From assembly GCF_000744655.1 (NCBI RefSeq), contig NZ_JQMJ01000004.1, positions 4,030,001-4,094,000 on the forward strand: 64,000 nucleotides of DNA, given 5' to 3'. Both the position numbers and the translations under genes were made by a program. Positions within the stretch are counted from its first letter, which is position 1; every line of letters begins with the position of its first letter. Positions 1 through 64,000 of the stretch are shown here, piece by piece. This DNA comes from Streptacidiphilus rugosus AM-16 (GTDB lineage: Bacteria > Actinomycetota > Actinomycetes > Streptomycetales > Streptomycetaceae). Under the pieces are notes generated by a model. It did not search any database. It was given only the letters and a program-made list of their open reading frames with translations, and was not told the origin of the DNA.

Positions 1-270
1 CCGGGCCCCTGGCAGCTCGGCCGGTGGAGCCGTCCGATCGGGATCGCGGCGGTGATCTGGGTCGCGATCATCACGGTGCTCTTCATGCTGCCGACGCTGA
101 ACCCGGTCACCTGGACGTCGTTCAACTACGCGCCGATCGCCGTGCTGGTGGTCCTCGGCTTCGCGGGCGGCTGGTGGCTGCTGTCGGCCCGCAACTGGTT
201 CACCGGCCCGCGCGTGCAGGGCACCCCGGAGGAGCTGGCCGCCGTGGAGCGGGACCTCAGCGGCGGGTGA
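1..270 (+). CDS. Amino-acid permease (APC superfamily), C-terminal fragment
   Basis: Only the last 89 codons are in the window; the frame is open to base 1 and ends with TGA at 268-270. The visible part reads through a PGPWQLGRWSRPIG segment, a hydrophobic helix, a short loop with NPVTWTSFNYAPI and a second helix, then a hydrophilic tail with TPEELAAVERDL. This pattern is typical of the last two membrane segments of APC amino-acid or GABA permeases of actinomycetes. The protein would import an amino acid or amine across the cytoplasmic membrane by proton symport. The substrate cannot be told from this part. The family assignment is fairly safe; the start is outside the window. Confidence 0.75.
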   Translation, partial: PGPWQLGRWSRPIGIAAVIWVAIITVLFMLPTLNPVTWTSFNYAPIAVLVVLGFAGGWWLLSARNWFTGPRVQGTPEELAAVERDLSGG

Positions 271-343
271 CGGCGGCGGCCGGAGCGGGTAGTAACCAGC
301 GGACCCCGCCCGCTCCGGCACCGGCCGCGCCAGGAAGGACCGC

Positions 344-550
344 ATGAGCAGCGACGCACCCGACTCGGATCTCCCGCTCGGCCTGTCGCCCCCGGCCCGC
401 CGCGCCCTCGACGCGGCGGGCTACCGCTGTCTCGCCGACCTGGACGGCGCCGCCGAGGCGGCGCTGCGGCAGCTCCCCGGCGTCGGCCCGAAGGCCGTCC
501 GGCTGCTGAAGCTGGCCCTGGCCGGCCGCGGCATGCGCCTGACCGGCTGA
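344..550 (+). CDS. Small helix-hairpin-helix protein
   Basis: This is a 68-residue protein with an ATG start and a good ribosome site (AGGAAGG, six bases upstream). Residues about 18-62 resemble the C-terminal domain of RNA polymerase alpha or other helix-hairpin-helix modules: an amphipathic helix, then LPGVGPKAVRLLKLAL, where LPGVG is the hairpin. Such domains bind DNA backbone non-specifically or contact protein. It is much shorter than RpoA and lies alone between the permease and the glycerophosphodiesterase, so it is a stand-alone domain. A DNA-associated role is inferred from the motif only. Confidence 0.7.
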   Translation: MSSDAPDSDLPLGLSPPARRALDAAGYRCLADLDGAAEAALRQLPGVGPKAVRLLKLALAGRGMRLTG

Positions 551-626
551 CCGTGCGACACGACGGCGGTCGCGGCGGGCCGCCGCGCGAGCGCCGAGGA
601 GCCCCCGAGCGGGCATACTGCTGCCC

Positions 627-1427
627 GTGATCACGCTTCCCACCAGCCACCCCTACCTGGACCATCCCGGCCCGCTCGGCTTCGCCCATCGCGGCGGCAC
701 GCTCGGCGGCCCGGAGAACTCCATGCCCGCGTTCGAGCGGGCAGTCAGGCTCGGCTACCGCTATCTGGAGACCGACGTCCACGCCACCGCCGACGGCGTG
801 CTGGTCGCCTTCCACGACGAGCGGCTGGAGCGCGTGACCGACGGCTCTGGCGCGATCTCCGCACTGCCCTGGCGCACCGTCTCGGCCGCCAGGATCGCCG
901 GGCGCGAGGCGATACCGACGCTGGAGGAGCTGCTGGACGCCTTCCCCGAGGCGCGCTTCAACATCGACGTGAAGGCCGTCGGCGCGGTCCGCCCGCTGGT
1001 CGACGCGGTGCGGCGCACCAACGCCTGGGACCGGGTCTGCGCCGGCTCCTTCTCCGACTCCCGCCTGGCCGCCGTCCGGGCGGCGGCGGGGCCGCGGCTG
1101 GCGACGGCGGCCGGACCGCGCGCGGTCGCCGCGCTCAAGCTGCGGGCGCTGACCGGTGGCCGCGCGCCGCTGGCCCGCTCGGTGCGCCGTCGGTCGGTCT
1201 GCGTCCAGGTGCCGGAGTTCCTGCCGGGCGAGGCCGAGCGCGGCGTGCGGCTGGTCGACCGGGCCTTCCTGGACACCGCCCACGCGCTCGGCGTCCAGGT
1301 GCACGTCTGGACCGTCAACGAAGCGGAACGCATTCGTGCTCTTCTGGACCTCGGTGTTGATGGCATCATGACGGATCGCATCGACGTCCTGCGCGATGTC
1401 CTGATCGAGCGCGGAGCCTGGATTTGA
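627..1427 (+). CDS. Glycerophosphodiester phosphodiesterase
   Basis: This 266-residue protein should hydrolyse glycerophosphodiesters from phospholipid turnover to glycerol 3-phosphate and an alcohol. The GDPD catalytic set is visible: H21-R22 in FAHRGG, E48 and D50 in YLETDVH, and H63 in VAFHDE. The C-terminal part contains VHVWTVNE and GIMTDR, also typical of the family. There is no signal peptide, so it is probably cytoplasmic like UgpQ. The start is GTG at 627; a CATACT hexamer at 614-619 ends seven bases before it, so the transcript may be leaderless. Its TGA overlaps the TTG start of the next gene, so the two are probably translationally coupled. Confidence 0.9.
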   Translation: MITLPTSHPYLDHPGPLGFAHRGGTLGGPENSMPAFERAVRLGYRYLETDVHATADGVLVAFHDERLERVTDGSGAISALPWRTVSAARIAGREAIPTLEELLDAFPEARFNIDVKAVGAVRPLVDAVRRTNAWDRVCAGSFSDSRLAAVRAAAGPRLATAAGPRAVAALKLRALTGGRAPLARSVRRRSVCVQVPEFLPGEAERGVRLVDRAFLDTAHALGVQVHVWTVNEAERIRALLDLGVDGIMTDRIDVLRDVLIERGAWI

Positions 1428-2779
1428 TCACTTCTGCCCCGGCCGCCACCGAGCGCCCCGACCTCAAGCGGGCCCAGCTCGGCTGGTACCTGAACGACTG
1501 GGCCAACGCGGCCTTCGCGGCCACCGTGCTCACGGTCTTCCTGGGCCCGTACCTCACCGACATCGCCAAGAAGGCGGCGGACGCCCACGGCGACGTGCAC
1601 CCGCTCGGCATCCCGGTGCGGGCCGGCTCCTTCTTCCCCTACACGGTCTCGGCCTCCGTGCTGCTCTCCGTGGTGATCATGCTGCTGGCCGGCGCGGCGG
1701 CGGACCGCACCGGACGCCACCGCACCCTGCTGGGCGTCTTCGCCTACGTGGGCGCGGGGGCGACGCTCGGCATGTTCTTCCTCGGCGGCCACCATTACCT
1801 GCTCGGCGGCGCCCTGCTGGTGGTGGCCAACATCTGCTACGCGGTCTCGGCCGCCCTGGCCAACTCCTTCCTGCCGGGGCTCGCCGCGCCCGACGACCGC
1901 GACGCGGTCTCCTCCAAGGGCTGGGCCTTCGGCTACGCGGGCGGCGGCCTGCTGCTGATCGTCAACCTCGCCCTCTACTCCGGCCACAGCGCCCTCGGCC
2001 TGTCCACCGGCACGGCGGTGCGGCTCTGCCTGGCCTCGGCGGGCCTGTGGTGGGCCGTGTTCACGATCTTCCCGATGCTGCGGCTGCCGAGCCGTCCGGC
2101 GACGGCCCCGGTGGAACGCCCGGTCGACGAGCACGCCGGCGGCACCCTGCGCGAGCTGGCCGGGACCCTGCGCGGAATGCGCCAGTACCCGCTGACACTG
2201 CTCTTCCTGATCGCCTTCCTCTGCTACAACGACGGCATCCAGACGGTGATCTCGCAGGCCTCGCTGTACGGCAGCGAGGAGCTCGGCATGGCCCAGGGCA
2301 CGCTCATCAGCGGCGTGCTGCTGGTCCAGATCGTCGCGATCGGCGGCGCGCTGCTGCTCGGCCGGATCGCCCGCCGCTACGGCGCCAAGCGGACCATCCT
2401 CGGCTCCCTGGTCGCCTGGGTGGTCACCCTCGCCTTCGGCTACGTCATGCCGGCGCACCAGCCGGTCTGGTTCTACGCCCTCGCGGCGGCGATCGGGCTG
2501 GTGCTCGGCGGAAGCCAGGCGCTGTCCCGCTCGCTCTTCTCCCACCTGATCCCGCCGGGCCGGGAGGCGGAGTACTTCAGCCTCTACAAGATCAGCGACC
2601 GCGGCACGAGCTGGATGGGCCCGTTGGTCTTCGGTCTCGCCTACCAGCTGACCGGCAGCTACCGGGTGGCGATCATCTCGCTGCTGATCTTCTTCGCCGT
2701 CGGCTTCGCCCTGCTGCTGCTGGTTCCGGTGCGGCGCGCGATCGAGGCCGTGGGCAATCCGGTGCCCGCAATCTCGTGA
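1424..2779 (+). CDS. MFS transporter, UMF1/Atg22-like
   Basis: This 451-residue protein has about twelve hydrophobic segments. The N-terminal signature LNDWANAAFAATVLTVFLGPYL matches the UMF1 (Atg22-like) branch of the major facilitator superfamily, whose bacterial members are probably effluxers of amino acids or small metabolites. A long hydrophilic loop (about residues 225-250) separates the two halves as expected. The start is TTG at 1424, inside TTGA, which overlaps the stop of the upstream phosphodiesterase gene. The two therefore form an operon. The substrate is unknown; a role in export of phospholipid breakdown products would be a guess from position only. Confidence 0.85.
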   Translation: MITSAPAATERPDLKRAQLGWYLNDWANAAFAATVLTVFLGPYLTDIAKKAADAHGDVHPLGIPVRAGSFFPYTVSASVLLSVVIMLLAGAAADRTGRHRTLLGVFAYVGAGATLGMFFLGGHHYLLGGALLVVANICYAVSAALANSFLPGLAAPDDRDAVSSKGWAFGYAGGGLLLIVNLALYSGHSALGLSTGTAVRLCLASAGLWWAVFTIFPMLRLPSRPATAPVERPVDEHAGGTLRELAGTLRGMRQYPLTLLFLIAFLCYNDGIQTVISQASLYGSEELGMAQGTLISGVLLVQIVAIGGALLLGRIARRYGAKRTILGSLVAWVVTLAFGYVMPAHQPVWFYALAAAIGLVLGGSQALSRSLFSHLIPPGREAEYFSLYKISDRGTSWMGPLVFGLAYQLTGSYRVAIISLLIFFAVGFALLLLVPVRRAIEAVGNPVPAIS

Positions 2780-2889
2780 CCCTCCGAAGCATTGGATCAA
2801 CCGAGGGTGATATCCGCCGCCAGATGTGACAAATCGGACGCAGGTGGGTACAAACAGGTTCGGTGCGACGGAAGTCGCGCGCTTACTGC

Positions 2890-2917
2890 GGGAATCTTCG
2901 ACGGTTGCCGCACGTTG
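2890..2917 (+). promoter_or_regulatory. Sigma-R type promoter of rbpA
   Basis: GGGAAT at 2890-2895 and GTTG at 2914-2917 are separated by exactly 18 bases between GGAAT and GTT. This matches the Streptomyces sigma-R (thiol-oxidative stress) consensus GGAAT-N18-GTT. It lies about 60 bases upstream of the rbpA start. rbpA of S. coelicolor is a known sigma-R target, which supports the call. Confidence 0.75.
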
Positions 2918-2979
2918 TACGGACCGACGAAGACAGCGACATCCAGTCCTGTGGGCTTGGAGCCCGGGAGGCACGATTC

Positions 2980-3354
2980 ATGAGTGAGCGAGCTCTCCGC
3001 GGCACGCGACTCGGGGCAACCAGCTACGAGACCGACCGCGGTATCGATCTGGCGCCCCGCCAGACCGTCGAGTACGCATGCCAGAACGGACACCGCTTTG
3101 AGGTGCCGTTCTCGGTGGAGGCCGAAATCCCGCATCTGTGGGAATGCCGGTTCTGCGGCAGCGAGGCGATGCTGATCGACGGCGAGGAGCCGGAGGAGAA
3201 GAAGGCGAAGCCGGCCCGAACGCATTGGGACATGCTGATGGAACGGCGTACCCGCGAGGAGCTGGAGGAGGTGCTCGCCGAACGACTGGCGGTACTGCGC
3301 TCCGGTGGCATGAACCTCGCGGTCCATCCGCGCGACGCGCGCAAGTCCGCATAA
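2980..3354 (+). CDS. rbpA: RNA polymerase-binding protein RbpA
   Basis: This is a 124-residue protein of the usual Streptomyces RbpA length. RbpA binds RNA polymerase and the principal sigma factors and stabilises the open complex; it is an actinobacterial protein. The central zinc-binding core is visible: C34 and H38 in YACQNGH, then C56 and C59 in WECRFCGS. The N-terminal SYETDRG and the C-terminal sigma-interacting region (TRTREELEEVLAERL-like helix) are present. A longer frame opens at 2863, but the ATG at 2980 has a strong GGGAGG site and gives the family length. A sigma-R type promoter lies upstream and a long hairpin terminator directly follows. Confidence 0.96.
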   Translation: MSERALRGTRLGATSYETDRGIDLAPRQTVEYACQNGHRFEVPFSVEAEIPHLWECRFCGSEAMLIDGEEPEEKKAKPARTHWDMLMERRTREELEEVLAERLAVLRSGGMNLAVHPRDARKSA

Positions 3355-3365
3355 CCGGGACTTGA

Positions 3366-3409
3366 CGACGAGGCCCCGGCTCCCCTCAGGGGGAGCCGGG
3401 GCCTCGTCG
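3366..3409. terminator. Bidirectional hairpin terminator between rbpA and fxsA
   Basis: A perfect 20-bp inverted repeat (arms 3366-3385 and 3390-3409) has a TCAG loop. It sits between two convergent genes, so it probably stops transcription from both sides. No T tract follows, as is usual in Streptomyces. Confidence 0.85.
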
Positions 3410-3439
3410 CGTTCGCGGCTCGCGGCGGCCGGTCGGCGG

Positions 3440-3952
3440 CTACCGGTTGATCTGGCCGTAGGGGCCCTCGTCGTCGCGCCGGGAGTAGTCGTACGGACGG
3501 CCGCCGTCCTCGGTGACGACCTCGCCCTGGACGACCTTGCCGTCGGGGCGGTGCATCCGCATCTGCTCCTGGAAGCGGACGGCGTCGCCGAGCGGACCGC
3601 GGCGCAGCAAGTTCATCGGGATCCGCTGGAGCCGCTTCGCGACCACCGGCACCAGGCAGAGCAGGCCCGCCACGTCGGAGAGGAAGCCCGGCAGGATCAG
3701 CAGGACGCCTCCGGCGATGGTCACCGCGGTCCGCGCCTCACCCTCGGGCATCCGCCCGGCGGTCGTCGCCCGCAGAGCCCGCAGCCCGGCCCGCTTGATC
3801 ACCCATCCGCCGAGGATGGCGCCGCCGACCAGCAGCGCGAGCACGAGGAGCCAGCCGAGCAGATGCGCGAGCTCCACGATGATCCACAGCTCGAGCAGCA
3901 GGTACGCCGCGACGAGCAGGGGGAGAAACCGCTTGATGCGTGAGCCGCGCAC
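3440..3952 (-). CDS. fxsA: FxsA family membrane protein
   Basis: This 170-residue protein has two hydrophobic regions (about residues 9-50 and 75-102) separated by a loop and followed by a basic, hydrophilic tail. The arrangement and motifs such as LELWIIVELAHLLG, GGWVIKRAG and GGVLLILPGFLSDVAGLL are characteristic of FxsA, a cytoplasmic-membrane protein of unknown mechanism first known from suppression of phage T7 exclusion in E. coli. The gene faces rbpA across the terminator and lies 78 bases downstream of lnt on the same strand. It may be co-transcribed with lnt. Confidence 0.9.
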   Translation of the reverse strand: MRGSRIKRFLPLLVAAYLLLELWIIVELAHLLGWLLVLALLVGGAILGGWVIKRAGLRALRATTAGRMPEGEARTAVTIAGGVLLILPGFLSDVAGLLCLVPVVAKRLQRIPMNLLRRGPLGDAVRFQEQMRMHRPDGKVVQGEVVTEDGGRPYDYSRRDDEGPYGQINR

Positions 3953-4030
3953 GGGGGGTGGCCCTTTCCTTGTCCTGAAGGCTTCCCCTCTACAACGCCC
4001 GAGGTCAGACGAGTGTTCCGTGGCAACGCC

Positions 4031-5608
4031 TCAGGGGCGCCTGCGGCGCACCAGGGCGTAGCCGCACGCGCCCAGCCCCAGCAGGGCCAGGGCCCACTCC
4101 GGCGCGGCGCCCACGCGGTCGGCGAGGGTGAGGCCGTCGCGGAGCGGGACGCTCGCCTCCAGCTCCGCCCGCGTCGCGAGCTGCGTCCGCTGCTGGACCG
4201 AGCCGTCGGGCTCGATGATCGCGCTGATGCCGCTGGTCGCCGCGATGACCACCGCGCGGCCGTGCTCGACCGCGCGCAGGCGGGACATGGCGAACTGCTG
4301 GTCGGGCTGGTCCGTGCGCTCGTAGGTCGCGTTGTTGGTCTGCACGACCAGCACCCGCCCGCCCTTGGTCACCGAGTCGCGGACGATGCCGTCGTAGGCG
4401 ACCTCGAAGCAGATCACGTCGCCGATCCTGGCCGGACCCACCTGGAGGATGCCGGTCCGGTCGCCGGGGTAGAAGTCGCGGGCGACCCGCTGCAGCCGGG
4501 TGATGTACTTCATCAGGATCGACCGGAACGGCACGTACTCGCCGAACGGCACCGGATGCTGCTTGGTGTAGTGCGCGCCGGGGCCCGTGCGCGGATCCCA
4601 GACGATGCCTTCGTTCAGCACGTGCTGGCTGTCCGGGCCGTCCACGAGCGCGCCGACCAGCAGCGGGACGCCGGCCCGCTTCGCCACGCCGTCGATCGCC
4701 GCGTAGGCCTCGGGGGTGACGTAGGGGTTCACGTCGGAGGAGTTCTCCGGCCAGACGATCAGCTGCGGCTTGGGCATCGTGCCCGCCGCGACTTTGGCCA
4801 GCAGGTCGTCGGTCGCCGCCACGTGGTTCTTCAGGACCTCCATGGGGCGGCCGAGGAAGTCCATGCCCGCGTGCGGCACGTTGCCCTGGATCACGGCGAT
4901 CTCCGCCGACGCCGGACCCCCGGCCGTGTCGCCGCCGGTGGGCACCGGGACCGCGTAGCCGACCACGCCGAAGGCGACCGCGCCGGCCGCGCAGGCCACC
5001 GCCGCCCGGCGGCCGCGGGCCCGCAGCGCCGGCACCGCGGCGGCCAGCAGCGCGCCGCTCAGCGTCACGGCGAAGCTGACCAGCGGCGCGCCGCCGAGCG
5101 CGGCCAGCGGCGTGAAGGGCGAGGAGGTGTTCGCGAAGGCGAGTCGGCCCCATGGGAAGCCGCCGAGCGGCACCCGGTCCCTGGCCCACTCCTGGGCGAC
5201 CCAGAGGCAGGCCGTCCACAGCGGCCAGAAGCGCAGCCGGGAGACCAATGCCAGCCCCGCGCCCATCAGCCCCAGGAAGAGCGTCTCGGCGACCGACAGC
5301 AGCACCCAGACGTCGTAGCCGATGACCCCGATCCAGAACAGCAGCCAGAGCATGAAGGCCGCGCCGAAGACCAGGCCGGTCCACGCCGCCTGGCGCACCG
5401 TGCGGCGGTAGGTCAGCAGGCTCAGCCCGGCGACCGCGACGACGGACAGCGGCCAGATCCCGGCGGAGGGGAAGGAGAGCGCGAGCAGCAGGCCGCAGAG
5501 CGCCGCGAGGCCGGTACGGGGCAGGCCGGCGCGGATCCGGGCGGGACGCGAGGGGCGGACGGGGGGTTCGTCCTCCACGCGATCCTCGGAGTCCAGGGTC
5601 AAGGTCAC
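4031..5608 (-). CDS. lnt: Apolipoprotein N-acyltransferase
   Basis: This protein of about 525 residues should add the third acyl chain to the N-terminal cysteine of lipoproteins at the outer face of the membrane. The first half has five to seven membrane segments. The second half is a carbon-nitrogen hydrolase domain with the E-K-C triad in IVWPENSSD, HYTKQHPVPFGEYVP and DVICFEVAYD. A last membrane helix and a basic tail (YALVRRRRP) close it. The frame is open to 6076, but similarity and the membrane topology start just after the GTG at 5608, which I take as the start. In mycobacteria lnt is fused or adjacent to ppm1, and in many Streptomyces ppm1 sits beside fxsA; no ppm1 is present here. 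Confidence 0.88.
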   Translation of the reverse strand: MTLTLDSEDRVEDEPPVRPSRPARIRAGLPRTGLAALCGLLLALSFPSAGIWPLSVVAVAGLSLLTYRRTVRQAAWTGLVFGAAFMLWLLFWIGVIGYDVWVLLSVAETLFLGLMGAGLALVSRLRFWPLWTACLWVAQEWARDRVPLGGFPWGRLAFANTSSPFTPLAALGGAPLVSFAVTLSGALLAAAVPALRARGRRAAVACAAGAVAFGVVGYAVPVPTGGDTAGGPASAEIAVIQGNVPHAGMDFLGRPMEVLKNHVAATDDLLAKVAAGTMPKPQLIVWPENSSDVNPYVTPEAYAAIDGVAKRAGVPLLVGALVDGPDSQHVLNEGIVWDPRTGPGAHYTKQHPVPFGEYVPFRSILMKYITRLQRVARDFYPGDRTGILQVGPARIGDVICFEVAYDGIVRDSVTKGGRVLVVQTNNATYERTDQPDQQFAMSRLRAVEHGRAVVIAATSGISAIIEPDGSVQQRTQLATRAELEASVPLRDGLTLADRVGAAPEWALALLGLGACGYALVRRRRP

Positions 5609-6175
5609 GCTCGCCGCCAATCCGCAGCAGATGGTCCATGGGCTGTGGGAAGACGGTACAACCTGCTGGTAAGCGCCGGTGAGAGCGGGGCGGACGGGGT
5701 CACCCCGAAACCTTGCGAAACCTCGGCCCACCCGGCCGAACGGGTACGGCCCGGACGCTCTTCGGTCCGACTCGGGATCCGCTGGCTGCGGATCGACCAG
5801 AAGCCGTTGTCTACTGAGCGTCCGGGCCGGGCCCGGGTCCCACCCGCCGACCGGAATCCGCGGACCCGTCGACGCCCACGCTCCCCGGTCCGGCTGCGCT
5901 GGACCTGGCTGCCTGCCAGCGGCGGTCCCGGGTTTGGCGTGGGGCTGCTGTGAGGTGGACGACGACGAACCTACTCGCCCGCGCGGGCCGCCTGTCAACT
6001 CTTGCCCCACCTGCGAGAACAAGGGGTTCCCGCAGGTCAGGAACGTGCGAATCGGGTTCACAAGGACGCCGGGCAACCCTTCTTTCGGCGGTATCCGGAC
6101 GCCGCCGTCCTCCCCGGGCGACGATGATCGACGACCGGGTCCGACGTTCGGGGTCCGACGTCCGAGCCCGCCGGC
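5609..6175. other. 567-bp intergenic stretch, probable lnt leader
   Basis: I see no convincing gene in this gap between lnt and the upstream amidohydrolase gene, both on the minus strand. It contains a consensus-like minus-strand promoter at 5968-5998, which would give lnt a leader of about 350 bases, and several GC-rich inverted repeats. Short frames on either strand lack good ribosome sites and recognisable sequence. Confidence 0.5.
5968..5998 (-). promoter_or_regulatory. Putative housekeeping promoter upstream of lnt
   Basis: On the minus strand TTGACA (5998-5993) is followed after 19 bases by TAGGTT (5973-5968). Both hexamers match the principal-sigma consensus of Streptomyces (TTGAC and TAGRRT-like). 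The transcript would start near 5961 and run into lnt. Confidence 0.5.
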
Positions 6176-7834
6176 TCAGGCGAGGTGGACCGCGCGGCCG
6201 CCGACGACGGTGGCAAGACAGCGCGGCAGCTCCCGCCCCGGAGTGAGGTCCGGCAGGCCGGGGACGCCGCTGCGCGGGTCCGTGGACCAGTTGGCGACCC
6301 GCTGGTCCGGCGCCTGGACCACGAGCTCACCCGGCTCCCAGACGGCCAGCGAGGCCGGCGCGCCGGGGACCAGCACTCCGGCGTCGTCCCTGCCGAGGGC
6401 CCGCCAGCCGCCGCGGGTGTGCGCGGTGAACGCGGCGCGCACGGAGATCCGGTGCTCGGGCGTGTGGTGGAAGGCGGCGGCGCGGACGGTGCCCCACGGG
6501 TCGAGCGGGGTGACCGGGGCGTCGGAGCCGAAGGCGAGCGGGACGCCGGCGCGCAGCAGAGCCGCGAAGGGGTTCATCGTGCTGGCCCGCTCCGCGCCCA
6601 GACGCTCGACGTACATGCCCTGCTCGCCGCCCCAGAAGGCGTCGAAGGCCGGCTGCACCGAGGCGGTCAGGCCCAGCTCGGCGAAGGCCGCGATCTGGGC
6701 GGGCGTCAGCAGCTCGGCGTGCTCCACCCGGTGCCGCAGCGCGCGCACGCGCTCCAGGCCGAGCTTCTCCGCGACCGCGCGGACGCCCTCGACCAGGGCC
6801 GCGAGGGCGCCGTCGCCGATGGCGTGGAAGCCCGCCTGCAGACCGGCCTCGGTGCATGCGGCGACGTGGTCGGCGATCTGCGCGGCGCTGATGTAGGCGG
6901 CGCCGGTGTGCTCGGCGTCGGTGTAGTGGTCGTGCAGGCATGCGGTGTGCGAGCCGAGCGCGCCGTCGATGAACAGGTCTCCACCCGCGCCGACCGCGCC
7001 GAGGCGGCGGGCGGTGTCGACCGCGCCCAGCTCGCCCCAGTAACCGAAGACCTCCGGGCCCGGCGTGCCGGCGGCCAGGTCCAGCAGTGCGGACAGGTCC
7101 GCCTCGGAGGAGATCTGCGGTCCGGCGCACTCGTGCAGCGCGCCGATGCCGAGGGTGACCGCGCGGGCGAGTGTCGCCCGCTGCGCGGCCTCCCGCTGGG
7201 CGGGGGTGAGGTGCCCGAGCGCGGCGGCGCGGACGAGGTGGTGCGCGGCGCGGCTGAGAGCCCCGTCGGGGTCGTAGCCGGCCGTCGCGGCGAGCTCGGG
7301 TCCGGCCAGCGCGCGCAGCGCGGAGGAGGCCAGCGCCGAGTGCACGTCGGTGCGGGAGAGATAGAGCGCGGCTCCCGCCGCGGCCTCGTCGAGCTCGGCG
7401 AGGCTGGGGGCGCGCCGCTCGGGCCACCTGGTCTCGTCCCAGCCGTGCCCGAGCAGCACGCCGCCTCCGGCCGTGTCGGCGCCCCGCGCGACGAAGTCGC
7501 GGATCCGGCGCAGCGCCTCCGCCAGGCTCGGGCAGGCGGTCAGGTCGAGCCCGGTGAGCGCCAGGCCGGTCGAGGTGGCGTGCACGTGCGCGTCGACGAA
7601 GGCCGGGGTGACCAGCGCGCCGTCGAGGTCGACCACCAGCCGGGCGTCGCGCGCGTAGCTCTCGGCCGCGCCCTCCTCGCCGACCCAGGCGACCACGCCG
7701 TCCTGAACCAGCACCGCGGTCGCGAAGGGGTCGGCCGGGCTGTAGACGTCGCCGCCGCGCAGCAGGATCGTGCGCACCCCGGAGTCGGCGGGCGCGGTGT
7801 CGGCGAGGGCGGAGAGCGGTGCGGCGGCGGTCAT
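6176..7834 (-). CDS. Amidohydrolase family 3 protein, YtcJ-like
   Basis: This protein of about 552 residues belongs to the metal-dependent amidohydrolase superfamily, amidohydro_3 group. Visible motifs are the HxH metal site in VDAHVHATSTG, GHGWDETRWP, the FHAIGDGA segment, RVEHAE, and the late FGSDAPVTPLDPW with the catalytic Asp. Such enzymes hydrolyse C-N bonds of cyclic or formyl amides; the substrate cannot be inferred. The ATG at 7834 is preceded by AAGG with good spacing and is preferred over the GTG nine bases upstream. It lies downstream of an Lrp-type regulator on the same strand (55 bases away), which could be a local regulator. Confidence 0.82.
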   Translation of the reverse strand: MTAAAPLSALADTAPADSGVRTILLRGGDVYSPADPFATAVLVQDGVVAWVGEEGAAESYARDARLVVDLDGALVTPAFVDAHVHATSTGLALTGLDLTACPSLAEALRRIRDFVARGADTAGGGVLLGHGWDETRWPERRAPSLAELDEAAAGAALYLSRTDVHSALASSALRALAGPELAATAGYDPDGALSRAAHHLVRAAALGHLTPAQREAAQRATLARAVTLGIGALHECAGPQISSEADLSALLDLAAGTPGPEVFGYWGELGAVDTARRLGAVGAGGDLFIDGALGSHTACLHDHYTDAEHTGAAYISAAQIADHVAACTEAGLQAGFHAIGDGALAALVEGVRAVAEKLGLERVRALRHRVEHAELLTPAQIAAFAELGLTASVQPAFDAFWGGEQGMYVERLGAERASTMNPFAALLRAGVPLAFGSDAPVTPLDPWGTVRAAAFHHTPEHRISVRAAFTAHTRGGWRALGRDDAGVLVPGAPASLAVWEPGELVVQAPDQRVANWSTDPRSGVPGLPDLTPGRELPRCLATVVGGRAVHLA

Positions 7835-7889
7835 GCGGTCCACCTTATGAGACGGTCTCCGGCCCGCCCCGCCAACCCCCGGACGCGGC

Positions 7890-8333
7890 TCACTTCAGCC
7901 GGGGCGGCCTGGCCTCGTACGGGGTGCTCAGCACGACGGTGGTGCGCGTGGAGACCCCCGCGGCCGATCTGATCCTGGCGAGCAGGTCCTCCAGATCGCC
8001 GGGAGCCGCGACCCGCACCTTGAGGATGTAGTTCTCGTCGCCGGCCACGCTGTGGCAGGCCTCGATCTCCTCGATGCCGGCCAGCCGCTCCGGGGTGTCG
8101 TCGGGCGCGCTCGGGTCGAAGGGTTTGACCGAGATGAACGCCGTCAGCGGCAGACTGACGGCGTCCGGGTCCACGATCGCGGCGTAGCCGCGGATCACGC
8201 CGCGCTGCTCGAGTCGGCGGACCCGCTGGTGCACCGCCGAGGTGGACAGGCCGGTGGCCTTGCCCAGGTCGGTGTAGCTCATGCGTCCGTCAGCGACCAG
8301 CAGCTGCACGATTTGTCGGTCGAGTTCCTCCAC
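7890..8333 (-). CDS. Lrp/AsnC family transcriptional regulator
   Basis: This 147-residue protein has an N-terminal helix-turn-helix (about residues 5-55, with YTDLGKATGLSTSAVHQRVRRLE) and a C-terminal ligand-sensing domain (about 65-140, with VAGDENYILKVRV and TRTTVVLSTPYE). Lrp family members bind amino acids and often regulate their own and neighbouring genes. The start is GTG at 8333. A TAGGTT hexamer (minus strand, 8345-8340) ends six bases before it, so the mRNA may be leaderless. The inverted repeat CCTGAC-N12-GTCAGG covers this promoter and would suit autoregulation. Its downstream neighbour is the amidohydrolase gene. Confidence 0.92.
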   Translation of the reverse strand: MEELDRQIVQLLVADGRMSYTDLGKATGLSTSAVHQRVRRLEQRGVIRGYAAIVDPDAVSLPLTAFISVKPFDPSAPDDTPERLAGIEEIEACHSVAGDENYILKVRVAAPGDLEDLLARIRSAAGVSTRTTVVLSTPYEARPPRLK

Positions 8334-8357
8334 CCTGACAACCTATCCGACGTCAGG
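8334..8357. promoter_or_regulatory. Inverted repeat over the lrp-type gene promoter
   Basis: CCTGAC at 8334-8339 and GTCAGG at 8352-8357 form a perfect inverted repeat with 12 bases between. The putative -10 hexamer lies inside it, directly upstream of the GTG start. This is a plausible autoregulatory operator. Confidence 0.45.
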
Positions 8358-8485
8358 TGTGAGCAAGGACACAGGTATCGGCCGATGCGGCGCCGACGAC
8401 CAGGATTATCGGATGCCCCGCGCGGGAAGTGCTCGCTATGGTCGCGACCACCGAGGTCCGCGTGCCTGCTCCAGGGGGAGTCCTG

Positions 8486-8899
8486 ATGACCGTTGTCGAA
8501 CAGCTGAGTGCTGTCCTCGAACCCGTCGTAACCGCGGAACCCGCCGAGAACGCCGAGCCCCTCGCCGCGCCGGGCTTCCTCGGCGCCGACCCGGGCGAGG
8601 GCGAGACCTGGGAGATCACCCGGTTCCTCTGCCCCGACTGCCACCGGCCGATCGCGGTGCTCGACAACGAGGAGCGGTTCCCGCAGCACGCCGTCGTCGC
8701 CACCCCGTGGCACCCCTTCTCCGCCGCCCTGTGCCAGGGTTCGGGCCGCTGGCTCGACGACGCGGAGTCCGAGGAGGAGCAGGGCTTCGACCCCGAGCCC
8801 TCCCTCGCCGAGTTCCTCACGCTGCCCGCCGAACTCGACTGGCGCCGCCAGCCGTTCTCCCACGTCGGCGGCCCCGGCTCGAAGCCGCTGAGCCGCTGA
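8486..8899 (+). CDS. Conserved hypothetical zinc-knuckle-like protein
   Basis: This 137-residue acidic protein is not one I can name. The ATG at 8486 has a strong GGGGGAG ribosome site, so I prefer it to the upstream in-frame ATG at 8429. The centre contains a CPDC pair (FLCPDCHRPIAVLDNEERFP) and a later cysteine (AALCQG) with two histidines nearby, which could bind zinc. The C-terminus ends in KPLSR within a run of a short tandem repeat. It stands alone between the lrp-type gene and a convergent membrane-protein gene. Confidence 0.6.
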   Translation: MTVVEQLSAVLEPVVTAEPAENAEPLAAPGFLGADPGEGETWEITRFLCPDCHRPIAVLDNEERFPQHAVVATPWHPFSAALCQGSGRWLDDAESEEEQGFDPEPSLAEFLTLPAELDWRRQPFSHVGGPGSKPLSR

Positions 8900-8915
8900 G
8901 CCGCTGAGCCGCTGA
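8885..8915. repeat. Short tandem repeat CCGCTGAG x4
   Basis: Units of CCGCTGAG (8-9 bp) repeat about four times across the stop codon of the upstream gene. It offers several TGA codons in different frames. This is probably slippage-generated and without known function. Confidence 0.6.
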
Positions 8916-8923
8916 GAACGACG

Positions 8924-9937
8924 TCAGATCCAGGGGCGCCGGGGGAAGAGCCTGGGCCCCAGTGATCTGCGAGCTCCTTCGAGGACCGGCAGGTGGTACT
9001 CGTTGACGGTCAGTCCGACCCGGGCCCTCAGCGTCGCGGCCAGCCTGCGCGCCTGACGGTGCTCCTGGGCGGGCACCAGCCGCAGCAGCATCCGGTAGCC
9101 CCGCGCGTCCAGCAACACCAGGAACAGGTTCCGCTCGTTGCTGTCCTCGTTGGCGCGCTGGGTGAACAGCACCAGCTCCGCGACCGGGTCGGGGAAGCGA
9201 GGGAAGCCGCCGTCCTGGCGCTCGGCCGGCATCGGCTCGGGCTCCAGGAACAGCCGCTCGAACCGGCCCGACAGGCCGCTCCTGACCGTGAGTTCGGCGC
9301 CGTTCCAGCGCAGCAGCCCCGGGCCGACGTGCACCTCGGTCGGCCCGTGGTCCTGTGCCTTGACGCGGGCGGTGCGGGACCGCGGTCGGCCGCGCGCCCC
9401 CGCGTCGACGTCGAAGCCGGCGGTCGGGGCGACCCTGACCGCGGGCGGCGCCAGGCCCCGGACGGCCCGTCCGGGCACCAGCTGGGCCGCTTGCGCCCGC
9501 GGGGGCAGGGGCGGCGGCGTCTGCCGCTGCATGGCCTCCGTGTAGAGCTCGGCGTTCCGCACCCGGCGCACCGCGTCGCGCAGGGGCAACGGCCAGGCGC
9601 GCCAGAGCAGCGGTTCGACGGTGGGCAGCGCGAGTGCGGCGGCCAGCAGCCAGTCGTCGGGCGCCGTGAGGTGCCCCTGCGCGAGGGCGAGCCCTGCCGC
9701 CGTCGCCAGCAGGGCGTACGCGGCCCGGCCCACGATCCGGCGGTGCCGCTGCCGGATGCGCAGCGGCGGCGGAGCGTGGTCGGGCGGCGCGGACCAGATC
9801 GGCAACGTCGCGCCCAGGACGCAGACCAGCACCCCGGCGATCCGCACCGGGAGGTACGGGGCCGGGATCGCGAGGGCGCCGCCGACCCCCAGGACCACGC
9901 GCAACGCCCGCCGCAGCGTGCCCCGGCCCGGCAGCAT
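8924..9937 (-). CDS. Hypothetical membrane protein
   Basis: This protein has about 337 residues when started at the ATG at 9937; an earlier GTG at 9985 is also possible. The N-terminal third has up to four hydrophobic helices (for example LRRALRVVLGVGGALAIPAPYL and AYALLATAAGLALAQ). The remainder is a basic linker followed by a soluble beta-rich region with WNGAELTVRSGLSGRFERLFLE and LVLFTQRANEDSNERNLFLVLL. I do not recognise a family. The soluble domain may be a cytoplasmic sensor or PH-like fold, which is a guess. Its gene is convergent with 8486-8899. Confidence 0.55.
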   Translation of the reverse strand: MLPGRGTLRRALRVVLGVGGALAIPAPYLPVRIAGVLVCVLGATLPIWSAPPDHAPPPLRIRQRHRRIVGRAAYALLATAAGLALAQGHLTAPDDWLLAAALALPTVEPLLWRAWPLPLRDAVRRVRNAELYTEAMQRQTPPPLPPRAQAAQLVPGRAVRGLAPPAVRVAPTAGFDVDAGARGRPRSRTARVKAQDHGPTEVHVGPGLLRWNGAELTVRSGLSGRFERLFLEPEPMPAERQDGGFPRFPDPVAELVLFTQRANEDSNERNLFLVLLDARGYRMLLRLVPAQEHRQARRLAATLRARVGLTVNEYHLPVLEGARRSLGPRLFPRRPWI

Positions 9938-10074
9938 CAGTGCCGCGCCACGCCTTGCCGCCGCCCACCTTCCCGGCACCCCCACCGCCCCCTGCCTCTG
10001 CCCCCGCCCGAGCGCCCGGGCGCCCGGACGAAAAACGGTGGCACAGGGCGTCTGCGGCGTCCAGAGGACCGCGC

Positions 10075-11172
10075 TCAGCCCCAGTAACGCCCCGCCACCA
10101 TCGCCTCCAGGGAGTCCCGGTGCAGGATCAGCCGGTCCGGGTCCTCGGGGGCCGGGGTCTCGCCGAAGTGGATCTGGCGGTAGCCGATCCGCAGCATCAC
10201 CACGGCGTGCCGCAGCGCCGCGTAGAGGGTGTAGAAGTCGAGGTCGCGCGGGGTGTGCCCGCTCGCCCGCGCGTACTGGGCGACCACCCGCTCCCGGTCC
10301 AGGAACTCCGGCAGTCCCTGCTGGCCGAAGGCGACGGTCAGGTCCTGGAAGAAGCGGTGCAGGAAGACGAACCAGCCCAGGTCGAGCTCGCGCGGACCGA
10401 GGGCGGCCATCTCCCAGTCCAGCACGGCGACCGGGGTGAAGCCCTGGTAGATGACGTTGCCGATGCGCGCGTCGCCCCAGCTGAGCACGGTCTCCCCCTC
10501 GTCGGCGGGCCAGAGCTGCTCCAGCCGGGCGAAGGCGCGCTCGATCAGGGGTGAGGGCGGCCGCCCCTCGACCACCCAGGCGTAGTAGGCGCGTTGCTCG
10601 TTCACGTGCTGCCGCAGCGGGGTGTCCCCCGGTGCGGTCGAGCGCAGGAACGCGGCCTCGGCGACCGGCGCGGTGTGCAGTTCGGCGAGCAGCGCGACGC
10701 TGGCCCGCTCCAGTTCCGCGCGCTCGGCGTCGCCGGCCTCGTGCAGCCAGTTGCCGCCGTAGGTGTAGGGCATGACGTCGGGCGGCACCCGGCCTTCGAC
10801 GCGTTCCATCAGGAAGCCGGGCGCGCCGAGCACCCGGGGGTCCGTGACCAGCCGCAGCAGGCGCGGGACCGGGGCCTTGGTGCGGGCCGCCAGCTCGATG
10901 CAGCGGTACTGCCGTTCCATGTCGTAGCGCGGGAACACGGTGAAGGCGTCGGGGTCGGCGGCCAGGCGCAGCACGCAGGGCCGGACCTGTCCGTCGCCGT
11001 CGCGCAGGTCGAAGAGGACGGTCTCGCTGGACATGCCGTTGGACTGGGGGACGGTCAGCCCGGTGGCGGTCGCGCCGGGCTGCCAGGTCCCGATCCAGGC
11101 GTCGAGGCGGGCGCGCAGCTCCTCGGGGTCACGGGTGCTGGTCCGTGGACGGGGTGTGCTGGGGGTGGCCAT
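10075..11172 (-). CDS. Phosphotransferase family protein (APH/choline-kinase fold, ACAD10-type)
   Basis: This 365-residue protein is of the aminoglycoside-phosphotransferase fold. The catalytic loop LSWGDARIGNVIYQG (usual form HGDxxxxN, here with Trp-Gly-Asp) and the metal-binding LDWEMAALGPRELDLGW are clear. This branch is usually found with acyl-CoA dehydrogenase or lipid genes rather than antibiotic resistance, so I do not call resistance. The ATG at 11172 follows GGAGGAG. It lies 32 bases downstream of the 11205-12326 gene and is probably co-transcribed with it. Confidence 0.82.
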   Translation of the reverse strand: MATPSTPRPRTSTRDPEELRARLDAWIGTWQPGATATGLTVPQSNGMSSETVLFDLRDGDGQVRPCVLRLAADPDAFTVFPRYDMERQYRCIELAARTKAPVPRLLRLVTDPRVLGAPGFLMERVEGRVPPDVMPYTYGGNWLHEAGDAERAELERASVALLAELHTAPVAEAAFLRSTAPGDTPLRQHVNEQRAYYAWVVEGRPPSPLIERAFARLEQLWPADEGETVLSWGDARIGNVIYQGFTPVAVLDWEMAALGPRELDLGWFVFLHRFFQDLTVAFGQQGLPEFLDRERVVAQYARASGHTPRDLDFYTLYAALRHAVVMLRIGYRQIHFGETPAPEDPDRLILHRDSLEAMVAGRYWG

Positions 11173-11204
11173 GGCGGTGAGCTCCTCCGGTGGGCGGGTG
11201 CGGG

Positions 11205-12326
11205 TCAGGGGGCGACGGAGGAGAAGTCCGCGAATCCGCTCGGGTCGTGGCGGCCGAAGCTGCCGTGCTCGAAGACGCCGTGGCCGACCTCGCCGTCGAG
11301 GGTGAACCTGGCCGCGTGGTCGGTCACGCCGTAGGCGGCGAGCCCGAGGTCGGCGGGGTCGGTGAGGTCGTAGCGGCGGCGGTCCACCCAGCCCCGGCCC
11401 TGCCAGGTGCCGTGCTGCCAGTCCGGCGCGGGCGGGTAGCCGGCCCCGACCGCGAGCGGGGTGCCGCCGAGCAGTTCGGCGTGGATCTCCACCGGCTTGC
11501 GGGCGGCGTCGGTGAGGTGGAGCACGGCGCGTTCCGGGACGCGGGTGCCGGGGCGGTAGGCGATGTCGACGTGGGGCCAGCCGAGTTGCTCGTCGGGACG
11601 GCCCGCGGCCTCCGGGCGCACCAGCAGCGCCTCGTTGAGGGTGCGGTAGCCGTCTGCGTCCTCCTGGAGGATCACCATGACGAAGCGGTCGCGGAAGCGG
11701 ATCGGGCACCAGACCCAGTGGAAGCCCTCGGGCCGGTTCTCCTCGGCCGCGCGGCCGGGCTGCTCACCGGGTATCGGCCGGACGCCCCAGCTGCGGTCCC
11801 TGGTCGCCGTCCACTCCTCGGGCGCGACGCGGTACTCCTCGCCGCCGACCCGGATCCAGCCGTGCGCGCCGCCGGCCTGGACGAAGCGCCGGCCCTCCAG
11901 GGTGAGCCGGTCCCCGGTGTGCCCGACGTGGTGCGGCTCCCAGACGGCGGGGAACTCGGCCTGCCAGGTGAGGTCGAACGCGAGCTCGTCGGGCCCGCCC
12001 TCGCAGACCAGCCGCAGCGTGCGCAGCGGTTCGACCACCTCGATCCGCAGCGGGCCGACCTCCAGCCTCATCCGGTCCTCCCCCAGCGCGTCGGAGGCCC
12101 GGACGGCGTGGAGGGTGTCGCCGACCTTGAGCGTGGCGTAGGCGTCGATCACGCCGGTGTTGGGATAGACGCCGAGGCCGGCGATGAGCAGGGCGCGTCC
12201 GCCGTGGTCGAGGACGTGGAAGATGCAGCGGTCGTAGGCGTTGCGGTCGCCGGTGGCGACGTGCCGCATGGACAGTGGCACCTGGTGCACGGGGTACTCG
12301 TCCAGGGGGACGGGGCGGAGCGTCAC
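11205..12326 (-). CDS. Conserved hypothetical, lipocalin/AttH-like beta protein
   Basis: This 373-residue protein is rich in beta structure and tryptophan, with paired segments such as DRNAYDRCIFHVLDHGG, DLTWQAEFPAVWEPHH and FHWVWCPIRFRDRFVMVIL. It resembles the actinobacterial two-domain proteins distantly related to AttH/tocopherol-cyclase-like lipocalins, often encoded beside APH-type phosphotransferases as here. No catalytic motif is evident. It may bind a hydrophobic ligand. It heads a two-gene operon with the phosphotransferase, divergent from a VOC protein; a palindrome lies in the shared 88-bp promoter region. Confidence 0.6.
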   Translation of the reverse strand: MTLRPVPLDEYPVHQVPLSMRHVATGDRNAYDRCIFHVLDHGGRALLIAGLGVYPNTGVIDAYATLKVGDTLHAVRASDALGEDRMRLEVGPLRIEVVEPLRTLRLVCEGGPDELAFDLTWQAEFPAVWEPHHVGHTGDRLTLEGRRFVQAGGAHGWIRVGGEEYRVAPEEWTATRDRSWGVRPIPGEQPGRAAEENRPEGFHWVWCPIRFRDRFVMVILQEDADGYRTLNEALLVRPEAAGRPDEQLGWPHVDIAYRPGTRVPERAVLHLTDAARKPVEIHAELLGGTPLAVGAGYPPAPDWQHGTWQGRGWVDRRRYDLTDPADLGLAAYGVTDHAARFTLDGEVGHGVFEHGSFGRHDPSGFADFSSVAP

Positions 12327-12353
12327 GCTGGCCTCCTCGGCAGGAACAGATTG

Positions 12354-12370
12354 TCTGACGGTATGTCAGA
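12354..12370. promoter_or_regulatory. Palindromic operator in divergent promoter
   Basis: TCTGAC-N5-GTCAGA is a perfect inverted repeat in the 88-bp region between the divergent genes starting at 12326 (minus) and 12415 (plus). A dimeric regulator such as a TetR or MarR protein would fit, but no regulator gene is adjacent. Confidence 0.55.
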
Positions 12371-12414
12371 TTCTGCCCAGGAGGCCAGTGCGCTGCTGAT
12401 CTATTCTCGGAACC

Positions 12415-12855
12415 ATGACTGTTCAGCGCATGGACAACGTCGCCGTCGTGGTCGAGGACCTGGACGCGGCGGTCGCCTTCTTCGCCGCACTCGGCCTGGA
12501 GCTGGAGGGCAGGGCGGAGATCGAGGGCGACTTCGCGGACCTGACCGTCGGACTGGAGGGCATCCGGAGCGAGATCGCGATGATGCGGACCCCGGACGGG
12601 CACGGCAAGCTGGAGCTCACGAAGTACCACACCCCCGCCGCCCACCCCGCGACGCCGGTGAACCCGCCGCCGAACACCCTGGGCCTGCACCGGGTCATGT
12701 TCGCCGTCGACGACATCGACGCCACCATCGCCCGGCTCCGCGCCCACGGAGCCGAGCTCCTGGGCGAGGTGGCGCAGTACGAGAGCATCTTCCGGCTCTG
12801 CTACCTGCGCGGCCCGGCAGGGATCATCGTCGCCCTGGCCGAGCAGATCGGCTGA
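12415..12855 (+). CDS. VOC family protein (glyoxalase/dioxygenase fold)
   Basis: This 146-residue protein has two beta-alpha-beta-beta-beta modules of the vicinal-oxygen-chelate fold. Module one begins MDNVAVVVEDLDAAVAFFAALGLELEG and module two LHRVMFAVDDIDATIARLRAHGAEL. Candidate metal ligands are in KLELTKYH and IIVALAEQIG. The reaction is unknown; such single proteins serve as glyoxalases, epimerases, resistance proteins or dioxygenases. A TATTCT hexamer at 12402-12407 ends seven bases before the ATG, so it may be leaderless. It is divergent from the phosphotransferase operon. Confidence 0.85.
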   Translation: MTVQRMDNVAVVVEDLDAAVAFFAALGLELEGRAEIEGDFADLTVGLEGIRSEIAMMRTPDGHGKLELTKYHTPAAHPATPVNPPPNTLGLHRVMFAVDDIDATIARLRAHGAELLGEVAQYESIFRLCYLRGPAGIIVALAEQIG

Positions 12856-12930
12856 CCGGACCGGCCGACCCCTGGACGGTGCGGCGGCCCGCCCCGCACC
12901 GTCACAGGTTCTGGCTAGGCTCGACGCATC

Positions 12931-13500
12931 ATGCTCACCCTCGACTCACTCGCGGCACGGCTCGGCGCCCTGGAGCCGTCCTGCGGCGCGACGCGCCTGA
13001 TCGCCGTCGACGGCTACGCCGGCTCGGGCAAGACGACCTTCGCCGCCCGGCTCGCCGCCGCGCTCGGCGACGCGCCCGTGGTCCATCTGGACGATCTGGC
13101 CACGCACGACCAGTTCTTCGACTGGACCGGACGGCTGCTCGACGAGGTGCTCACGCCGCTGGCGGAGCGCCGCCCGGTGCGGCACCGCGTCTACGACTGG
13201 AATACCGCGCGCTTCGACGCGGTTCACCAGATCGGGGCCGCTCCTCCGCTCCTCGTACTGGAGGGCGTGGGGGCCGGGCGGCGAGCGATCCGCCCCCGGT
13301 TGGCGGCGCTGCTGTGGATGGAGCTCGACGCGGTCACGGCCCGTGCCCGGGGCGAGCGGCGCGACGGTCCGGAGCAGGCGGAGTTCTGGGAGCGGTGGTT
13401 CCGGGAGCAGTCCACCCACTTCCGGTCCGATCCGAGTCGGCCGTTCGCCGATTTCCTGGTGAACGGAACCAGTGGGGAGCTATTCGCTCACGCCGCGTAA
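12931..13500 (+). CDS. Uridine-kinase-like P-loop NTPase
   Basis: This 189-residue protein has a Walker A motif in AVDGYAGSGKTTFA near the N-terminus, then VVHLDDLATHDQFFDW, PLAERRPVRHRVYDW and PLLVLEGVGAGR, the pattern of the uridine-kinase/phosphoribulokinase-like family. It probably phosphorylates a small molecule; the substrate is unknown. A TAGGCT hexamer at 12916-12921 ends nine bases before the ATG, so a leaderless or very short-leader transcript is likely. The gene ends at 13500; a strong hairpin terminator follows at 13663. Confidence 0.8.
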   Translation: MLTLDSLAARLGALEPSCGATRLIAVDGYAGSGKTTFAARLAAALGDAPVVHLDDLATHDQFFDWTGRLLDEVLTPLAERRPVRHRVYDWNTARFDAVHQIGAAPPLLVLEGVGAGRRAIRPRLAALLWMELDAVTARARGERRDGPEQAEFWERWFREQSTHFRSDPSRPFADFLVNGTSGELFAHAA

Positions 13501-13529
13501 TCGCGCGAGCGTGAGGCGCGTAGCCTGTC

Positions 13530-13703
13530 CCGGAGCCAATGAATGGCGGCTCTCCCTGCGGTTCCCCGCCGCAGAGCCGTGCTCAGGAGGCCCTTGACCT
13601 GCGCCCCTGGCAACAACTACGTTCTCATCAGCGCGACACACGGTGATCGCGCCCCCGCAGACACGAGCTGCCGGCCGTTCCCCCGTGGCCGGCAGCTCGT
13701 CCT
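13530..13703 (+). ncRNA. Candidate structured small RNA
   Basis: A -10-like TAGCCT is followed by a roughly 170-base interval with three stable hairpins and no good reading frame. The last hairpin is a perfect 14-bp stem followed by CCTTTTCC, like an intrinsic terminator. An AGGAGG followed by TTG at 13594 could also start a short peptide, so a leader or small ORF is an alternative. I do not recognise an Rfam family with confidence. Confidence 0.3.
13663..13700 (+). terminator. Intrinsic-type terminator
   Basis: Perfect 14-bp arms (13663-13676 and 13687-13700) with a 10-base loop are followed by CCTTTTCC. It would end transcription from the P-loop kinase gene or from the candidate small RNA. 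Confidence 0.75.
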
Positions 13704-13983
13704 TTTCCGGCCCATCCGTCCCGCTCCGGACGATGCTCGCGCCGTGACTGCGGGTGACCACCGGAATCCTGCATGCCGCTTGTGTCCTACTTTTGTCCGT
13801 GTCCCCACCAGCCGATACGGTCGCACGGCACTCTTCCGGATCAGCTGGACCCCGGTACGATGCCCCATGAGTGCGGGGTCTGGTCCCCGTGTGCTCACGG
13901 ACCGTCAAAGTGCGGCGACTGCAGGCCTCCCGGGTCGGCCCACCAGCTGGGCAGCGGGACGCGGCACAGCAGGGGGCAGAGCG

Positions 13984-15948
13984 GTGGGGACAGAGGACAA
14001 CGGCGACAGGCGGTCCCGTAGCCTGGCCGATCGCGCCTGGCTACGGGCGATGGACGCCTACGGCGCCGGCGCGTACACCCGTGCAGAGGAGGAGTTCCGC
14101 GCTGCCGTCCGGCTCGACCCCGGCATGGCCGACGCCTGGCTCGGGCTGCACGCCCTCCGCTCGGACACCTCGACCGCGCTGCTCTCCATGCACCGGCACC
14201 GGGAGCGCTTCGGCGAGCAGCGGCACCGGCACCGCCGGCCGCTCAGCTCCTGGTACTGGCTGGGCTGGTGGGTGCAGCCGCTGCTGGAGGACGAGCGGGA
14301 CCTCGCCCTCGCGCACGCCTCGCACTGGCTGGACGGCCGGCACCTGCCCGAACTCGACCGGGCCCTCGCCGAGTGCCCCCCGCCGGGCCAGGACAACGCC
14401 GTCCGCTTCCTGCACGCCTGCCGGTCCTACCTGACCAAGGACTGGGAGCAGCTCATCCGCGACACCGACGGCCTGCTGGACGACCCGCTGCTGGGCATCG
14501 AGGCGGGCCTGTTCAGCGGGATGGCCAGGGTCAGGCTGGACATGTGCGGCCAGGCCGAGCTGCCGCTGGCCACCTCGCTGGCCCGGTGCCGCTCGGAGCA
14601 GCCGCAGCGCAAGGAGCTGCGCTACTGGCTGGCCCGCGCCTACGAGGGGGTCGGCCGCAGCGCGGCGGCCCTCTCGCTCTACCGGGCCGTGCACCGGGTG
14701 GACCCCGGCTTCATGGACACCTCCGCCCGGCTGGCCGCGATCACGGCGGAGGACGGGGTCGACCCCGCGCTGCTGGAGGGGCCCTCGGAGCCCGGCCTGC
14801 ACCGGCCCCGCCACGCCAGCGGCGGGGGCCCCGCGCTGCCGACCGAGCCGCCGCTGTCCGGCTCGCCCTTCGACGCCCTGGACGGGCCGCTGGAGTCGGT
14901 CTTCTACGACCCGCTGCCCGGCTTCCCGCTGGCCGACGACGAGGAGGACCAGGAGGACCCCGAGGACGCGGACGACGAGCCCCAGACGGCCGGCGAGGAG
15001 GAGCCCACCCGCCCCGCCGCCGTGGGCGCCCGGCACCGCGCGAACACCCCCGACTCCTCCCCGCTGCTGCCGCCCGGCACGACCGTCCAGCCGAACCAGC
15101 AGCGGCTCGACGCCGCGCTGGCCGAGCTGGACCGGATGGTGGGGATGGCCCCCGTGAAGCGTCAGGTGCTGGCGCTCTCGGCGCAGCTGCGGATGGCGCA
15201 GCTCCGGGCCGACCAGGGCCTTCCGGTGCAGCCGCCGAAGCGGCACTTCGTCTTCTCCGGCCCCTCGGGCACCGGCAAGACCACGGTCGCCCGGATCCTC
15301 GGCCGGGTCTTCTACGCGCTCGGCCTGCTCAGCGGCGACCACCTGGTCGAGGCCCAGAGAGCCGACCTGGTCGGCGAGTTCCTCGGCCAGACGGCGGTCA
15401 AGGCGAACGAGCTGATCGACTCGGCGCTGGACGGCGTCCTGTTCATCGACGAGGCCTACAGCCTGGCCAACTCCGGCTACTCCAAGGGCGACGCCTACGG
15501 CGACGAGGCCCTCCAGGTCCTGCTCAAGCGGGCCGAGGACAACCGGGACCGGCTGGTGGTGATCCTGGCCGGTTACCCCGAGGGCATGAACCGCCTGCTG
15601 GCCGCCAATCCGGGCCTCAGCTCGCGCTTCACCAGCCGGGTGGACTTCCCCAGCTACCGCCCCGAGGAGCTGGCCGCGATCGGCCAGTCCCTGGCCTCGG
15701 GCGACGGGGACTTCTGGGACGAGGAGGCCCTCGAGGAGCTCCGCTCCATCTGCGGCCACGTGGTCCGCGAGGGCTGGATCGACGACCTGGGCAACGGCCG
15801 CTTCATGCGCACCCTCTACGAGAAGTCCTGCGCCTACCGCGACCTCCGCCTCTCCGTCCTGCCCGACTCCCCCACCCGCCAGGACCTCGCGGCCCTCCGC
15901 CTCCCCGACGTCCTCCAGGCCTACGGCGAACTCATCGACGGACGCTGA
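13984..15948 (+). CDS. TPR-AAA+ ATPase, EccA/CbxX-like
   Basis: This protein of about 654 residues has two halves. Residues 1-290 are helical repeats with a TPR-like start (AMDAYGAGAYTRAEEEFRAAV) and an architecture like EccA of type VII secretion. After an acidic linker, residues 375-650 form a CbxX/CfqX AAA+ domain with Walker A FSGPSGTGKTTVARI (near residue 430), Walker B GVLFIDEAYSL (near 487), and a sensor and arginine-finger region in NPGLSSRFTSRV. The start is GTG at 13984 with AGGGGG seven bases upstream; the longer open frame from 13543 lacks such support. No ESX genes (eccB-E, esxAB, mycP) are present nearby, so its substrate is unclear. Confidence 0.85.
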   Translation: MGTEDNGDRRSRSLADRAWLRAMDAYGAGAYTRAEEEFRAAVRLDPGMADAWLGLHALRSDTSTALLSMHRHRERFGEQRHRHRRPLSSWYWLGWWVQPLLEDERDLALAHASHWLDGRHLPELDRALAECPPPGQDNAVRFLHACRSYLTKDWEQLIRDTDGLLDDPLLGIEAGLFSGMARVRLDMCGQAELPLATSLARCRSEQPQRKELRYWLARAYEGVGRSAAALSLYRAVHRVDPGFMDTSARLAAITAEDGVDPALLEGPSEPGLHRPRHASGGGPALPTEPPLSGSPFDALDGPLESVFYDPLPGFPLADDEEDQEDPEDADDEPQTAGEEEPTRPAAVGARHRANTPDSSPLLPPGTTVQPNQQRLDAALAELDRMVGMAPVKRQVLALSAQLRMAQLRADQGLPVQPPKRHFVFSGPSGTGKTTVARILGRVFYALGLLSGDHLVEAQRADLVGEFLGQTAVKANELIDSALDGVLFIDEAYSLANSGYSKGDAYGDEALQVLLKRAEDNRDRLVVILAGYPEGMNRLLAANPGLSSRFTSRVDFPSYRPEELAAIGQSLASGDGDFWDEEALEELRSICGHVVREGWIDDLGNGRFMRTLYEKSCAYRDLRLSVLPDSPTRQDLAALRLPDVLQAYGELIDGR

Positions 15949-15979
15949 CCGCCGAGTCCCCTCGCCCACCGCGGGAAAG

Positions 15980-16014
15980 CGTCGGGCCCCCGGACGTGTC
16001 CAGGGGGCCCGACG
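15980..16014. terminator. Hairpin terminator between convergent genes
   Basis: Perfect 12-bp arms (15980-15991 and 16003-16014) enclose an 11-base loop that can itself pair. It lies between the convergent AAA+ and ABC permease genes. Confidence 0.8.
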
Positions 16015-16029
16015 TGGGGGCGCGGCACG

Positions 16030-17247
16030 CTACGCCGCCTTGAGCGCCTCCTTGAGCGGCACGCGGGCGCCGCTGCGCAGCACGGAGTTGCGGTAGATCC
16101 GGCCGGCGAACCGGAGCATCACCACGCCGCAGGCGAGCGTGATCGCCAGGGAGACCAGCATCTGCCAGAGCGGTGCGACGCCGAGGGCCCAGCGCATCGG
16201 CATCAGCTCCGGCGCGGTCAGCGGGACGTAGGAGAGGATCTCCGCCACGCCGCTGTGCGGGTCGGTCGGGAGGATGGAGATGGCGACCACCCAGCCCGCC
16301 ACCAGCGGCATGATGATCGGGGCCATCAGCCCGCCCAGGTCCTCCTGGCGGGAGACCATCGCACCCGCCGAGGCGAAGATCATCGCGTAGAGCCAGAAGC
16401 CGGCCGCGAACCAGAGCAGGGTCCAGGCCAGCGAACCGACCGAGGCGCTCAGCGAGACGCTCAGCTGGCCGTCGGCCATGCCGATCGCCAGCCCGAGCAC
16501 GCCGGGCACCACGAGCTGGAGCGCGCCGATGACGGCGACGCCCAGCACCTTGCCGGCCAGCAGCTGCCACGGCTTGATGGTCGCCAGCAGCAGCTCGACG
16601 ACGCGGCTGCTCTTCTCCTCCACGACGCCCTGGGCCACCATCTGCCCGACCGTCATGAGGATCATGTACATCAGCAGACCGGCCGCGATCGCGATGGTGA
16701 TCTTCTGGCCCTGCTGCGGGTCGTCGTGCTGCAGCGTCGTCACCTGGATCTGCTGACTGCCGACGGCCGCCGTCACCTTGGCCGGGTCGCCGCCCAGAGC
16801 GGTGATCTGCGCGTTCAGCGCCGCCTGCTGGTCGACCAGCGAGAAGACCGTGCGCAGCGAGTCGGGCAGCGACTTCTTCACCGTGACCTGGGCGCCGGAG
16901 GCGTCGTGCACGACGAAGGCGTCGACCTTGCCGCCCTGCACGGCCGACCTGCCCGCCGCCGGGTCGGCGACCACGGTGATCTTCACGTTCTGGTGCAGCT
17001 GGGTGGCCGTCGACTCCAGGGCCCGGCCGTACGCCGCGTCCGACCGGACGACGGCGACCTTGGACGTGCTCGGCCCGGAGTGGGCGAACTTGGTGATGAT
17101 CGGCAGCGCGACGAAGGACAGCGCCGTGATCGCCAGAATGATCAGGAAGGCCTTGGAGCGCAGCCGGACCCGCAGTTCGCGGCCCGCGACGAGCTTGATC
17201 GCTTCGGCGCTGCCGATCTGCAGCCGTTCGTGGTTGGTGCCGCTCAC
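16030..17247 (-). CDS. ABC transporter permease, NatB-like
   Basis: This 405-residue membrane protein has an N-terminal helix after RELRVRLRSKAFLIILAITALSF, a long extracytoplasmic loop (about residues 60-190), and five more helices in the C-terminal half. This is the ABC-2 exporter topology of NatB sodium-efflux permeases. Its GTG start overlaps the TGA of the ATPase gene (GTGA), so the two subunits are translationally coupled. The transported compound is not certain: NatAB-like systems of actinomycetes also export peptides or drugs. Confidence 0.87.
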   Translation of the reverse strand: MSGTNHERLQIGSAEAIKLVAGRELRVRLRSKAFLIILAITALSFVALPIITKFAHSGPSTSKVAVVRSDAAYGRALESTATQLHQNVKITVVADPAAGRSAVQGGKVDAFVVHDASGAQVTVKKSLPDSLRTVFSLVDQQAALNAQITALGGDPAKVTAAVGSQQIQVTTLQHDDPQQGQKITIAIAAGLLMYMILMTVGQMVAQGVVEEKSSRVVELLLATIKPWQLLAGKVLGVAVIGALQLVVPGVLGLAIGMADGQLSVSLSASVGSLAWTLLWFAAGFWLYAMIFASAGAMVSRQEDLGGLMAPIIMPLVAGWVVAISILPTDPHSGVAEILSYVPLTAPELMPMRWALGVAPLWQMLVSLAITLACGVVMLRFAGRIYRNSVLRSGARVPLKEALKAA

Positions 17248-18215
17248 TTCTGCTGCTCCCCCGTCCCGGTCGTCCCCGTCGTCCCGGTCGCGGGCTCTGC
17301 CCCGGGCTTCTTCTCCTCGCTGCTCACCACGTGCCGGAACAGCTCCGTCAGCGAGGAGCGCCGACGCGCGAATTCACGCACCGGGCCCGTCGCCAGCGCG
17401 GCGCCGAGCACCGCCTGGTCGTCCGCGCCGTCCTCCAGGACCAGCACCGTGCGACCGGCCTCCTCGCCGCGGACCGAGACGCCCGGTATGCCGTCCGCCC
17501 AGCCCTCGCGTGCCTGGGGCGCGTGCACGACCAGCTCCTCGCCGCCGGAGGCGCGCAGCTCGTCGACGGTGTCGCAGGCGACCATGGAGCCCGCGCGGAC
17601 GATGCCCACGCGGTCGCAGAGGCGCTCGACCAGTTCCAGCTGGTGGCTGGAGAAGATGACCGGGATGCCCTCGGCGCACTTCTCCTGCAGCACCGCGCTC
17701 ATCACGTCCACGGCGACCGGGTCCAGGCCGGAGAAGGGCTCGTCGAGGACGAGTATCTCCGGGTGGTGGACCAGCGCCGCCGCGAGCTGGACGCGCTGCT
17801 GGTTGCCGAGGCTCAGCTTCTGCACCTCGTCGCCGAAGCGGCTCTCGACGCCCAGGCGCTCCGCCCAGGAACGGGCGGCGGCCACCGCGTCCGACCGGGT
17901 CAGGCCGTGCAGCCGGGCCAGGTACTCCAGCTGCTCGCCGACCTTCATCCGCGGGTAGAGGCCGCGCTCCTCCGGCATGTAGCCGATCCGGCTGCGGGTC
18001 TCCAGCGTGACGGGCGCGCCGTCCCAGCGCACCTCGCCGCCGTCGGACGCCAGCACGCCGAGGACGATCCGCATCGTCGTGGTCTTGCCGGCGCCGTTGC
18101 TCCCGACGAAGCCGAAGATCTCCCCGGCGCGGACGTCGAAGGCCATGTTGTCCAGGGCGACGGTGTCGCCGTAACGCTTGGACACGCGGTCGACTTCAAG
18201 GCGTCGATCGCTCAC
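17244..18215 (-). CDS. ABC transporter ATP-binding protein, NatA-like
   Basis: This 323-residue ATPase pairs with the permease at 16030-17247. Motifs are Walker A (GSNGAGKTTTM), Q-loop region (IGYMPEERGLYPRM), an ABC signature in the form LSLGNQQRVQLAAAL, Walker B ILVLDEPFSGLDP, and the H-loop SSHQLELVERLCD. The C-terminal part carries an extra regulatory region common to exporter ATPases. It ends in a Thr/Gly-rich tail (TGTTGTTGTGEQQK). The start is ATG-type near 18215; a set of GATC-containing repeats lies in the 80-bp upstream region and may be an operator. Confidence 0.92.
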   Translation of the reverse strand: MSDRRLEVDRVSKRYGDTVALDNMAFDVRAGEIFGFVGSNGAGKTTTMRIVLGVLASDGGEVRWDGAPVTLETRSRIGYMPEERGLYPRMKVGEQLEYLARLHGLTRSDAVAAARSWAERLGVESRFGDEVQKLSLGNQQRVQLAAALVHHPEILVLDEPFSGLDPVAVDVMSAVLQEKCAEGIPVIFSSHQLELVERLCDRVGIVRAGSMVACDTVDELRASGGEELVVHAPQAREGWADGIPGVSVRGEEAGRTVLVLEDGADDQAVLGAALATGPVREFARRRSSLTELFRHVVSSEEKKPGAEPATGTTGTTGTGEQQK

Positions 18216-18254
18216 TTGCTCATCACTCCCCCGTGACGCTCGTACATGTGACTT

Positions 18255-18292
18255 GTTCGATCTGTTTGATCAGGTGATCGGTTTGATCGAAC
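18255..18292. promoter_or_regulatory. Operator-like repeats upstream of natA-like gene
   Basis: GTTCGATC at 18255-18262 and GATCGAAC at 18285-18292 form a perfect inverted repeat. Inside it GATCTGTTTGATC and GATCGGTTTGATC repeat directly 17 bases apart. The position just upstream of the ABC exporter operon suggests cooperative binding of a dimeric repressor. Confidence 0.5.
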
Positions 18293-18298
18293 GTCACC

Positions 18299-19333
18299 TT
18301 ATCCGGACCGGTGGGCGGGGTCGTGCACTTCCCCCACCAGCTCCTCCAGGACGTCCTCCAGCGCCACCAGGCCCACCGGCCGGCCTTCGCCGTCGATCAC
18401 CCCGGCCAGGTGCGCGGCCGCGCGGCGCATCGCGCCCAGGGCGTCGTCGAGCGGGAGGTCGCCGGAGAGGGTGATGATCGGCCGCCACAGCCGCTGCGGC
18501 ACCGGGGCGTCCCGGTCGTCCAGCTCCAGCACGTCCTTGACGTGCAGGTAGCCCAGGAAGGCGCCGTTGCCGCCGAGGACCGGGTAGCGCGAGAAACCGG
18601 TGCGCACCGCCAGGTCCTCGATCTGGCCCGCGGTCACCGTGGTGTCCACGGTGACCAGCTTCTCCCTGGGCATGACGACCTCGCGCACCGGCGTCAGCCC
18701 CAGCTCCAGCGCGTCCTCCAGGCGCTCCTGGGCGCGCCTGCCGAGCAGGCCCGCCGCGTGCGAGTCGTGCAGCAGGTGCGTGAGCTGCTCGCTGGTGTAG
18801 ACGGAGTCGATCTCGTCCTTGGGCTCCACCCGCAGCAGGCGCAGCATCAGGTTGGCGAAGGCGTTGAGGAAGGCGATGAAGGGGCGCAGCCCTCGCGCCA
18901 GCGCCGCCAGCGGCGGGCCGAGCAGGAGCGCGGCACGCTCGGGCGTGGCCAGCGCGATGTTCTTCGGCACCATCTCGCCGATCACGATGTGCAGCGCGAC
19001 CACGACCACGAGGGCCAGCACGTAGGCGACCGGATGGACCAGCGACTCGGGCAGGCCCACCGCGTGGAACGGGCCCTCGAGCAGCCCGGCCAGGGCCGGT
19101 TCGGCGAGCGCGCCCAGCAGCAGCGAGCAGACGGTGATCCCGAGCTGGGCCGCCGCCATCATCGCGGAGACCTCCTCCAGCGCGCGCACCACGGTGGCCG
19201 CGCGGCGGTCGCCCGCCTCCGCCAGCGGTTCGACCTGGCTGCGGCGGACCGAGACCAGCGCGAACTCGGCGCCGACGAAGAAGGCGTTGCCCAGCAGGAG
19301 CAGCACCGCGAAACCCAGAGCCAGCGCGCTCAT
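18299..19333 (-). CDS. CNNM/CorC-type membrane protein with CBS pair (second of two)
   Basis: This 344-residue protein has an N-terminal CNNM (DUF21) membrane domain (about residues 1-190, with LLLGNAFFVGAEFALVSVRR, QLGITVCSLLLGALAEPAL and IGEMVPKNIAL) followed by two CBS domains (about 210-335). Such proteins are linked to magnesium or cobalt efflux and are often mislabelled hemolysins. It lacks the C-terminal CorC_HlyC domain seen in its upstream paralogue. The ATG at 19333 overlaps the TGA of that gene (ATGA), so the pair is coupled and may form a heteromer. Confidence 0.88.
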   Translation of the reverse strand: MSALALGFAVLLLLGNAFFVGAEFALVSVRRSQVEPLAEAGDRRAATVVRALEEVSAMMAAAQLGITVCSLLLGALAEPALAGLLEGPFHAVGLPESLVHPVAYVLALVVVVALHIVIGEMVPKNIALATPERAALLLGPPLAALARGLRPFIAFLNAFANLMLRLLRVEPKDEIDSVYTSEQLTHLLHDSHAAGLLGRRAQERLEDALELGLTPVREVVMPREKLVTVDTTVTAGQIEDLAVRTGFSRYPVLGGNGAFLGYLHVKDVLELDDRDAPVPQRLWRPIITLSGDLPLDDALGAMRRAAAHLAGVIDGEGRPVGLVALEDVLEELVGEVHDPAHRSG

Positions 19334-20784
19334 CGCCGCTCCTCCCCCTGCCCGTTGCCGCGCCCGTGCTCGCCGTGACCGTGTCCGTGGCCCTGTCCGT
19401 GGCCCTGCCCGTGAACGCGGCCGTACCAGTGACCGTGCCCGTGCCCGTCGCCGGTGGCGTGGTCCTCGGGGACGCGCTCCAGCCGGACCCGCTCGGTGCG
19501 GTGGCGCTGGACCGCGAGCACGGTGAGCCGCCACCCGGGCAGCTCCGCCGCGTCCCCCACGGCCGGGATCCGGCCGAGCAGGTCGGCCAGCAGGCCGGCG
19601 ACCGTCTCGTACGGACCCTCCGGGGCGTAGAGGCCGACGGACTCCAGCACGTCGATCCGGCAGCGCCCCTCAGCCTCCCAGGCCGGACGGCCCTCGACCG
19701 GCTCGGCCCGGCGCAGTTCGGGACGGTCGTCGAGGTCGTGCTCGTCCTGGACCTCGCCGACCATCTCCTCGACGATGTCCTCCAGCGTGGCCACGCCCGC
19801 CGTGCCGCCGTACTCGTCGACGACGACGGCCAGTTGCTGCTGCCGGCGCAGCAGCTCCAGCAGGCGCTCGACCGGCAGCGTCTCCGGCACCAGCAGCGGC
19901 GGCGAGGCCAACGCGCCCACCCGCACGGCGGCCCGGTTCTCCGCGCGGACCGCGAGCGCGTCCTTGAGGCCGACCACGCCGACCACCTCGTCGATCGACT
20001 GCCGGTAGACGGGGAAGCGCGAAAGCCCGGTCGCCCGGGTCAGGTTCAGCACGTCCGCGGCGGTGGCGTGGTCCTCCAGCGCGGCGACGTCGACGCGCGG
20101 GGTCATCACGCTCTCCGCGGTCAGCTCGGCCAGCCCGAGGGTCCGGACGAACAGGTCCGCGGTGTCCCGTTCCAGTGCGCCCTCGCTGGCGGAGTGGCGG
20201 GCGAGCGCGACCAGTTCCTCGGCGCTGCGCGCGGAGGCAAGCTCCTCGGTGGGCTCCATGCCCATGGCCCGGACCAGCCGGTTGGCGATGCCGTTGAGCA
20301 GCAGGATCAGGGGGCGGCACAGCGCGGAGAAGATCCGCTGCGGGGCCGCGACGGCGCGGGCCACCTGCAGCGGCCGGGAGATGGCCCAGTTCTTCGGCAC
20401 CAGCTCTCCGACGACCATCTGCAGCACGGTCGCGGCGAACATCCCCACGATCGCGGCCACGCCGGTCACGACCGACCCCGGCACGCCCACCGCTCGCAGC
20501 GGCGGCGAGAGCAGGACGACCAGCGCCGGGTTGGCCAGCATGCCGACGAGCAGCGAGGTGACGGTGATCCCCAGCTGCGCCCCGGAGAGCTCGAACGAGA
20601 GCTTCCGCAGGGCCTTGGACACCCCCTCGGCCCTTCTGTCCCCCTGGGCGGCGGCCCGCTCCACCTCCCCCCGGTCGACGGTGACGAAGGCGAACTCGGC
20701 GGCCACGAAGAGTCCGTTGGCCAGGATCAGCAGCACGGCGACGCCGAGCAGCAGCCAGGCCGCGGACATACTGTGAGGGTCCAT
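19330..20784 (-). CDS. CNNM/CorC-type membrane protein with CBS pair and His-rich tail (first of two)
   Basis: This 484-residue protein has a DUF21 membrane domain (LLILANGLFVAAEFAFVTVDR, QLGITVTSLLVGMLANPAL, VGELVPKNWAI), two CBS domains (about residues 215-340, ending VVVDEYGGTAGVATLEDIVEE), and a CorC_HlyC domain (about 355-435). It should act in divalent-cation homeostasis at the membrane. The last 40 residues are unusual: a run of Gly-His pairs (HGQGHGQGHGHGHGEHGRG) that could chelate metal. It is absent from the downstream paralogue. The start is ATG at 20784; a second in-frame ATG lies at 20769. Confidence 0.88.
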   Translation of the reverse strand: MDPHSMSAAWLLLGVAVLLILANGLFVAAEFAFVTVDRGEVERAAAQGDRRAEGVSKALRKLSFELSGAQLGITVTSLLVGMLANPALVVLLSPPLRAVGVPGSVVTGVAAIVGMFAATVLQMVVGELVPKNWAISRPLQVARAVAAPQRIFSALCRPLILLLNGIANRLVRAMGMEPTEELASARSAEELVALARHSASEGALERDTADLFVRTLGLAELTAESVMTPRVDVAALEDHATAADVLNLTRATGLSRFPVYRQSIDEVVGVVGLKDALAVRAENRAAVRVGALASPPLLVPETLPVERLLELLRRQQQLAVVVDEYGGTAGVATLEDIVEEMVGEVQDEHDLDDRPELRRAEPVEGRPAWEAEGRCRIDVLESVGLYAPEGPYETVAGLLADLLGRIPAVGDAAELPGWRLTVLAVQRHRTERVRLERVPEDHATGDGHGHGHWYGRVHGQGHGQGHGHGHGEHGRGNGQGEERR

Positions 20785-20916
20785 GGACGGGGGAACTTCT
20801 CCAAAGGGTTGGTAAAGGCTCCTACCGTACCAGGACGCCCGCGAAGCCGACGTGAACGCCGCAGATCAGGGTGTGTACGGGCGGCGAACGACGGCCGCCG
20901 GCGGTCCGCGCCGCGG

Positions 20917-21381
20917 TTACCGCACCGCGGTCCCGTAGCTGTCCACGCAGGCGCGCAGCTCCGCCGCGGCCCGCAGGGCCTGACGCCGGCCGGAGCCCGG
21001 CTGGATGGCGACCACGGCGAGGGTGTCCCCGTCCGCGAGGTCCAGCAGCACCCACGGATCCCCGGGGCCGAGGTGGACGCCCAGGATCTCCGGCCACTCC
21101 AGGCGCCGGGTCCGCACGAAGTTGACCACCGTCAGGCCGGTCCGGTCGGCCTTGGCCCTGGGCCGCGCGAGCACGGCCAGGACCAGGGCGAACACCACGC
21201 CGGAGCAGCCGATGCCGATCCGGTCGTGGCGCTGCCAGTCGGGCGCGCCGAACAGGGCGATCAGACCGAAGAAGGCCACCGAGACCGCCGCCAGCCCCAG
21301 CAGCACCACCCGCGTCAGCACCGGTTGCCAGGTGTGCGGCAGTGCGGGCGGCGCGGAGACGCGGCTCGGGCGGGCGGTCAT
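20917..21381 (-). CDS. PH domain-containing membrane protein
   Basis: This 154-residue protein has two hydrophobic segments (residues about 22-45 and 55-72) followed by a bacterial PH-like domain with TGLTVVNFVRTRRLEWPEILGVHLGPGDPWVLLDLADG. The small two-helix plus PH layout is very common in Streptomyces next to hisG. The function is unknown. It lies 35 bases downstream of hisG on the same strand and is probably in the same transcript. Confidence 0.8.
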   Translation of the reverse strand: MTARPSRVSAPPALPHTWQPVLTRVVLLGLAAVSVAFFGLIALFGAPDWQRHDRIGIGCSGVVFALVLAVLARPRAKADRTGLTVVNFVRTRRLEWPEILGVHLGPGDPWVLLDLADGDTLAVVAIQPGSGRRQALRAAAELRACVDSYGTAVR

Positions 21382-21416
21382 CGCTCGGCCTCCTCGGCCG
21401 TGAGGATCCTCGGGGA

Positions 21417-22265
21417 TCAGAGGCGGCAGGCGTGGATGTTGGTGACCAGGATGGCGCGCGCGCCGATGCTCCAGAGGTCGTCCATGATCCGCTGAGCCTC
21501 CTTGCGCAGGACCATGGCCCGAACCGCCACCCAGCCCTCGCTGTGCAGCGGGGAGACCGTCGGCGACTCCAGGCCGGGGGTGAGCGCGACCGCTTCCGCG
21601 ACGCGCTCGGCACGGATGTCGTAGTCCATCATCACGTACCGGCGGGCCACCAGAACACCCTGCAGACGCCGCAGGAACTGGTCCACCCCCGCGTGCTCGG
21701 GCGCGCCGACCGGGCGGATCACGACGGCGTCGGAGACCAGGATCGGCTCGCCGAACACCTCCATGCCGGCGTTGCGCAGGCTGGTGCCGGTCTCGACGAC
21801 GTCGGCGATCACGTCGGCGACCCCGAGCTGCACGGCCGTCTCGACCGCGCCGTCCAGCTTGGTGACCGCGGCGGCCTTCACGCCCGCCTCGGCGAGGTGC
21901 TTCTCGACCAGGCCGGTGTAGGAGGTGGCGATCCGGCGACCCTCCAGGTCCTTCACGCTGGTCGCGACCCCGGGCGGGCCCGCGAAGCGGAAGGTGGAGC
22001 CGGCGAAGCCGAGCGAGAGCACCTCCTCGGCGTCCGCGCCCGAGTCCAGCAGCAGGTCCCGGCCGGTGAAGCCGACGTCGAGACGGCCCGAGCCGACGTA
22101 GATCGCGATGTCGCGCGGGCGCAGGTAGAAGAACTCGACCTGGTTCTCCGGGTCGACCAGGACCAGTTCCTTGCTGTCCTTGCGCTGGCGGTACCCGGCC
22201 TCATGGAGCATGCCGGCCGCGGGTTCGGCGAGGGAGCCCTTGTTGGGGACGGCGATGCGGAGCAT
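21417..22265 (-). CDS. hisG: ATP phosphoribosyltransferase
   Basis: This 282-residue enzyme catalyses the first step of histidine biosynthesis, joining ATP and PRPP. It begins MLRIAVPNKGSLAEPA, has the phosphoribosyl-binding region VADVIADVVETGTSLRNAG, and the C-terminal ACT-like regulatory domain (about 205-282, ending GARAILVTNIHACRL) that gives feedback inhibition by histidine. It is therefore the long-form, HisZ-independent type. The ATG at 22265 gives the usual start. hisE lies just upstream on the same strand, separated by a terminator-like hairpin. Confidence 0.96.
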   Translation of the reverse strand: MLRIAVPNKGSLAEPAAGMLHEAGYRQRKDSKELVLVDPENQVEFFYLRPRDIAIYVGSGRLDVGFTGRDLLLDSGADAEEVLSLGFAGSTFRFAGPPGVATSVKDLEGRRIATSYTGLVEKHLAEAGVKAAAVTKLDGAVETAVQLGVADVIADVVETGTSLRNAGMEVFGEPILVSDAVVIRPVGAPEHAGVDQFLRRLQGVLVARRYVMMDYDIRAERVAEAVALTPGLESPTVSPLHSEGWVAVRAMVLRKEAQRIMDDLWSIGARAILVTNIHACRL

Positions 22266-22340
22266 GAGTCTGTGCCTTTCGTCTGACGGATGCGGGACTG
22301 GATGCAGGCGGGCTGGATGCGGGGGACCGGGTGCGGGGGC

Positions 22341-22380
22341 AAAGAAGAAGCGGGGCACCGGATACGGCTCGGTGCCCCGC
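22341..22380 (-). terminator. Terminator or attenuator between hisE and hisG
   Basis: On the minus strand an 11-bp GC-rich stem (arms 22370-22380 and 22350-22360) is followed by TTCTTCTTTG, an unusually T-rich tail for this genome. It lies after hisE and before hisG, so it could partially terminate or attenuate hisG transcription. Confidence 0.7.
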
Positions 22381-22400
22381 TGCGTCACGACACGCGGGGT

Positions 22401-22670
22401 CTACAGATGGGCGTAGACGTCTTCCAGGGTGAGGCCGCGCGCGACCATCATCACCTGCAGGTGGTACAGCAGTTGGGAGATCTCCTCGGCCGTCCGCTCG
22501 TCGGACTCGTGCTCGGCGGCCATCCACACCTCGGCCGCCTCCTCGACGACCTTCTTGCCGATGGCATGCACGCCCTGGCCCACCAGCTCGGCGGTGCGCG
22601 AACCGGGCGCGCCGGCGGCGGCCTTCTGCTGCAGCTCGGTGAAGAGCTCTTCGAATGTCTTCTGCGCCAT
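22401..22670 (-). CDS. hisE: Phosphoribosyl-ATP pyrophosphatase
   Basis: This 89-residue protein catalyses the second step of histidine synthesis, hydrolysing phosphoribosyl-ATP to phosphoribosyl-AMP. It has the all-alpha NTP-pyrophosphohydrolase fold with [17 protein letters not shown] and [19 protein letters not shown], which carry the metal-binding acidic residues. The ATG at 22670 gives the usual family start [10 protein letters not shown]; the frame opens four codons earlier. It is followed by a terminator-like hairpin and then hisG. Confidence 0.95.
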
Positions 22671-22788
22671 GATGGCCCTCACCCTACGCGGTTCCCCGGG
22701 AACGGGTCGTGTCGTCCCACCGTACGGACGGTGTCGTGGACGACAACCCGTGTCGCCGCCCCGATCCCCGTTCCACCCGCTCCCCGGC

Positions 22789-23265
22789 TCAGCCGTCCAG
22801 TCCGCGCAGCAGCACCGCCGTGGCGAGCGCCGCGGTCGTCGCCTCGTGGCCCTTGTCCTCCTTGGAGTCGGGCAGACCGGCCCGGTCCAGCGCCTGCTGC
22901 TCGTTGTCGCAGGTGAGCAGGCCGAATCCGACCGGGATGCCGGAGTCGACGGAGACCTGGGTCAGCCCCATGGTCGCCGCCTCGCACACATAGTCGAAGT
23001 GGGGCGTGCCGCCCCTGATGACGACGCCCAGTGCGATGATCGCGTCGTACCCGCGGGCGGCCAGACCCTTGGCGACCACCGGCAGCTCGTAGCTGCCGGG
23101 CACCCGCAGCACGGTGTAGTCCGCGACGCCGTACTCGCGCAGCGCGCGCTCGGCGCCGGCGACCAGGCCGTCCATCACCGTCTGGTGCCACTGCGCCGCG
23201 ATGACCGCGACCTTCAGGTCCTTCGCGCCCTGCACGCCGAGCTGGGGGGCTCCTTCGCCGCTCAC
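22789..23265 (-). CDS. ribH: 6,7-dimethyl-8-ribityllumazine synthase
   Basis: This 158-residue enzyme condenses the pyrimidine intermediate with 3,4-dihydroxy-2-butanone 4-phosphate in riboflavin synthesis, forming an icosahedral or pentameric shell. Recognisable features are VAVIAAQWH, the substrate loop [29 protein letters not shown] with the catalytic His, and [19 protein letters not shown]. It is the last gene of the rib operon, separated from ribBA by about 110 bases that contain a Streptomyces-type repeat. Confidence 0.96.
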
Positions 23266-23311
23266 TTGCTACGTCCTCTCATGGGATCGAATGGGTGTGT
23301 CGCACCACCTA

Positions 23312-23378
23312 CAGGGGCGCGGGGAACTGCGCGAGCAACCACGCTGTGCGGATGGCCCTGCCGAGCCTCGCGCCCCTA
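23312..23378. repeat. Streptomyces-type intergenic repeat
   Basis: The interval starts with GGGGCGCGGGGAACTGCGCG and ends with CGCGCCCCT; the outer nine bases (23313-23321 and 23369-23377) are a perfect inverted repeat. I remember this GGGGCGCGGGGAACTGCGCGAcc-type element as being dispersed in many copies in Streptomyces genomes. Here its end overlaps the stop codon of ribBA. Confidence 0.65.
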
Positions 23379-24683
23379 GAGCGCCACGCGCTCGTCGAGC
23401 CACGGGAGGTCGTGGCCCATGCGGTCGCGCTTGGTCAGCAGGTAGCGCAGGTTGTGCTCGCCGACCACCGCCTGGACCGGCTCGCGGTGGACCACCTTGA
23501 GACCGTGGTCGCTCAGCGCCTCGTGCTTGTCCGGGTTGTTGCTGAGCAGCCGCACCGAGCGGACGCCGAGGTCCTCCAGGATCAGCGCCGCCGCGCGGTA
23601 GTCGCGGGCGTCGGCGGGCAGGCCCAGTTCGAGGTTGGCGTCGACCGTGTCGCGGCCGTCCTCCTGCAGCTCGTAGGCGCGCAGCTTGCGGACCAGGCCG
23701 ATGCCGCGTCCCTCATGACCGCGCAGGTAGAGGACGACGCCGCGGCCCTCGCTCGCTATCCGCTCCAGCGAGGCTCGCAGCTGCGGACCGCAGTCGCAGC
23801 GCAGCGAGCCGAAGACGTCGCCGGTCAGGCACTCGGAGTGGACCCTGACCAGGACCTCCTCGCCGTCGGGCAGCCGACCGCCGGCGTCCAGGCCGCCCGC
23901 GACCAGCGCGATGTGCTCGACGCCGTCGGGCTCGCTGAGGTAGCCCACCGCGGTGAAGGAGCCGTGCTCGGTCGGCAGCGCCGTCCGCGCGGCCCTGGTC
24001 ACGCTCGCCTCGGTGCGGCGGCGGTAGGCGATCAGGTCCTCGATCGAGACGATGGCCAGGCCGTGCTTGCGGGCGAAGACGACCAGCTCGGGCAGACGGG
24101 CCATGGTGCCGTCGTCGTTGGCGATCTCGCAGATCGCGGCGGTGGGCCGCAGTCCGGCCAGCCGGCACAGGTCGGGCCCGGCCTCGGTGTGGCCGTCGCG
24201 CTCCAGCACGCCGCCGGGACGGGCGCGCAGCGGGAAGACGTGGCCGGGGCGGACGAAGTCGCCGCCGACGGAGGCCGGGTCGGCGAGCAGACGCATGGTC
24301 AGCGCGCGGTCGGCGGCGGAGATGCCGGTCGTGGTGCCGACCTTCGCGTCGACGGAGACGGTGAAGGCGGTGCGCATGGACTCGGTGTTCTGCTCGACCA
24401 TCTGACCGAGTTCCAGCCGGTCCAGGTCCTCGCCGGTCATCGGCACGCAGATCAGGCCGCGGCACTCACGCATCGCGAAGGCGACCAGCTCGGGCGTGGC
24501 CAGTTCGGCGGCGAAGACGAGGTCGCCCTCGTTCTCGCGGTTCTCGTCGTCCACGACGACGATCGGGCGACCGGCCGCGATCTCGGCGACGGCGAACTCG
24601 ATGCTGTCCAGCGTCAGGTCCTCGTAGGTCTCACCGTGCTGCTGGGACAGTTCTTGGACAGTGCGAGCCTGGACGGCGTTCAT
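23376..24683 (-). CDS. ribBA: Bifunctional DHBP synthase / GTP cyclohydrolase II
   Basis: This 435-residue fusion supplies both starting units of riboflavin. Residues about 25-225 are 3,4-dihydroxy-2-butanone 4-phosphate synthase ([19 protein letters not shown], the acidic metal loop, and [21 protein letters not shown]). Residues about 230-425 are GTP cyclohydrolase II with the zinc motif [18 protein letters not shown] and [16 protein letters not shown]. The start is ATG at 24683, overlapping the end of ribM by four bases. It lies third in the ribE-ribM-ribBA-ribH operon. Confidence 0.96.
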
Positions 24684-25363
24684 GCGGCGGCTCCTTCGGC
24701 GAGGGCGGACGTGCGGTCCTGCGGGTTCTGCTGGTCCTGCGGGGTCCGGCCGACGCGGGTGCGCAGCCACCAGGAGCGCAGGCCCAGCATCACCAGGACG
24801 AAGTAGACGACGTAGATCAGGCCGGAGAAGGCGAGCCCGCTGTTGAACGCGAGCGGCACGCCCACCAGGTCCACGGCCAGCCAGGCGAACCAGAACTCCA
24901 CCCAGCCCCTGCCCTGGGCGACCATCGCCGCGAGCGTGCCGGTGAAGAGGTAGGCGTCCTCCCAGGGGGCCCAGGAGAGGTTGTAGGCCTGGAAGAGCAG
25001 CGCGACGCCGACCGTTCCGACCGCGGTGCCGGCCACCAGCCAGGCCCGCTCGGTCCAGGTGGCGAAGCGCACGGCGATGTCGCCGCCGTTGCGCCGGCGG
25101 CCCCGGCTCCACTGGAGCCACCCCCAGACGGCCACGGCGATGACCACCAGCTGCTTGCCCACGCCGCCGCTCAGGTGCGCGGAGGCGTAGGCGGAGACCA
25201 GCACCAGTCCGGAGAGCAGCTGCACCGGCCAGCTGGCGACCGATCGCCGCCAGCCCAGCGCGAGAGCGCCGAGACCGAGCAGGTTGCCGATCATGTCGGA
25301 CCACTTGATGTGCTCGCCGAGCACCGTGAAGGCGGTGCTGTTGAGGTCGTCGATGAAGCTCAT
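24680..25363 (-). CDS. ribM: Riboflavin transporter RibM (PnuC family)
   Basis: This 227-residue membrane protein has about seven helices and tryptophan-rich segments ([29 protein letters not shown]) typical of the PnuC family. PnuC-like proteins inside rib operons of actinomycetes (RibM/PnuX of Corynebacterium and Streptomyces davawensis) carry riboflavin by facilitated diffusion, whereas free-standing PnuC carries nicotinamide riboside. The operon context behind an FMN riboswitch favours riboflavin. It starts six bases downstream of ribE and its stop overlaps the ribBA start. Confidence 0.88.
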
Positions 25364-25369
25364 GGTCCG

Positions 25370-26047
25370 TCAGGCCCCCGTCCGCGACGGCGCGACGGGC
25401 AGCGGCAGGCCCGCGCCGACACGGTCGCCCAGCAGCCGCTCGACGTACTTGGCCAGGACGTCGACCTCGAGGTTGACCGGCTCGCCGATGCCTTTGAGAC
25501 CGAGTGTGGTGTGCGCGAGCGTCGCCGGGATCAGGCTGACGGTGAAGGAGTCCACGGCCGCCTCGACCACGGTCAGGCTGACGCCGTCGACGGTGATCGA
25601 GCCCTTCTCGACCAGGTACCGGGACAGCTGGGCCGGAAGGCTGAAGCGGAGCACCTCCCACTGCGGCCTGCCGTCGGCGCCGGACTCGCCCGGGCTGCGC
25701 TCCAGCAGGGCGGCGGTGCCGTCGACATGACCCTGGACCAGGTGACCGCCGAGGCGGGCGCCGAGCGCCATCGCGCGCTCCAGGTTGACCCGCGAGCCGA
25801 CGCCGACGGCGCCGAGGCTGGAACGGTCGAGGGTCTCGCGCATCACGTCCGCGCTGAACTCGCCCGGGTGGGCGGCCAGCTCGTCGTCGCTGTCGAGGAC
25901 GGTGAGGCAGACGCCGTTCACCGCGATGGACTGGCCCTCACGGGCGTCGGCGGTGGTGACCGGGCCGCGCAGACGCAGGCGTGCGGAATCGCCCAAGTCC
26001 TCGATCGAGAGGACCTCGCCAAGCTCTTCGATGATTCCCGTGAACAT
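25370..26047 (-). CDS. ribE: Riboflavin synthase
   Basis: This 225-residue protein is the riboflavin synthase alpha chain that dismutates two lumazines to riboflavin. It begins with the invariant [10 protein letters not shown] and has two lumazine-binding barrels: residues about 1-95 ([13 protein letters not shown]) and about 98-195 ([25 protein letters not shown]). A spacer segment in the second barrel ([12 protein letters not shown]) is slightly longer than in E. coli. GGAGAG precedes the ATG. It is the first gene of the operon, about 195 bases downstream of an FMN riboswitch. Confidence 0.96.
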
Positions 26048-26241
26048 TCAGCTCTCCGTGACCTCGCGCCTACTGCGCGGTCTCCGGGGCTGTTGCGGGA
26101 ACAGAAAGCGGACGACAAGCCACGGGACACGGCACGACACTCGGCCCTCCGGGGGAGCGCCCGCACAGCGGACCTCTGCCCTCGGAGCACACCCCGGGAA
26201 GGGTGCGCGCGAAGCGGCGACGCCGCAGCCCGACGTCCGCC
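26048..26241 (-). other. Expression platform and leader between FMN aptamer and ribE
   Basis: This 194-base leader between aptamer and ribE contains GC-rich inverted repeats but no clear gene. Overlapping frames have no good starts. It probably holds the terminator or ribosome-sequestering structure that is switched by the aptamer. Confidence 0.5.
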
Positions 26242-26368
26242 GCGCACTGCCTCCCATCCGGACTTTAACCGTCGGTCCAGGAATTTCACCTGGTCAACCG
26301 GCCGCTGGAAGCGACCGGGTCGCGGACTGTAACCGCCGGTTCGGACTTTCACCGACCCCGGAGTGCGC
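26242..26368 (-). promoter_or_regulatory. FMN riboswitch (RFN element)
   Basis: On the minus strand the conserved RFN blocks appear in order: GTGAAAGTCCGAACCGGCGG, TTACAGTCCGCGACC, CCAGGTGAAATTCCTGGACC and GGTTAAAGTCCGGATGGGAG. The closing P1 stem is a perfect 7-bp pair (26362-26368 with 26242-26248). FMN binding should reduce expression of the downstream rib operon. Confidence 0.96.
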
Positions 26369-26533
26369 AAACGTCGTACTGCTGAAGTCAGTGTGCCACG
26401 AACCGGCGACGCCTTCGCAAGCCCTCTTGCGCCGCAAGGGCTGTGGCGTGAATCACCGGCCGGAACCGGAATGAACGCGCCCGCGCCGGACCTTCGCTCG
26501 GCCGTCGTCGCCGGGCCGCAGCCGCAGCCCGCC

Positions 26534-27229
26534 TCAGCGGTCCGGGGCGGAGTCGGAGTGGTTGCTGGGTCGGACCAGTCCGCTCTCGTAGGCCAGCACC
26601 ACCAGCTGCGCCCGGTCACGGGCACCGAGCTTGATCAGGGCCCGGCTGACGTGCGTCTTCACCGTGAACGGGCTCACCGCCAGCTGCTCGCCGATCTGGT
26701 CGTTGGACGCGCCCGTCGCGACCAGGGCGACGATCTCCCGCTCGCGGTCGGTGAGCACGGCGAGGCTGCTCGGCGCGGCGGCCGGACCGCCGGGCTCGGG
26801 CTGGGACAGGTAGCGGGCGATCAGCTCCTTGGTCGCCGAGGGCGTCAGCAGCGCCTCACCCCTGGCCACCACGCGGATCGCGTCGAGCAGCGCCTCGGGC
26901 TCGGCGCCCTTGCCGAGGAAACCGCTCGCTCCGGCGCGCAGCGCCTGGAAGACGTACTCGTCTATCTCGAAGGTCGTCAGCACCAGCACCCGCACGCCGG
27001 CCAGGTCCTCGTCGGCGGTGATCCGGGCCGTGGCCTCCAGGCCGTCCAGCTCCGGCATTCGGATGTCCATCAGCACCACGTCGGCCCGTGCCTCGCGGGC
27101 CAGGGCAACCGCCTCGAGGCCGTTGGCGGCCTCACCGACGACGGTCAGGTCGGGCGCGGAGTCGACCAGCACCTTCAGACCCGCCCTGACCAGCACCTGG
27201 TCGTCGGCGAGCAGCACACGGATGGTCAT
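26534..27229 (-). CDS. LuxR/NarL family response regulator
   Basis: This 231-residue regulator has an N-terminal receiver domain (VLLADDQVLVRAGLKVL, phosphoacceptor Asp in DVVLMDIRMPELDG, VLTTFEIDEYV, and a Lys in GFLGKGAEPE) and a C-terminal LuxR-type helix-turn-helix (LTDREREIVALVATGASNDQIGEQ, TVKTHVSRALIKLG). Its ATG overlaps the stop of the sensor kinase gene (ATGA), so the two form a cognate pair. The signal and targets are unknown; no transporter gene is directly linked on this strand. Confidence 0.93.
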   Translation of the reverse strand: MTIRVLLADDQVLVRAGLKVLVDSAPDLTVVGEAANGLEAVALAREARADVVLMDIRMPELDGLEATARITADEDLAGVRVLVLTTFEIDEYVFQALRAGASGFLGKGAEPEALLDAIRVVARGEALLTPSATKELIARYLSQPEPGGPAAAPSSLAVLTDREREIVALVATGASNDQIGEQLAVSPFTVKTHVSRALIKLGARDRAQLVVLAYESGLVRPSNHSDSAPDR

Positions 27230-28626
27230 GCACGTCCTGTCTGGGTGATGTGGGAGGTGTGGGTCGGGTGGGCCCCGTGGGGTGGCTGGTTCGCGTGGGT
27301 CGGGTGGGCCCCGTGGGTCGGATGGGTCGGGGCTGCTGACGGGGGTCCGGCGTGGCCGGGGTCCTCCGTTCCGGCGCCGGTGGAGCGGAACGTCGCGCGC
27401 CGGGCCCGCGGCGCGGCCGTGCCGCCGACGGCGCCGCAGGGCAGCTCGACCGCGACCCGGAAGCCGCCGCCCGGCCGCGGACCCGCGACGAAACTGCCGC
27501 CGACGGAGGCGGCGCGCTCGCGCATCCCGATGATCCCGTATCCGCCGGTCCCCTCGGCGACGCCGCGCCCGCCGGCGTTGCGGCCCGGGCCCTCGTCCTC
27601 GACCTCGACGCGCAGCGAGCCGGGCCGGTAGACCAGCCTGACCGTCGCGGCGGAGGTCCCCGCATGCTTCCGCACGTTGGTCAGCGACTCCTGGATCACC
27701 CGGTAGGCGGTCAGGTCGACGACCGCGGACACCGGCTGCGGCTCGCCCTCGGTCTGCCGTTCCACGGTGAGCCCGGCGCGGTCGAAGGAGTCCAGCAGCT
27801 GCGGCAGCTGGTCCAGGCCGGGGGCCGGTTCGCGCGGGCTCGCGGCGTCCTCGCCCTCGCCGGTCTGGCGCAGCACGGCCACCGTGGCGCCGAGCTCGGC
27901 CAGTGCGGCCCGTCCGGCCTCCCGCACCTGTGCGAGCGCCTCGCGGGCCGTGTCGGGCTGGGTGGCCAGCACGTGCGAGGCGACCCCGGCCTGGATGTTG
28001 ATCAGCGCGATGTGGTGCCCGACGATGTCGTGCAGCTCGCGGGCGATCCGCAGCCGTTCCTCGGCGACGCGGCGGCGCGCCTCCTCCTCGCGGGTGTGCT
28101 CGGCACGGCGGGCGCGCTCCTCTATCGCCGCGACGAAGGCGCGCCGGCTGCGCACGGACTCGCCGACGGCGACGGTCATGGCGGTCCAGGCGAACGCGAT
28201 GCCGTTGACGGCCGAGTCCCACTTCTCGGGGGAGAGCGCCATGCTCGCGATGCCGACGGAGAGCACCGCGACGCCGCCTATCGCCAGCGCGAGCCGGCGT
28301 TCCACGACGGAGCAGACGGTGTAGATCGCGAGCCCGCACCCGGCCAGGATCGGCCCGCGCACCGGGCCGATGAACATGTAGCCGACGGTGGCGGCGGTGG
28401 TGAGGCAGAGGACCAGCACCGGGTAGCGGCGGCGCAGCACCAGCGGCGCGTACACCAGGAAACCCGCGACCAGCAGCACCTCGGACGGGTCGTAGTGCGA
28501 CCAGACGACGCCCTTGCCGCCGGTCCGCCAGGTGACCGTGACCACGAAGAGGGCGAGCGCCAGCGCCGCGTCCGCCCAGTACGGGTGGGCGCGCATGAGC
28601 AGGCGCAGGCGGCGCAGCAGGTCCAT
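27226..28626 (-). CDS. Two-component sensor histidine kinase, NarL partner
   Basis: This 466-residue kinase has an N-terminal membrane domain of about four to five helices (residues 15-150), a HisKA_3 dimerisation region with the phosphoacceptor in ARELHDIVGHHIALINIQAG, and a HATPase domain (VIQESLTNVRKHAG, VEDEGPGRN, GYGIIGMRERAASVGG). There is no separate periplasmic sensor, so it may sense through the membrane. The last 40 residues are an odd low-complexity tail of repeated Thr-His-Pro and Gly-Ala-His (THPTHGAHPTHANQPPHG). The tail arises from a DNA repeat of period 36. The ATG at 28626 faces the divergent permease operon. Confidence 0.9.
   Translation of the reverse strand: MDLLRRLRLLMRAHPYWADAALALALFVVTVTWRTGGKGVVWSHYDPSEVLLVAGFLVYAPLVLRRRYPVLVLCLTTAATVGYMFIGPVRGPILAGCGLAIYTVCSVVERRLALAIGGVAVLSVGIASMALSPEKWDSAVNGIAFAWTAMTVAVGESVRSRRAFVAAIEERARRAEHTREEEARRRVAEERLRIARELHDIVGHHIALINIQAGVASHVLATQPDTAREALAQVREAGRAALAELGATVAVLRQTGEGEDAASPREPAPGLDQLPQLLDSFDRAGLTVERQTEGEPQPVSAVVDLTAYRVIQESLTNVRKHAGTSAATVRLVYRPGSLRVEVEDEGPGRNAGGRGVAEGTGGYGIIGMRERAASVGGSFVAGPRPGGGFRVAVELPCGAVGGTAAPRARRATFRSTGAGTEDPGHAGPPSAAPTHPTHGAHPTHANQPPHGAHPTHTSHITQTGRA
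27261..27330. repeat. 36-bp period repeat in the kinase C-terminal tail
   Basis: The block GGGTCGGGTGGGCCCCGTGG occurs at 27261 and again at 27297. It encodes the repeated GAHPTHT-like tail of the sensor kinase on the minus strand. Confidence 0.6.
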
Positions 28627-28690
28627 GGGTCAACGGTAGAGGCAAAGCCGAAGGGTTCGGACCATTGCGGAACGGTGCCCGGCTCAGCAA

Positions 28691-28712
28691 ACTAACTGGA
28701 CAACCAGTCAGT
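28691..28712. promoter_or_regulatory. Regulon operator, site A
   Basis: ACTAACTGG and CCAGTCAGT flank a 4-base spacer, giving a near-perfect inverted repeat. The half-sites are identical to those at 43776 and 59085. It lies about 100 bases upstream of the permease gene at 28815 and 65 bases upstream of the divergent kinase start, and probably binds the TetR protein encoded at 45217. Confidence 0.8.
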
Positions 28713-28814
28713 GATTCACCTCACGCGCCCCGCACGCCCTGCACATCCCACGCACCCCCCGCACCCCACACCCGTCCCCATTCCCTGGTCTTCCCCGGAT
28801 CCCCTGGAGGCAGC

Positions 28815-29753
28815 GTGCCGGCTCCGCACTCCCCCACCGCCCGCGACACCCGACGAAGAGGCCGCGGCACCCGCGGCGGCTCCCGCGTCTGGGGTCTCTT
28901 CGCTCTGCCGGGCACCGCCTGGATCGCCGCCTTCTTCGCCGTCCCGTTCTATGCCGTGGCCTCGGTGGCCTTCGGTTCCACCGACCCGCTCTTCGGCGAG
29001 CCGATCCCCGAGTGGAACCCGCTGCAGTGGCAGTTCTCGACCTTCGGCCAGGTCTGGAGCAGCGGCTTCGGCGGCGACCTCACCCCGGTGCTGATCCGCA
29101 CGGGCGTCTACGTCCTGGTCGCCGTCCTGCTCTGCTCGCTGATCGGCTACCCAGTGGCGTACTACGTCGCCCGACTGGCCGGGAAGCGCCGCGGTCTGCT
29201 GCTCGGCCTGATCCTGGCGCCCTGGTGGATCAACTACCTGACCCGGATGATGGCCTGGCTCAACCTGCTGGCCGACGACGGCTGGGTGAACCGCCTGCTC
29301 CGGGCCACCGGGCTGATCACGGGTCCGATCCACTGGCTCTCCGGCAACCCGTACACCGTGGTCATCGCGCTGGTCTACGGCTACATCCCGTTCTTCATCG
29401 TCCCGCTCTTCGCCACCCTCGACCGGATCGACGGGCGACTGCTGGAGGCATCGCGCGACCTGGGCATGGGCGCGGCCCGGACGTTCCTCAGGGTCACCCT
29501 GCCGCTCAGCCGCCCCGGGCTGCTCACCGCCTGTGTGATCACGGCGCTGCCGATGTTCGGCGACTACTACACGAACACCCTGGTCTCCGGCTCGCCGACG
29601 ACGTCCATGATCGGCAACCAGATCCAGCTCTACCTGCTGGGCGGCCCGCAGAAGGACTTCGGGGCCTCCCTGGTGCTGCTGCTCTCCGCGCTGCTGACCC
29701 TGCTGATGGCCTACTACCTGCACACGGTCCGCCGCGACAGCAAGGAGAACTGA
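28815..29753 (+). CDS. ABC permease, spermidine/putrescine PotB type (orphan pair)
   Basis: This protein of about 312 residues has six predicted membrane helices and the permease EAA loop EASRDLGMGAARTFLRVTLPL. It resembles PotB/PotH-type permeases of polyamine and quaternary-amine importers. A longer frame opens at 28665, but the GTG at 28815 has GGAGG four bases upstream and starts just before a basic N-terminus and the first helix. The next gene is a PotC-type permease. No binding protein or ATPase gene is adjacent; an operator shared with the catabolic island lies upstream, so it probably works with components encoded there. Confidence 0.88.
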   Translation: MPAPHSPTARDTRRRGRGTRGGSRVWGLFALPGTAWIAAFFAVPFYAVASVAFGSTDPLFGEPIPEWNPLQWQFSTFGQVWSSGFGGDLTPVLIRTGVYVLVAVLLCSLIGYPVAYYVARLAGKRRGLLLGLILAPWWINYLTRMMAWLNLLADDGWVNRLLRATGLITGPIHWLSGNPYTVVIALVYGYIPFFIVPLFATLDRIDGRLLEASRDLGMGAARTFLRVTLPLSRPGLLTACVITALPMFGDYYTNTLVSGSPTTSMIGNQIQLYLLGGPQKDFGASLVLLLSALLTLLMAYYLHTVRRDSKEN

Positions 29754-29756
29754 ACG

Positions 29757-30674
29757 ATGGCGCTCACCCTCCCCCGCACCTCCCGGGCCTCGCGCGTCTC
29801 CTCCCTCGCCGCGTCGGGACTGCGCCGCGCCCGTCGCCGGCCCTATGTGCTGGCCGGGATCACCTGGGCCTACGTGCTGTGGTCGATCCTGCCGGTCGTG
29901 GTCGCGGTGCAGTTCTCCTTCAACGCGGGCCGCTCGCGCAGCGTCTGGCAGGGCTTCTCGCTCCGCTGGTACGTCGGCGACCCGGTCGCCTCGGTGCTGC
30001 ACGACGCCTCGCTGCGGCTGGCCCTCACCAACAGCATCCGGCTGGCCGTGCTCACCACCCTGATCACCACCCCGCTGGGCGTCGCCCTCGCCCTCGGCCT
30101 GGCCCGCTGGCGCGGCCGAGGCAGCGGCGCTGCGAACACGCTGATGCTGCTGCCGCTGGCGACCCCGGAGATCGTCATGGGCAGCGCGCTGTTCCTGGTC
30201 TTCACCGACCTCTTCCGCTTCGTCCCGCTCGGCCCGGTCGCCCAGCTGCTGGGTCACGTCACCTTCTCGATCTCCTACGTGGTCGTGATCGTGCGCGCCC
30301 GGCTGGCCTCGATCGGCACGGAGTACGAGACCGCGGCCCGCGATCTCGGCGCGACCCCGATGCGCGCACTGCGGACCGTGCTGCTCCCGCTGCTGACCCC
30401 GTCGGTCTTCGCCGCCGCGATGATCGTCTTCGCCGGCTCCATGGACGACTTCGTCATCAGCTCCTTCCTCTCCTCCGACGCCTCCTCGGCGACCGTCCCC
30501 ATCAAGCTCTACAGCGCCGTCCGCAGCAGCCCCACCCCGGCTCTGAACGCGCTGGCCACCTTGCTGCTGGTCGGCTCCTTCCTCGCCGTCGTCCTCGCCT
30601 GGCTCGTCATCCGCCGCCGCGGCGACGCGGCGGGCGGCAGCGCCCTGGAGCAACTGGCCTCGATGGACGGCTGA
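29757..30674 (+). CDS. ABC permease, PotC type (orphan pair)
   Basis: This 305-residue membrane protein is the PotC/PotI-like partner of the preceding permease, starting three bases after its stop. It has six helices and the EAA loop AARDLGATPMRALRTVLLPLL. A characteristic MDDFVISSFLSSDASSATVPI segment occurs near residue 235, as in polyamine permeases. The pair lacks its own ATPase and binding protein. The nearest candidates are the ATPase at 48883 and the free binding protein at 59176, both in operons carrying the same operator. Confidence 0.9.
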   Translation: MALTLPRTSRASRVSSLAASGLRRARRRPYVLAGITWAYVLWSILPVVVAVQFSFNAGRSRSVWQGFSLRWYVGDPVASVLHDASLRLALTNSIRLAVLTTLITTPLGVALALGLARWRGRGSGAANTLMLLPLATPEIVMGSALFLVFTDLFRFVPLGPVAQLLGHVTFSISYVVVIVRARLASIGTEYETAARDLGATPMRALRTVLLPLLTPSVFAAAMIVFAGSMDDFVISSFLSSDASSATVPIKLYSAVRSSPTPALNALATLLLVGSFLAVVLAWLVIRRRGDAAGGSALEQLASMDG

Positions 30675-30887
30675 GCGGAGACACAGGCTCGCTGCGGAAT
30701 CCGGGAACAGCCGGTCCGGCCGACACCGTTGCACTGGAGGACGGACCCTGTCGGACGGACCGGCGCGCGGCGTGGGCGGAGAAGCGGCCTGCGGCCCATC
30801 CGCCACAATGCGATCCGAGGCGCGATCCGATGCCCACGGGTCCGCCGTGCCACTCGGAGCGAGCACATTCACACCGGAGGACGATTG

Positions 30888-31733
30888 ATGAACGACCGGC
30901 CCTTGACGCTGATGGCGGTGCACGCCCACCCCGACGACGAGGCCACGGGAACGGGAGGGGTCCTCGCACGCTACGCGGCGGAGGGCGTGCGCACGGTCCT
31001 CGTCACCTGTACCGACGGCGGCTGCGGTGACGGCCCCGGCGGCGTGAAGCCCGACGAGCCGGGGCACGATCCGGAGGCCGTCGCCGACATGCGGCGTCAG
31101 GAGCTCAAGGCAAGCTGCGAGGTCCTGAACATCAGCCATCTGGAGATGCTGGACTACGCCGACTCCGGAATGATGGGCTGGCCGTCCAACGACGCCCCGG
31201 GCTCCTTCTGGAGGACGCCGGTGGCGGAAGGCGCCGCCCGCCTCGCCGAACTCCTGCGGCAGTACCAGCCGGACGTGGTCGTGACCTACGACGAGAACGG
31301 CTTCTACGGCCACCCCGACCACATCCAGGCCAACCGCATCACCATGGCGGCGCTGGAGCTGACGGGGATGACGCCCAAGGTCTACTGGACGACGGCGCCG
31401 CGCTCGATGATGCAGCGGTTCGGCGAGGTCATGCGCGAGTTCGGCGCCGACTGGGAGGAGGAGGTCGGCTCGGCCGAGACCGCCGGGGACAACGCGATGC
31501 CCGAGATCGGGCTCCCCGACGAGGAGATCACCACCTGGGTGGACACCACCGCCTTCGGCGGCCAGAAGTTCGACGCGCTGGCGGCGCACGCCAGCCAGGG
31601 CGAGAACATCTTCTTCCTCAAGATGGGCAAGGAGCGCTTCACCGAGCTGATGGGCGTCGAGACCTTCGTCCGCGTCCGGGACACCACCGGCGCGGCCACG
31701 CCGGAGAACGACCTCTTCGCCGGCCTGCGCTGA
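30888..31733 (+). CDS. PIG-L family deacetylase, mycothiol conjugate amidase-like
   Basis: This 281-residue protein is a zinc-dependent LmbE/PIG-L deacetylase. The first metal motif is AVHAHPDDEATGTGG and the second GHPDHIQANRI. Length and the segment TCTDGGCGDGPGG resemble Mca, which cleaves mycothiol S-conjugates of electrophiles, and MshB. The main mca and mshB genes of Streptomyces lie elsewhere, so this is probably a paralogue acting on another N-acetyl or amide substrate. The ATG at 30888 has GGAGG seven bases upstream. A strong hairpin terminator follows. Confidence 0.85.
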   Translation: MNDRPLTLMAVHAHPDDEATGTGGVLARYAAEGVRTVLVTCTDGGCGDGPGGVKPDEPGHDPEAVADMRRQELKASCEVLNISHLEMLDYADSGMMGWPSNDAPGSFWRTPVAEGAARLAELLRQYQPDVVVTYDENGFYGHPDHIQANRITMAALELTGMTPKVYWTTAPRSMMQRFGEVMREFGADWEEEVGSAETAGDNAMPEIGLPDEEITTWVDTTAFGGQKFDALAAHASQGENIFFLKMGKERFTELMGVETFVRVRDTTGAATPENDLFAGLR

Positions 31734-31758
31734 GCGTTTCGCCCCTGGGGTTCTGTCC

Positions 31759-31793
31759 GGCCGGCGACCGTGCACGCTGCACGGTCGCCGGCC
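31759..31793. terminator. Hairpin terminator after the PIG-L gene
   Basis: Perfect 16-bp arms (31759-31774 and 31778-31793) with a 3-base loop lie between two convergent genes and probably serve both. Confidence 0.85.
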
Positions 31794-31836
31794 CGATCGC
31801 GTCAAGAGGCAGGCGTCAGGCGTCAGGCGGATGTCT

Positions 31837-32178
31837 TCATGTCCCCGTGCTCCTGTGCTCCCCTGCACTCCCCCGCTGCAACTGGTCGATGTCGTCGAGC
31901 GCCCTGGTCAACATCTTCTGCCGGTAGGGGTTCGCCCTGTTCAGTGCCTCCGCGGCCGCGACCGCCTCCTTGAGCAACAGCAGCCGCTGCTCGGGCAGCT
32001 CCCGCACCAGCGGTGAGCGGCTGGCGTCGATCAGCACGTAGGCGAGTTTGGAGCCGAACGCCTCGCGATCGACCTGCGTGAGCAGCCGGTACACCCACAG
32101 CGCGTCCTGCCCCCGCAGCACTCGCGTGGCCGAGCTGAGCAGCAGCACCCGTGCCCGCAACACCATGTCCTGATCCAA
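31837..32178 (-). CDS. Small helical hypothetical protein
   Basis: This protein of about 113 residues is predicted to be all helical, with segments such as VLRGQDALWVYRLLTQVDREAFGSKLAYVLI and EQRLLLLKEAVAAAEALNRANPYRQKMLTRALDDID. I do not recognise the family. The TTG at 32178 follows GAAGGGG with proper spacing; an ATG lies at 32166. It is convergent with the PIG-L gene and stands 225 bases downstream of a dioxygenase gene on the same strand. Confidence 0.5.
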   Translation of the reverse strand: MDQDMVLRARVLLLSSATRVLRGQDALWVYRLLTQVDREAFGSKLAYVLIDASRSPLVRELPEQRLLLLKEAVAAAEALNRANPYRQKMLTRALDDIDQLQRGSAGEHRSTGT

Positions 32179-32403
32179 CGAATCCCCTTCTCGTCCCGCT
32201 CCCTCTGTCCGGCGCCCTCGGCCGGACAGCACGACGTTCGCGCCGACGCCGAGGAAGAGGCGCCAGCACGTGGCCGTGGGAGTGGATGACGACGAGTCTG
32301 CGGGTCTGCGGCGGGTGCGGACAAGGGCGGACGGGCGTGCGCTACGTCCTACCGCCGGAGCTGCTGAGACGGCACAATGGAGTCGACACTCTGCCGGGCC
32401 CCG

Positions 32404-33195
32404 TCAGTTGACGGCGTGAAGGGCGGAAGCGGCGGTTTCGGACCCCGCGCGGAACTCCAGCAGCGGATCGGTGACGGCCTCCCGCCAACGCCGACGATGA
32501 CCGGTCGCGTGCAACCGGTAGTACACCGTCTCCCTGCGCGGCTCGCCGGACGCGCCGTCGTGGTTTCCGATGTTGTGGGCCAGCAGATAGTGCGCGAGTA
32601 GCACACTGCCCGCGGGACCGGTCACCTGCACCGGCTCCCCGAGCTCGATCCGCGGATACGGTCCCGGCCCCAACTCCTCGACCCGGCCCAGCGCGTCGGC
32701 CCCGCGTTCGGCCAGATACGCGCCGAAGCGCAGGTGCGTGCCGGGCCAGACCCACAGGTTGCCCCGGTCGGGCGCCTGGTGGTCGGTGAGCCAGATACCG
32801 GCGAGGAGTGAGAAGGTACCTGGCCTGCCGCTGGGCTCGCCGGGGGTGAGGCCGTCCACGTGCGGTCCCCCCGGCCGCCACGGATACGGCGGGACGGTGG
32901 TGGCCAACTGCGCGAAGTCCGGTTCCTGCACGGCGAGTTCCGGCCGCAGCAACTGCGCGGCGAGGTCGGCGACCCCGGCACGCCGGTACAGGTCCAGCAG
33001 GGGGTGCCCCTCCGGCCCGAACCGCGGCCACCGGAAATCCGGCCCCACATGCCCGGCGGGCGCGGGCTCGGCGTCGAGCAATTCGGCGACTTCGGCCCTG
33101 GCCCGGGCGAGCTCCACCTCGTTCAGCACGCCGGGCACCACCAGACAGCCCTGCTCGGCGAACGTGCGGCGCATCTCATCGGTGATGGCGATCAC
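32404..33195 (-). CDS. Phytanoyl-CoA dioxygenase family protein
   Basis: This protein of about 263 residues is an Fe(II)/2-oxoglutarate oxygenase of the PhyH family. The iron site is the HxD of GPHVDGLTPGE and a distal His in LLAHYLLAHNIGNH; an Arg in PRRETVYYRLHA probably binds 2-oxoglutarate. N-terminal MRRTFAEQGCLVVPGVLN is typical of the family. The substrate is unknown; members hydroxylate lipids, antibiotics or alkaloids. The longer frame reaches 33312, but similarity begins at the GTG at 33195, whose ribosome site is weak. It overlaps the end of the upstream small membrane protein gene. Confidence 0.82.
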   Translation of the reverse strand: MIAITDEMRRTFAEQGCLVVPGVLNEVELARARAEVAELLDAEPAPAGHVGPDFRWPRFGPEGHPLLDLYRRAGVADLAAQLLRPELAVQEPDFAQLATTVPPYPWRPGGPHVDGLTPGEPSGRPGTFSLLAGIWLTDHQAPDRGNLWVWPGTHLRFGAYLAERGADALGRVEELGPGPYPRIELGEPVQVTGPAGSVLLAHYLLAHNIGNHDGASGEPRRETVYYRLHATGHRRRWREAVTDPLLEFRAGSETAASALHAVN

Positions 33196-33466
33196 GGCAC
33201 GAGTAGACGCCCCGCATCCGCCCGCGGCAATCCAATTTCCCGCTGTCCAAGGGCGAATCCGGGGCGGAGGCGAGGCGTTCACGGTCCCGCGACACCAGGA
33301 CCACCCAGTCACGAGGGCGAAAGGCCTGCGCGACGGTGGGTGTGGCCTTCAGCCCTTCGAGGCCGTGCCATCTGGCGATGATCAGGTTGAACAGCAGCCA
33401 GGCGATCCACGCCACAAGAGCGAGAAGCACGGGTGCTGTGAGGATCAGAGCCCAGCGAGTGTCCAT
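33176..33466 (-). CDS. Small single-helix membrane protein
   Basis: This 96-residue protein has one N-terminal membrane helix (WALILTAPVLLALVAWIAWLLFNLIIARW) and a basic soluble tail. I do not recognise it. Its end overlaps the start of the dioxygenase gene by 20 bases, consistent with an operon. A long hairpin lies just upstream of it. Confidence 0.5.
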   Translation of the reverse strand: MDTRWALILTAPVLLALVAWIAWLLFNLIIARWHGLEGLKATPTVAQAFRPRDWVVLVSRDRERLASAPDSPLDSGKLDCRGRMRGVYSCRDRHHR

Positions 33467-33496
33467 GACGGATGCCCCTCAGATTCGTGTCCGGAC

Positions 33497-33541
33497 GACC
33501 CACGGGCCGGGCTCCTCGGTGAGGAGTCCGGCCCGTGGGTC
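33497..33541. terminator. Hairpin terminator
   Basis: Perfect 14-bp arms (33497-33510 and 33528-33541) with a further CTCCTC/GAGGAG inner pairing separate the small gene at 33615-33773 from the membrane-protein gene. Confidence 0.8.
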
Positions 33542-33614
33542 GGTTCAGCCGTGCCGTTCGCGCCTTGCTCAGAGCAGGAGAACCTGTGTGCGAGTGCACC
33601 GAGGGTGGGTCAGG

Positions 33615-33773
33615 CTAGACCGTGATCTCGGTGCGGTTGCGGTTGCCCTCTGTGTCCGCCCTGTCCGTGCCCCTCCGCACGGTTCGGAGCGGCACGGCCG
33701 GCCGCGGAGTGAGCAGCCGGTCAGCACACCGGTACAACACCTTCCACAGCGATGCCAGGTAGTTGAGCACCAT
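33615..33773 (-). CDS. 52-residue orphan protein downstream of an ECF sigma gene
   Basis: An ATG at 33773 with GGGAG about six bases upstream opens a 52-codon frame ending in TAG at 33615. The product starts MVLNYLASLWKVLYRCADRL and is basic in its C-terminal half (LRTVRRGTDRADTEGNRNR). The first half could form an amphipathic helix. It is too short for family assignment. It lies about 170 bases downstream of the sigma gene on the same strand and could be a target or modulator, which is only a suggestion. Confidence 0.45.
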   Translation of the reverse strand: MVLNYLASLWKVLYRCADRLLTPRPAVPLRTVRRGTDRADTEGNRNRTEITV

Positions 33774-33833
33774 TCAATCTCCCGTGTGCGCGACCCCCGT
33801 CGCGCGCCTAGCTGGGTCCATCCCGTCGGCCAC
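33774..33833 (-). CDS. Possible 19-residue leader peptide
   Basis: GTG at 33833 after AGGGGG starts a 19-codon frame whose TGA is immediately followed by the ATG of the 52-residue gene. This arrangement suggests a translational leader. There is no homology evidence. Confidence 0.2.
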   Translation of the reverse strand: MADGMDPARRATGVAHTGD

Positions 33834-33943
33834 TCCCCCTGAGCGCCCCGCGAGATGTGGGGGTCCTTCGGATCCCCACGCGGTGGCCGGGACGCCGGTC
33901 GTCACTGCCGGCGGCCACGGCCCCGCGAAGGAAGCCGCGGGTC

Positions 33944-34501
33944 CTAGACCCTCTGGTTCGGCAGGAGCTGGGCCAAGGCCCCGGGCTCCTTCAACTTCTT
34001 GTTGGCGGAGCTGAGCGCCTTGCGCACTGCGCCGGGTGTGGTGCGGCCGCCGACGAGGCCGGCGATCGACCTGCAGTCCAGGTCGTAGTAGTGCCGCAGG
34101 ACATAGATCGTGAACTCGTGGTCACTGAGGATGCGACGCACCACCTGGACTGCCTCGGTGACCTCCATCCGCAGCGTCTCCGGTACCTGCTCGGCCACCG
34201 TCTCCTGGCTCCCGACCAGTTCGGTCGTGGCCCGGTACATGGCCCGCAGGTAGCGGTTGACCTTGTTGCGGATCACCTTGAAGACGTAGGCGTCCAGGTC
34301 GCGGATCTGGGGTCCGCGCCCGGCGGCGAGGTCCTGGAAGACCGCGAGCAGGGTGTCCTGCCAGATGTCCTCCGCGTACCGGCGGTCGATGTATCGCGCG
34401 ATCAGCCGCTGGTACTTCAGTTCCTGCCGCGAGAGCGCGTCGAAACGCGCCTGCGTCTCCGGGTCCAGGCGCACGGTGCGCGCCTCGACGGGTGTGTTCA
34501 T
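33944..34501 (-). CDS. ECF-like RNA polymerase sigma factor
   Basis: This 185-residue protein has a sigma region 2 (YQRLIARYIDRRYAEDIWQDTLLAVFQDL and DAYVFKVIRNKVNRYLR) and a region 4 helix-turn-helix (VLRHYYDLDCRSIAGLVGG, TPGAVRKALSSANKKLKE). It should direct RNA polymerase to a small set of promoters. No anti-sigma factor gene is adjacent, so control may be at transcription level. The ATG at 34501 follows GAGGAG. Upstream, 320 bases without genes contain TTGACTTGGACTTGTCACAC on the minus strand, which may be part of its promoter. Confidence 0.85.
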   Translation of the reverse strand: MNTPVEARTVRLDPETQARFDALSRQELKYQRLIARYIDRRYAEDIWQDTLLAVFQDLAAGRGPQIRDLDAYVFKVIRNKVNRYLRAMYRATTELVGSQETVAEQVPETLRMEVTEAVQVVRRILSDHEFTIYVLRHYYDLDCRSIAGLVGGRTTPGAVRKALSSANKKLKEPGALAQLLPNQRV

Positions 34502-34825
34502 TCTTCTCCTCGGGGGCGAGGCTGGTCTCCAGGGCTCGCCCCGCCACGGAGTGGCGGGAACGACGCGCGCCCCAGCACCCCTCAAGTGCCGCGTGGGATG
34601 CGAAGTGTGACAAGTCCAAGTCAACCGTGGCACGCCCTCACCCGCTCAAGACCCCCAGCCGGCGCACGTGGGCGTGCCGATGGGCCGCCGGGTGGGCGGC
34701 TCATCGGCACGTTGTGGGGTTGGCTACCGGTTGGGGTAGCGGGTGTTGGGGGTGGGGGTGTGTCGGGGGGGACGGCCCTGGGCCTGCCGCCACTCATTTC
34801 GAGTTCCCAGCCGGTGTGGTGGAGG
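34502..34825. other. 324-bp intergenic stretch upstream of the sigma gene
   Basis: I see no gene here. It contains the hairpin at 34674-34710, a G/T-rich stretch (34713-34780) with several GGGTTGGGG-like runs, and candidate promoter sequence for the sigma gene near 34600-34635. Confidence 0.5.
34674..34710. terminator. Hairpin, probable terminator
   Basis: Arms of 16 bases (34674-34689 and 34695-34710) pair fully if one G-U is allowed, with a 5-base loop. It would end the transcript of the small membrane-protein gene at 34826-35044. Confidence 0.7.
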
Positions 34826-35044
34826 TTAGCGGTCACTGGTGTTGTCGCCACGCGCTTCCTGCCGCTGGCGGGCGAACCACACCAAGGCCCGCGGTGCCAG
34901 CAGAAGCAGGGTGACGGCACCGCAGAGCATGCGCGGCTCCGGCCACAGGAAGTACCGAGCGGCATAGAAGAACGTGATCGCGCCTGTCAGCACGACTCCC
35001 CGGAATGCCGCATTGAGAACCGCGAGCCAGTAGGCGACATCCAT
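34826..35044 (-). CDS. Small membrane protein, hypothetical
   Basis: This 72-residue protein has two hydrophobic segments (AAFRGVVLTGAITFFYAARYFL and MLCGAVTLLLLAPRALVWFA) and a charged tail. The ATG at 35044 is the likely start. The family is unknown. It stands alone between two hairpins. Confidence 0.45.
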   Translation of the reverse strand: MDVAYWLAVLNAAFRGVVLTGAITFFYAARYFLWPEPRMLCGAVTLLLLAPRALVWFARQRQEARGDNTSDR

Positions 35045-35262
35045 GGGCCGGTCCCATTCCTTCTGGCCAGGGCCCGGCGTCCAGGCTTCCCGCCTCGCCA
35101 CTTCCGTACCTCCAACTGGGCCTTGCAACAGGGCGATTCAGTGTGGCAGCGGCACTGCTGGCGTCGGCCAGACAGCAAGAAACCCCCGCCCAACCTGCCA
35201 CGGGGAGCAGGCGAGTGGGGGTCCTTGTCCGCAGCAGCCCTGCGAGAACCACACTGCGGAGT

Positions 35263-35637
35263 TCATTGGTGCCTGTAGGAAACGGAAGGGTCGCCGTTGG
35301 GCAGGCGGGTCACCGTGTAGATCTCGCCGTCGTCCCCCTGGACCTTGGCGTTCAGGAGTGTGGCAAGGTCACACATCTTCGCTATCAGCTGGTCACTGGG
35401 GTTCTTCGAGCGGAGCTCTCCATCCATCCAGTGCAGTGCCTCGGACGGCCACTGTTCGCCCGGACGCGTAAGCATCTCGGCAGAGGAGTGGGTCTCTGGA
35501 TCAGCCCCGTCTGGGATGGGGTGCATCGTCAGGTCAGGGTCGGCGTTGGCTGCCGCTTCCCACTCCTGGCGGGTGATCTCTTCCCCGTCCTCGTCTGACC
35601 AGTCGGCGCGGCGGGTGATGTGAATGTCGTAGCCCAT
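35263..35637 (-). CDS. Hypothetical protein, immunity/DUF-like
   Basis: This 124-residue acidic protein starts MGYDIHITRRADWSDEDGEE and ends VTRLPNGDPSVSYRHQ. The opening YDIHITRR plus W is seen in small bacterial orphan proteins of unknown function. Codon use is less GC-biased than in its neighbours, which hints at recent acquisition. The ATG at 35637 gives the conserved start; the frame opens ten codons earlier. Confidence 0.6.
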   Translation of the reverse strand: MGYDIHITRRADWSDEDGEEITRQEWEAAANADPDLTMHPIPDGADPETHSSAEMLTRPGEQWPSEALHWMDGELRSKNPSDQLIAKMCDLATLLNAKVQGDDGEIYTVTRLPNGDPSVSYRHQ

Positions 35638-35684
35638 GCACGGCACAGTAGGCGCGAGAGCTGACAACCGCTCGCCCTGACGCG

Positions 35685-35972
35685 TCAGTGCCAGGTCCCT
35701 GGCTCTGCCCGGACAGTCACCATCGTGTAGTGCTCGTAGGTCTCGTGGCCGGTGGCGGCGCAGTGCTCAGCGATCCACCGGACCAGCGCGTCGGGGTCGG
35801 TCTCGGCCCCGGAGCGGGCTCCGCAGTCAGCCGCCTCGCCGGTCACGCACACCGCGCTGAGCGTGGGGAGGCTGAGCGCGTCCGGCACGGCGGTGACTTT
35901 GCAGTCCCGGAAACGGAAGCGCTGGCGTACGCCCACCGGCCTGCCCTGCGCCCCGTGGGCGAGATGCTCCAA
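35685..35972 (-). CDS. DUF7848-like small protein
   Basis: This 95-residue protein contains the pattern FRDCKVTAVPD, CVTGEAADCGARSG, and DALVRWIAEHCAATGHETYEHYTMV. Paired cysteines followed by a histidine-containing segment suggest a zinc-binding fold. It matches what I remember of DUF7848 proteins, small Streptomyces orphans usually found near helix-turn-helix/DUF397 genes. No such gene is adjacent here. The function is unknown. Confidence 0.55.
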   Translation of the reverse strand: MEHLAHGAQGRPVGVRQRFRFRDCKVTAVPDALSLPTLSAVCVTGEAADCGARSGAETDPDALVRWIAEHCAATGHETYEHYTMVTVRAEPGTWH

Positions 35973-36002
35973 GAGTGAAAACCCCCAGCTCAGAGGCCAC
36001 TA

Positions 36003-36998
36003 TCAAGGCTCGAGGTCAGTCGCCACCCGTCCTGACACGACGTCAACCGGCATCGACGCCTGGTCGTGAACGATCAGCCAGTCGCCGTCGATCCGCCGGA
36101 AGCAGAACGTCGCGCGCACCCACATGCCGTCGGCGTGCTCTCCGGTCGCGGCCAGGGTGCCGCTGATGCGGCCGAAGGCGTGGCAGAAGGCGATGTCACC
36201 GCCGACCTCGACGGTCAGGTCGCGCAGTTCGTAGGACGTCGCGGCGAAGACCGTGAAGACCTTGGCCCAGTTCTTCAACTTGGCGTCCACGCCCACATGC
36301 TGGAGCGGTGACTCCACGTCGAAGGAGACGACGTCGGGAGCGTAGACCCGGCGCAGGGCGTCAAGGTCCCTGGCCCCGATGCCGTCGACGATCCCGGAGA
36401 TCCGGGCCCGGATCTCCGACTCCGCCCTCCCTGCTGTGCGCACCGACGCCAGCGCGCCGCTCCACCGCACGACGTGGTCGAGCATCAGGTCCAGGCTGTT
36501 GGCGTTCGACGCCCGCGGAGTGAACGCCGACTGCTCGAAGTCGCCGGCCAGGGTCAGCGACACCTGGGCCGCCACGTCAGCCAACTGCAGCACCCCGCAC
36601 AGCTGCCGCAGCTGCGCGACCGACCGCACACCACCGTCCACGCCGTAGGAGACGAACCCCACCGCCTTGTCGTTCCACTCCACGTAGAGATGGTCGATCG
36701 CGTTCTTCAGCGAGCCGGGCATCGAGTGGTTGTACTCCGGCGTCACGATCACGTAGCCGTCGCACGGAGCGATCGTGGCCGCCCAGGCCGCCGTCCGCTC
36801 GTCCTCGTAGGCGCCGCGCGTCAGCAGAGCCGGCTTCTCCGTCTCCAGGTGCGGCAGCGGGTGGTCGAGCAGGTCGATCAGTGCGAACTCGGCGTCGGTC
36901 CGCCGCGCGGCCGTCTCCGCCACCCACTGTGCGACCTGCCCACCCCGGCGGCCGTCCCGGACGCTGGCGAGAATGATTCCGATCCTGAGCATGGCCAT
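36003..36998 (-). CDS. NADPH-dependent FMN reductase fused to a SnoaL/NTF2-like domain
   Basis: This 331-residue protein has two domains. Residues 1-185 are a flavodoxin-like NAD(P)H:FMN reductase with LRIGIILASVRDGRRGGQVA and the FMN loop TPEYNHSMPGSLKNAID. Residues 195-325 are a SnoaL-like NTF2 fold (IVDGIGARDLDALRRVYAPD, FCHAFGRISG, WVRATFCFRRIDGDWLIVHDQ). The fusion is unusual. It is divergent from an ECF41-type sigma gene, and both promoters carry CCTGAC-N17-CGTCG, so it is probably the direct target of that sigma factor. It may be a redox enzyme linked to an oxidative or quinone signal. Confidence 0.85.
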   Translation of the reverse strand: MAMLRIGIILASVRDGRRGGQVAQWVAETAARRTDAEFALIDLLDHPLPHLETEKPALLTRGAYEDERTAAWAATIAPCDGYVIVTPEYNHSMPGSLKNAIDHLYVEWNDKAVGFVSYGVDGGVRSVAQLRQLCGVLQLADVAAQVSLTLAGDFEQSAFTPRASNANSLDLMLDHVVRWSGALASVRTAGRAESEIRARISGIVDGIGARDLDALRRVYAPDVVSFDVESPLQHVGVDAKLKNWAKVFTVFAATSYELRDLTVEVGGDIAFCHAFGRISGTLAATGEHADGMWVRATFCFRRIDGDWLIVHDQASMPVDVVSGRVATDLEP

Positions 36999-37049
36999 CC
37001 ACCTCTTCTGTCGTACCTCGGTCGGAAGGCGAACCCCTTCCGACCGCTA

Positions 37050-37077
37050 CGACGACGCAGCCCGCCCGGATGTCAGG
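37050..37077 (-). promoter_or_regulatory. ECF41-type promoter of the reductase fusion gene
   Basis: On the minus strand CCTGAC (37077-37072) and CGTCG (37054-37050) are 17 bases apart. It resembles the ECF41 consensus (TGTCA-like -35, CGTC -10). The same motif with the same spacing lies on the opposite strand. Confidence 0.7.
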
Positions 37078-37102
37078 CAGGGCAGGGCGGACCACCGAGC
37101 GG

Positions 37103-37130
37103 CCTGACGTTTTCTGCCGCTGTATCGTCG
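37103..37130 (+). promoter_or_regulatory. ECF41-type autoregulatory promoter
   Basis: CCTGAC (37103-37108), 17 bases and CGTCG (37126-37130) precede the sigma gene ATG by only seven bases, so the transcript would be leaderless. Confidence 0.7.
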
Positions 37131-37137
37131 AAGAAGC

Positions 37138-38106
37138 ATGACTGACGCGACAGACGACCCCGCTCTCCACGCGATCATCAGCGAGCGCCGCCACCTCCTC
37201 AACCTCGCCTACCGTCTGCTGGGCTCGCTCGCGGAGGCCGAGGACGCGGTGCAGGAGACGTACGCGCGCTGGTACGCGATGTCGCGGGAGCAGCAGGACG
37301 CGATCCGGTCGCCCGCCGCTTGGCTGACCAGGGTGGCCGGGCGGATCTGCCTGGACCAGCTCGGGTCGGCGCGGGCCCGGCGCGAGCGCTATGTCGGGGA
37401 GTGGCTCCCGGAGCCGGTGCCGGGCCGGGCCGAGTGGCTGGGCGCGGTGGAGCGGCCGGGCGCGGGCGCCCCCGGCATCGGCGCCGCTGCGGGCGAGGCT
37501 GCCGATCCGGCGGACCGGGTGACGCTGGACGAGTCGGTGAGCATGGCCTTCCTGGTGGTGCTGGAGGCGATGACGCCCGCCCAGCGGGTGGCCCTGATCC
37601 TGCACGACGTCTTCGACTACTCCTTCGCCGAGGTCGCCACCGTCACCGGCCGAACCCCGGCCGCCTGCCGGGAGCTGGCCTCCGCCGCCCGGCGCCGGGT
37701 ACGCGACGCCCGCCCGGCCGCGGCCGACGCAGGGTCCTCCGTCGCCGCCCAGGCCGTCCTGGTCCGTGACTTCAAGCAGGCCTGGGAGACGCACGACCTC
37801 AACGCCCTGGTCACTCTTCTCGACCCTGCGGCCGTCTTCACCGCCGACGGCGGCGGACTTGCCCCGGCAGCCCTCCACCCGATCCACGGCGCCGCCGAGA
37901 TCGCCCACTTCGTCTTCGAGGTGTCGCAGCATCTGCGCGGGACGGCCGCCCTCGTCGAGCGGCTGGTCAACGGTCGACCGGGGCTGATGGTGCGGGTCGA
38001 CGGGGAGACGACGGCGGTGTACGCGTTCGACATCGCGGACGGCCGGATCACCCGGATCTGGGCGGTGCGGAATCCGCTGAAGCTACGGGTGTGGGCCGAG
38101 GGCTGA
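37138..38106 (+). CDS. ECF41 family RNA polymerase sigma factor (SigJ-like)
   Basis: This 322-residue sigma factor has region 2 (RHLLNLAYRLLGSLAEAEDAVQETYARWY), region 4 (PAQRVALILHDVFDYSFAEVATVTGRTPAACRE) and a C-terminal SnoaL/NTF2-like domain (about residues 205-320). The ECF41 signature motif is present as TADGGG after the linker, and the late NPDKL motif appears as NPLKL, one residue off. In ECF41 factors this C-terminal domain replaces an anti-sigma factor and modulates activity. Usual partners are carboxymuconolactone decarboxylase, oxidoreductase or epimerase genes; here the divergent partner is an FMN reductase-SnoaL fusion. Confidence 0.92.
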   Translation: MTDATDDPALHAIISERRHLLNLAYRLLGSLAEAEDAVQETYARWYAMSREQQDAIRSPAAWLTRVAGRICLDQLGSARARRERYVGEWLPEPVPGRAEWLGAVERPGAGAPGIGAAAGEAADPADRVTLDESVSMAFLVVLEAMTPAQRVALILHDVFDYSFAEVATVTGRTPAACRELASAARRRVRDARPAAADAGSSVAAQAVLVRDFKQAWETHDLNALVTLLDPAAVFTADGGGLAPAALHPIHGAAEIAHFVFEVSQHLRGTAALVERLVNGRPGLMVRVDGETTAVYAFDIADGRITRIWAVRNPLKLRVWAEG

Positions 38107-38124
38107 CCGTGGGCGGAGTCGTGC

Positions 38125-38162
38125 GCCGAGGGCTGGGGGTGAGCCCCGCCCCAGCCCTCGGC
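38125..38162. terminator. Hairpin terminator between convergent genes
   Basis: Perfect 14-bp arms (38125-38138 and 38149-38162) with a 10-base loop lie between the sigma gene and the acyl-CoA dehydrogenase gene. It marks the border of the catabolic island. Confidence 0.8.
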
Positions 38163-38193
38163 AGCTCTGCTCCGCTGCTGGTCCGCCGCCCGG

Positions 38194-39378
38194 CTACTCC
38201 TCACCCGCCTCGCGCTGACGCGGGAACTGGAGGAAGTCGGTGCCGCGCTTCTTCAGCTCGTTGGAGATGACCAGGCGCTGGACCTCGCTCGTGCCCTCCC
38301 AGATGCGGTCGACACGCAGTTCGCGGTAGAGGCGCTCCACGGCGAACGAGCGGTCGTAGCCGCGGCCGCCGAAGATCTGGACGCAGCGGTCGACGACCCG
38401 GCCGGCGGCCTCGCTCGCGGAGAGCTTGGCGATGGAGGCCTTGGCGTGGACGGTCTTGCGGTCCGTGCCGTGGTCGGCCTCCCAGGCGACCTGGTGGGTG
38501 AAGGAGCGGTTGACCGCGATGTCCACGGCGCAGTCGGCGAGCATCGCCTCGATCATCTGGAAGTCGGCGATCGGCTGCCCGAACTGACGCCGGTTCAGTG
38601 CCCACTCACGCGCCTCGCGCAGCGCCCGCTCCGCCGCGCCGATGGTGCGGGCCGCGATCATCAGGCGCTCCTCGGTGAACCAGGCGCGGGTGATGTCGTA
38701 GCCGTTGCCGAGGCCGCCGAGTACCCGGTCGGCGGGGACGAAGACGTTCTCGAAGGTGTACTCGGGGTGCTCGTAGACGAAGGTGTGCATGAAGCGCGGG
38801 GTGCGCTGGAGGGTGATGCCCTCCGTCTGCTTGTCCACCAGGAACAGGGTCGGCTGCCGTTCCTCGCCCGCCAGGGCGAGCAGCACCATGAAGTCCGCGT
38901 GGTCGCCGACGGTGACGAACCACTTCTCGCCGTTGATCAGCCAGCCGCCCTCGGTCTCCGTGGCGGTGGTGCGCAGCGACTGCGGGTCGGAGCCCGCCTC
39001 GGGCTCGGTGACGGCGTAGCAGTCGCGACGCTCGCCCCGGATGACCGGCTCCAGGTAGGCGGCACGCTGTTCGTCGGTGCAGAAGCGCAGCGCGTTCGCG
39101 GGACGCCAGACGGTGTCCCACAGCGCGCCGGTCAGCTCGCCCAACTGCTCCTGGACGACGACCTGGTCCAGGATGGTCAGGCCAGCGCCGCCCCAGGCGG
39201 AGGGCATGTTGACCGCCTGCAGCCCGCTGGCCAGGACCTGCTCGCGGATCTTGGCGTGGGCGGCGGCCGGGAGGCCATTGTCGCGCTCGCAGTCGTCCTC
39301 GTACTGCTTGATGAACTCGGCCAGCCCGGCGGCGCGCTCGCGCAGCTCCAGCTGCGCCGGGGTGTAGCTGAACTCCAT
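38194..39378 (-). CDS. Acyl-CoA dehydrogenase (island copy 1)
   Basis: This 394-residue flavoenzyme should introduce an alpha-beta double bond into an acyl-CoA. Features are YAVTEPEAGSDPQSLRTTATE (FAD and substrate loop), WLINGEKWFVT, the helical C-terminal domain, RQFGQPIADFQMIEAMLAD, CVQIFGGRGYDRSFAVERLYRELRVDRIWEGTSEVQRL. The Glu in WEGTSE is not the catalytic base position of all subfamilies. It is the last gene of the minus-strand operon starting at 43764, downstream of an acyl-CoA ligase, so it probably acts on the CoA ester formed by that ligase. Confidence 0.92.
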   Translation of the reverse strand: MEFSYTPAQLELRERAAGLAEFIKQYEDDCERDNGLPAAAHAKIREQVLASGLQAVNMPSAWGGAGLTILDQVVVQEQLGELTGALWDTVWRPANALRFCTDEQRAAYLEPVIRGERRDCYAVTEPEAGSDPQSLRTTATETEGGWLINGEKWFVTVGDHADFMVLLALAGEERQPTLFLVDKQTEGITLQRTPRFMHTFVYEHPEYTFENVFVPADRVLGGLGNGYDITRAWFTEERLMIAARTIGAAERALREAREWALNRRQFGQPIADFQMIEAMLADCAVDIAVNRSFTHQVAWEADHGTDRKTVHAKASIAKLSASEAAGRVVDRCVQIFGGRGYDRSFAVERLYRELRVDRIWEGTSEVQRLVISNELKKRGTDFLQFPRQREAGEE

Positions 39379-39410
39379 GGCGGTGCCTTTCGGTTCGGAG
39401 GGTGGGTCGG

Positions 39411-41519
39411 TCAGCTGTGGGGCTGGGCCGGGGTGGTGAGGACGACGCGCGCGTCGAGGGCGAGTGCGCCGGTCGGGGTGAGCAGCAGCGGGTTGACTTC
39501 GATCTCGCCGATCTCCGGGTGGGCGGCGGCGAGTTCGCTGACGGTGGCGATCGCGCGGGCGGCCGCGTCCAGGTCGACGCCGGAGCGGCCGCGCACGCCG
39601 TGCAGCAGCGGCGCGCCGCGCAGCCGGTCCAGCAGGGCGCGGGCCGCGTCGGGGGTGACCGGTGCGAGCGCGAAGACGACGTCGCGCAGGACCTCGGTGA
39701 GCACGCCGCCGAGGCCGACCAGCAGGACGGGGCCGAAGCGTGGATCCCAGCGTGCGCCCACGATCAGTTCCACGCCGTCGCGCAGCTCGGCCATCTCCTC
39801 GACCGAGTAGGCGGGCGCGTGCAGCCGTTCGTCCATCGCCGCGTGCGCGGCGAGCAGGGCGTCGCGGTCGAGCAGCCCGAGGGCGACGCCGCCGGCGTCG
39901 GACTTGTGCAGCAGCCCGGTGGCCTTGAGCACGTAGGGGGGCCGCAACTGCGCTGCCGCGTCGGCGACCTGGGCGGTGTCGGTGGCGGCGAGGGCCGCGG
40001 TGAACGGGAGCCCGGCGGCGGCCAGCAGGGCGCGGTCGGCGAGGTAGCCGGCTTCGGTGACCGGTGCCGCCGGGGCAGGCAGCGGGGCGGGGGCGGCGCC
40101 GCCTCCGGCCGAGGCAGCGGCCAGGGCGAGGAGCGCCCGGACGGCGTCCTCGGTGGCGGCATGCACGGGCAGCCCGGCCTCGGCGAGGATCCGGCAGGAG
40201 GGCGCGTCGGGGTACATGCTCTGGACCACCACCGGCTTGCCACTCGCGGCCGCGGTCCCGGCCAACGCCCGGGCGGCCGCGCGCTCGGCGTCGCCCGCGT
40301 CGCCGAGGCCCTCGGCGGAGGCGGAGTAGCCGCCGAAGTAGCCGGTCAGCAGGACGGCGTCGATCTCGTCGGCCGCGAGCAGCGCGCCGACACCGCGGGC
40401 GTAGCAGAGCGGGTCCTGCTCGCCGAGGCCGGCGAGGTCGACCGGGTTGTCGGCCGGGGAGTTCTCCCAGAGTGCCGCCGTGACGGCCTTTCGGGTCGCC
40501 GGTTCGAGCGCGGGAACGGTGAAGCCCGCGGCGTCGAGGGTGTCGGCGGCGATGGTGCCGTGGCCGCCGCCGTCGGTGAGCACGGCGACACGCCGCAGGG
40601 GGCCGCCGCGGGAGGGGGCGTGCAGCGCGCCGAGGACGGTGGCGAACTCACGGAGGCTGTGCACCCGGTGGATCCCGCTGTCGCGGCAGACGGCGTCGAT
40701 GACGGCGGTCGGGCTGGTCATCGAGCCGGTGTGGGACAGTGCGCTGCGCATGGCCGCGTCGCTGCCGCCGGGGGCGAGCAGTACGACGGGCTTGCCCAGT
40801 GACGCGGCCTCGGCCGCCGCGGCGGCGAAGGCCCGGCCGTCGCGGAAGTCCTCCGCGTAGACGGCGACGACCTTGGTCTCCGGGTGTCGCGCGCAGTCCC
40901 TGACCAACTCGACGAGGGTGAGGTCGGCCTGGTTGCCGAGGGAGACGAAGCGGGAGAAGCCGTGACCGCTGCGGGCCAGCCGCAGCTGCAGCTCCAGGCC
41001 GACGTTGCCGCTCTGGCTGAGCAGGGCGACCCCGCCGTCCCGGAACGGGTCGGAACTGAGGTGCAGCTCGGTCGAGTTGTCGGCGAGGCCGAGGCAGTTG
41101 GGACCGACCAGCACCGCCCCTGCGGCCCGCACCCTGGCGACGGCGGCCTGCTGGATCGCCTCGCCCTGCGGCCCGAGTTCGCCGAGCCCTGCGGTGATCG
41201 CGACCAGGGCGCGCGCCCCGCAGTCGAGCGCCTCGTCCACCGCCTGAGCGAATCCCCCGGCGGGCACGCTGAGGACGGCGAGGTCGACGCCGCCGCCGAT
41301 CTCGCGCAGGGAGGTGGCGACCGGCTGCCCGAGGATCTCGCCGCCGCGCCGGTTGACCAGGTGGACGGGACGGCGACCACTGCCGCGCAGCGCCTGCCGG
41401 GCCACGGCGTAACCCCACTTCGCGGGGTCGGCGCTGGCTCCGACGATGGCGACCGAGCGCGGATCGAACAGCGCGGAGAGATCCCGCGCGGGCGGCGGGG
41501 GCGGCGGTGCGGGCGGCAT
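39411..41519 (-). CDS. Acyl-CoA synthetase, ADP-forming (acetate-CoA ligase family)
   Basis: This 702-residue single-chain ligase would form a CoA thioester with ATP, giving ADP and phosphate. The N-terminal CoA-binding domain begins SVAIVGASADPAKWGYAVARQ; the phosphohistidine region is ALSHTGSMTSP; the C-terminal ATP-grasp domain (about residues 480-700) has PPYVLKATGLLHKSDAGGVALG and GEIEVNPLLLTPTG. It is like NDP-forming acetyl-CoA synthetases and the non-regulated relatives of protein acetyltransferase Pat, without a GNAT domain. The ATG at 41519 is chosen; the open frame upstream to 41804 is pyrimidine-rich repeat sequence. The acid substrate is unknown. Confidence 0.88.
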   Translation of the reverse strand: MPPAPPPPPPARDLSALFDPRSVAIVGASADPAKWGYAVARQALRGSGRRPVHLVNRRGGEILGQPVATSLREIGGGVDLAVLSVPAGGFAQAVDEALDCGARALVAITAGLGELGPQGEAIQQAAVARVRAAGAVLVGPNCLGLADNSTELHLSSDPFRDGGVALLSQSGNVGLELQLRLARSGHGFSRFVSLGNQADLTLVELVRDCARHPETKVVAVYAEDFRDGRAFAAAAAEAASLGKPVVLLAPGGSDAAMRSALSHTGSMTSPTAVIDAVCRDSGIHRVHSLREFATVLGALHAPSRGGPLRRVAVLTDGGGHGTIAADTLDAAGFTVPALEPATRKAVTAALWENSPADNPVDLAGLGEQDPLCYARGVGALLAADEIDAVLLTGYFGGYSASAEGLGDAGDAERAAARALAGTAAASGKPVVVQSMYPDAPSCRILAEAGLPVHAATEDAVRALLALAAASAGGGAAPAPLPAPAAPVTEAGYLADRALLAAAGLPFTAALAATDTAQVADAAAQLRPPYVLKATGLLHKSDAGGVALGLLDRDALLAAHAAMDERLHAPAYSVEEMAELRDGVELIVGARWDPRFGPVLLVGLGGVLTEVLRDVVFALAPVTPDAARALLDRLRGAPLLHGVRGRSGVDLDAAARAIATVSELAAAHPEIGEIEVNPLLLTPTGALALDARVVLTTPAQPHS

Positions 41520-41692
41520 GGGTGGCCCTTCTGGGGAAGCGGGAAAGGGGAACCGGCGAGCGGGGGTGGAGCAGGAACGCGGGGACCGAGCACGGGAGAG
41601 CGGAGACCGAGGCACGCGAGAACCGGAGACCGGAGACCCGCGACAGACGATGGAACCGAGCGGAACGCGGAGACGCGAGAGGGGCGGCGCGT

Positions 41693-41887
41693 TCAGGCGA
41701 GCCTGAGGGCCTTCGCGGGGCAGATGCGGGCTGCGGCTTCGGCGGCCACACGGTGCTCCTGGGGGACGTCGGCGGCTTCCGGTCGGAGGCCCGCGTAGCC
41801 CCACTCGTCCAGGTCGAGGAGGTCCGGGGCCTGCTCGTGGCAGAGCCCGTAGCCCTGGCAGAGGGTGGCGTCGAGGTGGAGTTTCAC
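41693..41887 (-). CDS. Ferredoxin, 3Fe-4S type with C-x2-Tyr-x2-C
   Basis: This 64-residue ferredoxin starts MKLHLDATLCQGYGLCHEQAP and ends with a CP motif (RICPAKALRLA). The cluster motif is C10-x2-Y13-x2-C16, then C-P: the second cysteine of a 4Fe-4S motif is replaced by tyrosine. Actinobacterial 3Fe-4S or alternatively ligated ferredoxins vary at this residue and usually serve cytochromes P450. No P450 gene is present; the neighbours are a NuoF-like NADH-binding flavoprotein and two Rieske oxygenases, so it probably shuttles electrons from NADH to the oxygenases. Confidence 0.9.
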   Translation of the reverse strand: MKLHLDATLCQGYGLCHEQAPDLLDLDEWGYAGLRPEAADVPQEHRVAAEAAARICPAKALRLA

Positions 41888-41983
41888 GGGTCGGCTCCTT
41901 GCGTCGTCGTCGGAGAGGCGGTGGGAGAGAAAGGCAGGGTGGGGAGGTGAGGCAGGGCGGGGCAGGTCAGGCGAGGCGGACGA

Positions 41984-43291
41984 TCAGGCCGGCTCGGGGA
42001 GGAGCGCCAGGTCGAGGGCGAAGCGCGTGCGGCGGGGAAACCCGCCGTGCGCCGCGCAGCGCGGGCAGGCGGCGGCGACGTGCTCGGCCACCGCGTCGGG
42101 GCGGGTGCGCAGCAGCGCCGCGACGTTGCCCGCCGCCGCGTCGAGCAGGCCGCACGCTCCCCTGCCGGGCAGCGTCGTGGACCATCGGCGCAACTGTTCG
42201 ACCTGCTCCGCCGCGGCCTCGCCCCGGCACAGCGCGGCGAGCGCCTGGGCCATCGCCGCGGTGCCGCGCAGGCAGGCGCCGCACTGCTTCGCGCTCTCGG
42301 CCGCGAGGTAGCCGAGGATGTCGGCGGCGGCGTGGACGGGGCAGTCCTGCGGGCCGAGGGCGACGACCGCGCCGCAGCCCAGCTGTGCGCCGAGCGTCCG
42401 AAGGCTCGCCGGAGCCAGGACCAGCCCGGGGTCGGCGGCGAGGACGCCGCCGAAGAAGCCGCCGAGGAGCACGTCGGTCGCGGTGGCGGCCGTGGTGCCG
42501 GGGGCCTCGCCTGCGTGGTGCGCCAGCAGCTCGCCCAGCACGGTCCCGTAGGGCAGTTCGTAGAGGGCCGGCCGGTGGCCCAGGCCGGAGACGGTGGCCA
42601 GGAAGGTGTCGGCGCGCCCGCTCGCTCCGGAGGCGAGCAGCGCCAGATGGGCCAGCGTCTCGACGTTCAGCACCAGGGTGGGCTCGCCGCCGACGCCCGC
42701 CTCGAAGACGCGCGGGGGCTTGGCCGTGGGCAGGGCGGGTCCGCCGTCGAGGTGGCGGACCAGGGCCGACTCCTCGCCCGCGACGTAGGCCTCCGGTACG
42801 AGCCTGACCTCGATCCGCAGCGGCCACTCCGGCGGGTTCTCCCGCAGGGCCCGGCGCAGCGAGTTCGCCGCCGGGGCGTCGCTGACGACGACGAAGGCCT
42901 GTTGCGCGCCGACGGCCGCCGCCGCGTGGGCGACGCCGTCGAGCACGAGGTGGGGTCGCATCCTGGTCAGGAAACGGTCCTTGACGCTGGCGGGTTCGCC
43001 CTCGGTGCCGTTGGCGATGACCGTGCGCGGGCCCGGCGGCTGGGCGTTGACCCCGGCGATCTTCACTGCTGCGGGGAACCCGGCTCCGCCGCGTCCGCGC
43101 AGGTCGGCGGCGGCGAGGCGGCGTTCCAGCTGCTCCGCCGGTCCGGTGGGCCGGTAGCCGCCCACCGCCCGGTAGGCGGCGGCGTCCTCACGGCGTTGCG
43201 GCGCCGTGCCGAGCAGCAGGGCGGGCGTGCCGACCGCGGACGCCTCACGGACCTGCGCCTCGACGGCGGGCGTCGCGGTCAGCGGCTGCAT
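41984..43291 (-). CDS. NuoF-like NADH-binding Fe-S flavoprotein
   Basis: This 435-residue protein is a stand-alone relative of the 51-kDa subunit of complex I. It has the FMN-binding LRGRGGAGFPAAVKIAG, NADH-binding YVAGEESALVRHLDG and NVETLAHLA, and the 4Fe-4S motif AKQCGACLRGT with a fourth cysteine in GRGACGLLDAA. No other complex I genes are present, so it is not respiratory. Beside a ferredoxin and Rieske oxygenases it most likely acts as the NADH:ferredoxin reductase of the demethylase system. Its start overlaps the upstream hypothetical gene by 13 bases. Confidence 0.87.
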   Translation of the reverse strand: MQPLTATPAVEAQVREASAVGTPALLLGTAPQRREDAAAYRAVGGYRPTGPAEQLERRLAAADLRGRGGAGFPAAVKIAGVNAQPPGPRTVIANGTEGEPASVKDRFLTRMRPHLVLDGVAHAAAAVGAQQAFVVVSDAPAANSLRRALRENPPEWPLRIEVRLVPEAYVAGEESALVRHLDGGPALPTAKPPRVFEAGVGGEPTLVLNVETLAHLALLASGASGRADTFLATVSGLGHRPALYELPYGTVLGELLAHHAGEAPGTTAATATDVLLGGFFGGVLAADPGLVLAPASLRTLGAQLGCGAVVALGPQDCPVHAAADILGYLAAESAKQCGACLRGTAAMAQALAALCRGEAAAEQVEQLRRWSTTLPGRGACGLLDAAAGNVAALLRTRPDAVAEHVAAACPRCAAHGGFPRRTRFALDLALLPEPA

Positions 43292-43764
43292 GTCGGCTCC
43301 TCGCGGGTGGCGTCGGGCCGGGCCCCGGCCGCGAGGCGGTGGCGCAGGCGGCGGGCGGCGTGGTCGAGGTCGGCGCGGTGGCGGGCGGTGCGGGCGTAGT
43401 GGTCGCCGGGCAGGCCGATGAGCAGCCGGCAGTGGTCGGCGAGCACCTCGGCGGCGGTCAGCGCGGGGGCCAGCTGGGCCGGGCGGCCCTCGCGGGCTGC
43501 CCGGCCGACCAGCGAGACCGCCTCGTCAAGGCCGGCCAGCCAGCTGCGTGCGTTCCCGCGCAGCACCAGCCGCTCGATGCGCCGGCGTTCGGCGCGCACC
43601 TGTCCTGCGGCGTCGCCAGGTGCCGACGGTTCGTCATCCGGTGATCGCAGCAGGGCGAGTACGTCGGGGAGCAACTGCTCGGGTTCGGGGGTCAGGCTCA
43701 GCCAGGCGAGCCTGGTCGCGGATCGTGGTGCCCTCACAGCGGGTGCCTCCTCGGTCGCCGCCAT
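43279..43764 (-). CDS. Hypothetical helical protein, first gene of the operon
   Basis: This 161-residue protein is alanine- and arginine-rich and predicted mostly helical (LLPDVLALLRSPDDEPS, QVRAERRRIERLVLRGNARSWLAGLDEAVSLVG, LTAAEVLADHCRLLIGLPGDHYARTARHRADLDHAARRLRH). I do not recognise a family or a cofactor motif. It overlaps the NuoF-like gene and is the promoter-proximal gene of the operon. Operator site B starts 11 bases upstream of its ATG. A role as assembly or accessory factor for the electron chain is possible. Confidence 0.6.
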   Translation of the reverse strand: MAATEEAPAVRAPRSATRLAWLSLTPEPEQLLPDVLALLRSPDDEPSAPGDAAGQVRAERRRIERLVLRGNARSWLAGLDEAVSLVGRAAREGRPAQLAPALTAAEVLADHCRLLIGLPGDHYARTARHRADLDHAARRLRHRLAAGARPDATREEPTCSR

Positions 43765-43775
43765 CCTGGCACGAG

Positions 43776-43797
43776 ACTAACTGGTTGACCAGTCAGT
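43776..43797. promoter_or_regulatory. Regulon operator, site B
   Basis: ACTAACTGG-N4-CCAGTCAGT with spacer TTGA lies 11 bases upstream of the minus-strand operon start at 43764, where a bound repressor would block initiation. Both half-sites are identical to sites A and D. Confidence 0.85.
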
Positions 43798-43913
43798 TGC
43801 TAGACTCCTTCGCAGATCCCTCTCGCCACGCACTCCGGCGCTCGTCAGCGACCGAACGAACGGCCACGATCTCTGCGTCCGACCTCTTGACAGCTCCGGG
43901 TCGCCCCGTGAAA

Positions 43914-43935
43914 CCTAACTGGCCATTCGATCAGT
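43914..43935. promoter_or_regulatory. Regulon operator, degraded site C
   Basis: CCTAACTGG-N4-TCGATCAGT keeps the spacing of sites A, B and D but matches 8 of 9 and 6 of 9 half-site positions. It lies 63 bases upstream of the Rieske gene at 43999. A TTGACA is 21 bases upstream of it. Confidence 0.55.
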
Positions 43936-43998
43936 CCTTTCGAATCCCGCCGGAACGATCAGCGTGACGCGAGCCGAACCCACTCCGAGGAGCGGACG

Positions 43999-45159
43999 AT
44001 GGAGTCCATCACCGCAGCGTCCCGACCCCTGCTGCCCGCGTACTACACCGACCCGGCCGTCCTGGCCGCCGAACAGCGCCGGGTCTTCGCCCGGACCTGG
44101 CAGCTCGCCGGGCACGTCTCCGACCTGCCGGAACCCGGCTCCCGCATCGTCGCGCGGGCCGGTGACCAGGAAGTCCTGGTCGTCAGGGACGAGGACGGCG
44201 AACTGCACGCCCACCGCAACGTCTGCCGCCATCGCGGCGCGCGCCTGGTCGCCGCCCCGGAGCAGCACGCGGCGATCCGCTGCCCCTACCACGGCTGGAC
44301 CTACCGCCTCGACGGCCGGCTGATCGGCGCCCCCGAGGGCCGACGCTTCGCCGCGCCGCTGGACAAGCCGAACCTCGGCCTGCTGCCCGCGCGCGTGGAG
44401 GTCTGGCACGGCCTGGTCTTCGTCAACCTGGACACCAGGGCGGCCCCGCTCGCGGACCAGCTGTACGGCCTGGACCGGCTGGTCGGCCGCTACCTCGGCG
44501 ACCGGCTGGTCCCCGTCGGCAGGTCGCGGATGCACGACATCGCCGACCCCGCCGGAACCGGGGTCGTGGGCACCGAGGCGAACTGGAAGGTCGCCGTCGA
44601 CAACTACCTGGAGGGCTACCACGTCCCGGTCGCCCACCCCGGCCTGATGCGGCTGCTGGACTACCAGAACTACACGGCAGAGCCCAGCGAGGGCTACGCC
44701 TACTTCGAAGCGCCGCTGCGCGAGACCCGCAGCGCCAACCGGCTGGAGCGGCTCTACCAGCGGCTGGTCAGCCCGATGCCGGGGCTGCTGCCCGAGGACC
44801 GCGACGTCTGGCGCTATGTGGCGATCTACCCCAACACCATGATCGACCTCAGCGCGGACTGTGTCGGCGTCTGGTCCATGGTCCCCGACGGCGTCGGTCG
44901 CACGCTGCTGCCCGGCGCCATCTACCGGCACCGGGACGCGGGGCTGCGCACGCGTCTGGCGCAGGCGGTCGGCCAGCGGGTCAACCGCCTGGTGACCGAC
45001 GAGGACGACGACATCGTCAGCCGTGTCCAGGCCGGCCTGCGCACGCCGGGGTTCACGCCAGGACCGCTCAGCGAGCGGGAGGCGGCGATCGGCTGGTTCG
45101 CCGACCGGATCCGCACGGACCTGGGCATCGACGCGCCCGCCGAGGACGGCGGCCGGTGA
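43999..45159 (+). CDS. Rieske non-heme iron oxygenase, quaternary-ammonium demethylase type (1)
   Basis: This 386-residue oxygenase alpha subunit has Rieske ligands C76, H78, C95 and H98 (NVCRHRGA and RCPYHGW). The mononuclear iron site is in DNYLEGYHVPVAHPGL, with H208 and H213 and nearby acidic residues D201 and E205. The C-terminal VQAGLRTPGFTPGPLSEREAAI matches the GbcA, stachydrine demethylase and choline-monooxygenase branch rather than aromatic dioxygenases. It would hydroxylate an N-methyl group, releasing formaldehyde, with electrons from the divergent NuoF-like/ferredoxin pair. The ATG follows GAGGAG. It leads the plus-strand operon with TetR and transporter genes. Confidence 0.88.
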   Translation: MESITAASRPLLPAYYTDPAVLAAEQRRVFARTWQLAGHVSDLPEPGSRIVARAGDQEVLVVRDEDGELHAHRNVCRHRGARLVAAPEQHAAIRCPYHGWTYRLDGRLIGAPEGRRFAAPLDKPNLGLLPARVEVWHGLVFVNLDTRAAPLADQLYGLDRLVGRYLGDRLVPVGRSRMHDIADPAGTGVVGTEANWKVAVDNYLEGYHVPVAHPGLMRLLDYQNYTAEPSEGYAYFEAPLRETRSANRLERLYQRLVSPMPGLLPEDRDVWRYVAIYPNTMIDLSADCVGVWSMVPDGVGRTLLPGAIYRHRDAGLRTRLAQAVGQRVNRLVTDEDDDIVSRVQAGLRTPGFTPGPLSEREAAIGWFADRIRTDLGIDAPAEDGGR

Positions 45160-45216
45160 GCGCCGCCGCCGGGGCGGCCGGGTCGGCCGGGGCGCAGAGC
45201 CCCCGGCACGGCCGGC

Positions 45217-45888
45217 GTGTCAGGCGTGTCGGGCGAGCCCGCCGAGCGCACCGCCGCGACCCGGCGGCGGATCCTGGAGGCAGCCTGCGAGGTGATCGCC
45301 GACGTGGGCTTCGAGAAGGTGCGGATGCGGATGGTGGCCCAGCGGGCCGGGGTCTCCCCCGGCCTGCTCCACTACCACTTCGAAAGCCGGGAACGGCTCT
45401 TCGCCGAGGCGCTGCGGCACTCGTACGAGCACACCGGCGCCGCAGGGCACGCCCACGGCGACGGCTCGGCCGGCACCGACCACCCCGCGACGGTGCGGCT
45501 CGCGATGGCGATCGACGCCTGCCTCCCGCTGGCCCCCGACACCCGCCAGGACCAACTGCTCTGGCACGAGCTCTGGCTGCGCGCAGCCAGGGACCAGGCC
45601 TCGCGGCTACTCGCCCTGGAGTTCTACCGCAGCCTGCACGACTGGTTCGCCGGGATCGTGCGCGACGGCATCGCCACGGGCGAGTTCCAGCTCTGCGAGG
45701 TGGACGAGCTGGTCACGCTGCTGCTGCTCCTGCTGGACGGCAGCGCCATCCGGCTCACGCTGGACGATCCGGGCTTCACCGCCTCCGCCGCCCGCGCCCG
45801 GATCTGGGCGCGCATCGGCCCGGAACTCCGGTTGCCCGCCCGCATGCCGAGGGCGGGCGGCCGGCCGAACCTCCCCAAGCCCCGCTGA
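45217..45888 (+). CDS. TetR family transcriptional regulator, probable master of the island
   Basis: This 223-residue regulator has an N-terminal helix-turn-helix (TRRRILEAACEVIADVGFEKVRM, MVAQRAGVSPGLLHYHFESRERLFAEAL) and a helical ligand-binding domain resembling BetI-like repressors. Start is GTG at 45217; a second GTG lies nine bases later. It is 57 bases downstream of the Rieske gene and 22 bases before the binding-protein gene. Palindromes A, B, C and D have the size expected of TetR operators and frame the operons of this island, so it is the best candidate for the regulator. The ligand may be the transported amine or a CoA ester. Confidence 0.88.
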   Translation: MSGVSGEPAERTAATRRRILEAACEVIADVGFEKVRMRMVAQRAGVSPGLLHYHFESRERLFAEALRHSYEHTGAAGHAHGDGSAGTDHPATVRLAMAIDACLPLAPDTRQDQLLWHELWLRAARDQASRLLALEFYRSLHDWFAGIVRDGIATGEFQLCEVDELVTLLLLLLDGSAIRLTLDDPGFTASAARARIWARIGPELRLPARMPRAGGRPNLPKPR

Positions 45889-45910
45889 CCCTCCGACAGG
45901 AAGCCGCACC

Positions 45911-47089
45911 ATGCCTTCCAGATCAGGACAGCCTCCACGGCCGACAGAGCGCCCGCAGCCGGCGAGGCCCGCCCCGAGCCGACGCGCGCTGCTGCGCGGC
46001 GCGACCGGCGCATTGGTCGGCGCGGCCGCCCTGCCCGCGCTCAGCGCCTGCGGCTACGTCTCCTCCGCAGCCCAGCCCGACGACCTGCCGCCGGTCGAGC
46101 CGAAGATCGACGGCGACCTCGTCTACTTCAACTGGGCCGACTACGTCGACCCGGCCGTGCTGGCGGGCTTCAGCAAGGAGTACGGCGTCTCGGTGACCCA
46201 GGCCAACTACGACTCGATGGAGTCGATGGCCGCCAAGATCGCGGCGGGCAACCGCTACGACGTCGTGTTCCCGAGCGCCAAGTGGACGCAGCGCCTGGTG
46301 CGGGCAGGCGCGCTGCGCCGCCTCGACCTCCGCCGGGCGCCGCATGCCGGAGCCGTGCTCAGCGCCTATCCGTGGTTCGCCGACCCCTGGTACGACCCCG
46401 GCTCGGCGCACAGCGTGCCGTTCACGATGTACAAGACCGGCATCGCCTGGCGCAAGGACAAGCTGGGCCCGGCCCTGGACCACAGCTGGGCCGATCTCTG
46501 GGACCGCCGCGCCACCGGTCGCACCTACCTGCTGGACGACGAGGACGAGGTGCTCGGCGTCGGCGCGCTGCGGCTCGGCTACCGCGTCGACACCGCCGAC
46601 CCCGGCCAACTGGGCAGGATCACCGACCTGATGGGCACCGTCAGGTCGCGGCTGCGGGGCTTCTCCAGCGACGACTACACCAACCTGCTCAACGGCGACG
46701 CATGGATCCAGCACATGTGGAGCGGTGACATGGCCGCCGTGCTCAGCCAGGCCGCCGATCCCTCCCGGTACGGCTTCGAGGCCCCGCGCGAGGGCGCGCC
46801 CATCAACTCCGACTGCTACGCGATCCCGCGCAACGCCGCCCACCCGGGCACGGCGCTGCTCTTCATCGACTACATGCTGCGGCCGGAGAACGCCCGCAGG
46901 AACCTCGCCTACATCGGCTACCCGATGCCGGTGCCGGGGACCGAGCGGGACTACGCCAAGCTCGTCGAGCCGTTCCCCGAGTGCCTGGTCACCCTGGACG
47001 ACCTGGCCCGCGGCCACCACTTCGGCAATACCGGCGCGACGGGCAACCAGGCCCGCGACGCCGCCTGGACCCAGATCAAGGCGGGGTGA
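45911..47089 (+). CDS. ABC substrate-binding lipoprotein, polyamine type (1)
   Basis: This 392-residue lipoprotein has a twin-arginine signal (SRRALLRG, R24-R25) and a lipobox ending at C47 (LPALSACG), so it is probably exported by Tat and anchored outside the membrane. The mature part resembles PotD/PotF: VYFNWADYVDPAVLAGFSKEYGV, RYDVVFPSAKWTQRLV, INSDCYAIPRNAAHPGTALLFIDYML. It should bind a polyamine-like or quaternary cation. It heads the transporter block SBP-permease-permease-ATPase. Confidence 0.92.
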   Translation: MPSRSGQPPRPTERPQPARPAPSRRALLRGATGALVGAAALPALSACGYVSSAAQPDDLPPVEPKIDGDLVYFNWADYVDPAVLAGFSKEYGVSVTQANYDSMESMAAKIAAGNRYDVVFPSAKWTQRLVRAGALRRLDLRRAPHAGAVLSAYPWFADPWYDPGSAHSVPFTMYKTGIAWRKDKLGPALDHSWADLWDRRATGRTYLLDDEDEVLGVGALRLGYRVDTADPGQLGRITDLMGTVRSRLRGFSSDDYTNLLNGDAWIQHMWSGDMAAVLSQAADPSRYGFEAPREGAPINSDCYAIPRNAAHPGTALLFIDYMLRPENARRNLAYIGYPMPVPGTERDYAKLVEPFPECLVTLDDLARGHHFGNTGATGNQARDAAWTQIKAG

Positions 47090-47094
47090 ACACC

Positions 47095-48033
47095 ATGCCG
47101 GAGACCTCAGCACCCGTCCGCACCGAGACCCCGACCCCACGCGAAAGCCCACGCCCACGTTCACACCCGAGCGCACGCCCGGGGCGGAGCGGCAACCGCC
47201 TCTGGACCGCGCTGCTGCTGCCGGGAACGGTCTGGATGACCGTCTTCTTCCTCGGCGCCCTGGGCATCCTGCTGCTGCTCTCCTTCGGCACCACCGACGA
47301 CCTGGGCGACCCCCGTTTCGGGCACACGTTGCAGAACCTGCGGGCCCTGCTGCACCCCGTCTACCTCCAGGTCATCGGCCGCTCGCTGGCCTACGCCGCG
47401 ATCACCGCGGTGCTGTGCCTGGCCATCGCCTACCCCGTGGCGTACGCGATCGCGCTCCACGGGGGACGGTTCAGGCACGCCCTGATCGCCGCCGTGGTGG
47501 TGCCGTTCTTCGCCAACTACCTGGTGCGGATGTACGGGTGGGTGACGCTGCTCTCCGACGACGGTCCGGTGCTGCGGGCGCTCCGCGCCCTCGGGCTGCC
47601 CGCCGACGTGCGGCTGCTCAACACGCCGGGCGCGGTGATCGGCGGGCTGGTCTACGGCTTCGTCGTCTTCATGGTGCTGCCGCTGTACGCGGCGCTGGAA
47701 CGGCTGGACGTCTCCCTGATCGAGGCCGGCCGGGACCTGGGCGGCGGGCCGTTCTCCACCTTCTGGCGGGTCACCCTGCCCGCCACCCGGCAGGGCGTGA
47801 CGGCCGGGCTGCTGCTGGTCTTCCTGCCCGCGATGGGCGACTTCGTGAGCGCCCAACTGCTCGGCGGGCCGCGGCAGCTGATGATCGGCAGCCTGATCCA
47901 GGACAAGTTCTTCGGCGGGCAGGACTGGCCGCTCGGCTCGGCGCTCACCATGCTGCTCATGCTCGTGCTGCTGATCTGCACGTCCGTCTACCTGCGCCAG
48001 GCCGCGCGGGAGAACCGGGAGGCGTCCCGATGA
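47095..48033 (+). CDS. ABC permease, PotB type
   Basis: This protein of about 312 residues has six membrane helices after a proline-rich cytoplasmic N-terminus. The EAA loop is EAGRDLGGGPFSTFWRVTLPATRQG, and GDFVSAQLLGGPRQLMIGSLI is as in PotB permeases. ATG at 47095 follows AAGGCGGGG; an alternative GTG at 47086 would overlap the stop of the binding-protein gene. Its stop overlaps the start of the next permease gene. It forms the importer with genes at 45911, 48030 and 48883. Confidence 0.92.
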   Translation: MPETSAPVRTETPTPRESPRPRSHPSARPGRSGNRLWTALLLPGTVWMTVFFLGALGILLLLSFGTTDDLGDPRFGHTLQNLRALLHPVYLQVIGRSLAYAAITAVLCLAIAYPVAYAIALHGGRFRHALIAAVVVPFFANYLVRMYGWVTLLSDDGPVLRALRALGLPADVRLLNTPGAVIGGLVYGFVVFMVLPLYAALERLDVSLIEAGRDLGGGPFSTFWRVTLPATRQGVTAGLLLVFLPAMGDFVSAQLLGGPRQLMIGSLIQDKFFGGQDWPLGSALTMLLMLVLLICTSVYLRQAARENREASR

Positions 48034-48878
48034 TCCGCCTGCTGCCGGGACGCCGTGGCGTCGAGCGCCGCCCGCGCTTCGCCATCGCCGTGACCGCCGT
48101 CTTCTTCGTGCTGCTCTACCTGCCCATCGGCGTCGTGACGCTCTTCTCCTTCAACAGCAAGAAGTCGCTGACCTCCTTCGGCCACCCCAGCCTGCGCTGG
48201 TACCGGGCGTTCCTCGGCGACCCGGACCTGACCGGGTCGGTGTTCACCAGCCTCCAGGTCTCGGCCGTGGCCATGGTGGGCTCTGTCGTCCTCGGCGCCG
48301 CGCTGGCGCTGGGGCTGGTCCGGGCCAGGAGCCGGATGGGCGGGCTGGCCAACCTCATCATGCTGATCCCGCTGATCACCCCGGAGATCGTGACCGGCGT
48401 CGGCTCGCTGCTGCTCTTCCGCGGCCTGGAGCTCACCCCGTCGATGACGACGCTGCTGCTCGCCGAGACCACCTTCTCCGTCTCCTACGTCACCGTGATC
48501 CTGCGCTCCCGGGTGGCGGCGCTGAATCCGGAGGTCGAGGAGGCGGCGATGGACCTGGGCGCGACCCGGGGCCAGGCGCTGCGCCTGGTGACCCTGCCCG
48601 CGCTGCTGCCCGCGCTGCTGGCCTCGGCCCTGCTGGTCTTCGCCCTCGTCTTCGACGACTTCGTGCTCGCCTACTTCACCAGCGGGGTCACCCCGCAGCC
48701 GATCTCCGTGCGGATCTACTCCGAGATCCGCTTCGGCATCCAGCCCAGCGTCAACGCCGTCGGCACGCTGATGCTGGCCGGCTCGCTCACCCTCATCGCC
48801 TTCGCCCTGGCCGTGCCCCGCCTTCTCGGGCGCGGCCACACCAGTGGCGGCGGCATCGACCTGCTCTCCGGAGGCTGA
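48030..48878 (+). CDS. ABC permease, PotC type
   Basis: This 282-residue permease has six membrane helices and the EAA loop EAAMDLGATRGQALRLVTLPALL, followed by DDFVLAYFTSGVTPQPISVRIYSEI, typical of PotC. The ATG overlaps the upstream stop (ATGA). It pairs with the PotB-type permease to form the channel. The second permease pair in this window (28815-30674) is of the same two types, so the genome has two channels that could share one ATPase. Confidence 0.93.
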   Translation: MIRLLPGRRGVERRPRFAIAVTAVFFVLLYLPIGVVTLFSFNSKKSLTSFGHPSLRWYRAFLGDPDLTGSVFTSLQVSAVAMVGSVVLGAALALGLVRARSRMGGLANLIMLIPLITPEIVTGVGSLLLFRGLELTPSMTTLLLAETTFSVSYVTVILRSRVAALNPEVEEAAMDLGATRGQALRLVTLPALLPALLASALLVFALVFDDFVLAYFTSGVTPQPISVRIYSEIRFGIQPSVNAVGTLMLAGSLTLIAFALAVPRLLGRGHTSGGGIDLLSGG

Positions 48879-48882
48879 CGCC

Positions 48883-50007
48883 ATGACGACGACGCCCACC
48901 GCTCCGTCCACGACGGTAGCCGGAACCACCGACGACGCCGCAGCCTTTCCCGCCGTGCAACTCGAACGAGTGACCAAGCGTTTCGGTGGCACGACCGTGG
49001 TGCACGAGCTCGACCTGGACATCCGCGCCGGCGAGTTCTTCTCCCTGCTCGGCCCTTCGGGCTGCGGCAAGACCACCACGCTGCGCATGATCGGCGGCTT
49101 CGCCGACCCGACCGACGGGCGGATCCTGCTCGGCGGCGAGGACGTGACCGTGCTCCCGCCCAACCGGCGCGACGTCAACACCGTCTTCCAGAGCTACGCG
49201 CTGTTCGAGCACCTGCACGTCCTCGACAACGTGGGCTTCGGCCTGCGGCGCAAGGGCGCCTCGCGCGCGGAGGCGCGGCGGCAGGCCGCCGGAGCCCTGG
49301 AGCTGGTGCAGCTGGCCGACCGCGCCAAGGCCCGGGTCCGCGAGCTGTCCGGCGGCCAGCGCCAGCGCGTGGCGCTGGCCCGGGCGCTGGTGAACCGGCC
49401 CAAGGTGCTGCTGCTGGACGAACCCCTCGCCGCGCTGGACCTGAAGCTGCGTCGGCAGATGCAGATCGAGCTGAAGCAGCTGCAGCGCGAGGTCGGCATC
49501 ACCTTCGTCTTCGTCACCCACGACCAGGACGAGGCGCTGACCATGTCCGACCGCCTCGCGGTCATGCACGACGGCAGGATCGAGCACTGCGGCACGCCCG
49601 AGGAGGTCTACGAGCGCCCGGCCACCGCGTTCACCGCGGGCTTCATCGGCACTTCGAACCTCATGCCAGGCGAGTACCGCGACGGCGCGGTGACCATCGC
49701 CCCCGGCGTCTCCCTCGCCGTCGGCCGGCGCGCCGGGTTCACCGAGGGCGAGCAGGTCAGCGCCTCGGTGCGACCGGAGAAGCTGTGGCTGTCCGAGCAC
49801 GGGGACGACATGGTGACGGTGCCGGGCACGCTGGTCGAGACGGTCTACTCGGGACCGGTGACCAGCTACCTGGTCGAGCTCGCCCCCGGCGTCCAGGTCA
49901 GCGTGCTGGAGCAGAACACCGACCGCTCCCGCCGCGAGGAGCGCTGGCAGAACGGCCAGCCGCTCACCGTCGGCTTCCGCCTGGAGCACTGCCTGCTGCT
50001 GCGCTGA
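48883..50007 (+). CDS. ABC transporter ATP-binding protein, PotA type
   Basis: This 374-residue ATPase has Walker A GPSGCGKTTTLRM, Q-loop TVFQSYALFEHL, signature LSGGQRQRVALARAL, Walker B VLLLDEPLAALD, H-loop VTHDQDEALTM and a C-terminal TOBE regulatory domain (about 280-370). It energises polyamine-type import. It follows the PotC gene by four bases with GGAGG upstream. It is the only such ATPase in the window and might also serve the orphan permease pair. Confidence 0.95.
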   Translation: MTTTPTAPSTTVAGTTDDAAAFPAVQLERVTKRFGGTTVVHELDLDIRAGEFFSLLGPSGCGKTTTLRMIGGFADPTDGRILLGGEDVTVLPPNRRDVNTVFQSYALFEHLHVLDNVGFGLRRKGASRAEARRQAAGALELVQLADRAKARVRELSGGQRQRVALARALVNRPKVLLLDEPLAALDLKLRRQMQIELKQLQREVGITFVFVTHDQDEALTMSDRLAVMHDGRIEHCGTPEEVYERPATAFTAGFIGTSNLMPGEYRDGAVTIAPGVSLAVGRRAGFTEGEQVSASVRPEKLWLSEHGDDMVTVPGTLVETVYSGPVTSYLVELAPGVQVSVLEQNTDRSRREERWQNGQPLTVGFRLEHCLLLR

Positions 50008-50025
50008 GAACCCGAGGACGGTCCG

Positions 50026-50424
50026 TCAGAAGGTGATCTCCAGAGCCGCGATGGGCTTCCTGCGCCGACGGCCCGTCAGCGTGGCCCACACGTCGCCGAC
50101 CCTGGCCATCAGGTACTTGCGGCCGAGCAGGCGGCGCACCTTCTCCCTGCCCGCGTCGTCCAGCACGCGCCCGGTCCCCTCGGCCTCCGCCGCGCCGGGC
50201 GCGATCTTTCCGCGCACGTCGCAGACGACGACCTTCACCCTCGGGTCCCTGCGCAGCCGCTTGACCTTCCAGGAGTCCGCCTCGGTCCAGACGTAGAGCA
50301 GGCCTTCGTCCACCACGTGCCAGACCGGGGTGGCCACCGCCGTGCCGTCCTTCCGGTAGGTGGTGAGGCTGACGTAGCGGGCGCGGGTGAGCGCGTCCAG
50401 GGTGTGCGGGTCGAGTGGGGTCAC
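50026..50424 (-). CDS. PPOX-class F420/flavin-dependent enzyme
   Basis: This 132-residue protein has the split-barrel fold of pyridoxamine-phosphate-oxidase-like proteins: LTRARYVSLTTYRKDGTAVATPVWHVV, YVWTEADSWKVKRLRRDPRVKVVVCDVRG. In actinomycetes such short proteins often bind F420. The reaction is unknown. GTG at 50424 is chosen since similarity starts there; the open frame runs further upstream. It is convergent with the ATPase gene and probably not part of the transporter operon. Confidence 0.8.
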   Translation of the reverse strand: MTPLDPHTLDALTRARYVSLTTYRKDGTAVATPVWHVVDEGLLYVWTEADSWKVKRLRRDPRVKVVVCDVRGKIAPGAAEAEGTGRVLDDAGREKVRRLLGRKYLMARVGDVWATLTGRRRRKPIAALEITF

Positions 50425-50587
50425 GCGGCAGGCGTTACCGTGCCGGACACCCGTCCGAGCGCACTCACCCATCCGGGTGAATCCGCCGAATGCCGCAACG
50501 GGCCCGTAGGTCGCCTGCCTGCGGTTGTGCCGTTCGGGTGCCGGCCGGGCCGGGCCCGGGCGCGGATCAACCCGGTAGCGTGACCGC

Positions 50588-51115
50588 GTGATCGCTGACC
50601 TGACTCCGGCGGACATGGTGGCCGACCCGGTCAGCTGCCTGGCCATCTTCGAAGAGCGGATGCGGATCGAGCAACGCCGGGTGGAGTTGCTGGACGCCGT
50701 CCTCCAGGAGCTGCGCCGGATCACCCAGGCCAGAGAGCGGCTGCAGTCCCTGCTCGACGGCGGGGTGGTGCCCGACCCGCTGCCCCGGCCGCAGCCGCAG
50801 CCGCACTCCTCCCGCCCGAACCGTCCAGGACCGGCGGTGCACGCCCTTCCCCGCCAGGGCCCGCGCGCGCAGCGGCAGCGTCCGCGCCCGCAGTTGGAGC
50901 AGGCGCTGGAGATCATGGCGACCGAGCCCGGCCGCCGCTGGAGCGCCCCGGAGATCGCCGCGCTGATCGGGGCGGACCCGGACTGGCTCCGCTTCGTCCT
51001 GCACAGCGCCGCCAACCGCGGCCTGATCCACCGGCACGCGGAGACGAAGCCGACCGGCGCTCGGGGCCGGCCGGTCGCGATCCAGTTCAGCCTCGGGACG
51101 CAGGCGGCGGGCTGA
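50588..51115 (+). CDS. Hypothetical protein with winged-helix-like C-terminus
   Basis: This 175-residue protein begins with a coiled-coil-like helix (FEERMRIEQRRVELLDAVLQELRRITQARERLQSLL), has a proline/glutamine/arginine-rich linker (about residues 60-100) and ends in a small helical domain (QALEIMATEPGRRWSAPEIAALIGADPDWLRFVLHSAANRGLI) that resembles a winged helix. It may bind DNA as a dimer. The start is GTG at 50588. It is located between the transporter operon and the formaldehyde genes, on the plus strand. The function is not known. Confidence 0.55.
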   Translation: MIADLTPADMVADPVSCLAIFEERMRIEQRRVELLDAVLQELRRITQARERLQSLLDGGVVPDPLPRPQPQPHSSRPNRPGPAVHALPRQGPRAQRQRPRPQLEQALEIMATEPGRRWSAPEIAALIGADPDWLRFVLHSAANRGLIHRHAETKPTGARGRPVAIQFSLGTQAAG

Positions 51116-51178
51116 CGCCGGGTCCGACGCCCGCCGTGGTCCGGCGGTGTCGCACCCGGCGTCGACGCGCGCGGTGCG

Positions 51179-51817
51179 TCAGTGGCCGCGGGCCAGCCAC
51201 TCCCCCAGGTTCGGCGCCTCGGCCCCGATGCTGGTGGCGTCGCCGTGGCCGGTCAGCACGACCGTCTCCGGCGGCAGTGTGAGCAGTTGGTCGCGGATCG
51301 AGGCGATGATGGTCGGGAAGTCCGACCAGGACCGGCCCGTCGCGCCCGGTCCGCCGTGGAACAGCGTGTCACCGGAGAACAGCACGCCCAACTGCAGCGA
51401 GTAGAGACAGACCGCCCCGGGGCTGTGGCCCGGGGTGTGGATCACCGTCAGGCCGATCCCGCCGGCCTCGATCCGCTGGTCCTGGGCCAGCTCCCCGTCG
51501 GGGGAACGGTCCGGGTGGGTCTGCTTCCACAGCGGCAGGTCCGCGGGGTGGAGCAGGATGGGCGCGCCGGTGCGGTCGGCGAGCGCCGGGGCCGCGTCGA
51601 TGTGGTCGTTGTGGGCGTGGGTGGAGACGATCGCGACCAGCCGGCGCGAGCCGACGGCCGCGGCGATCACCTCCGCGTCGTGGGCGGCGTCGATGACGAG
51701 GACCTCGTTCTCGTCGCCGACCAGCCAGACGTTGTTGTCCACCTCCCAACTGCCGCCGTCCAGCTCGAACCGGCCGGAGGTGACGAGGCGTTCGACCCCG
51801 TCGGGAAGCCCGCTCAC
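51179..51817 (-). CDS. Metallo-beta-lactamase fold hydrolase next to mscR
   Basis: This 212-residue protein has the glyoxalase II-type metal motif VSTHAHNDHIDAAP (HxHxDH), a third His in VIHTPGHSPGAVCLY, Asp in LFSGDTLFHG and a last His in VLTGHGDATS. MBL hydrolases directly follow mscR in many actinobacteria (for example Rv2259-Rv2260) and are thought to hydrolyse S-formylmycothiol or a related thioester. The GTG at 51817 follows GGAGG and lies at the end of a duplicated 113-bp block that separates it from mscR. Confidence 0.87.
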   Translation of the reverse strand: MSGLPDGVERLVTSGRFELDGGSWEVDNNVWLVGDENEVLVIDAAHDAEVIAAAVGSRRLVAIVSTHAHNDHIDAAPALADRTGAPILLHPADLPLWKQTHPDRSPDGELAQDQRIEAGGIGLTVIHTPGHSPGAVCLYSLQLGVLFSGDTLFHGGPGATGRSWSDFPTIIASIRDQLLTLPPETVVLTGHGDATSIGAEAPNLGEWLARGH

Positions 51818-52045
51818 AGCGTTGCCTCCGTTCGTGCTCCGCTTCGGCTCCACTCCGGCCGCGTGCCGACTGCGCTCGTCCCTCGCTCCGCCGACCCGCA
51901 ACCTCCGCTCCACCTCAGCTTCGCGCTCACAGCGTTGCCTCCGTTCGTGCTCCGCTTCGGCTCCACTCCGGCCGCGTGCCGACTGCGCTCGTCCCTCGCT
52001 CCGCCGACCCGCAACCTCCGCTCCACCTCAGCTTCGCGCTCACAG
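51811..52045. repeat. Tandem 113-bp duplication between mscR and the MBL gene
   Basis: Two copies (51811-51923 and 51924-52036) of a 113-bp unit are followed by nine bases of a third (CGCTCACAG). On the minus strand each unit begins at a GTGAGC that overlaps the preceding stop and ends with a GGAGG ribosome site before the next GTGAGC. The first unit thus opens a 38-codon frame whose stop overlaps the next start. Confidence 0.92.
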
Positions 52046-53125
52046 GATCACCACCGAGCGCAGCACCTCGCCCTTCTCCATCCGGTGGAAGGCCTCCTCG
52101 ACCTGGTCCAGCGTGATCGTCTCGGAGACGAAGGCGTCCAGGTCCAGGCGACCCTGGAGGTAGAGGTCGATCAGCATCGGGAAGTCCCGCGACGGCAGGC
52201 AGTCCCCGTACCAGGAGGACTTGAGCGAGCCGCCGCGCCCGAAGACGTCCAGCAGCGGGAGTTCCAGCTTCATGTCCGGCGTGGGGACGCCGACCAGGAC
52301 GACCGTGCCCGCCAGGTCGCGGGCGTAGAAGGCCTGCTTGTACGTCTCCGGGCGGCCGACCGCCTCGATGACGACGTCCGCGCCGTTGCCGCCGGTCAGC
52401 TCGCGGATCGCCTCGACGGCGTCGGTCTCGCGCGAGTTGACCGCGTGGGTGGCACCCAGGCGCTGCGCGGTGGCGAGCTTGCCGGGGTCGATGTCCACGG
52501 CGATGACCTTGGACGCGCCCGCCAGCCGCGCGCCCATCACGGCCGCGTTGCCGACGCCGCCGCAGCCGATCACGGCGACGGTGTCGCCGCGCGAGACGCC
52601 GCCGGTGTTGACCGCCGCGCCGAGCCCGGCCATCACGCCGCAGCCGAGCAGTCCGGCCGCGGCCGGGGACGCGGCCGGGTCGACCTTGGTGCACTGGCCG
52701 GCCGCGACCAGCGTCTTCTCGGCGAACGCGCCGATGCCGAGCGCGGGCGACAGCTCGGTGCCGTCCTCCAGCGTCATCTTCTGCTTCGCGTTGTGCGTGT
52801 TGAAGCAGTACTGCGGGCGGCCGCGCCGGCAGGAGCGGCACTGGCCGCAGACCGCGCGCCAGTTGAGGATGACGTAGTCCCCGGGCTCGACCTCGGTGAC
52901 GCCCTCGCCGACGGACTCGACGATCCCGGCCGCCTCGTGGCCGAGCAGGAACGGGAACTCGTCGTTGATGCCGCCCTCGCGGTAGTGCAGGTCGGTGTGG
53001 CAGACGCCGCAGGCCTGCACCTTCACCACCGCCTCCCCGGGGCCGGGGTCGGGGACGACGATCGTCTCGATCCGTACCGGCTCGCCCTTGCCCGGGGCGA
53101 TGACTCCGCGTACGCGCTGTGCCAT
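52040..53125 (-). CDS. mscR: S-(hydroxymethyl)mycothiol dehydrogenase
   Basis: This 361-residue zinc-dependent alcohol dehydrogenase oxidises the formaldehyde-mycothiol adduct with NAD. It has the catalytic zinc ligands in [16 protein letters not shown] and GHEAAG, structural zinc cysteines in [15 protein letters not shown], the Rossmann motif [14 protein letters not shown] and the family signature [26 protein letters not shown] precedes the ATG at 53125. Its position inside an island with two Rieske demethylases and a DgcA-like enzyme gives it a clear task: removing formaldehyde from N-demethylation. Whether it is the only formaldehyde dehydrogenase of the organism cannot be seen. Confidence 0.94.
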
Positions 53126-53231
53126 CTGCTCGTTCTCCTTCGTCCCGCTCGGTGCCGCTGTTCCGACCACTCTGCTTCAAGGCCGTGCTGCTGTACTGAT
53201 CACCGCCCTGCCGACGGCGTCCCTCGAACCG

Positions 53232-54704
53232 CTACCAGCGCACCATGACGTGGCGCGGCTCGCAGTAGTGGTCCAAGGCGTACCCCGACAGGTCCCGACC
53301 GTACCCCGACTGACCGAAGCCGCCGTGCGGCATCTCCGAACAGCCGGTGATGTGGTCGTTGACCCAGACCGCGCCGAAGCGCAGCTCCGCCGCCGCGCGC
53401 AGGGCGAAGCCGGCGTCGGCCGTCCAGACCGAGGCGGCGAGCCCGTAGGGCACGTCCGCCGCCATCTCCAGGGCCCGCTCGCGGTCGGGGGCCATTTGGA
53501 CGGTGACGACCGGGCCGAACACCTCCTGCTGGACGATCTCGGCGTCCTGGTCGGGGCCGATGACGACGGTGGCCGGGTAGTACGCGCCCGGACCGTCCGG
53601 CACCGTGCCCCCGGTGGTGACGGACGCCCCGGCGGCGACCGCCCGCTCGACGAAGCCGGCCACCCTGGCGCGCTGGGCGGGGCTGATCAGCGGGCCGAGT
53701 TCGCAGGTCGGATCGTCGGTCGGCCCGGTCCGCAGCGACGCGGCGGCGGCCGTCAGCGCCTCGACCACCCGGCCGTAGACGCCGGGCGTGGCGATCACCC
53801 GGCAGGCGGCGGTGCAGTCCTGTCCGGCGTTTCCGAAGGAGGTGGCGCGCAGCGCGGCCGCCAGCGCCTCCACGTCCGCGTCGTCGAGGACGACGACCGG
53901 GGCCTTGCCGCCCAGTTCCAGGTGCAGCCGCTTGAGGCCGGGCGCGGCGGCCGCGGCGACCTTGCGGCCGGTGGCGACCGACCCGGTGACGGAGACCATG
54001 GCGACGTCCGGGTGCGCGGCCAGCTGCGCGCCGACCGGGCCGTCGCCGGTGACGATGTTGAGCACGCCCGGGGGCAGCAGGTCGGCCGCCAGGGCGGCGA
54101 GCCGCAGGGTGCTGAGCGGGGTCAGCTCGGAGGGCTTGAGCACCACCGTGCAGCCCCCGGCCAGAGCCGGGGCGAACTTCCACACGGCCATCATCAGCGG
54201 GTAGTTCCACGGCGCGATGGCCCCGACCACGCCGACCGGTTCACGGCGGACGAAGGAGGTCGCGCCGGTCACGTACTCGCCTGCGGCGGGCGCCTGGAGG
54301 TTGCGGGCGGCTCCGGCGAGAAACCGGATGTTGTCGACGCAGTAGTCGATCTCGTCAGGGACGGCCGCGATCGGCTTGCCGGCGTTGCGGGACTCGATCT
54401 CGGCGAAGGCCTTCAGGTCCTGCTGGAGCGCGTCGGCGAGGGCGTTCAGGTGCGCGGCGCGCTCGCCGGGGCTGAGCGCGCGCCAGCCGGGGAAGGCCCG
54501 GCGGGCGGCGGCGACGGCGCGGTCGACGTCCTCGGGTGAGCTGCGCGGCACTTCGGCGAGGACCACGCCGGTGGACGGGTCGCGGGCCGGGTCGGCGGCC
54601 GCGCCGCCGCCGGGGACCAGCTGTCCGTCGATCAGGTTGGCGATGTCGTAGGCCCGGGCCGGGTCGTGCCGGCGGGCGGCGTCCTGGGGGCGGGCGGGGC
54701 TCAT
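53232..54704 (-). CDS. Aldehyde dehydrogenase, amino/betaine-aldehyde type
   Basis: This 490-residue NAD-dependent enzyme has the family motifs APWNYPLMMAVWKFAPALAGG, the general base Glu in LHLELGGKAPVVV, and the nucleophile in FGNAGQDCTAACRV. Similarity is to gamma-aminobutyraldehyde, betaine-aldehyde and 4-trimethylaminobutyraldehyde dehydrogenases. It should oxidise an amino- or trimethylammonio-aldehyde to the acid, which could then be activated by the island's acyl-CoA ligase. Its ATG at 54704 overlaps the stop of the aminotransferase gene, so the two are coupled. Confidence 0.93.
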   Translation of the reverse strand: MSPARPQDAARRHDPARAYDIANLIDGQLVPGGGAAADPARDPSTGVVLAEVPRSSPEDVDRAVAAARRAFPGWRALSPGERAAHLNALADALQQDLKAFAEIESRNAGKPIAAVPDEIDYCVDNIRFLAGAARNLQAPAAGEYVTGATSFVRREPVGVVGAIAPWNYPLMMAVWKFAPALAGGCTVVLKPSELTPLSTLRLAALAADLLPPGVLNIVTGDGPVGAQLAAHPDVAMVSVTGSVATGRKVAAAAAPGLKRLHLELGGKAPVVVLDDADVEALAAALRATSFGNAGQDCTAACRVIATPGVYGRVVEALTAAAASLRTGPTDDPTCELGPLISPAQRARVAGFVERAVAAGASVTTGGTVPDGPGAYYPATVVIGPDQDAEIVQQEVFGPVVTVQMAPDRERALEMAADVPYGLAASVWTADAGFALRAAAELRFGAVWVNDHITGCSEMPHGGFGQSGYGRDLSGYALDHYCEPRHVMVRW

Positions 54705-56095
54705 GCCTGGGCTCCCTTCGGGCGGACGCCGCCGCGCAGGTCGGCGGCCATCCGCTCCAGGTTGGCCAGGAAGCGCTGTGCGTCCTCGTCGGTGTGCTGG
54801 ACCGAGGCGGTCCACTGCTCGCACTTGCCCCACGGCGGCAGGAAGACGCTGCCGTTGTGCTGGTAGAGCCAGTGGGCGTTGCCCCACTGGTCGTCGTAGG
54901 CGAGGAAGTCGCGGTAGTTCTCCAGCCGGTCGGTGAAGAGCACGGCGCCCTTGCAGCCGAAGGAGCGGACGAAGCCGGGGAGTTCGTAGCGGCGCAGGAT
55001 CTCCTCGGCGCCCTCGGTCATGGTGCGGCGCAGCGTGTCGAAGCCGCTGTAGGCCTCTGGGGTGAGGATGTCCTGGAGCACGGCGCGCGCGGCGGCCATG
55101 GTGAGCGGGTTGCCGTTGAAGGTGCCGACCTGCTCGTAGGCGCCCTGGGTGATCAGGTCCATCAGCTCGGGGATGCCGCCGATCGCGCCGCAGGGCAGGC
55201 CGCCGCCGAGGGCCTTGGCCAGGCAGACCAGGTCGGGGGTGACGCCGGTGAGGCCGACCGCCCCGGCGGGGCTGAGCGCGAGGCCGGTCTTGACCTCGTC
55301 GAAGGCGAGGTAGGCGCCGTGCGCGTGCAGGAGGTCCTTGAGTGCGGCCAGGTAGCCGGGCGGCGGGGGGATCAGGCCGATGTTCATCATCACCGGCTCG
55401 ATGATCATCCCGGCGATCTGTCCGGCGTTCTCGGTCAGCACCCGCTCGACGGCGGCCAGGTCGCCGAAGGGGACGACGACGGTCAGCCGGACCACCTCCT
55501 GGGGGTAGGCCGGGCCCACCGGGACGGAGTTGGGGCGTTCGGCCGGTCCGGCCTTCTCCGGCGCGGGGTAGACGGAGACCTGCACGCTGTCGTGGTGGCC
55601 GTGGTAGGTGCCCTCCACCTTGATGATCTTCGGGCGGCCGGTGGCGACCCGCATCAGGTGGATCGCGTCCATCGTCGACTCGGTGCCGGAGTTGTTGTAG
55701 CGCCAGATGGGGAGGCCGTAGCGGGCGGAGAGCTCACGGGCCACCACGACCGCGTCCTCGGTGGGCTGGGCGAAGTGCGTGCCGCGCCGGACCCGCTCCG
55801 AGACGGCGGCGACGATCGCCGGGTGGGCGTGGCCGACGATCCCGACACCGAAGCCCCCGTGCAGGTCGGTGTACTCGGTGCCGTCCACGTCCCAGGTGCG
55901 CGAGCCCTTGCCCTCGCGGATCCAGACGGTGCCGGGCTGGGCGTCCTGCCAGCTGGAGGCGACGCCGCCGGCCAGCACGGAGCCCGCCTCGGCGCGGATC
56001 CGCTGGGACTCGGTGGTGCGGTCCAGGAAGATCTTCGACTGCAGCTCGATCATGTCGTCGAGCCGGGAGAGGTCCTCGGGGGTGCTTCCGCTCAT
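54701..56095 (-). CDS. Class III aminotransferase, glutamate-1-semialdehyde mutase-like
   Basis: This 464-residue PLP enzyme shows HGGFGVGIVGHAHPAIVAAV, NNSGTESTMDAIHLMRVATG, VEGTYHGHHDS, the PLP Asp in LAFDEVKTGL and the Schiff-base Lys in CLAKALGGGLPCGAIGG. It resembles HemL but sits in a catabolic operon and has altered ends, so it is not expected to make tetrapyrrole. It would transaminate a primary amine or amino acid to an aldehyde or oxo acid for the adjacent aldehyde dehydrogenase. It overlaps both neighbours by four bases. Confidence 0.9.
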   Translation of the reverse strand: MSGSTPEDLSRLDDMIELQSKIFLDRTTESQRIRAEAGSVLAGGVASSWQDAQPGTVWIREGKGSRTWDVDGTEYTDLHGGFGVGIVGHAHPAIVAAVSERVRRGTHFAQPTEDAVVVARELSARYGLPIWRYNNSGTESTMDAIHLMRVATGRPKIIKVEGTYHGHHDSVQVSVYPAPEKAGPAERPNSVPVGPAYPQEVVRLTVVVPFGDLAAVERVLTENAGQIAGMIIEPVMMNIGLIPPPPGYLAALKDLLHAHGAYLAFDEVKTGLALSPAGAVGLTGVTPDLVCLAKALGGGLPCGAIGGIPELMDLITQGAYEQVGTFNGNPLTMAAARAVLQDILTPEAYSGFDTLRRTMTEGAEEILRRYELPGFVRSFGCKGAVLFTDRLENYRDFLAYDDQWGNAHWLYQHNGSVFLPPWGKCEQWTASVQHTDEDAQRFLANLERMAADLRGGVRPKGAQA

Positions 56096-57366
56096 GAGGG
56101 GACACGTCCACTTCGTGGTTGGGTCGGAACGGGAAGGGTGACCGCGCCGTCGAGATAGGCGCGGGCGATGTGCTGGATCGAGCCGGAGACGACGTGCTCG
56201 TGCCAGGCGGAGAGCGGGCCCGGCCGGAAGCCGGGCGAGGCCACGCCGCGCTGCACCGACTCGCAGGCGGTCCAGTCCTGGCGGTTGGTCAGGTCCCAGA
56301 AGCGGACCGCGTAGCCGGGGTCGAAGTCGGCCGGCCGGTCGGCGGGGAAGAGCCACTGGCACTCGATCCAGGTGCTCTCGGGGCCGGTCGGCCGCAGCCG
56401 GTGCACCATGACGTAGTCCGGGTGCAGGCTGAGCAGCAGGCCGGGGAAGAGCTGCAGGTAGACCACGCGGTCGCGCAGCTCCTCGGGCAGACCCGGCAGG
56501 TACGCGCCGCCGCCCGAGCCGTCCAGGGACATGGTGCGCGCCCCCGGCTCCAGTTCCATGTGGCCGCCGCGCCACAGGCCGGGGCCGCCGCAGTCCAGGC
56601 CGCTGTCGGGCGAGGTGACCCGGCACAGCTCCGGGTGGATGGAGGGGCAGTGGTAGCACTCGTGGTAGTTCTCCACGGCGAGCTTCCAGTTGGCGGCGAT
56701 GGTGTAGTCGTGGCCGGCGGCCGAGGTGAGCCCGGCCAGGCCGTAGGGGGCGAGGAGTTCGTCCAGCCCCTCGGTCCAGGCCTCCAGCGGGGCCGCGTGG
56801 CCGTCCAGGTTGGCGAAGGCGAAGCCCTGCCATTCGGCGACGCGGACCTGGGCCAGGCCGAGCTGGTCCGCGTCGCGCGGCAGTGCCCGGTCGGGGCTGA
56901 CCGCGGCGGCGATGGGTACGGGCGCGCCGTCCTCCAGGGCCGGGACCCGCACCAGCCGGCCCGTGAGGTCGTAGACCCAGGCGTGGTAGGGGCAGGCGAG
57001 AAAACGCGGGCGGGCCCGGCCCGCGCCCGTGTCTGCCCCGGCCTGCCCGTCCGTGCAGGGCAGCAGCTCGTGGCCGCGGTGCCGGCAGCTGTTGTGGAAG
57101 CCGCGCAGCACCCCGTCGTCGCCGCGCACCAGCAGCAGCGAGGCCTCGCCGTGCACGCCGCCCAGCGGGACGGCGCGGCGGGAGCGGGGCTGCGCGAGCC
57201 CGTCGAGGCGGCCGAGGCAGATCCAGCCGCCGTCGAAGAACTCCCGCTGCTCGAAGGCCAGCACGCCGGGGTCGAGGTAGGCCGCGGCCGGAAGCATCCG
57301 GCCGGGCGGGGTCAGCACGTCCCGCAGGGCGTCCGGGTCCAGTGCGTCGAGCAGCGGGTCGCCCAT
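56092..57366 (-). CDS. Rieske non-heme iron oxygenase, GbcA-like (2)
   Basis: This 424-residue oxygenase has Rieske ligands C94, H96, C125 and H128 (NSCRHRGHE and LACPYHAW). The iron site is VENYHECYHCPSIHPEL with E236, H239 and H244. The C-terminal ESVQRGVASPGFRPGPLS and following SIQHIARAYLD closely follow the GbcA/stachydrine demethylase pattern. The spacing between the two ligand pairs is long (an insert CTDGQAGADTGAGRARP), unlike Rieske 1. It overlaps the aminotransferase gene and is four bases downstream of the FAD oxidoreductase gene. An N-demethylase role is inferred. Confidence 0.88.
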   Translation of the reverse strand: MGDPLLDALDPDALRDVLTPPGRMLPAAAYLDPGVLAFEQREFFDGGWICLGRLDGLAQPRSRRAVPLGGVHGEASLLLVRGDDGVLRGFHNSCRHRGHELLPCTDGQAGADTGAGRARPRFLACPYHAWVYDLTGRLVRVPALEDGAPVPIAAAVSPDRALPRDADQLGLAQVRVAEWQGFAFANLDGHAAPLEAWTEGLDELLAPYGLAGLTSAAGHDYTIAANWKLAVENYHECYHCPSIHPELCRVTSPDSGLDCGGPGLWRGGHMELEPGARTMSLDGSGGGAYLPGLPEELRDRVVYLQLFPGLLLSLHPDYVMVHRLRPTGPESTWIECQWLFPADRPADFDPGYAVRFWDLTNRQDWTACESVQRGVASPGFRPGPLSAWHEHVVSGSIQHIARAYLDGAVTLPVPTQPRSGRVPS

Positions 57367-57370
57367 CGGG

Positions 57371-58990
57371 TCACTTCCCGCGCTTCGCCGGCGACTTGCG
57401 GTCCTTCAGGATCCGCTGGGTGGCCAGGTAGCCGGCGATGCCGGTGACCCCGCCCCCGCCGTGGGTGGCGGAGGAGCACTGGTACAGGCCCTTGATCGGG
57501 GTGGTGAAGTCGGCGTAGCCGGGGGCGGGACGCATGTGGAAGAGCTGCTCGGGGCTGAGCTCGCCGTGGAAGATGTTGCCGCCGATCAGGCCGTACTCCT
57601 CCTGCATCTGGTGCGGGCCGATGACCTGACGGTGGATCACCTGGCTCTTGAAGCCGGGCGCGAGCTCGTCGTAGAGGTCGATGATCCGGTCGGCGTAGGC
57701 GTCCAGCTCCGCGGTGTGCGGCTCGTCGGCCCAGGTGTGGGGCACCCACTGGGTGAACATCGACATCACGTGGGTGCCCTTGGGGCAGAGCGTGTCGTCG
57801 ACGGTGGAGGGGATGACGCTGTCGGCGAAGGGTTTGGCGGCGGCGCGGCCGGAGCGGGCGTCGACGAAGGCGTCCTCGACGTACTCCAGCGACTGGGCCA
57901 GGTCGATCGGGCCGGACAGCTCCTGCGCGGTCAGGTCCGGGTTCGCGGTGAAGCGCGGCAGCCCGGAGAGGGCGACATTGACCTTGACCGTGCCGGAGCG
58001 GGTGCGCCAGCGCTCCATGTCGGTGACGAACTGCTCGGGCAGTTCGCGCCGGTCCAGCTGCTTGAGGAAGGTGATCTGCGGGTGGGTCGCGGCGACGACG
58101 GTGGGGGCGTGGAACTCGCGGCAGTCCTTCAGCGCGACGCCGGTGACCCGGCCGCCGCGGGTGAGGATCCGCTCGACGGGGGCGTCGGTGAGGATCGTCG
58201 CGCCGAAGTGCTCGGCCGAGCGGCGGATCGCGTCGGCGACCGCGCCCATGCCGCCGACCGGGTAGCCCCAGCTGCCCATCTTGCCGTCGCCGACGTCGCC
58301 GATCGTGTGGTGCATCATCACGTAGGCCGTGCCGGGCTCCATCGGGCCGGCCCAGGTGCCGATGACGCCGTTGATGGACATCGAGCCCTTGACGATGTCG
58401 GACTCGAACCACTCGTCGAGCAGGTCGGCGATGCTCATCGTGAAGAGCTTCGTCGCATCCGCGACTGAACGGACATTCAGTCCCCGGACGCTCCAGGCCA
58501 GCTTCAGCTGGTCCAGCAGGTCGCCGACGGAGTGCGAGCCCATCTTCGGCGGGGTGCGCAGCAGCAGCGGCGCGAGCACCTTGCCGATGCCGCCGAGCCA
58601 CTCCTCGTACTTGGGCATGTTGTCGGCGTCCTTCTTGGAGAAGGCCGCCAGCTGGGCGTGGTCGTGGGCGTGGTCGCCGGTCATGTGCAGCGAGCGGCCG
58701 TCCAGCGAGGGGACGTACCACGGACCCATCGGCAGGATCTTGTAGCCGAACTCCGTGAGCTTCAAGTCCCTGATCACGGTGGGCGGCATCAGGCTCATCA
58801 CGTAGGAGAGCGCGGTCATCTTGAACTCGGGGCCCCACGGCTGCTCGGTGATCGCCGCGCCGCCGGTCACGGCGCGCGCCTCCAGCACCAGGGGCCGCAG
58901 GCCGGCCCTGGCCAGGTAGGCGGCGGAGACCAAGCCGTTGTGTCCGCCCCCGACGACGATCGCGTCGTAGTCGCGCTTCAGAGCATCCAT
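57371..58990 (-). CDS. NAD(P)/FAD-dependent oxidoreductase, PYROXD2-like
   Basis: This 539-residue protein has an N-terminal FAD motif (YDAIVVGGGHNGLVSAAYLARAG), a phytoene-desaturase-like central region, and a C-terminal FAD motif with GLYQCSSATHGGGGVTGIAGYLA. It belongs to the PYROXD2 branch of the amine-oxidase/phytoene-dehydrogenase superfamily. The substrate is unknown; amine or alcohol oxidation is plausible here. ATG at 58990 is chosen because the FAD motif starts soon after. It leads the minus-strand operon 57371-51179, with operator site D about 95 bases upstream. Confidence 0.88.
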   Translation of the reverse strand: MDALKRDYDAIVVGGGHNGLVSAAYLARAGLRPLVLEARAVTGGAAITEQPWGPEFKMTALSYVMSLMPPTVIRDLKLTEFGYKILPMGPWYVPSLDGRSLHMTGDHAHDHAQLAAFSKKDADNMPKYEEWLGGIGKVLAPLLLRTPPKMGSHSVGDLLDQLKLAWSVRGLNVRSVADATKLFTMSIADLLDEWFESDIVKGSMSINGVIGTWAGPMEPGTAYVMMHHTIGDVGDGKMGSWGYPVGGMGAVADAIRRSAEHFGATILTDAPVERILTRGGRVTGVALKDCREFHAPTVVAATHPQITFLKQLDRRELPEQFVTDMERWRTRSGTVKVNVALSGLPRFTANPDLTAQELSGPIDLAQSLEYVEDAFVDARSGRAAAKPFADSVIPSTVDDTLCPKGTHVMSMFTQWVPHTWADEPHTAELDAYADRIIDLYDELAPGFKSQVIHRQVIGPHQMQEEYGLIGGNIFHGELSPEQLFHMRPAPGYADFTTPIKGLYQCSSATHGGGGVTGIAGYLATQRILKDRKSPAKRGK

Positions 58991-59084
58991 GAGTGGTCGA
59001 ACCCTTCGTGAAGGCAAGCCGCCTGGTAACAACCCGGTAATTGGTTCCGACCGTTCTCTTGCGGGGCCGGACCCTCGTCCTCAG

Positions 59085-59106
59085 ACTAACTGGACGACCA
59101 GTCAGT
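59085..59106. promoter_or_regulatory. Regulon operator, site D
   Basis: ACTAACTGG-N4-CCAGTCAGT with spacer ACGA lies between the divergent FAD oxidoreductase gene (start 58990) and binding-protein gene (start 59176). Half-sites are identical to sites A and B, so both operons should respond to the same regulator. Confidence 0.85.
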
Positions 59107-59175
59107 CGCGCAAGACCCTGGCGCAAACCCTGGCCCAAACCCACGGCAAGCGAGACCTGTCCGAGATGAGGTCCG

Positions 59176-60435
59176 ATGGTCTTCCCCCCGCGCTCGAACC
59201 CGGAGCACGCGAACTCCGCGCACACGAACTCCCCCCGTCCGATCGACCGCCGGACCCTGCTGCGCGCCGGCGTCCTGGCCGGCTCGGCCGCGCTGCTCGC
59301 CGCCTGCGGCAAGCAGGGAGCCGGCGGCTCCGCCGCCCCGGCCAAGGTCGCGCGCACCAACGCGCCGGTCACCCTGGCCTTCAGCAGCGACAACCCGGCG
59401 ATCGGCGCGGCCATGGCGCCGGAGAAGGGCGCGACACTGCGGCTGCTGAACTACGCCGACTACCTCTCCCCCGACCTGATCAAGTCCTTCGGCCAGAAGT
59501 ACGGCTGCCAGGTCGAGGTCACCACGTTCACGACGATGACCGAGGCCGTGGAGAAGCTGCGCACCGGCAGCACCCGCTACGACGTCTTCTTCCCGACCGC
59601 CGACGTCGTCGGCCGCGTGGCCCAGGCCAAGCTGCTGCAGCCGCTCAACCACGACTACCTGGGCAACCTCGGCAACGCCTGGCCCAGCCTGCAGAACCCC
59701 TTCTACGACCAGGGTTCGCGCTACACCGTCCCGTACAACGTCTACAGCTCGGGCATCGGGTACCGCGCGGACAAGGTCACGGCCATCCCGGCCAACGCCT
59801 ACGACCTGTTCTGGGACCCCGCCTACGCGGGCAAGGTCTACCTGCTGGACGACTACCGCGAGGCGCTGGCGATGACCATGCTGCACCGCGGCCACTACGA
59901 CCTGAACACCGAGGACCCGGCCGCGCTGGCGCTGGCGGGCAAGGACCTCGCCGGCCTGCTGAAGACGGTCCAGGTCAAGCTCGGCACCCAGGAGGCCACG
60001 CTGCTGCCGCAGGGCGCGGCGCTGGTCCACCAGGCCTGGTCGGGCGACATGGTGTCGGCGCAGTCCAACCTCGCCAAGGGCCAGCCGGTGACGCAGCTCG
60101 GCTACTGGTACCCCGAGCACGGCAAGGGCGTCGTCGGCACCGACTGCATGGCCGTGGTGCGCGGCGCCCCGCACCCGGTGCTGGCGCACCTCTTCCTCGA
60201 CTACCTGCTGGACACCGCCAACGCGGGCACCAACATGTCCTGGATCGGCTACCAGCCCGCGCAGACCGCGTTCACGCCCGACTACCTGGTGAAGAACCAG
60301 TACGTCCCGGCCAACCTCACCTCGGCGATCGTGACCGAGGCGGAGTACCGGGCCTCGGTGCAGCTGCTGGAGCTGACGCCGACGGGCGAGAAGCTCTGGC
60401 AGAACACCTGGGCGCAGTTCAACGCCGGGTCCTGA
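59176..60435 (+). CDS. ABC substrate-binding lipoprotein, polyamine type (2, orphan)
   Basis: This 419-residue lipoprotein has a twin-arginine signal (DRRTLLRAG, R25-R26) and lipobox cysteine C44 (LLAACGK). The mature region resembles PotD: LRLLNYADYLSPDLIKSFGQKYGC, RYDVFFPTADVVGRV, VGTDCMAVVRGAPHPVLAHLFLDYLL. It is only distantly like the binding protein at 45911. No permease or ATPase gene is adjacent and a strong terminator follows, so it is monocistronic. The orphan permease pair at 28815-30674 carries the same operator and is the most likely partner. Confidence 0.92.
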   Translation: MVFPPRSNPEHANSAHTNSPRPIDRRTLLRAGVLAGSAALLAACGKQGAGGSAAPAKVARTNAPVTLAFSSDNPAIGAAMAPEKGATLRLLNYADYLSPDLIKSFGQKYGCQVEVTTFTTMTEAVEKLRTGSTRYDVFFPTADVVGRVAQAKLLQPLNHDYLGNLGNAWPSLQNPFYDQGSRYTVPYNVYSSGIGYRADKVTAIPANAYDLFWDPAYAGKVYLLDDYREALAMTMLHRGHYDLNTEDPAALALAGKDLAGLLKTVQVKLGTQEATLLPQGAALVHQAWSGDMVSAQSNLAKGQPVTQLGYWYPEHGKGVVGTDCMAVVRGAPHPVLAHLFLDYLLDTANAGTNMSWIGYQPAQTAFTPDYLVKNQYVPANLTSAIVTEAEYRASVQLLELTPTGEKLWQNTWAQFNAGS

Positions 60436-60452
60436 CGTCTCGCCGGGGTCAT

Positions 60453-60490
60453 GAGGAAGGGGTGACGCCCGCGGGCGTCACCCCTTCCTC
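60453..60490. terminator. Bidirectional hairpin terminator
   Basis: Two 18-base complementary arms (60453-60470 and 60473-60490) separate the convergent binding-protein and flavin-oxidoreductase genes. Confidence 0.88.
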
Positions 60491-60507
60491 GTCCCCGCCG
60501 CTCGCGG

Positions 60508-62517
60508 TCAGGGCGCGGGCACCGCCAGGACGGCGCGGGTGCCCTCCAACACCGCCTCCTCCAGGCTCCGCGCGGCCCGCACGTCACCGGCCCGCACCGC
60601 GCCCGGCCGCCCTTCCAGCCGCGCCCACAGCTCGTCCTGCGGGACCCGGCCGTGGGCGACGACCACGGCGGACACATCCTCGGGCAGTCCTTCGAGGCGG
60701 CCCGAGAAGACATGGCGCAGCGTCAACTCGGTGCCCTCCTCCGGATCGGCCACGAGTTCCAGATGCGGCAGCAGCCGGACCCCGAGCGCGTCCAGCCGGG
60801 CCAGGTACCCGTTGCGCTGGTACTGGTGCAGCGACATGCCCGGCACGGGCGCGGCGCAGGCCAGCAGCACCTCGCGGCCGCTCGCCGCCAGCACCTCGGC
60901 GGCGTCGGGACCGCACCAGCCGCCGCCCCAGTCCGCGACCAGGACGGCGCCGTCACCCGGCGGCGGCAGCCGTTCGGGTTCGCCGATGGCGGTCCAGGCG
61001 TCGACCATCGCCAGTCCGGGCGGCACCGGCAGCTCGGGACGGTAGGGGACGGCGCCGGCGGCCAGCACGATGGCGGGGCCCTCCACTCCCTCCGACTCCG
61101 CCGCGAACTCCTCCAGCGTCTGCGCCGCGTCGGTGCCGAGGCGCAGGTCGACGCCGGCCGCCAGGAGCTCGCGTTCGGCCCAGGCGTACCAGCGCCGCGC
61201 GCTCTCCCGGTGCGCGGGGGCCCGTCCGGCCAGCCAGAGCTGGCCGCCGACGCCTTCGGCGCGTTCGACCAGCAGGACCCGGCGGCCCGCGTAGCCGGCT
61301 TCCACGGCGGCCGCGACCCCGGCGGGGCCCGCACCGACCACGAGCAGCGGCGGCCTGGCCCGCCCCGCGACCGGGAGCCGCCGCTCGCGCGGCGGGCGGT
61401 CGGGCCGCTGCGGCAGCGTGGCCTCCCGCCCGGTCCGGACGTTGACGGCGCAGCCGATCGGCAGGCCCTCGTGGTAGTGCCCGATGCAGCTCTGGTTGCA
61501 GCCGATGCACGGGATCGCGGGCACGCCCGCCCGCAGCTTGCGCGGCAGGTGCGGATCGGCGATCAGCGCCCGGGTCATGCCCACCGCGTCGGCGAGGCCG
61601 CGCGCGACGGCCCCCGCTGCCGATACGGGGTCGACGATCCTGGTGGTGGCCAGCAGCCGCACGTCCCGCGGCAGGCGTTCGCGCAGGCCGCCGAGCCGGG
61701 TCAGGATCACGTCCTCCGCGACGGGCGGCGGCGGCGCGATCCAGCTGGACCCGGCCAGGGTGCGCGAGTAGCCGAGGGCGAGCGAGACGCAGTCCACCAG
61801 GGGTGCGAGCTCCTCGGCGATCTCCAGGCAGCGGGCGTTGTCCAGGCCGCCCGGGGTGAGCTCATCGGCGGCCAGCCGGACACTGAGCGCCCGGTCCGCG
61901 CCGATCGCCTCCCGCACCGCGCGCAGCACCTCGGTGGTGAAGCGCAGCGGTGCGGCGTAGGCGTCGGCGCGGTGGTTGGTGAGCGGGGACATGAACTGGG
62001 CGGGCAGGTAGCCGTGGGCGGCGGAGACCTCGACTCCGTCGAAGCCCGCCTGCACGGCGTGGCGGGCCGCGTCCGCGTAGCCGCGCACGATCGCGCGGAT
62101 CTCCCGCAGGGTCAGCGCCCTCGGCTCGACCCTGAATCTGGGCGAGGGGACGGCGCTCGGCGCGGGCGCGGCGCTGCGCGGAGCGCCGGAGAACTCCTCG
62201 CTGCCGCCGTGCATCAACTGCAGCAGCAGCGGCGTCCCGTGTGCGTGCACGGCGTCGGCGAGGGCGGCGAGCCCCGGCAGCGACTGCGGCTGGTAGGCGG
62301 CCAGGGTGTGCGAGTTGATGAGCCCGCTCGGATGGACGGCGGCGGCCTCGACGAAGACGGCGCCGACGCCGCCCGCCGCACGCTCGGCGTGGTAGGCGAG
62401 CAGCGCCGGCGTGGGCCGGTGGTCGTGCACCAGACCGGTCTGGTGCGAGGTGGAGACGATCCGGTTGGGCAGCTCCACCGGCCCGACGCGCAGCGGCGCG
62501 AAGAGCGCGTCCGTCAT
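60508..62517 (-). CDS. NADH:flavin oxidoreductase, DgcA/StcD/TMADH-like N-demethylase
   Basis: This 669-residue protein has an N-terminal old-yellow-enzyme FMN barrel (about residues 1-340, with PNRIVSTSHQTGLVHDH and AAHGYLPAQFMSPLTNHR), a 4Fe-4S motif CIGCNQSCIGHYHEGLPIGC, and a C-terminal FAD/NAD domain (LLVVGAGPAGVAAAVEAGYAG). This is the plan of trimethylamine dehydrogenase, dimethylglycine demethylase DgcA and N-methylproline demethylase StcD. It probably removes a methyl group from the tertiary amine left by the Rieske enzyme, releasing formaldehyde. The start overlaps the cupin stop (ATGA). Confidence 0.9.
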   Translation of the reverse strand: MTDALFAPLRVGPVELPNRIVSTSHQTGLVHDHRPTPALLAYHAERAAGGVGAVFVEAAAVHPSGLINSHTLAAYQPQSLPGLAALADAVHAHGTPLLLQLMHGGSEEFSGAPRSAAPAPSAVPSPRFRVEPRALTLREIRAIVRGYADAARHAVQAGFDGVEVSAAHGYLPAQFMSPLTNHRADAYAAPLRFTTEVLRAVREAIGADRALSVRLAADELTPGGLDNARCLEIAEELAPLVDCVSLALGYSRTLAGSSWIAPPPPVAEDVILTRLGGLRERLPRDVRLLATTRIVDPVSAAGAVARGLADAVGMTRALIADPHLPRKLRAGVPAIPCIGCNQSCIGHYHEGLPIGCAVNVRTGREATLPQRPDRPPRERRLPVAGRARPPLLVVGAGPAGVAAAVEAGYAGRRVLLVERAEGVGGQLWLAGRAPAHRESARRWYAWAERELLAAGVDLRLGTDAAQTLEEFAAESEGVEGPAIVLAAGAVPYRPELPVPPGLAMVDAWTAIGEPERLPPPGDGAVLVADWGGGWCGPDAAEVLAASGREVLLACAAPVPGMSLHQYQRNGYLARLDALGVRLLPHLELVADPEEGTELTLRHVFSGRLEGLPEDVSAVVVAHGRVPQDELWARLEGRPGAVRAGDVRAARSLEEAVLEGTRAVLAVPAP

Positions 62518-62870
62518 CCGGCCGCGGTCTCCGGCTGGAGCTCCATGTGGTAGCACTTGCGCAGCGTCTCGTGGACCTCCAGGACCACCGGCGTGGCCCG
62601 GTCCAGGATGACCGCGCTCCCGGGGGCGATGTCGAAGGGCTGCCCGCCCTCGGGGATGATGGTGGCCTTGCCCTCGACGACGACGAAGATCTCGGACTCG
62701 GTCATCCGGATCGCGCCAGGCGTGCAGGTCCAGATGCCGCGGATGGCGCTGCCGTCGGGCGCGGTCCAGATGTTGGCGTCGGCGACGACGGGCTCGCCGG
62801 CGACGGCCTGGCCCGGCTCCAGGTCGTAGGGGACGGGCTCGGCGTCGGCGATGACGAAGCTGCTGGCCAT
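62514..62870 (-). CDS. Small cupin, DUF861/EutQ-like
   Basis: This 118-residue protein has one cupin barrel: WTAPDGSAIRGIWTCTPGAIRM, TESEIFVVVEGKATIIPEGGQPFDIAPGSAVIL. The metal-binding histidines of enzymatic cupins are mostly replaced, as in the DUF861 group. Similar small cupins lie beside amine-catabolic genes in actinomycetes; the role is unknown. GAGAGG precedes the ATG at 62870. It is coupled to the demethylase gene by an ATGA overlap and follows an acyl-CoA dehydrogenase gene. Confidence 0.82.
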   Translation of the reverse strand: MASSFVIADAEPVPYDLEPGQAVAGEPVVADANIWTAPDGSAIRGIWTCTPGAIRMTESEIFVVVEGKATIIPEGGQPFDIAPGSAVILDRATPVVLEVHETLRKCYHMELQPETAAG

Positions 62871-62940
62871 GAGGGTTCCTCTCGGTGAAGGGTGCATCGG
62901 TGAATCGGCGGACGGGTGTGCGGGCTGCGGTGACGGTCGG

Positions 62941-64000
62941 TCAGGCGATGACGGCGCGGACGCCGCGGCGCTCGAGCGCGCGGGCGACGACCAGCCGCTG
63001 GATCTCGCTGGTCCCCTCCCAGATGCGGTCGACGCGCAGCTCCCGCCAGAAGCGTTCGGCGGCCGTGGTCCGGATGTAGCCGCGCCCGCCGAAGACCTGC
63101 ACGACCCGGTCGGCGCAGCGGTTGGCCGCCTCGCTGGCGAAGAGCTTGGCGACCGATGCCTTGGCGTGCACGACCTTGGGGTCGGCCCCCGAGTCGGCCA
63201 GGGCGGCGACCTCGTAGACGAGCAGGCGCGCCGCGGCGGCGTCGGCGGCCGAGTCGGCGAGCGGGAAGGAGACGCCCTGGTAGTCCAGGATCCGGCTGCC
63301 GCCCTGTTCGCGTCCGGCGGCCCAGGCGGTCGCCTCCTCCAGCAGCCGGCCCATCGCGGCCACGCAGTGCACGGCGATCCCGAGGCGCTCCTCCACGAAC
63401 CAGCGCTGCTGCAGCGCGTCCGCGCCGCCCAGCGGGCCGAGCACCTCGGCGGGGCCGACGCGCACGTCGGTGAAGCGGATGGCCGGGTGGCCGTGCGGGA
63501 AGCTGTGTGTGAAGGGCGGGTCGTCGACCGTCTCGACGCCGGGCGCGTCGGCCGGGACCAGGAAGAGCGTCGGGCCCTCCTCGGCGACGGCGACCACGAC
63601 GTGCGTGGTGGCCACGTCGCCGCTGGTGACGAACCACTTCTCGCCGCTGATCAGCCAGCCCTCGCCGTGCTCGTCCACGACCCTGCGGGCGGTGGTCGCG
63701 ATCCGGGAGGGGTCGCTGCCGGCGTGTTCCTCGGTCACGGCGTAGGAGACGGCGGCGGTGCCGGCGACGCAGGGGCGCAGGTAACGGTCGATCTGCTCGG
63801 GCGTGCCCGCGGTGAGCACGTTGTACGCGTCGGGGATCCACCACCACAGGCCGTTGGTGCTGCGGCCCAGCTGCTCGTGGACGGCAACGTAGTCGGTGGC
63901 GCTCCAGCCCTGGCCGCCGTGCTCGGGCGCGATGCGCCCGCCGTTGAGACCGGCCTTGACCGCGGCGGTGCGGATGCCGTCGACGATCTCCTGCGGGAGC
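62941..64000 (-). CDS. Acyl-CoA dehydrogenase (island copy 2), N-terminus outside window
   Basis: The frame is open to the end of the window and ends at 62941, giving about 352 visible codons. Motifs are YAVTEEHAGSDPSRIATTAR, WLISGEKWFVTSGD, VVQVFGGRGYIRTTAAERFWRELRVDRIWEGTSEIQRLVVA. It is related to the acyl-CoA dehydrogenase at 38194 but clearly distinct. It probably shares an operon with the cupin and flavin demethylase genes. Its promoter and any further copy of the regulon operator would lie beyond base 64000. Confidence 0.9.
   Translation of the reverse strand, partial: LPQEIVDGIRTAAVKAGLNGGRIAPEHGGQGWSATDYVAVHEQLGRSTNGLWWWIPDAYNVLTAGTPEQIDRYLRPCVAGTAAVSYAVTEEHAGSDPSRIATTARRVVDEHGEGWLISGEKWFVTSGDVATTHVVVAVAEEGPTLFLVPADAPGVETVDDPPFTHSFPHGHPAIRFTDVRVGPAEVLGPLGGADALQQRWFVEERLGIAVHCVAAMGRLLEEATAWAAGREQGGSRILDYQGVSFPLADSAADAAAARLLVYEVAALADSGADPKVVHAKASVAKLFASEAANRCADRVVQVFGGRGYIRTTAAERFWRELRVDRIWEGTSEIQRLVVARALERRGVRAVIA

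Follow-up and report, generated by a model that had tools for sequence, protein, structure and literature searches.

A stand-alone NuoF-like protein and a small ferredoxin as a candidate electron supply for a group V-like Rieske oxygenase in Streptacidiphilus rugosus

The stretch of the Streptacidiphilus rugosus AM-16 genome analyzed here, referred to as the window, comprises 64,000 nucleotides (contig NZ_JQMJ01000004.1, positions 4,030,001 to 4,094,000; coordinates below count from its first letter). It contains two divergent gene sets. The minus-strand set has the order orf161, nuoF-like gene, ferredoxin gene, acyl-CoA synthetase-like gene, and acyl-CoA dehydrogenase gene, while the plus-strand set consists of the Rieske oxygenase gene RSK1, a gene for a TetR/BetI-type regulator, and then ABC transporter genes; we infer that each set forms one transcript. 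The features relevant to this work are as follows:

28692 to 28711, no strand: operator copy without mismatch, ahead of plus-strand ABC permease genes whose called starts are 28956 and 29847
38194 to 39378, minus strand: acyl-CoA dehydrogenase (Pfam)
39411 to 41519, minus strand: ADP-forming acyl-CoA synthetase-like protein with CoA-binding, ligase, and ATP-grasp domains (start picked by eye within a longer open reading frame)
41693 to 41887, minus strand: single-cluster ferredoxin of 64 aa with a GTG start (Pfam Fer4_15, E 1.7e-11; CQGYGLC...CP)
41984 to 43291, minus strand: NuoF-like stand-alone protein of the complex I 51-kDa type, 435 aa (Pfam, alignment)
43279 to 43764, minus strand: orf161, 161 aa, predicted to be wholly helical, at the head of the minus-strand operon, with a 13-nt overlap with nuoF
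43777 to 43796, no strand: operator site 1, CTAACTGGTTGACCAGTCAG, exact, between the divergent operons
43915 to 43934, no strand: operator-like site 2, with two mismatches, on the RSK1 side
43999 to 45159, plus strand: Rieske oxygenase 1 (RSK1), group V-like (PF00355 and PF00848; Tyr203/Glu205, no Cys206/Cys209 pair)
45217 to 45888, plus strand: TetR/BetI-type regulator, the likely reader of the operator
45911 to 50007, plus strand: ABC transporter (solute-binding protein, two permeases, ATPase)
52040 to 53170, minus strand: S-(hydroxymethyl)mycothiol dehydrogenase for formaldehyde detoxification (TIGR03451, 696 bits versus a cut-off of 512.9)
56092 to 57366, minus strand: Rieske oxygenase 2 (RSK2), with ENYHECYHC, by eye the group V Cys pair
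59086 to 59105, no strand: operator copy without mismatch, flanked by the CrtI-like/Rieske 2 genes (minus strand) on one side and the solute-binding protein gene at 59176 (plus strand) on the other

Pfam searches and motif inspection upheld the coordinates and identities that the original prediction gave for the NuoF-like protein and the Cx2Yx2C ferredoxin, and the two genes indeed lie divergently from RSK1 in an operon that starts with orf161. As also predicted, the window contains neither an FNR-type reductase nor a P450: none of the 11 genome matches to the FNR NAD-domain (PF00175), the 12 matches to Fer2 (PF00111), or the 21 P450 matches map inside it. In a Pfam scan covering 28 proteins of the window, no GR-type reductase was recognized and no oxygenase beta subunit was seen. 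The genome encodes four FNR-Fer2 proteins, which by eye belong to a paa operon, to two fusion proteins, and to the vicinity of a P450/biosynthetic cluster. It also contains a third Rieske oxygenase-like gene (L189:9175-10317; C4:1291725) with 33% identity to RSK1; this gene adjoins a large gene that by eye is FAD-oxidoreductase-like, and no reductase gene was recognized nearby.

RSK1 has both the Rieske (PF00355) and the catalytic (PF00848) domains of group V oxygenases, and its best match in the PDB is CntA (E 1.1e-34; profile 1.8e-53). Tyr203, Glu205, and His208 are invariant in the segment DNYLEGYH of 16 of 16 aligned RSK1 orthologues, which aligns with DNYMECYH of CntA; RSK1 therefore has the bridging Glu205 as well as the aromatic residue 203 of clade Va. 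Tyr203 of clade Va has been linked to quaternary amines, and a role in electron transfer has been assigned to Glu205; Asn is found instead in the demethylating clade Vb (PMC7948474). The Cys-X-X-Cys pair (Cys206/Cys209) that lies beside the iron in some group V members (PMC10952381) is replaced by Gly206/Val209 in RSK1. Counting against a clade Va assignment, GbcA (NF058607), which is a demethylase and a clade Vb enzyme, is the best NCBIfam model for RSK1 as well as for RSK2, at 139.7 and 154.7 bits, respectively, far below the cut-off of 670. Judged by these residues and matches, RSK1 is likely a quaternary-amine-type enzyme of group V and less likely the demethylase that the original prediction had assumed. 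The residue signature and the dehydrogenase and synthetase genes would point to carnitine or gamma-butyrobetaine as a possible substrate.

The product of orf161 has no Pfam match. It is predicted to form a helical bundle (model pLDDT 83.6), for which no PDB match was obtained at E <= 0.001; fold comparisons using VIA-align gave Z scores of up to 11.3, which may lie within the chance range for helical bundles, and we claim no kinship from them. orf161 lies beside RSK1 in all 29 family genomes with an RSK1 orthologue, and 20 sequences of this protein family have the motif WLxLTPExE in common. Family members with 29-34% identity also adjoin four more distant RSK1 homologues at which neither nuoF nor the ferredoxin gene was found (L211 to L213 by tblastn, L215 by eye). 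In its distribution, orf161 tracks the oxygenase and not the reductase.

The NuoF-like protein shares with NuoF of complex I the FMN/NADH-binding 51K domain (Complex1_51K, PF01512; E 1.4e-34) and the NADH_4Fe-4S domain (E 2.1e-15) but differs from it in being stand-alone, in its gene context, and in its N3 site. It scores below the cut-off of the NuoF equivalog model TIGR01959 (172.1 versus 558.65 bits). Because the 9.0-Mb genome holds four PF01512 genes, the window gene represents an extra copy. In an alignment with solved NuoF-type proteins, the first of the four Cys ligands of cluster N3 is replaced by Ala334, a loss that did not figure in the original prediction; Cys337, Cys340, and Cys380 are retained, and two additional residues, Cys306 and Cys412, are present. 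We extended this comparison to 90 stand-alone NuoF-like proteins in six groups (28 of the window/RSK type, 24 mycobacterial, 2 of the heme-oxygenase type, the protein of locus L151, 20 in group B, and 15 in group C; called open reading frames of >330 aa were used for the second batch of loci, and rows outside the six groups were excluded). At the first position, 82 of these proteins have Ala and the other 8 have Ser, and the remaining three cysteines were retained in all 90, while L072, the best PF01512 match and taken as the complex I NuoF of the genome, has Cys at the first position. Cys306 was present in 54 of 54 and Cys412 in 52 of 54 proteins of the RSK, mycobacterial, and heme-oxygenase types, versus 0 of 35 for either residue in groups B and C; in these alignments, the two cysteines mark the oxygenase-associated groups. 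The columns that we take to form the FMN/NADH site, assigned after Nqo1, are mostly retained in the same three types and less so in groups B and C. Because one of the four N3 ligands is absent, the inner electron route of the protein is uncertain. The predicted model had a pLDDT of 76.2 and a pTM of 0.81; in a tree of NuoF-like proteins, the window protein falls in no starred clade, and we claim no fine phylogeny.

The ferredoxin has the motif CXXYXXC(X)nCP of CxxYxxC single-cluster ferredoxins and is probably a [3Fe-4S] protein; a [3Fe-4S] cluster has been reported for the examined M. marinum ferredoxins of the CxxYxxC class (PMC6237146). M. marinum Fdx3, which is found with FdR1 and CYP147G1, has the same cluster motif, but the oxygenase of that system is a P450 and its reductase is the ferredoxin reductase FdR1, which the available part of the report does not describe as NuoF-like (PMC6237146). 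The original prediction regarded the motif as a mark of P450 partners, a view that we do not retain, as small [3Fe-4S] ferredoxins are an accepted class of Rieske partners, namely in type V systems (PMC2358900). For the same reason, the unusual part of the module is the reductase.

We next consider the distribution of the module. RSK1 orthologues were identified in 29 of 297 family genomes, including that of S. rugosus (54-63% identity, E <= 3.9e-120; next match 1.5e-44), and the window NuoF type in 30 (51-58% identity; G070 and G216 as partial matches). All 29 genomes with an RSK1 orthologue have the NuoF type, two of them as the partial matches, and in the 30th genome (G118) nuoF lies at a contig end. 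The link between the NuoF type and RSK1 exceeds chance (Fisher's test, 2e-39, for kin genomes that are non-independent), and the 29 loci reflect a cassette inherited as a block rather than independent events. In orthologue loci with both genes, the gap between the nuoF and RSK1 matches is 451-1504 bp, compared with 707 bp in the window. Because a related-locus scan of named genomes with the single NuoF protein as the query gave no match, we used an alignment of RSK1 instead. The best 80 of 518 relative stretches were kept and correspond to 79 loci, i.e., 16 orthologue loci (56-61% identity) and 63 more distant homologues (31-43%). Among these best 80 stretches, nuoF, ferredoxin, and orf161 are all present in 12 of the 16 orthologue loci, which are from Streptomyces, Streptacidiphilus, and Couchioplanes; three of the 12 (L197, L205, and L210) overlap genomes of the first survey (G048, G037, and G070). 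A contig end truncates one further locus (L198). The remaining three are mycobacterial (M. triplex, M. montefiorense, and one MAG) and have the ferredoxin gene and orf161 without nuoF. At the 63 more distant homologues, tblastn of the locus stretches at E 1e-7, with the 64-aa protein as the ferredoxin query, detected neither nuoF nor ferredoxin; FNR-like matches lie beside two of them (L233 and L236), a test that says little since the queries were possibly too divergent. In one family genome (G216; L161), nuoF is truncated, as are the genes for a solute-binding protein and a dehydrogenase, and no ferredoxin gene was found, which may reflect decay or an assembly fault; we excluded this locus as evidence on gene loss. 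Together with the adjacency of the genes, the co-occurrence in 29 of 29 genomes supports the predicted tie of this electron chain to RSK1. We consider it probable that RSK1 receives its electrons from this module, along a route from NADH via FMN in the NuoF-like protein and then the ferredoxin.

The placement of the operator bears on which genes are regulated together. The pattern CTRACTRRNNNNYYAGTYAG occurs with <=1 mismatch in 35 of 47 intergenic regions, and 39 of 47 contain at least two matches when up to two mismatches are allowed; these counts are partly circular, as the pattern was derived from the same regions. In addition, overlapping registers were counted separately, three genomes were included twice, once per survey, one of the regions (L213) belongs to a distant homologue, and L211 was scored on a wrong interval and entered as a miss. 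No match was found in the intergenic region of L048. A scan of the S. rugosus genome is the better test. The window contains four matches at <=2 mismatches versus 0.13 expected, and the 9.0-Mb genome contains three exact copies, all of which map to the window; those at 28692 and 59086 were not among the sequences used to derive the pattern. Genome-wide, a single copy has one mismatch (C4:5070986; by eye at TetR-like and TatA-like genes), no more than the one obtained with the reversed control. In six other genomes, the numbers of sites with <=1 mismatch relative to the reversed control were 2 versus 2 (G042), 5 versus 3 (G078), 2 versus 1 (G574), 2 versus 2 (G572), and 0 versus 2 (G030 and G517); these totals are barely above the control and only placement is informative, with sites at the RSK1 locus in G042, G078, and G574. 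At <=1 mismatch, no site was found at loci L149 and L151 or at the four FNR-Fer2 genes. The finding that, according to the original prediction, would have spoken against the module, i.e., an FNR-type reductase in the regulon outside the window, was thus not made, and neither the window, free of PF00175 and PF00111, nor the operator sites at <=1 mismatch point to a two-component system of the GbcB/CntB type with an FNR and plant-type 2Fe-2S reductase. Judged by the exact copies, the S. rugosus regulon would include both Rieske oxygenases together with a single ferredoxin and a single candidate reductase.

The original prediction had the chain serve both Rieske oxygenases; this stands for RSK1, given co-occurrence and adjacency, while for RSK2 the support is the common operator. 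An exact operator copy ahead of the Rieske 2 operon, and the finding of no reductase among the scanned neighbors of RSK2, would also fit a chain that feeds RSK2 rather than RSK1, or both equally. However, RSK2 relatives (E <= 1e-70) occur in 3 of 297 genomes, including that of S. rugosus, the other two lack the window NuoF type and gave no match to FNR queries nearby, and it is RSK1 that accompanies the module wherever RSK1 occurs; we regard this alternative as very improbable.

NuoF-like genes were also surveyed more widely. A class-level search of 394 genomes identified 38 with a NuoF match of >280 bits, and we examined the neighborhoods of 36 (G508 and G553 were left out). Gene calls and names at survey loci are from our own script, BLAST to window proteins, and inspection by eye, with Pfam on representatives; calling was poor in loci of lower G+C content such as L149. 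Twenty-five of the 36 genes lie <=2 kb from a gene for a small Rieske ferredoxin (Pfam on representatives; the others by tblastn, with 74-99% identity to a tested one), and 23 of these 25 are in family f4, which we take to be mycobacterial. Seven neighborhoods contain RSK1, and an eighth is that at the contig end in G118; of the others, one has a heme oxygenase gene (L150), one an alpha-beta Rieske oxygenase (L151), and one none found (L149). At L145, one of the 25, a Rieske oxygenase gene followed by a plant-type Fer2 ferredoxin gene lies alongside the nuoF-ferredoxin pair.

In two families, the NuoF-like and ferredoxin genes lie directly beside a heme oxygenase gene (L070:8966-11212, in the family of S. 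rugosus, and L150:8451-10759). In the clusters L123 to L137 and L139 to L148, mostly of f4, the NuoF-like gene is accompanied by genes for a ferredoxin (CDGFGxC where called) and a small Rieske ferredoxin, as well as for two amidohydrolases and one alpha/beta hydrolase; P450-like genes are often close by. We infer that this f4 ferredoxin, encoded beside NuoF-like genes, is the same gene as M. marinum Fdx6, which has a CXXFXXC motif and lies near CYP190A3 (PMC6237146). A related NuoF-like group (L071, L073, L075, L076, L079 to L082, L097 to L102, L153 to L156, and L159) has ferredoxins mostly with CxGHGxC or CxGRGxC, and several of its members adjoin genes for ferric-reductase-like membrane proteins and ApbE (Pfam on L097 only).

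Several loci deviate from the pairing of the NuoF type with RSK1. The mycobacterial-type RSK1 loci without nuoF number four (L138 and L207 to L209), and all of them retain the ferredoxin gene and orf161; L138 (G574), a locus resembling the mycobacterial ones, has an intact ferredoxin gene, and G574, the only such genome that we checked, carries a NuoF-like gene at another site. These loci argue against the original description of the chain as private. L149 is a clear exception: it has nuoF, a ferredoxin with 67% identity over the full length that is among the closest, and synthetase and ABC transporter genes (L149:9230-10617), and tblastn detected no RSK1-like sequence in 19.6 kb. Both sets of loci count against electron supply to RSK1 and fit a general NADH:ferredoxin module that rides in a catabolic island, with RSK1 reduced in trans and the ferredoxin serving another step of the pathway. 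The tblastn result at the 63 more distant homologues, with neither gene detected at E 1e-7, and the plant-type Fer2 ferredoxin gene at L145 likewise speak against supply to RSK1 by this module. The four FNR-Fer2 reductases could act in trans in this manner, and the related nuoF-like genes next to those for ferric-reductase-like proteins and ApbE would also suit a general role. We nevertheless hold such a role to be unlikely. The NuoF type and RSK1 are adjacent as well as co-occurring, the ferredoxin stays with RSK1 where nuoF is absent, and no FNR gene has an operator copy at <=1 mismatch. Moreover, L048 retains the ferredoxin-nuoF-orf161/RSK1-TetR arrangement, with no orthologues of the transporter, dehydrogenase, and synthetase genes within 19.6 kb.

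L048 bears equally on a reversed role, in which electrons from the acyl-CoA dehydrogenase branch would pass via the ferredoxin back to NAD+, as the location of the dehydrogenase and synthetase genes directly downstream in most loci might suggest. ETF is the usual acceptor of acyl-CoA dehydrogenases, ETF-like genes (by eye) lie near the L048 module, and L070, L150, and L151 link related modules to oxygenases. We judge a reversed role to be very improbable. Supply of electrons to RSK1, the reading that we favor, gains further support from the related nuoF-ferredoxin pairs with the Rieske oxygenases of L151 and L145 and the heme oxygenases of L070 and L150.

In the favored pathway to RSK1, NADH would reduce FMN in the NuoF-like protein, single electrons would then move via the remnant of its N3 Fe-S site onto the small ferredoxin, and the ferredoxin would reduce the Rieske center of RSK1, with orf161 as a presumed partner of the oxygenase. 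The putative TetR/BetI-type regulator would govern both divergent operons, and two further operators would extend its control to an ABC transporter and to the Rieske 2 operon; because the latter would be reached in this way, the same chain may also feed RSK2.

The 2008 classification of Rieske systems distinguishes five types with reductases of the GR, FNRC, or FNRN kind (PMC2358900). Type V systems such as PhdABCD, which consist of an oxygenase, a [3Fe-4S] ferredoxin, and a GR-type reductase, likewise place a small single-cluster ferredoxin between reductase and oxygenase, but the window reductase is NuoF-like instead of GR-type and the oxygenase is group V-like (PMC2358900). CntA/CntB, the group Va carnitine monooxygenase, resembles our system in that RSK1 is nearest CntA among solved proteins, with Tyr203, Glu205, and His208 aligned; it differs in the absence of Cys206/Cys209 from RSK1 and in that CntB is an FMN reductase with its own ferredoxin center, with no separate ferredoxin in the available account (PMC7948474). 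The available part of a 2025 review (PMC12445004) contains no mention of NuoF or 3Fe-4S that we found, and in the titles and abstract beginnings of open-licence papers, we found no NuoF-type system with Rieske proteins, ferredoxin, P450, mycobacteria, or heme oxygenase. The components are of known kinds, and their NuoF-ferredoxin-Rieske combination is new as far as this literature search reaches. On our best reading, the NuoF-like protein would represent a reductase class outside the GR and FNR types of the 2008 classification as far as the consulted part of it goes (PMC2358900).

The occurrence of NuoF-like relatives beside heme oxygenases, other Rieske oxygenases, and Rieske ferredoxins suggests a wider class of oxygenase reductases. 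As a tentative and joint proposal, which we rate at somewhat less than an even chance, stand-alone NuoF-type flavoproteins would be a widespread, unrecognized class of oxygenase reductases in Actinobacteria that, with CxxYxxC/CxxFxxC ferredoxins, deliver electrons to Rieske as well as heme oxygenases and possibly to P450 clusters of mycobacteria, the three-Cys N3 site would be retuned for higher-potential acceptors, and orf161 would be a new subunit of RSK1-type oxygenases. If such a class exists, the Rieske classification needs a sixth type. For the system described here, orf161 is a possible unrecognized oxygenase partner, and a reductase derived from complex I would extend the classes of Rieske systems by one, would offer a candidate reductase for actinobacterial 3Fe-4S-type ferredoxins without an assigned one, and would provide a concrete system in which to test the function of a 51-kDa subunit apart from complex I and with only part of an N3 site.
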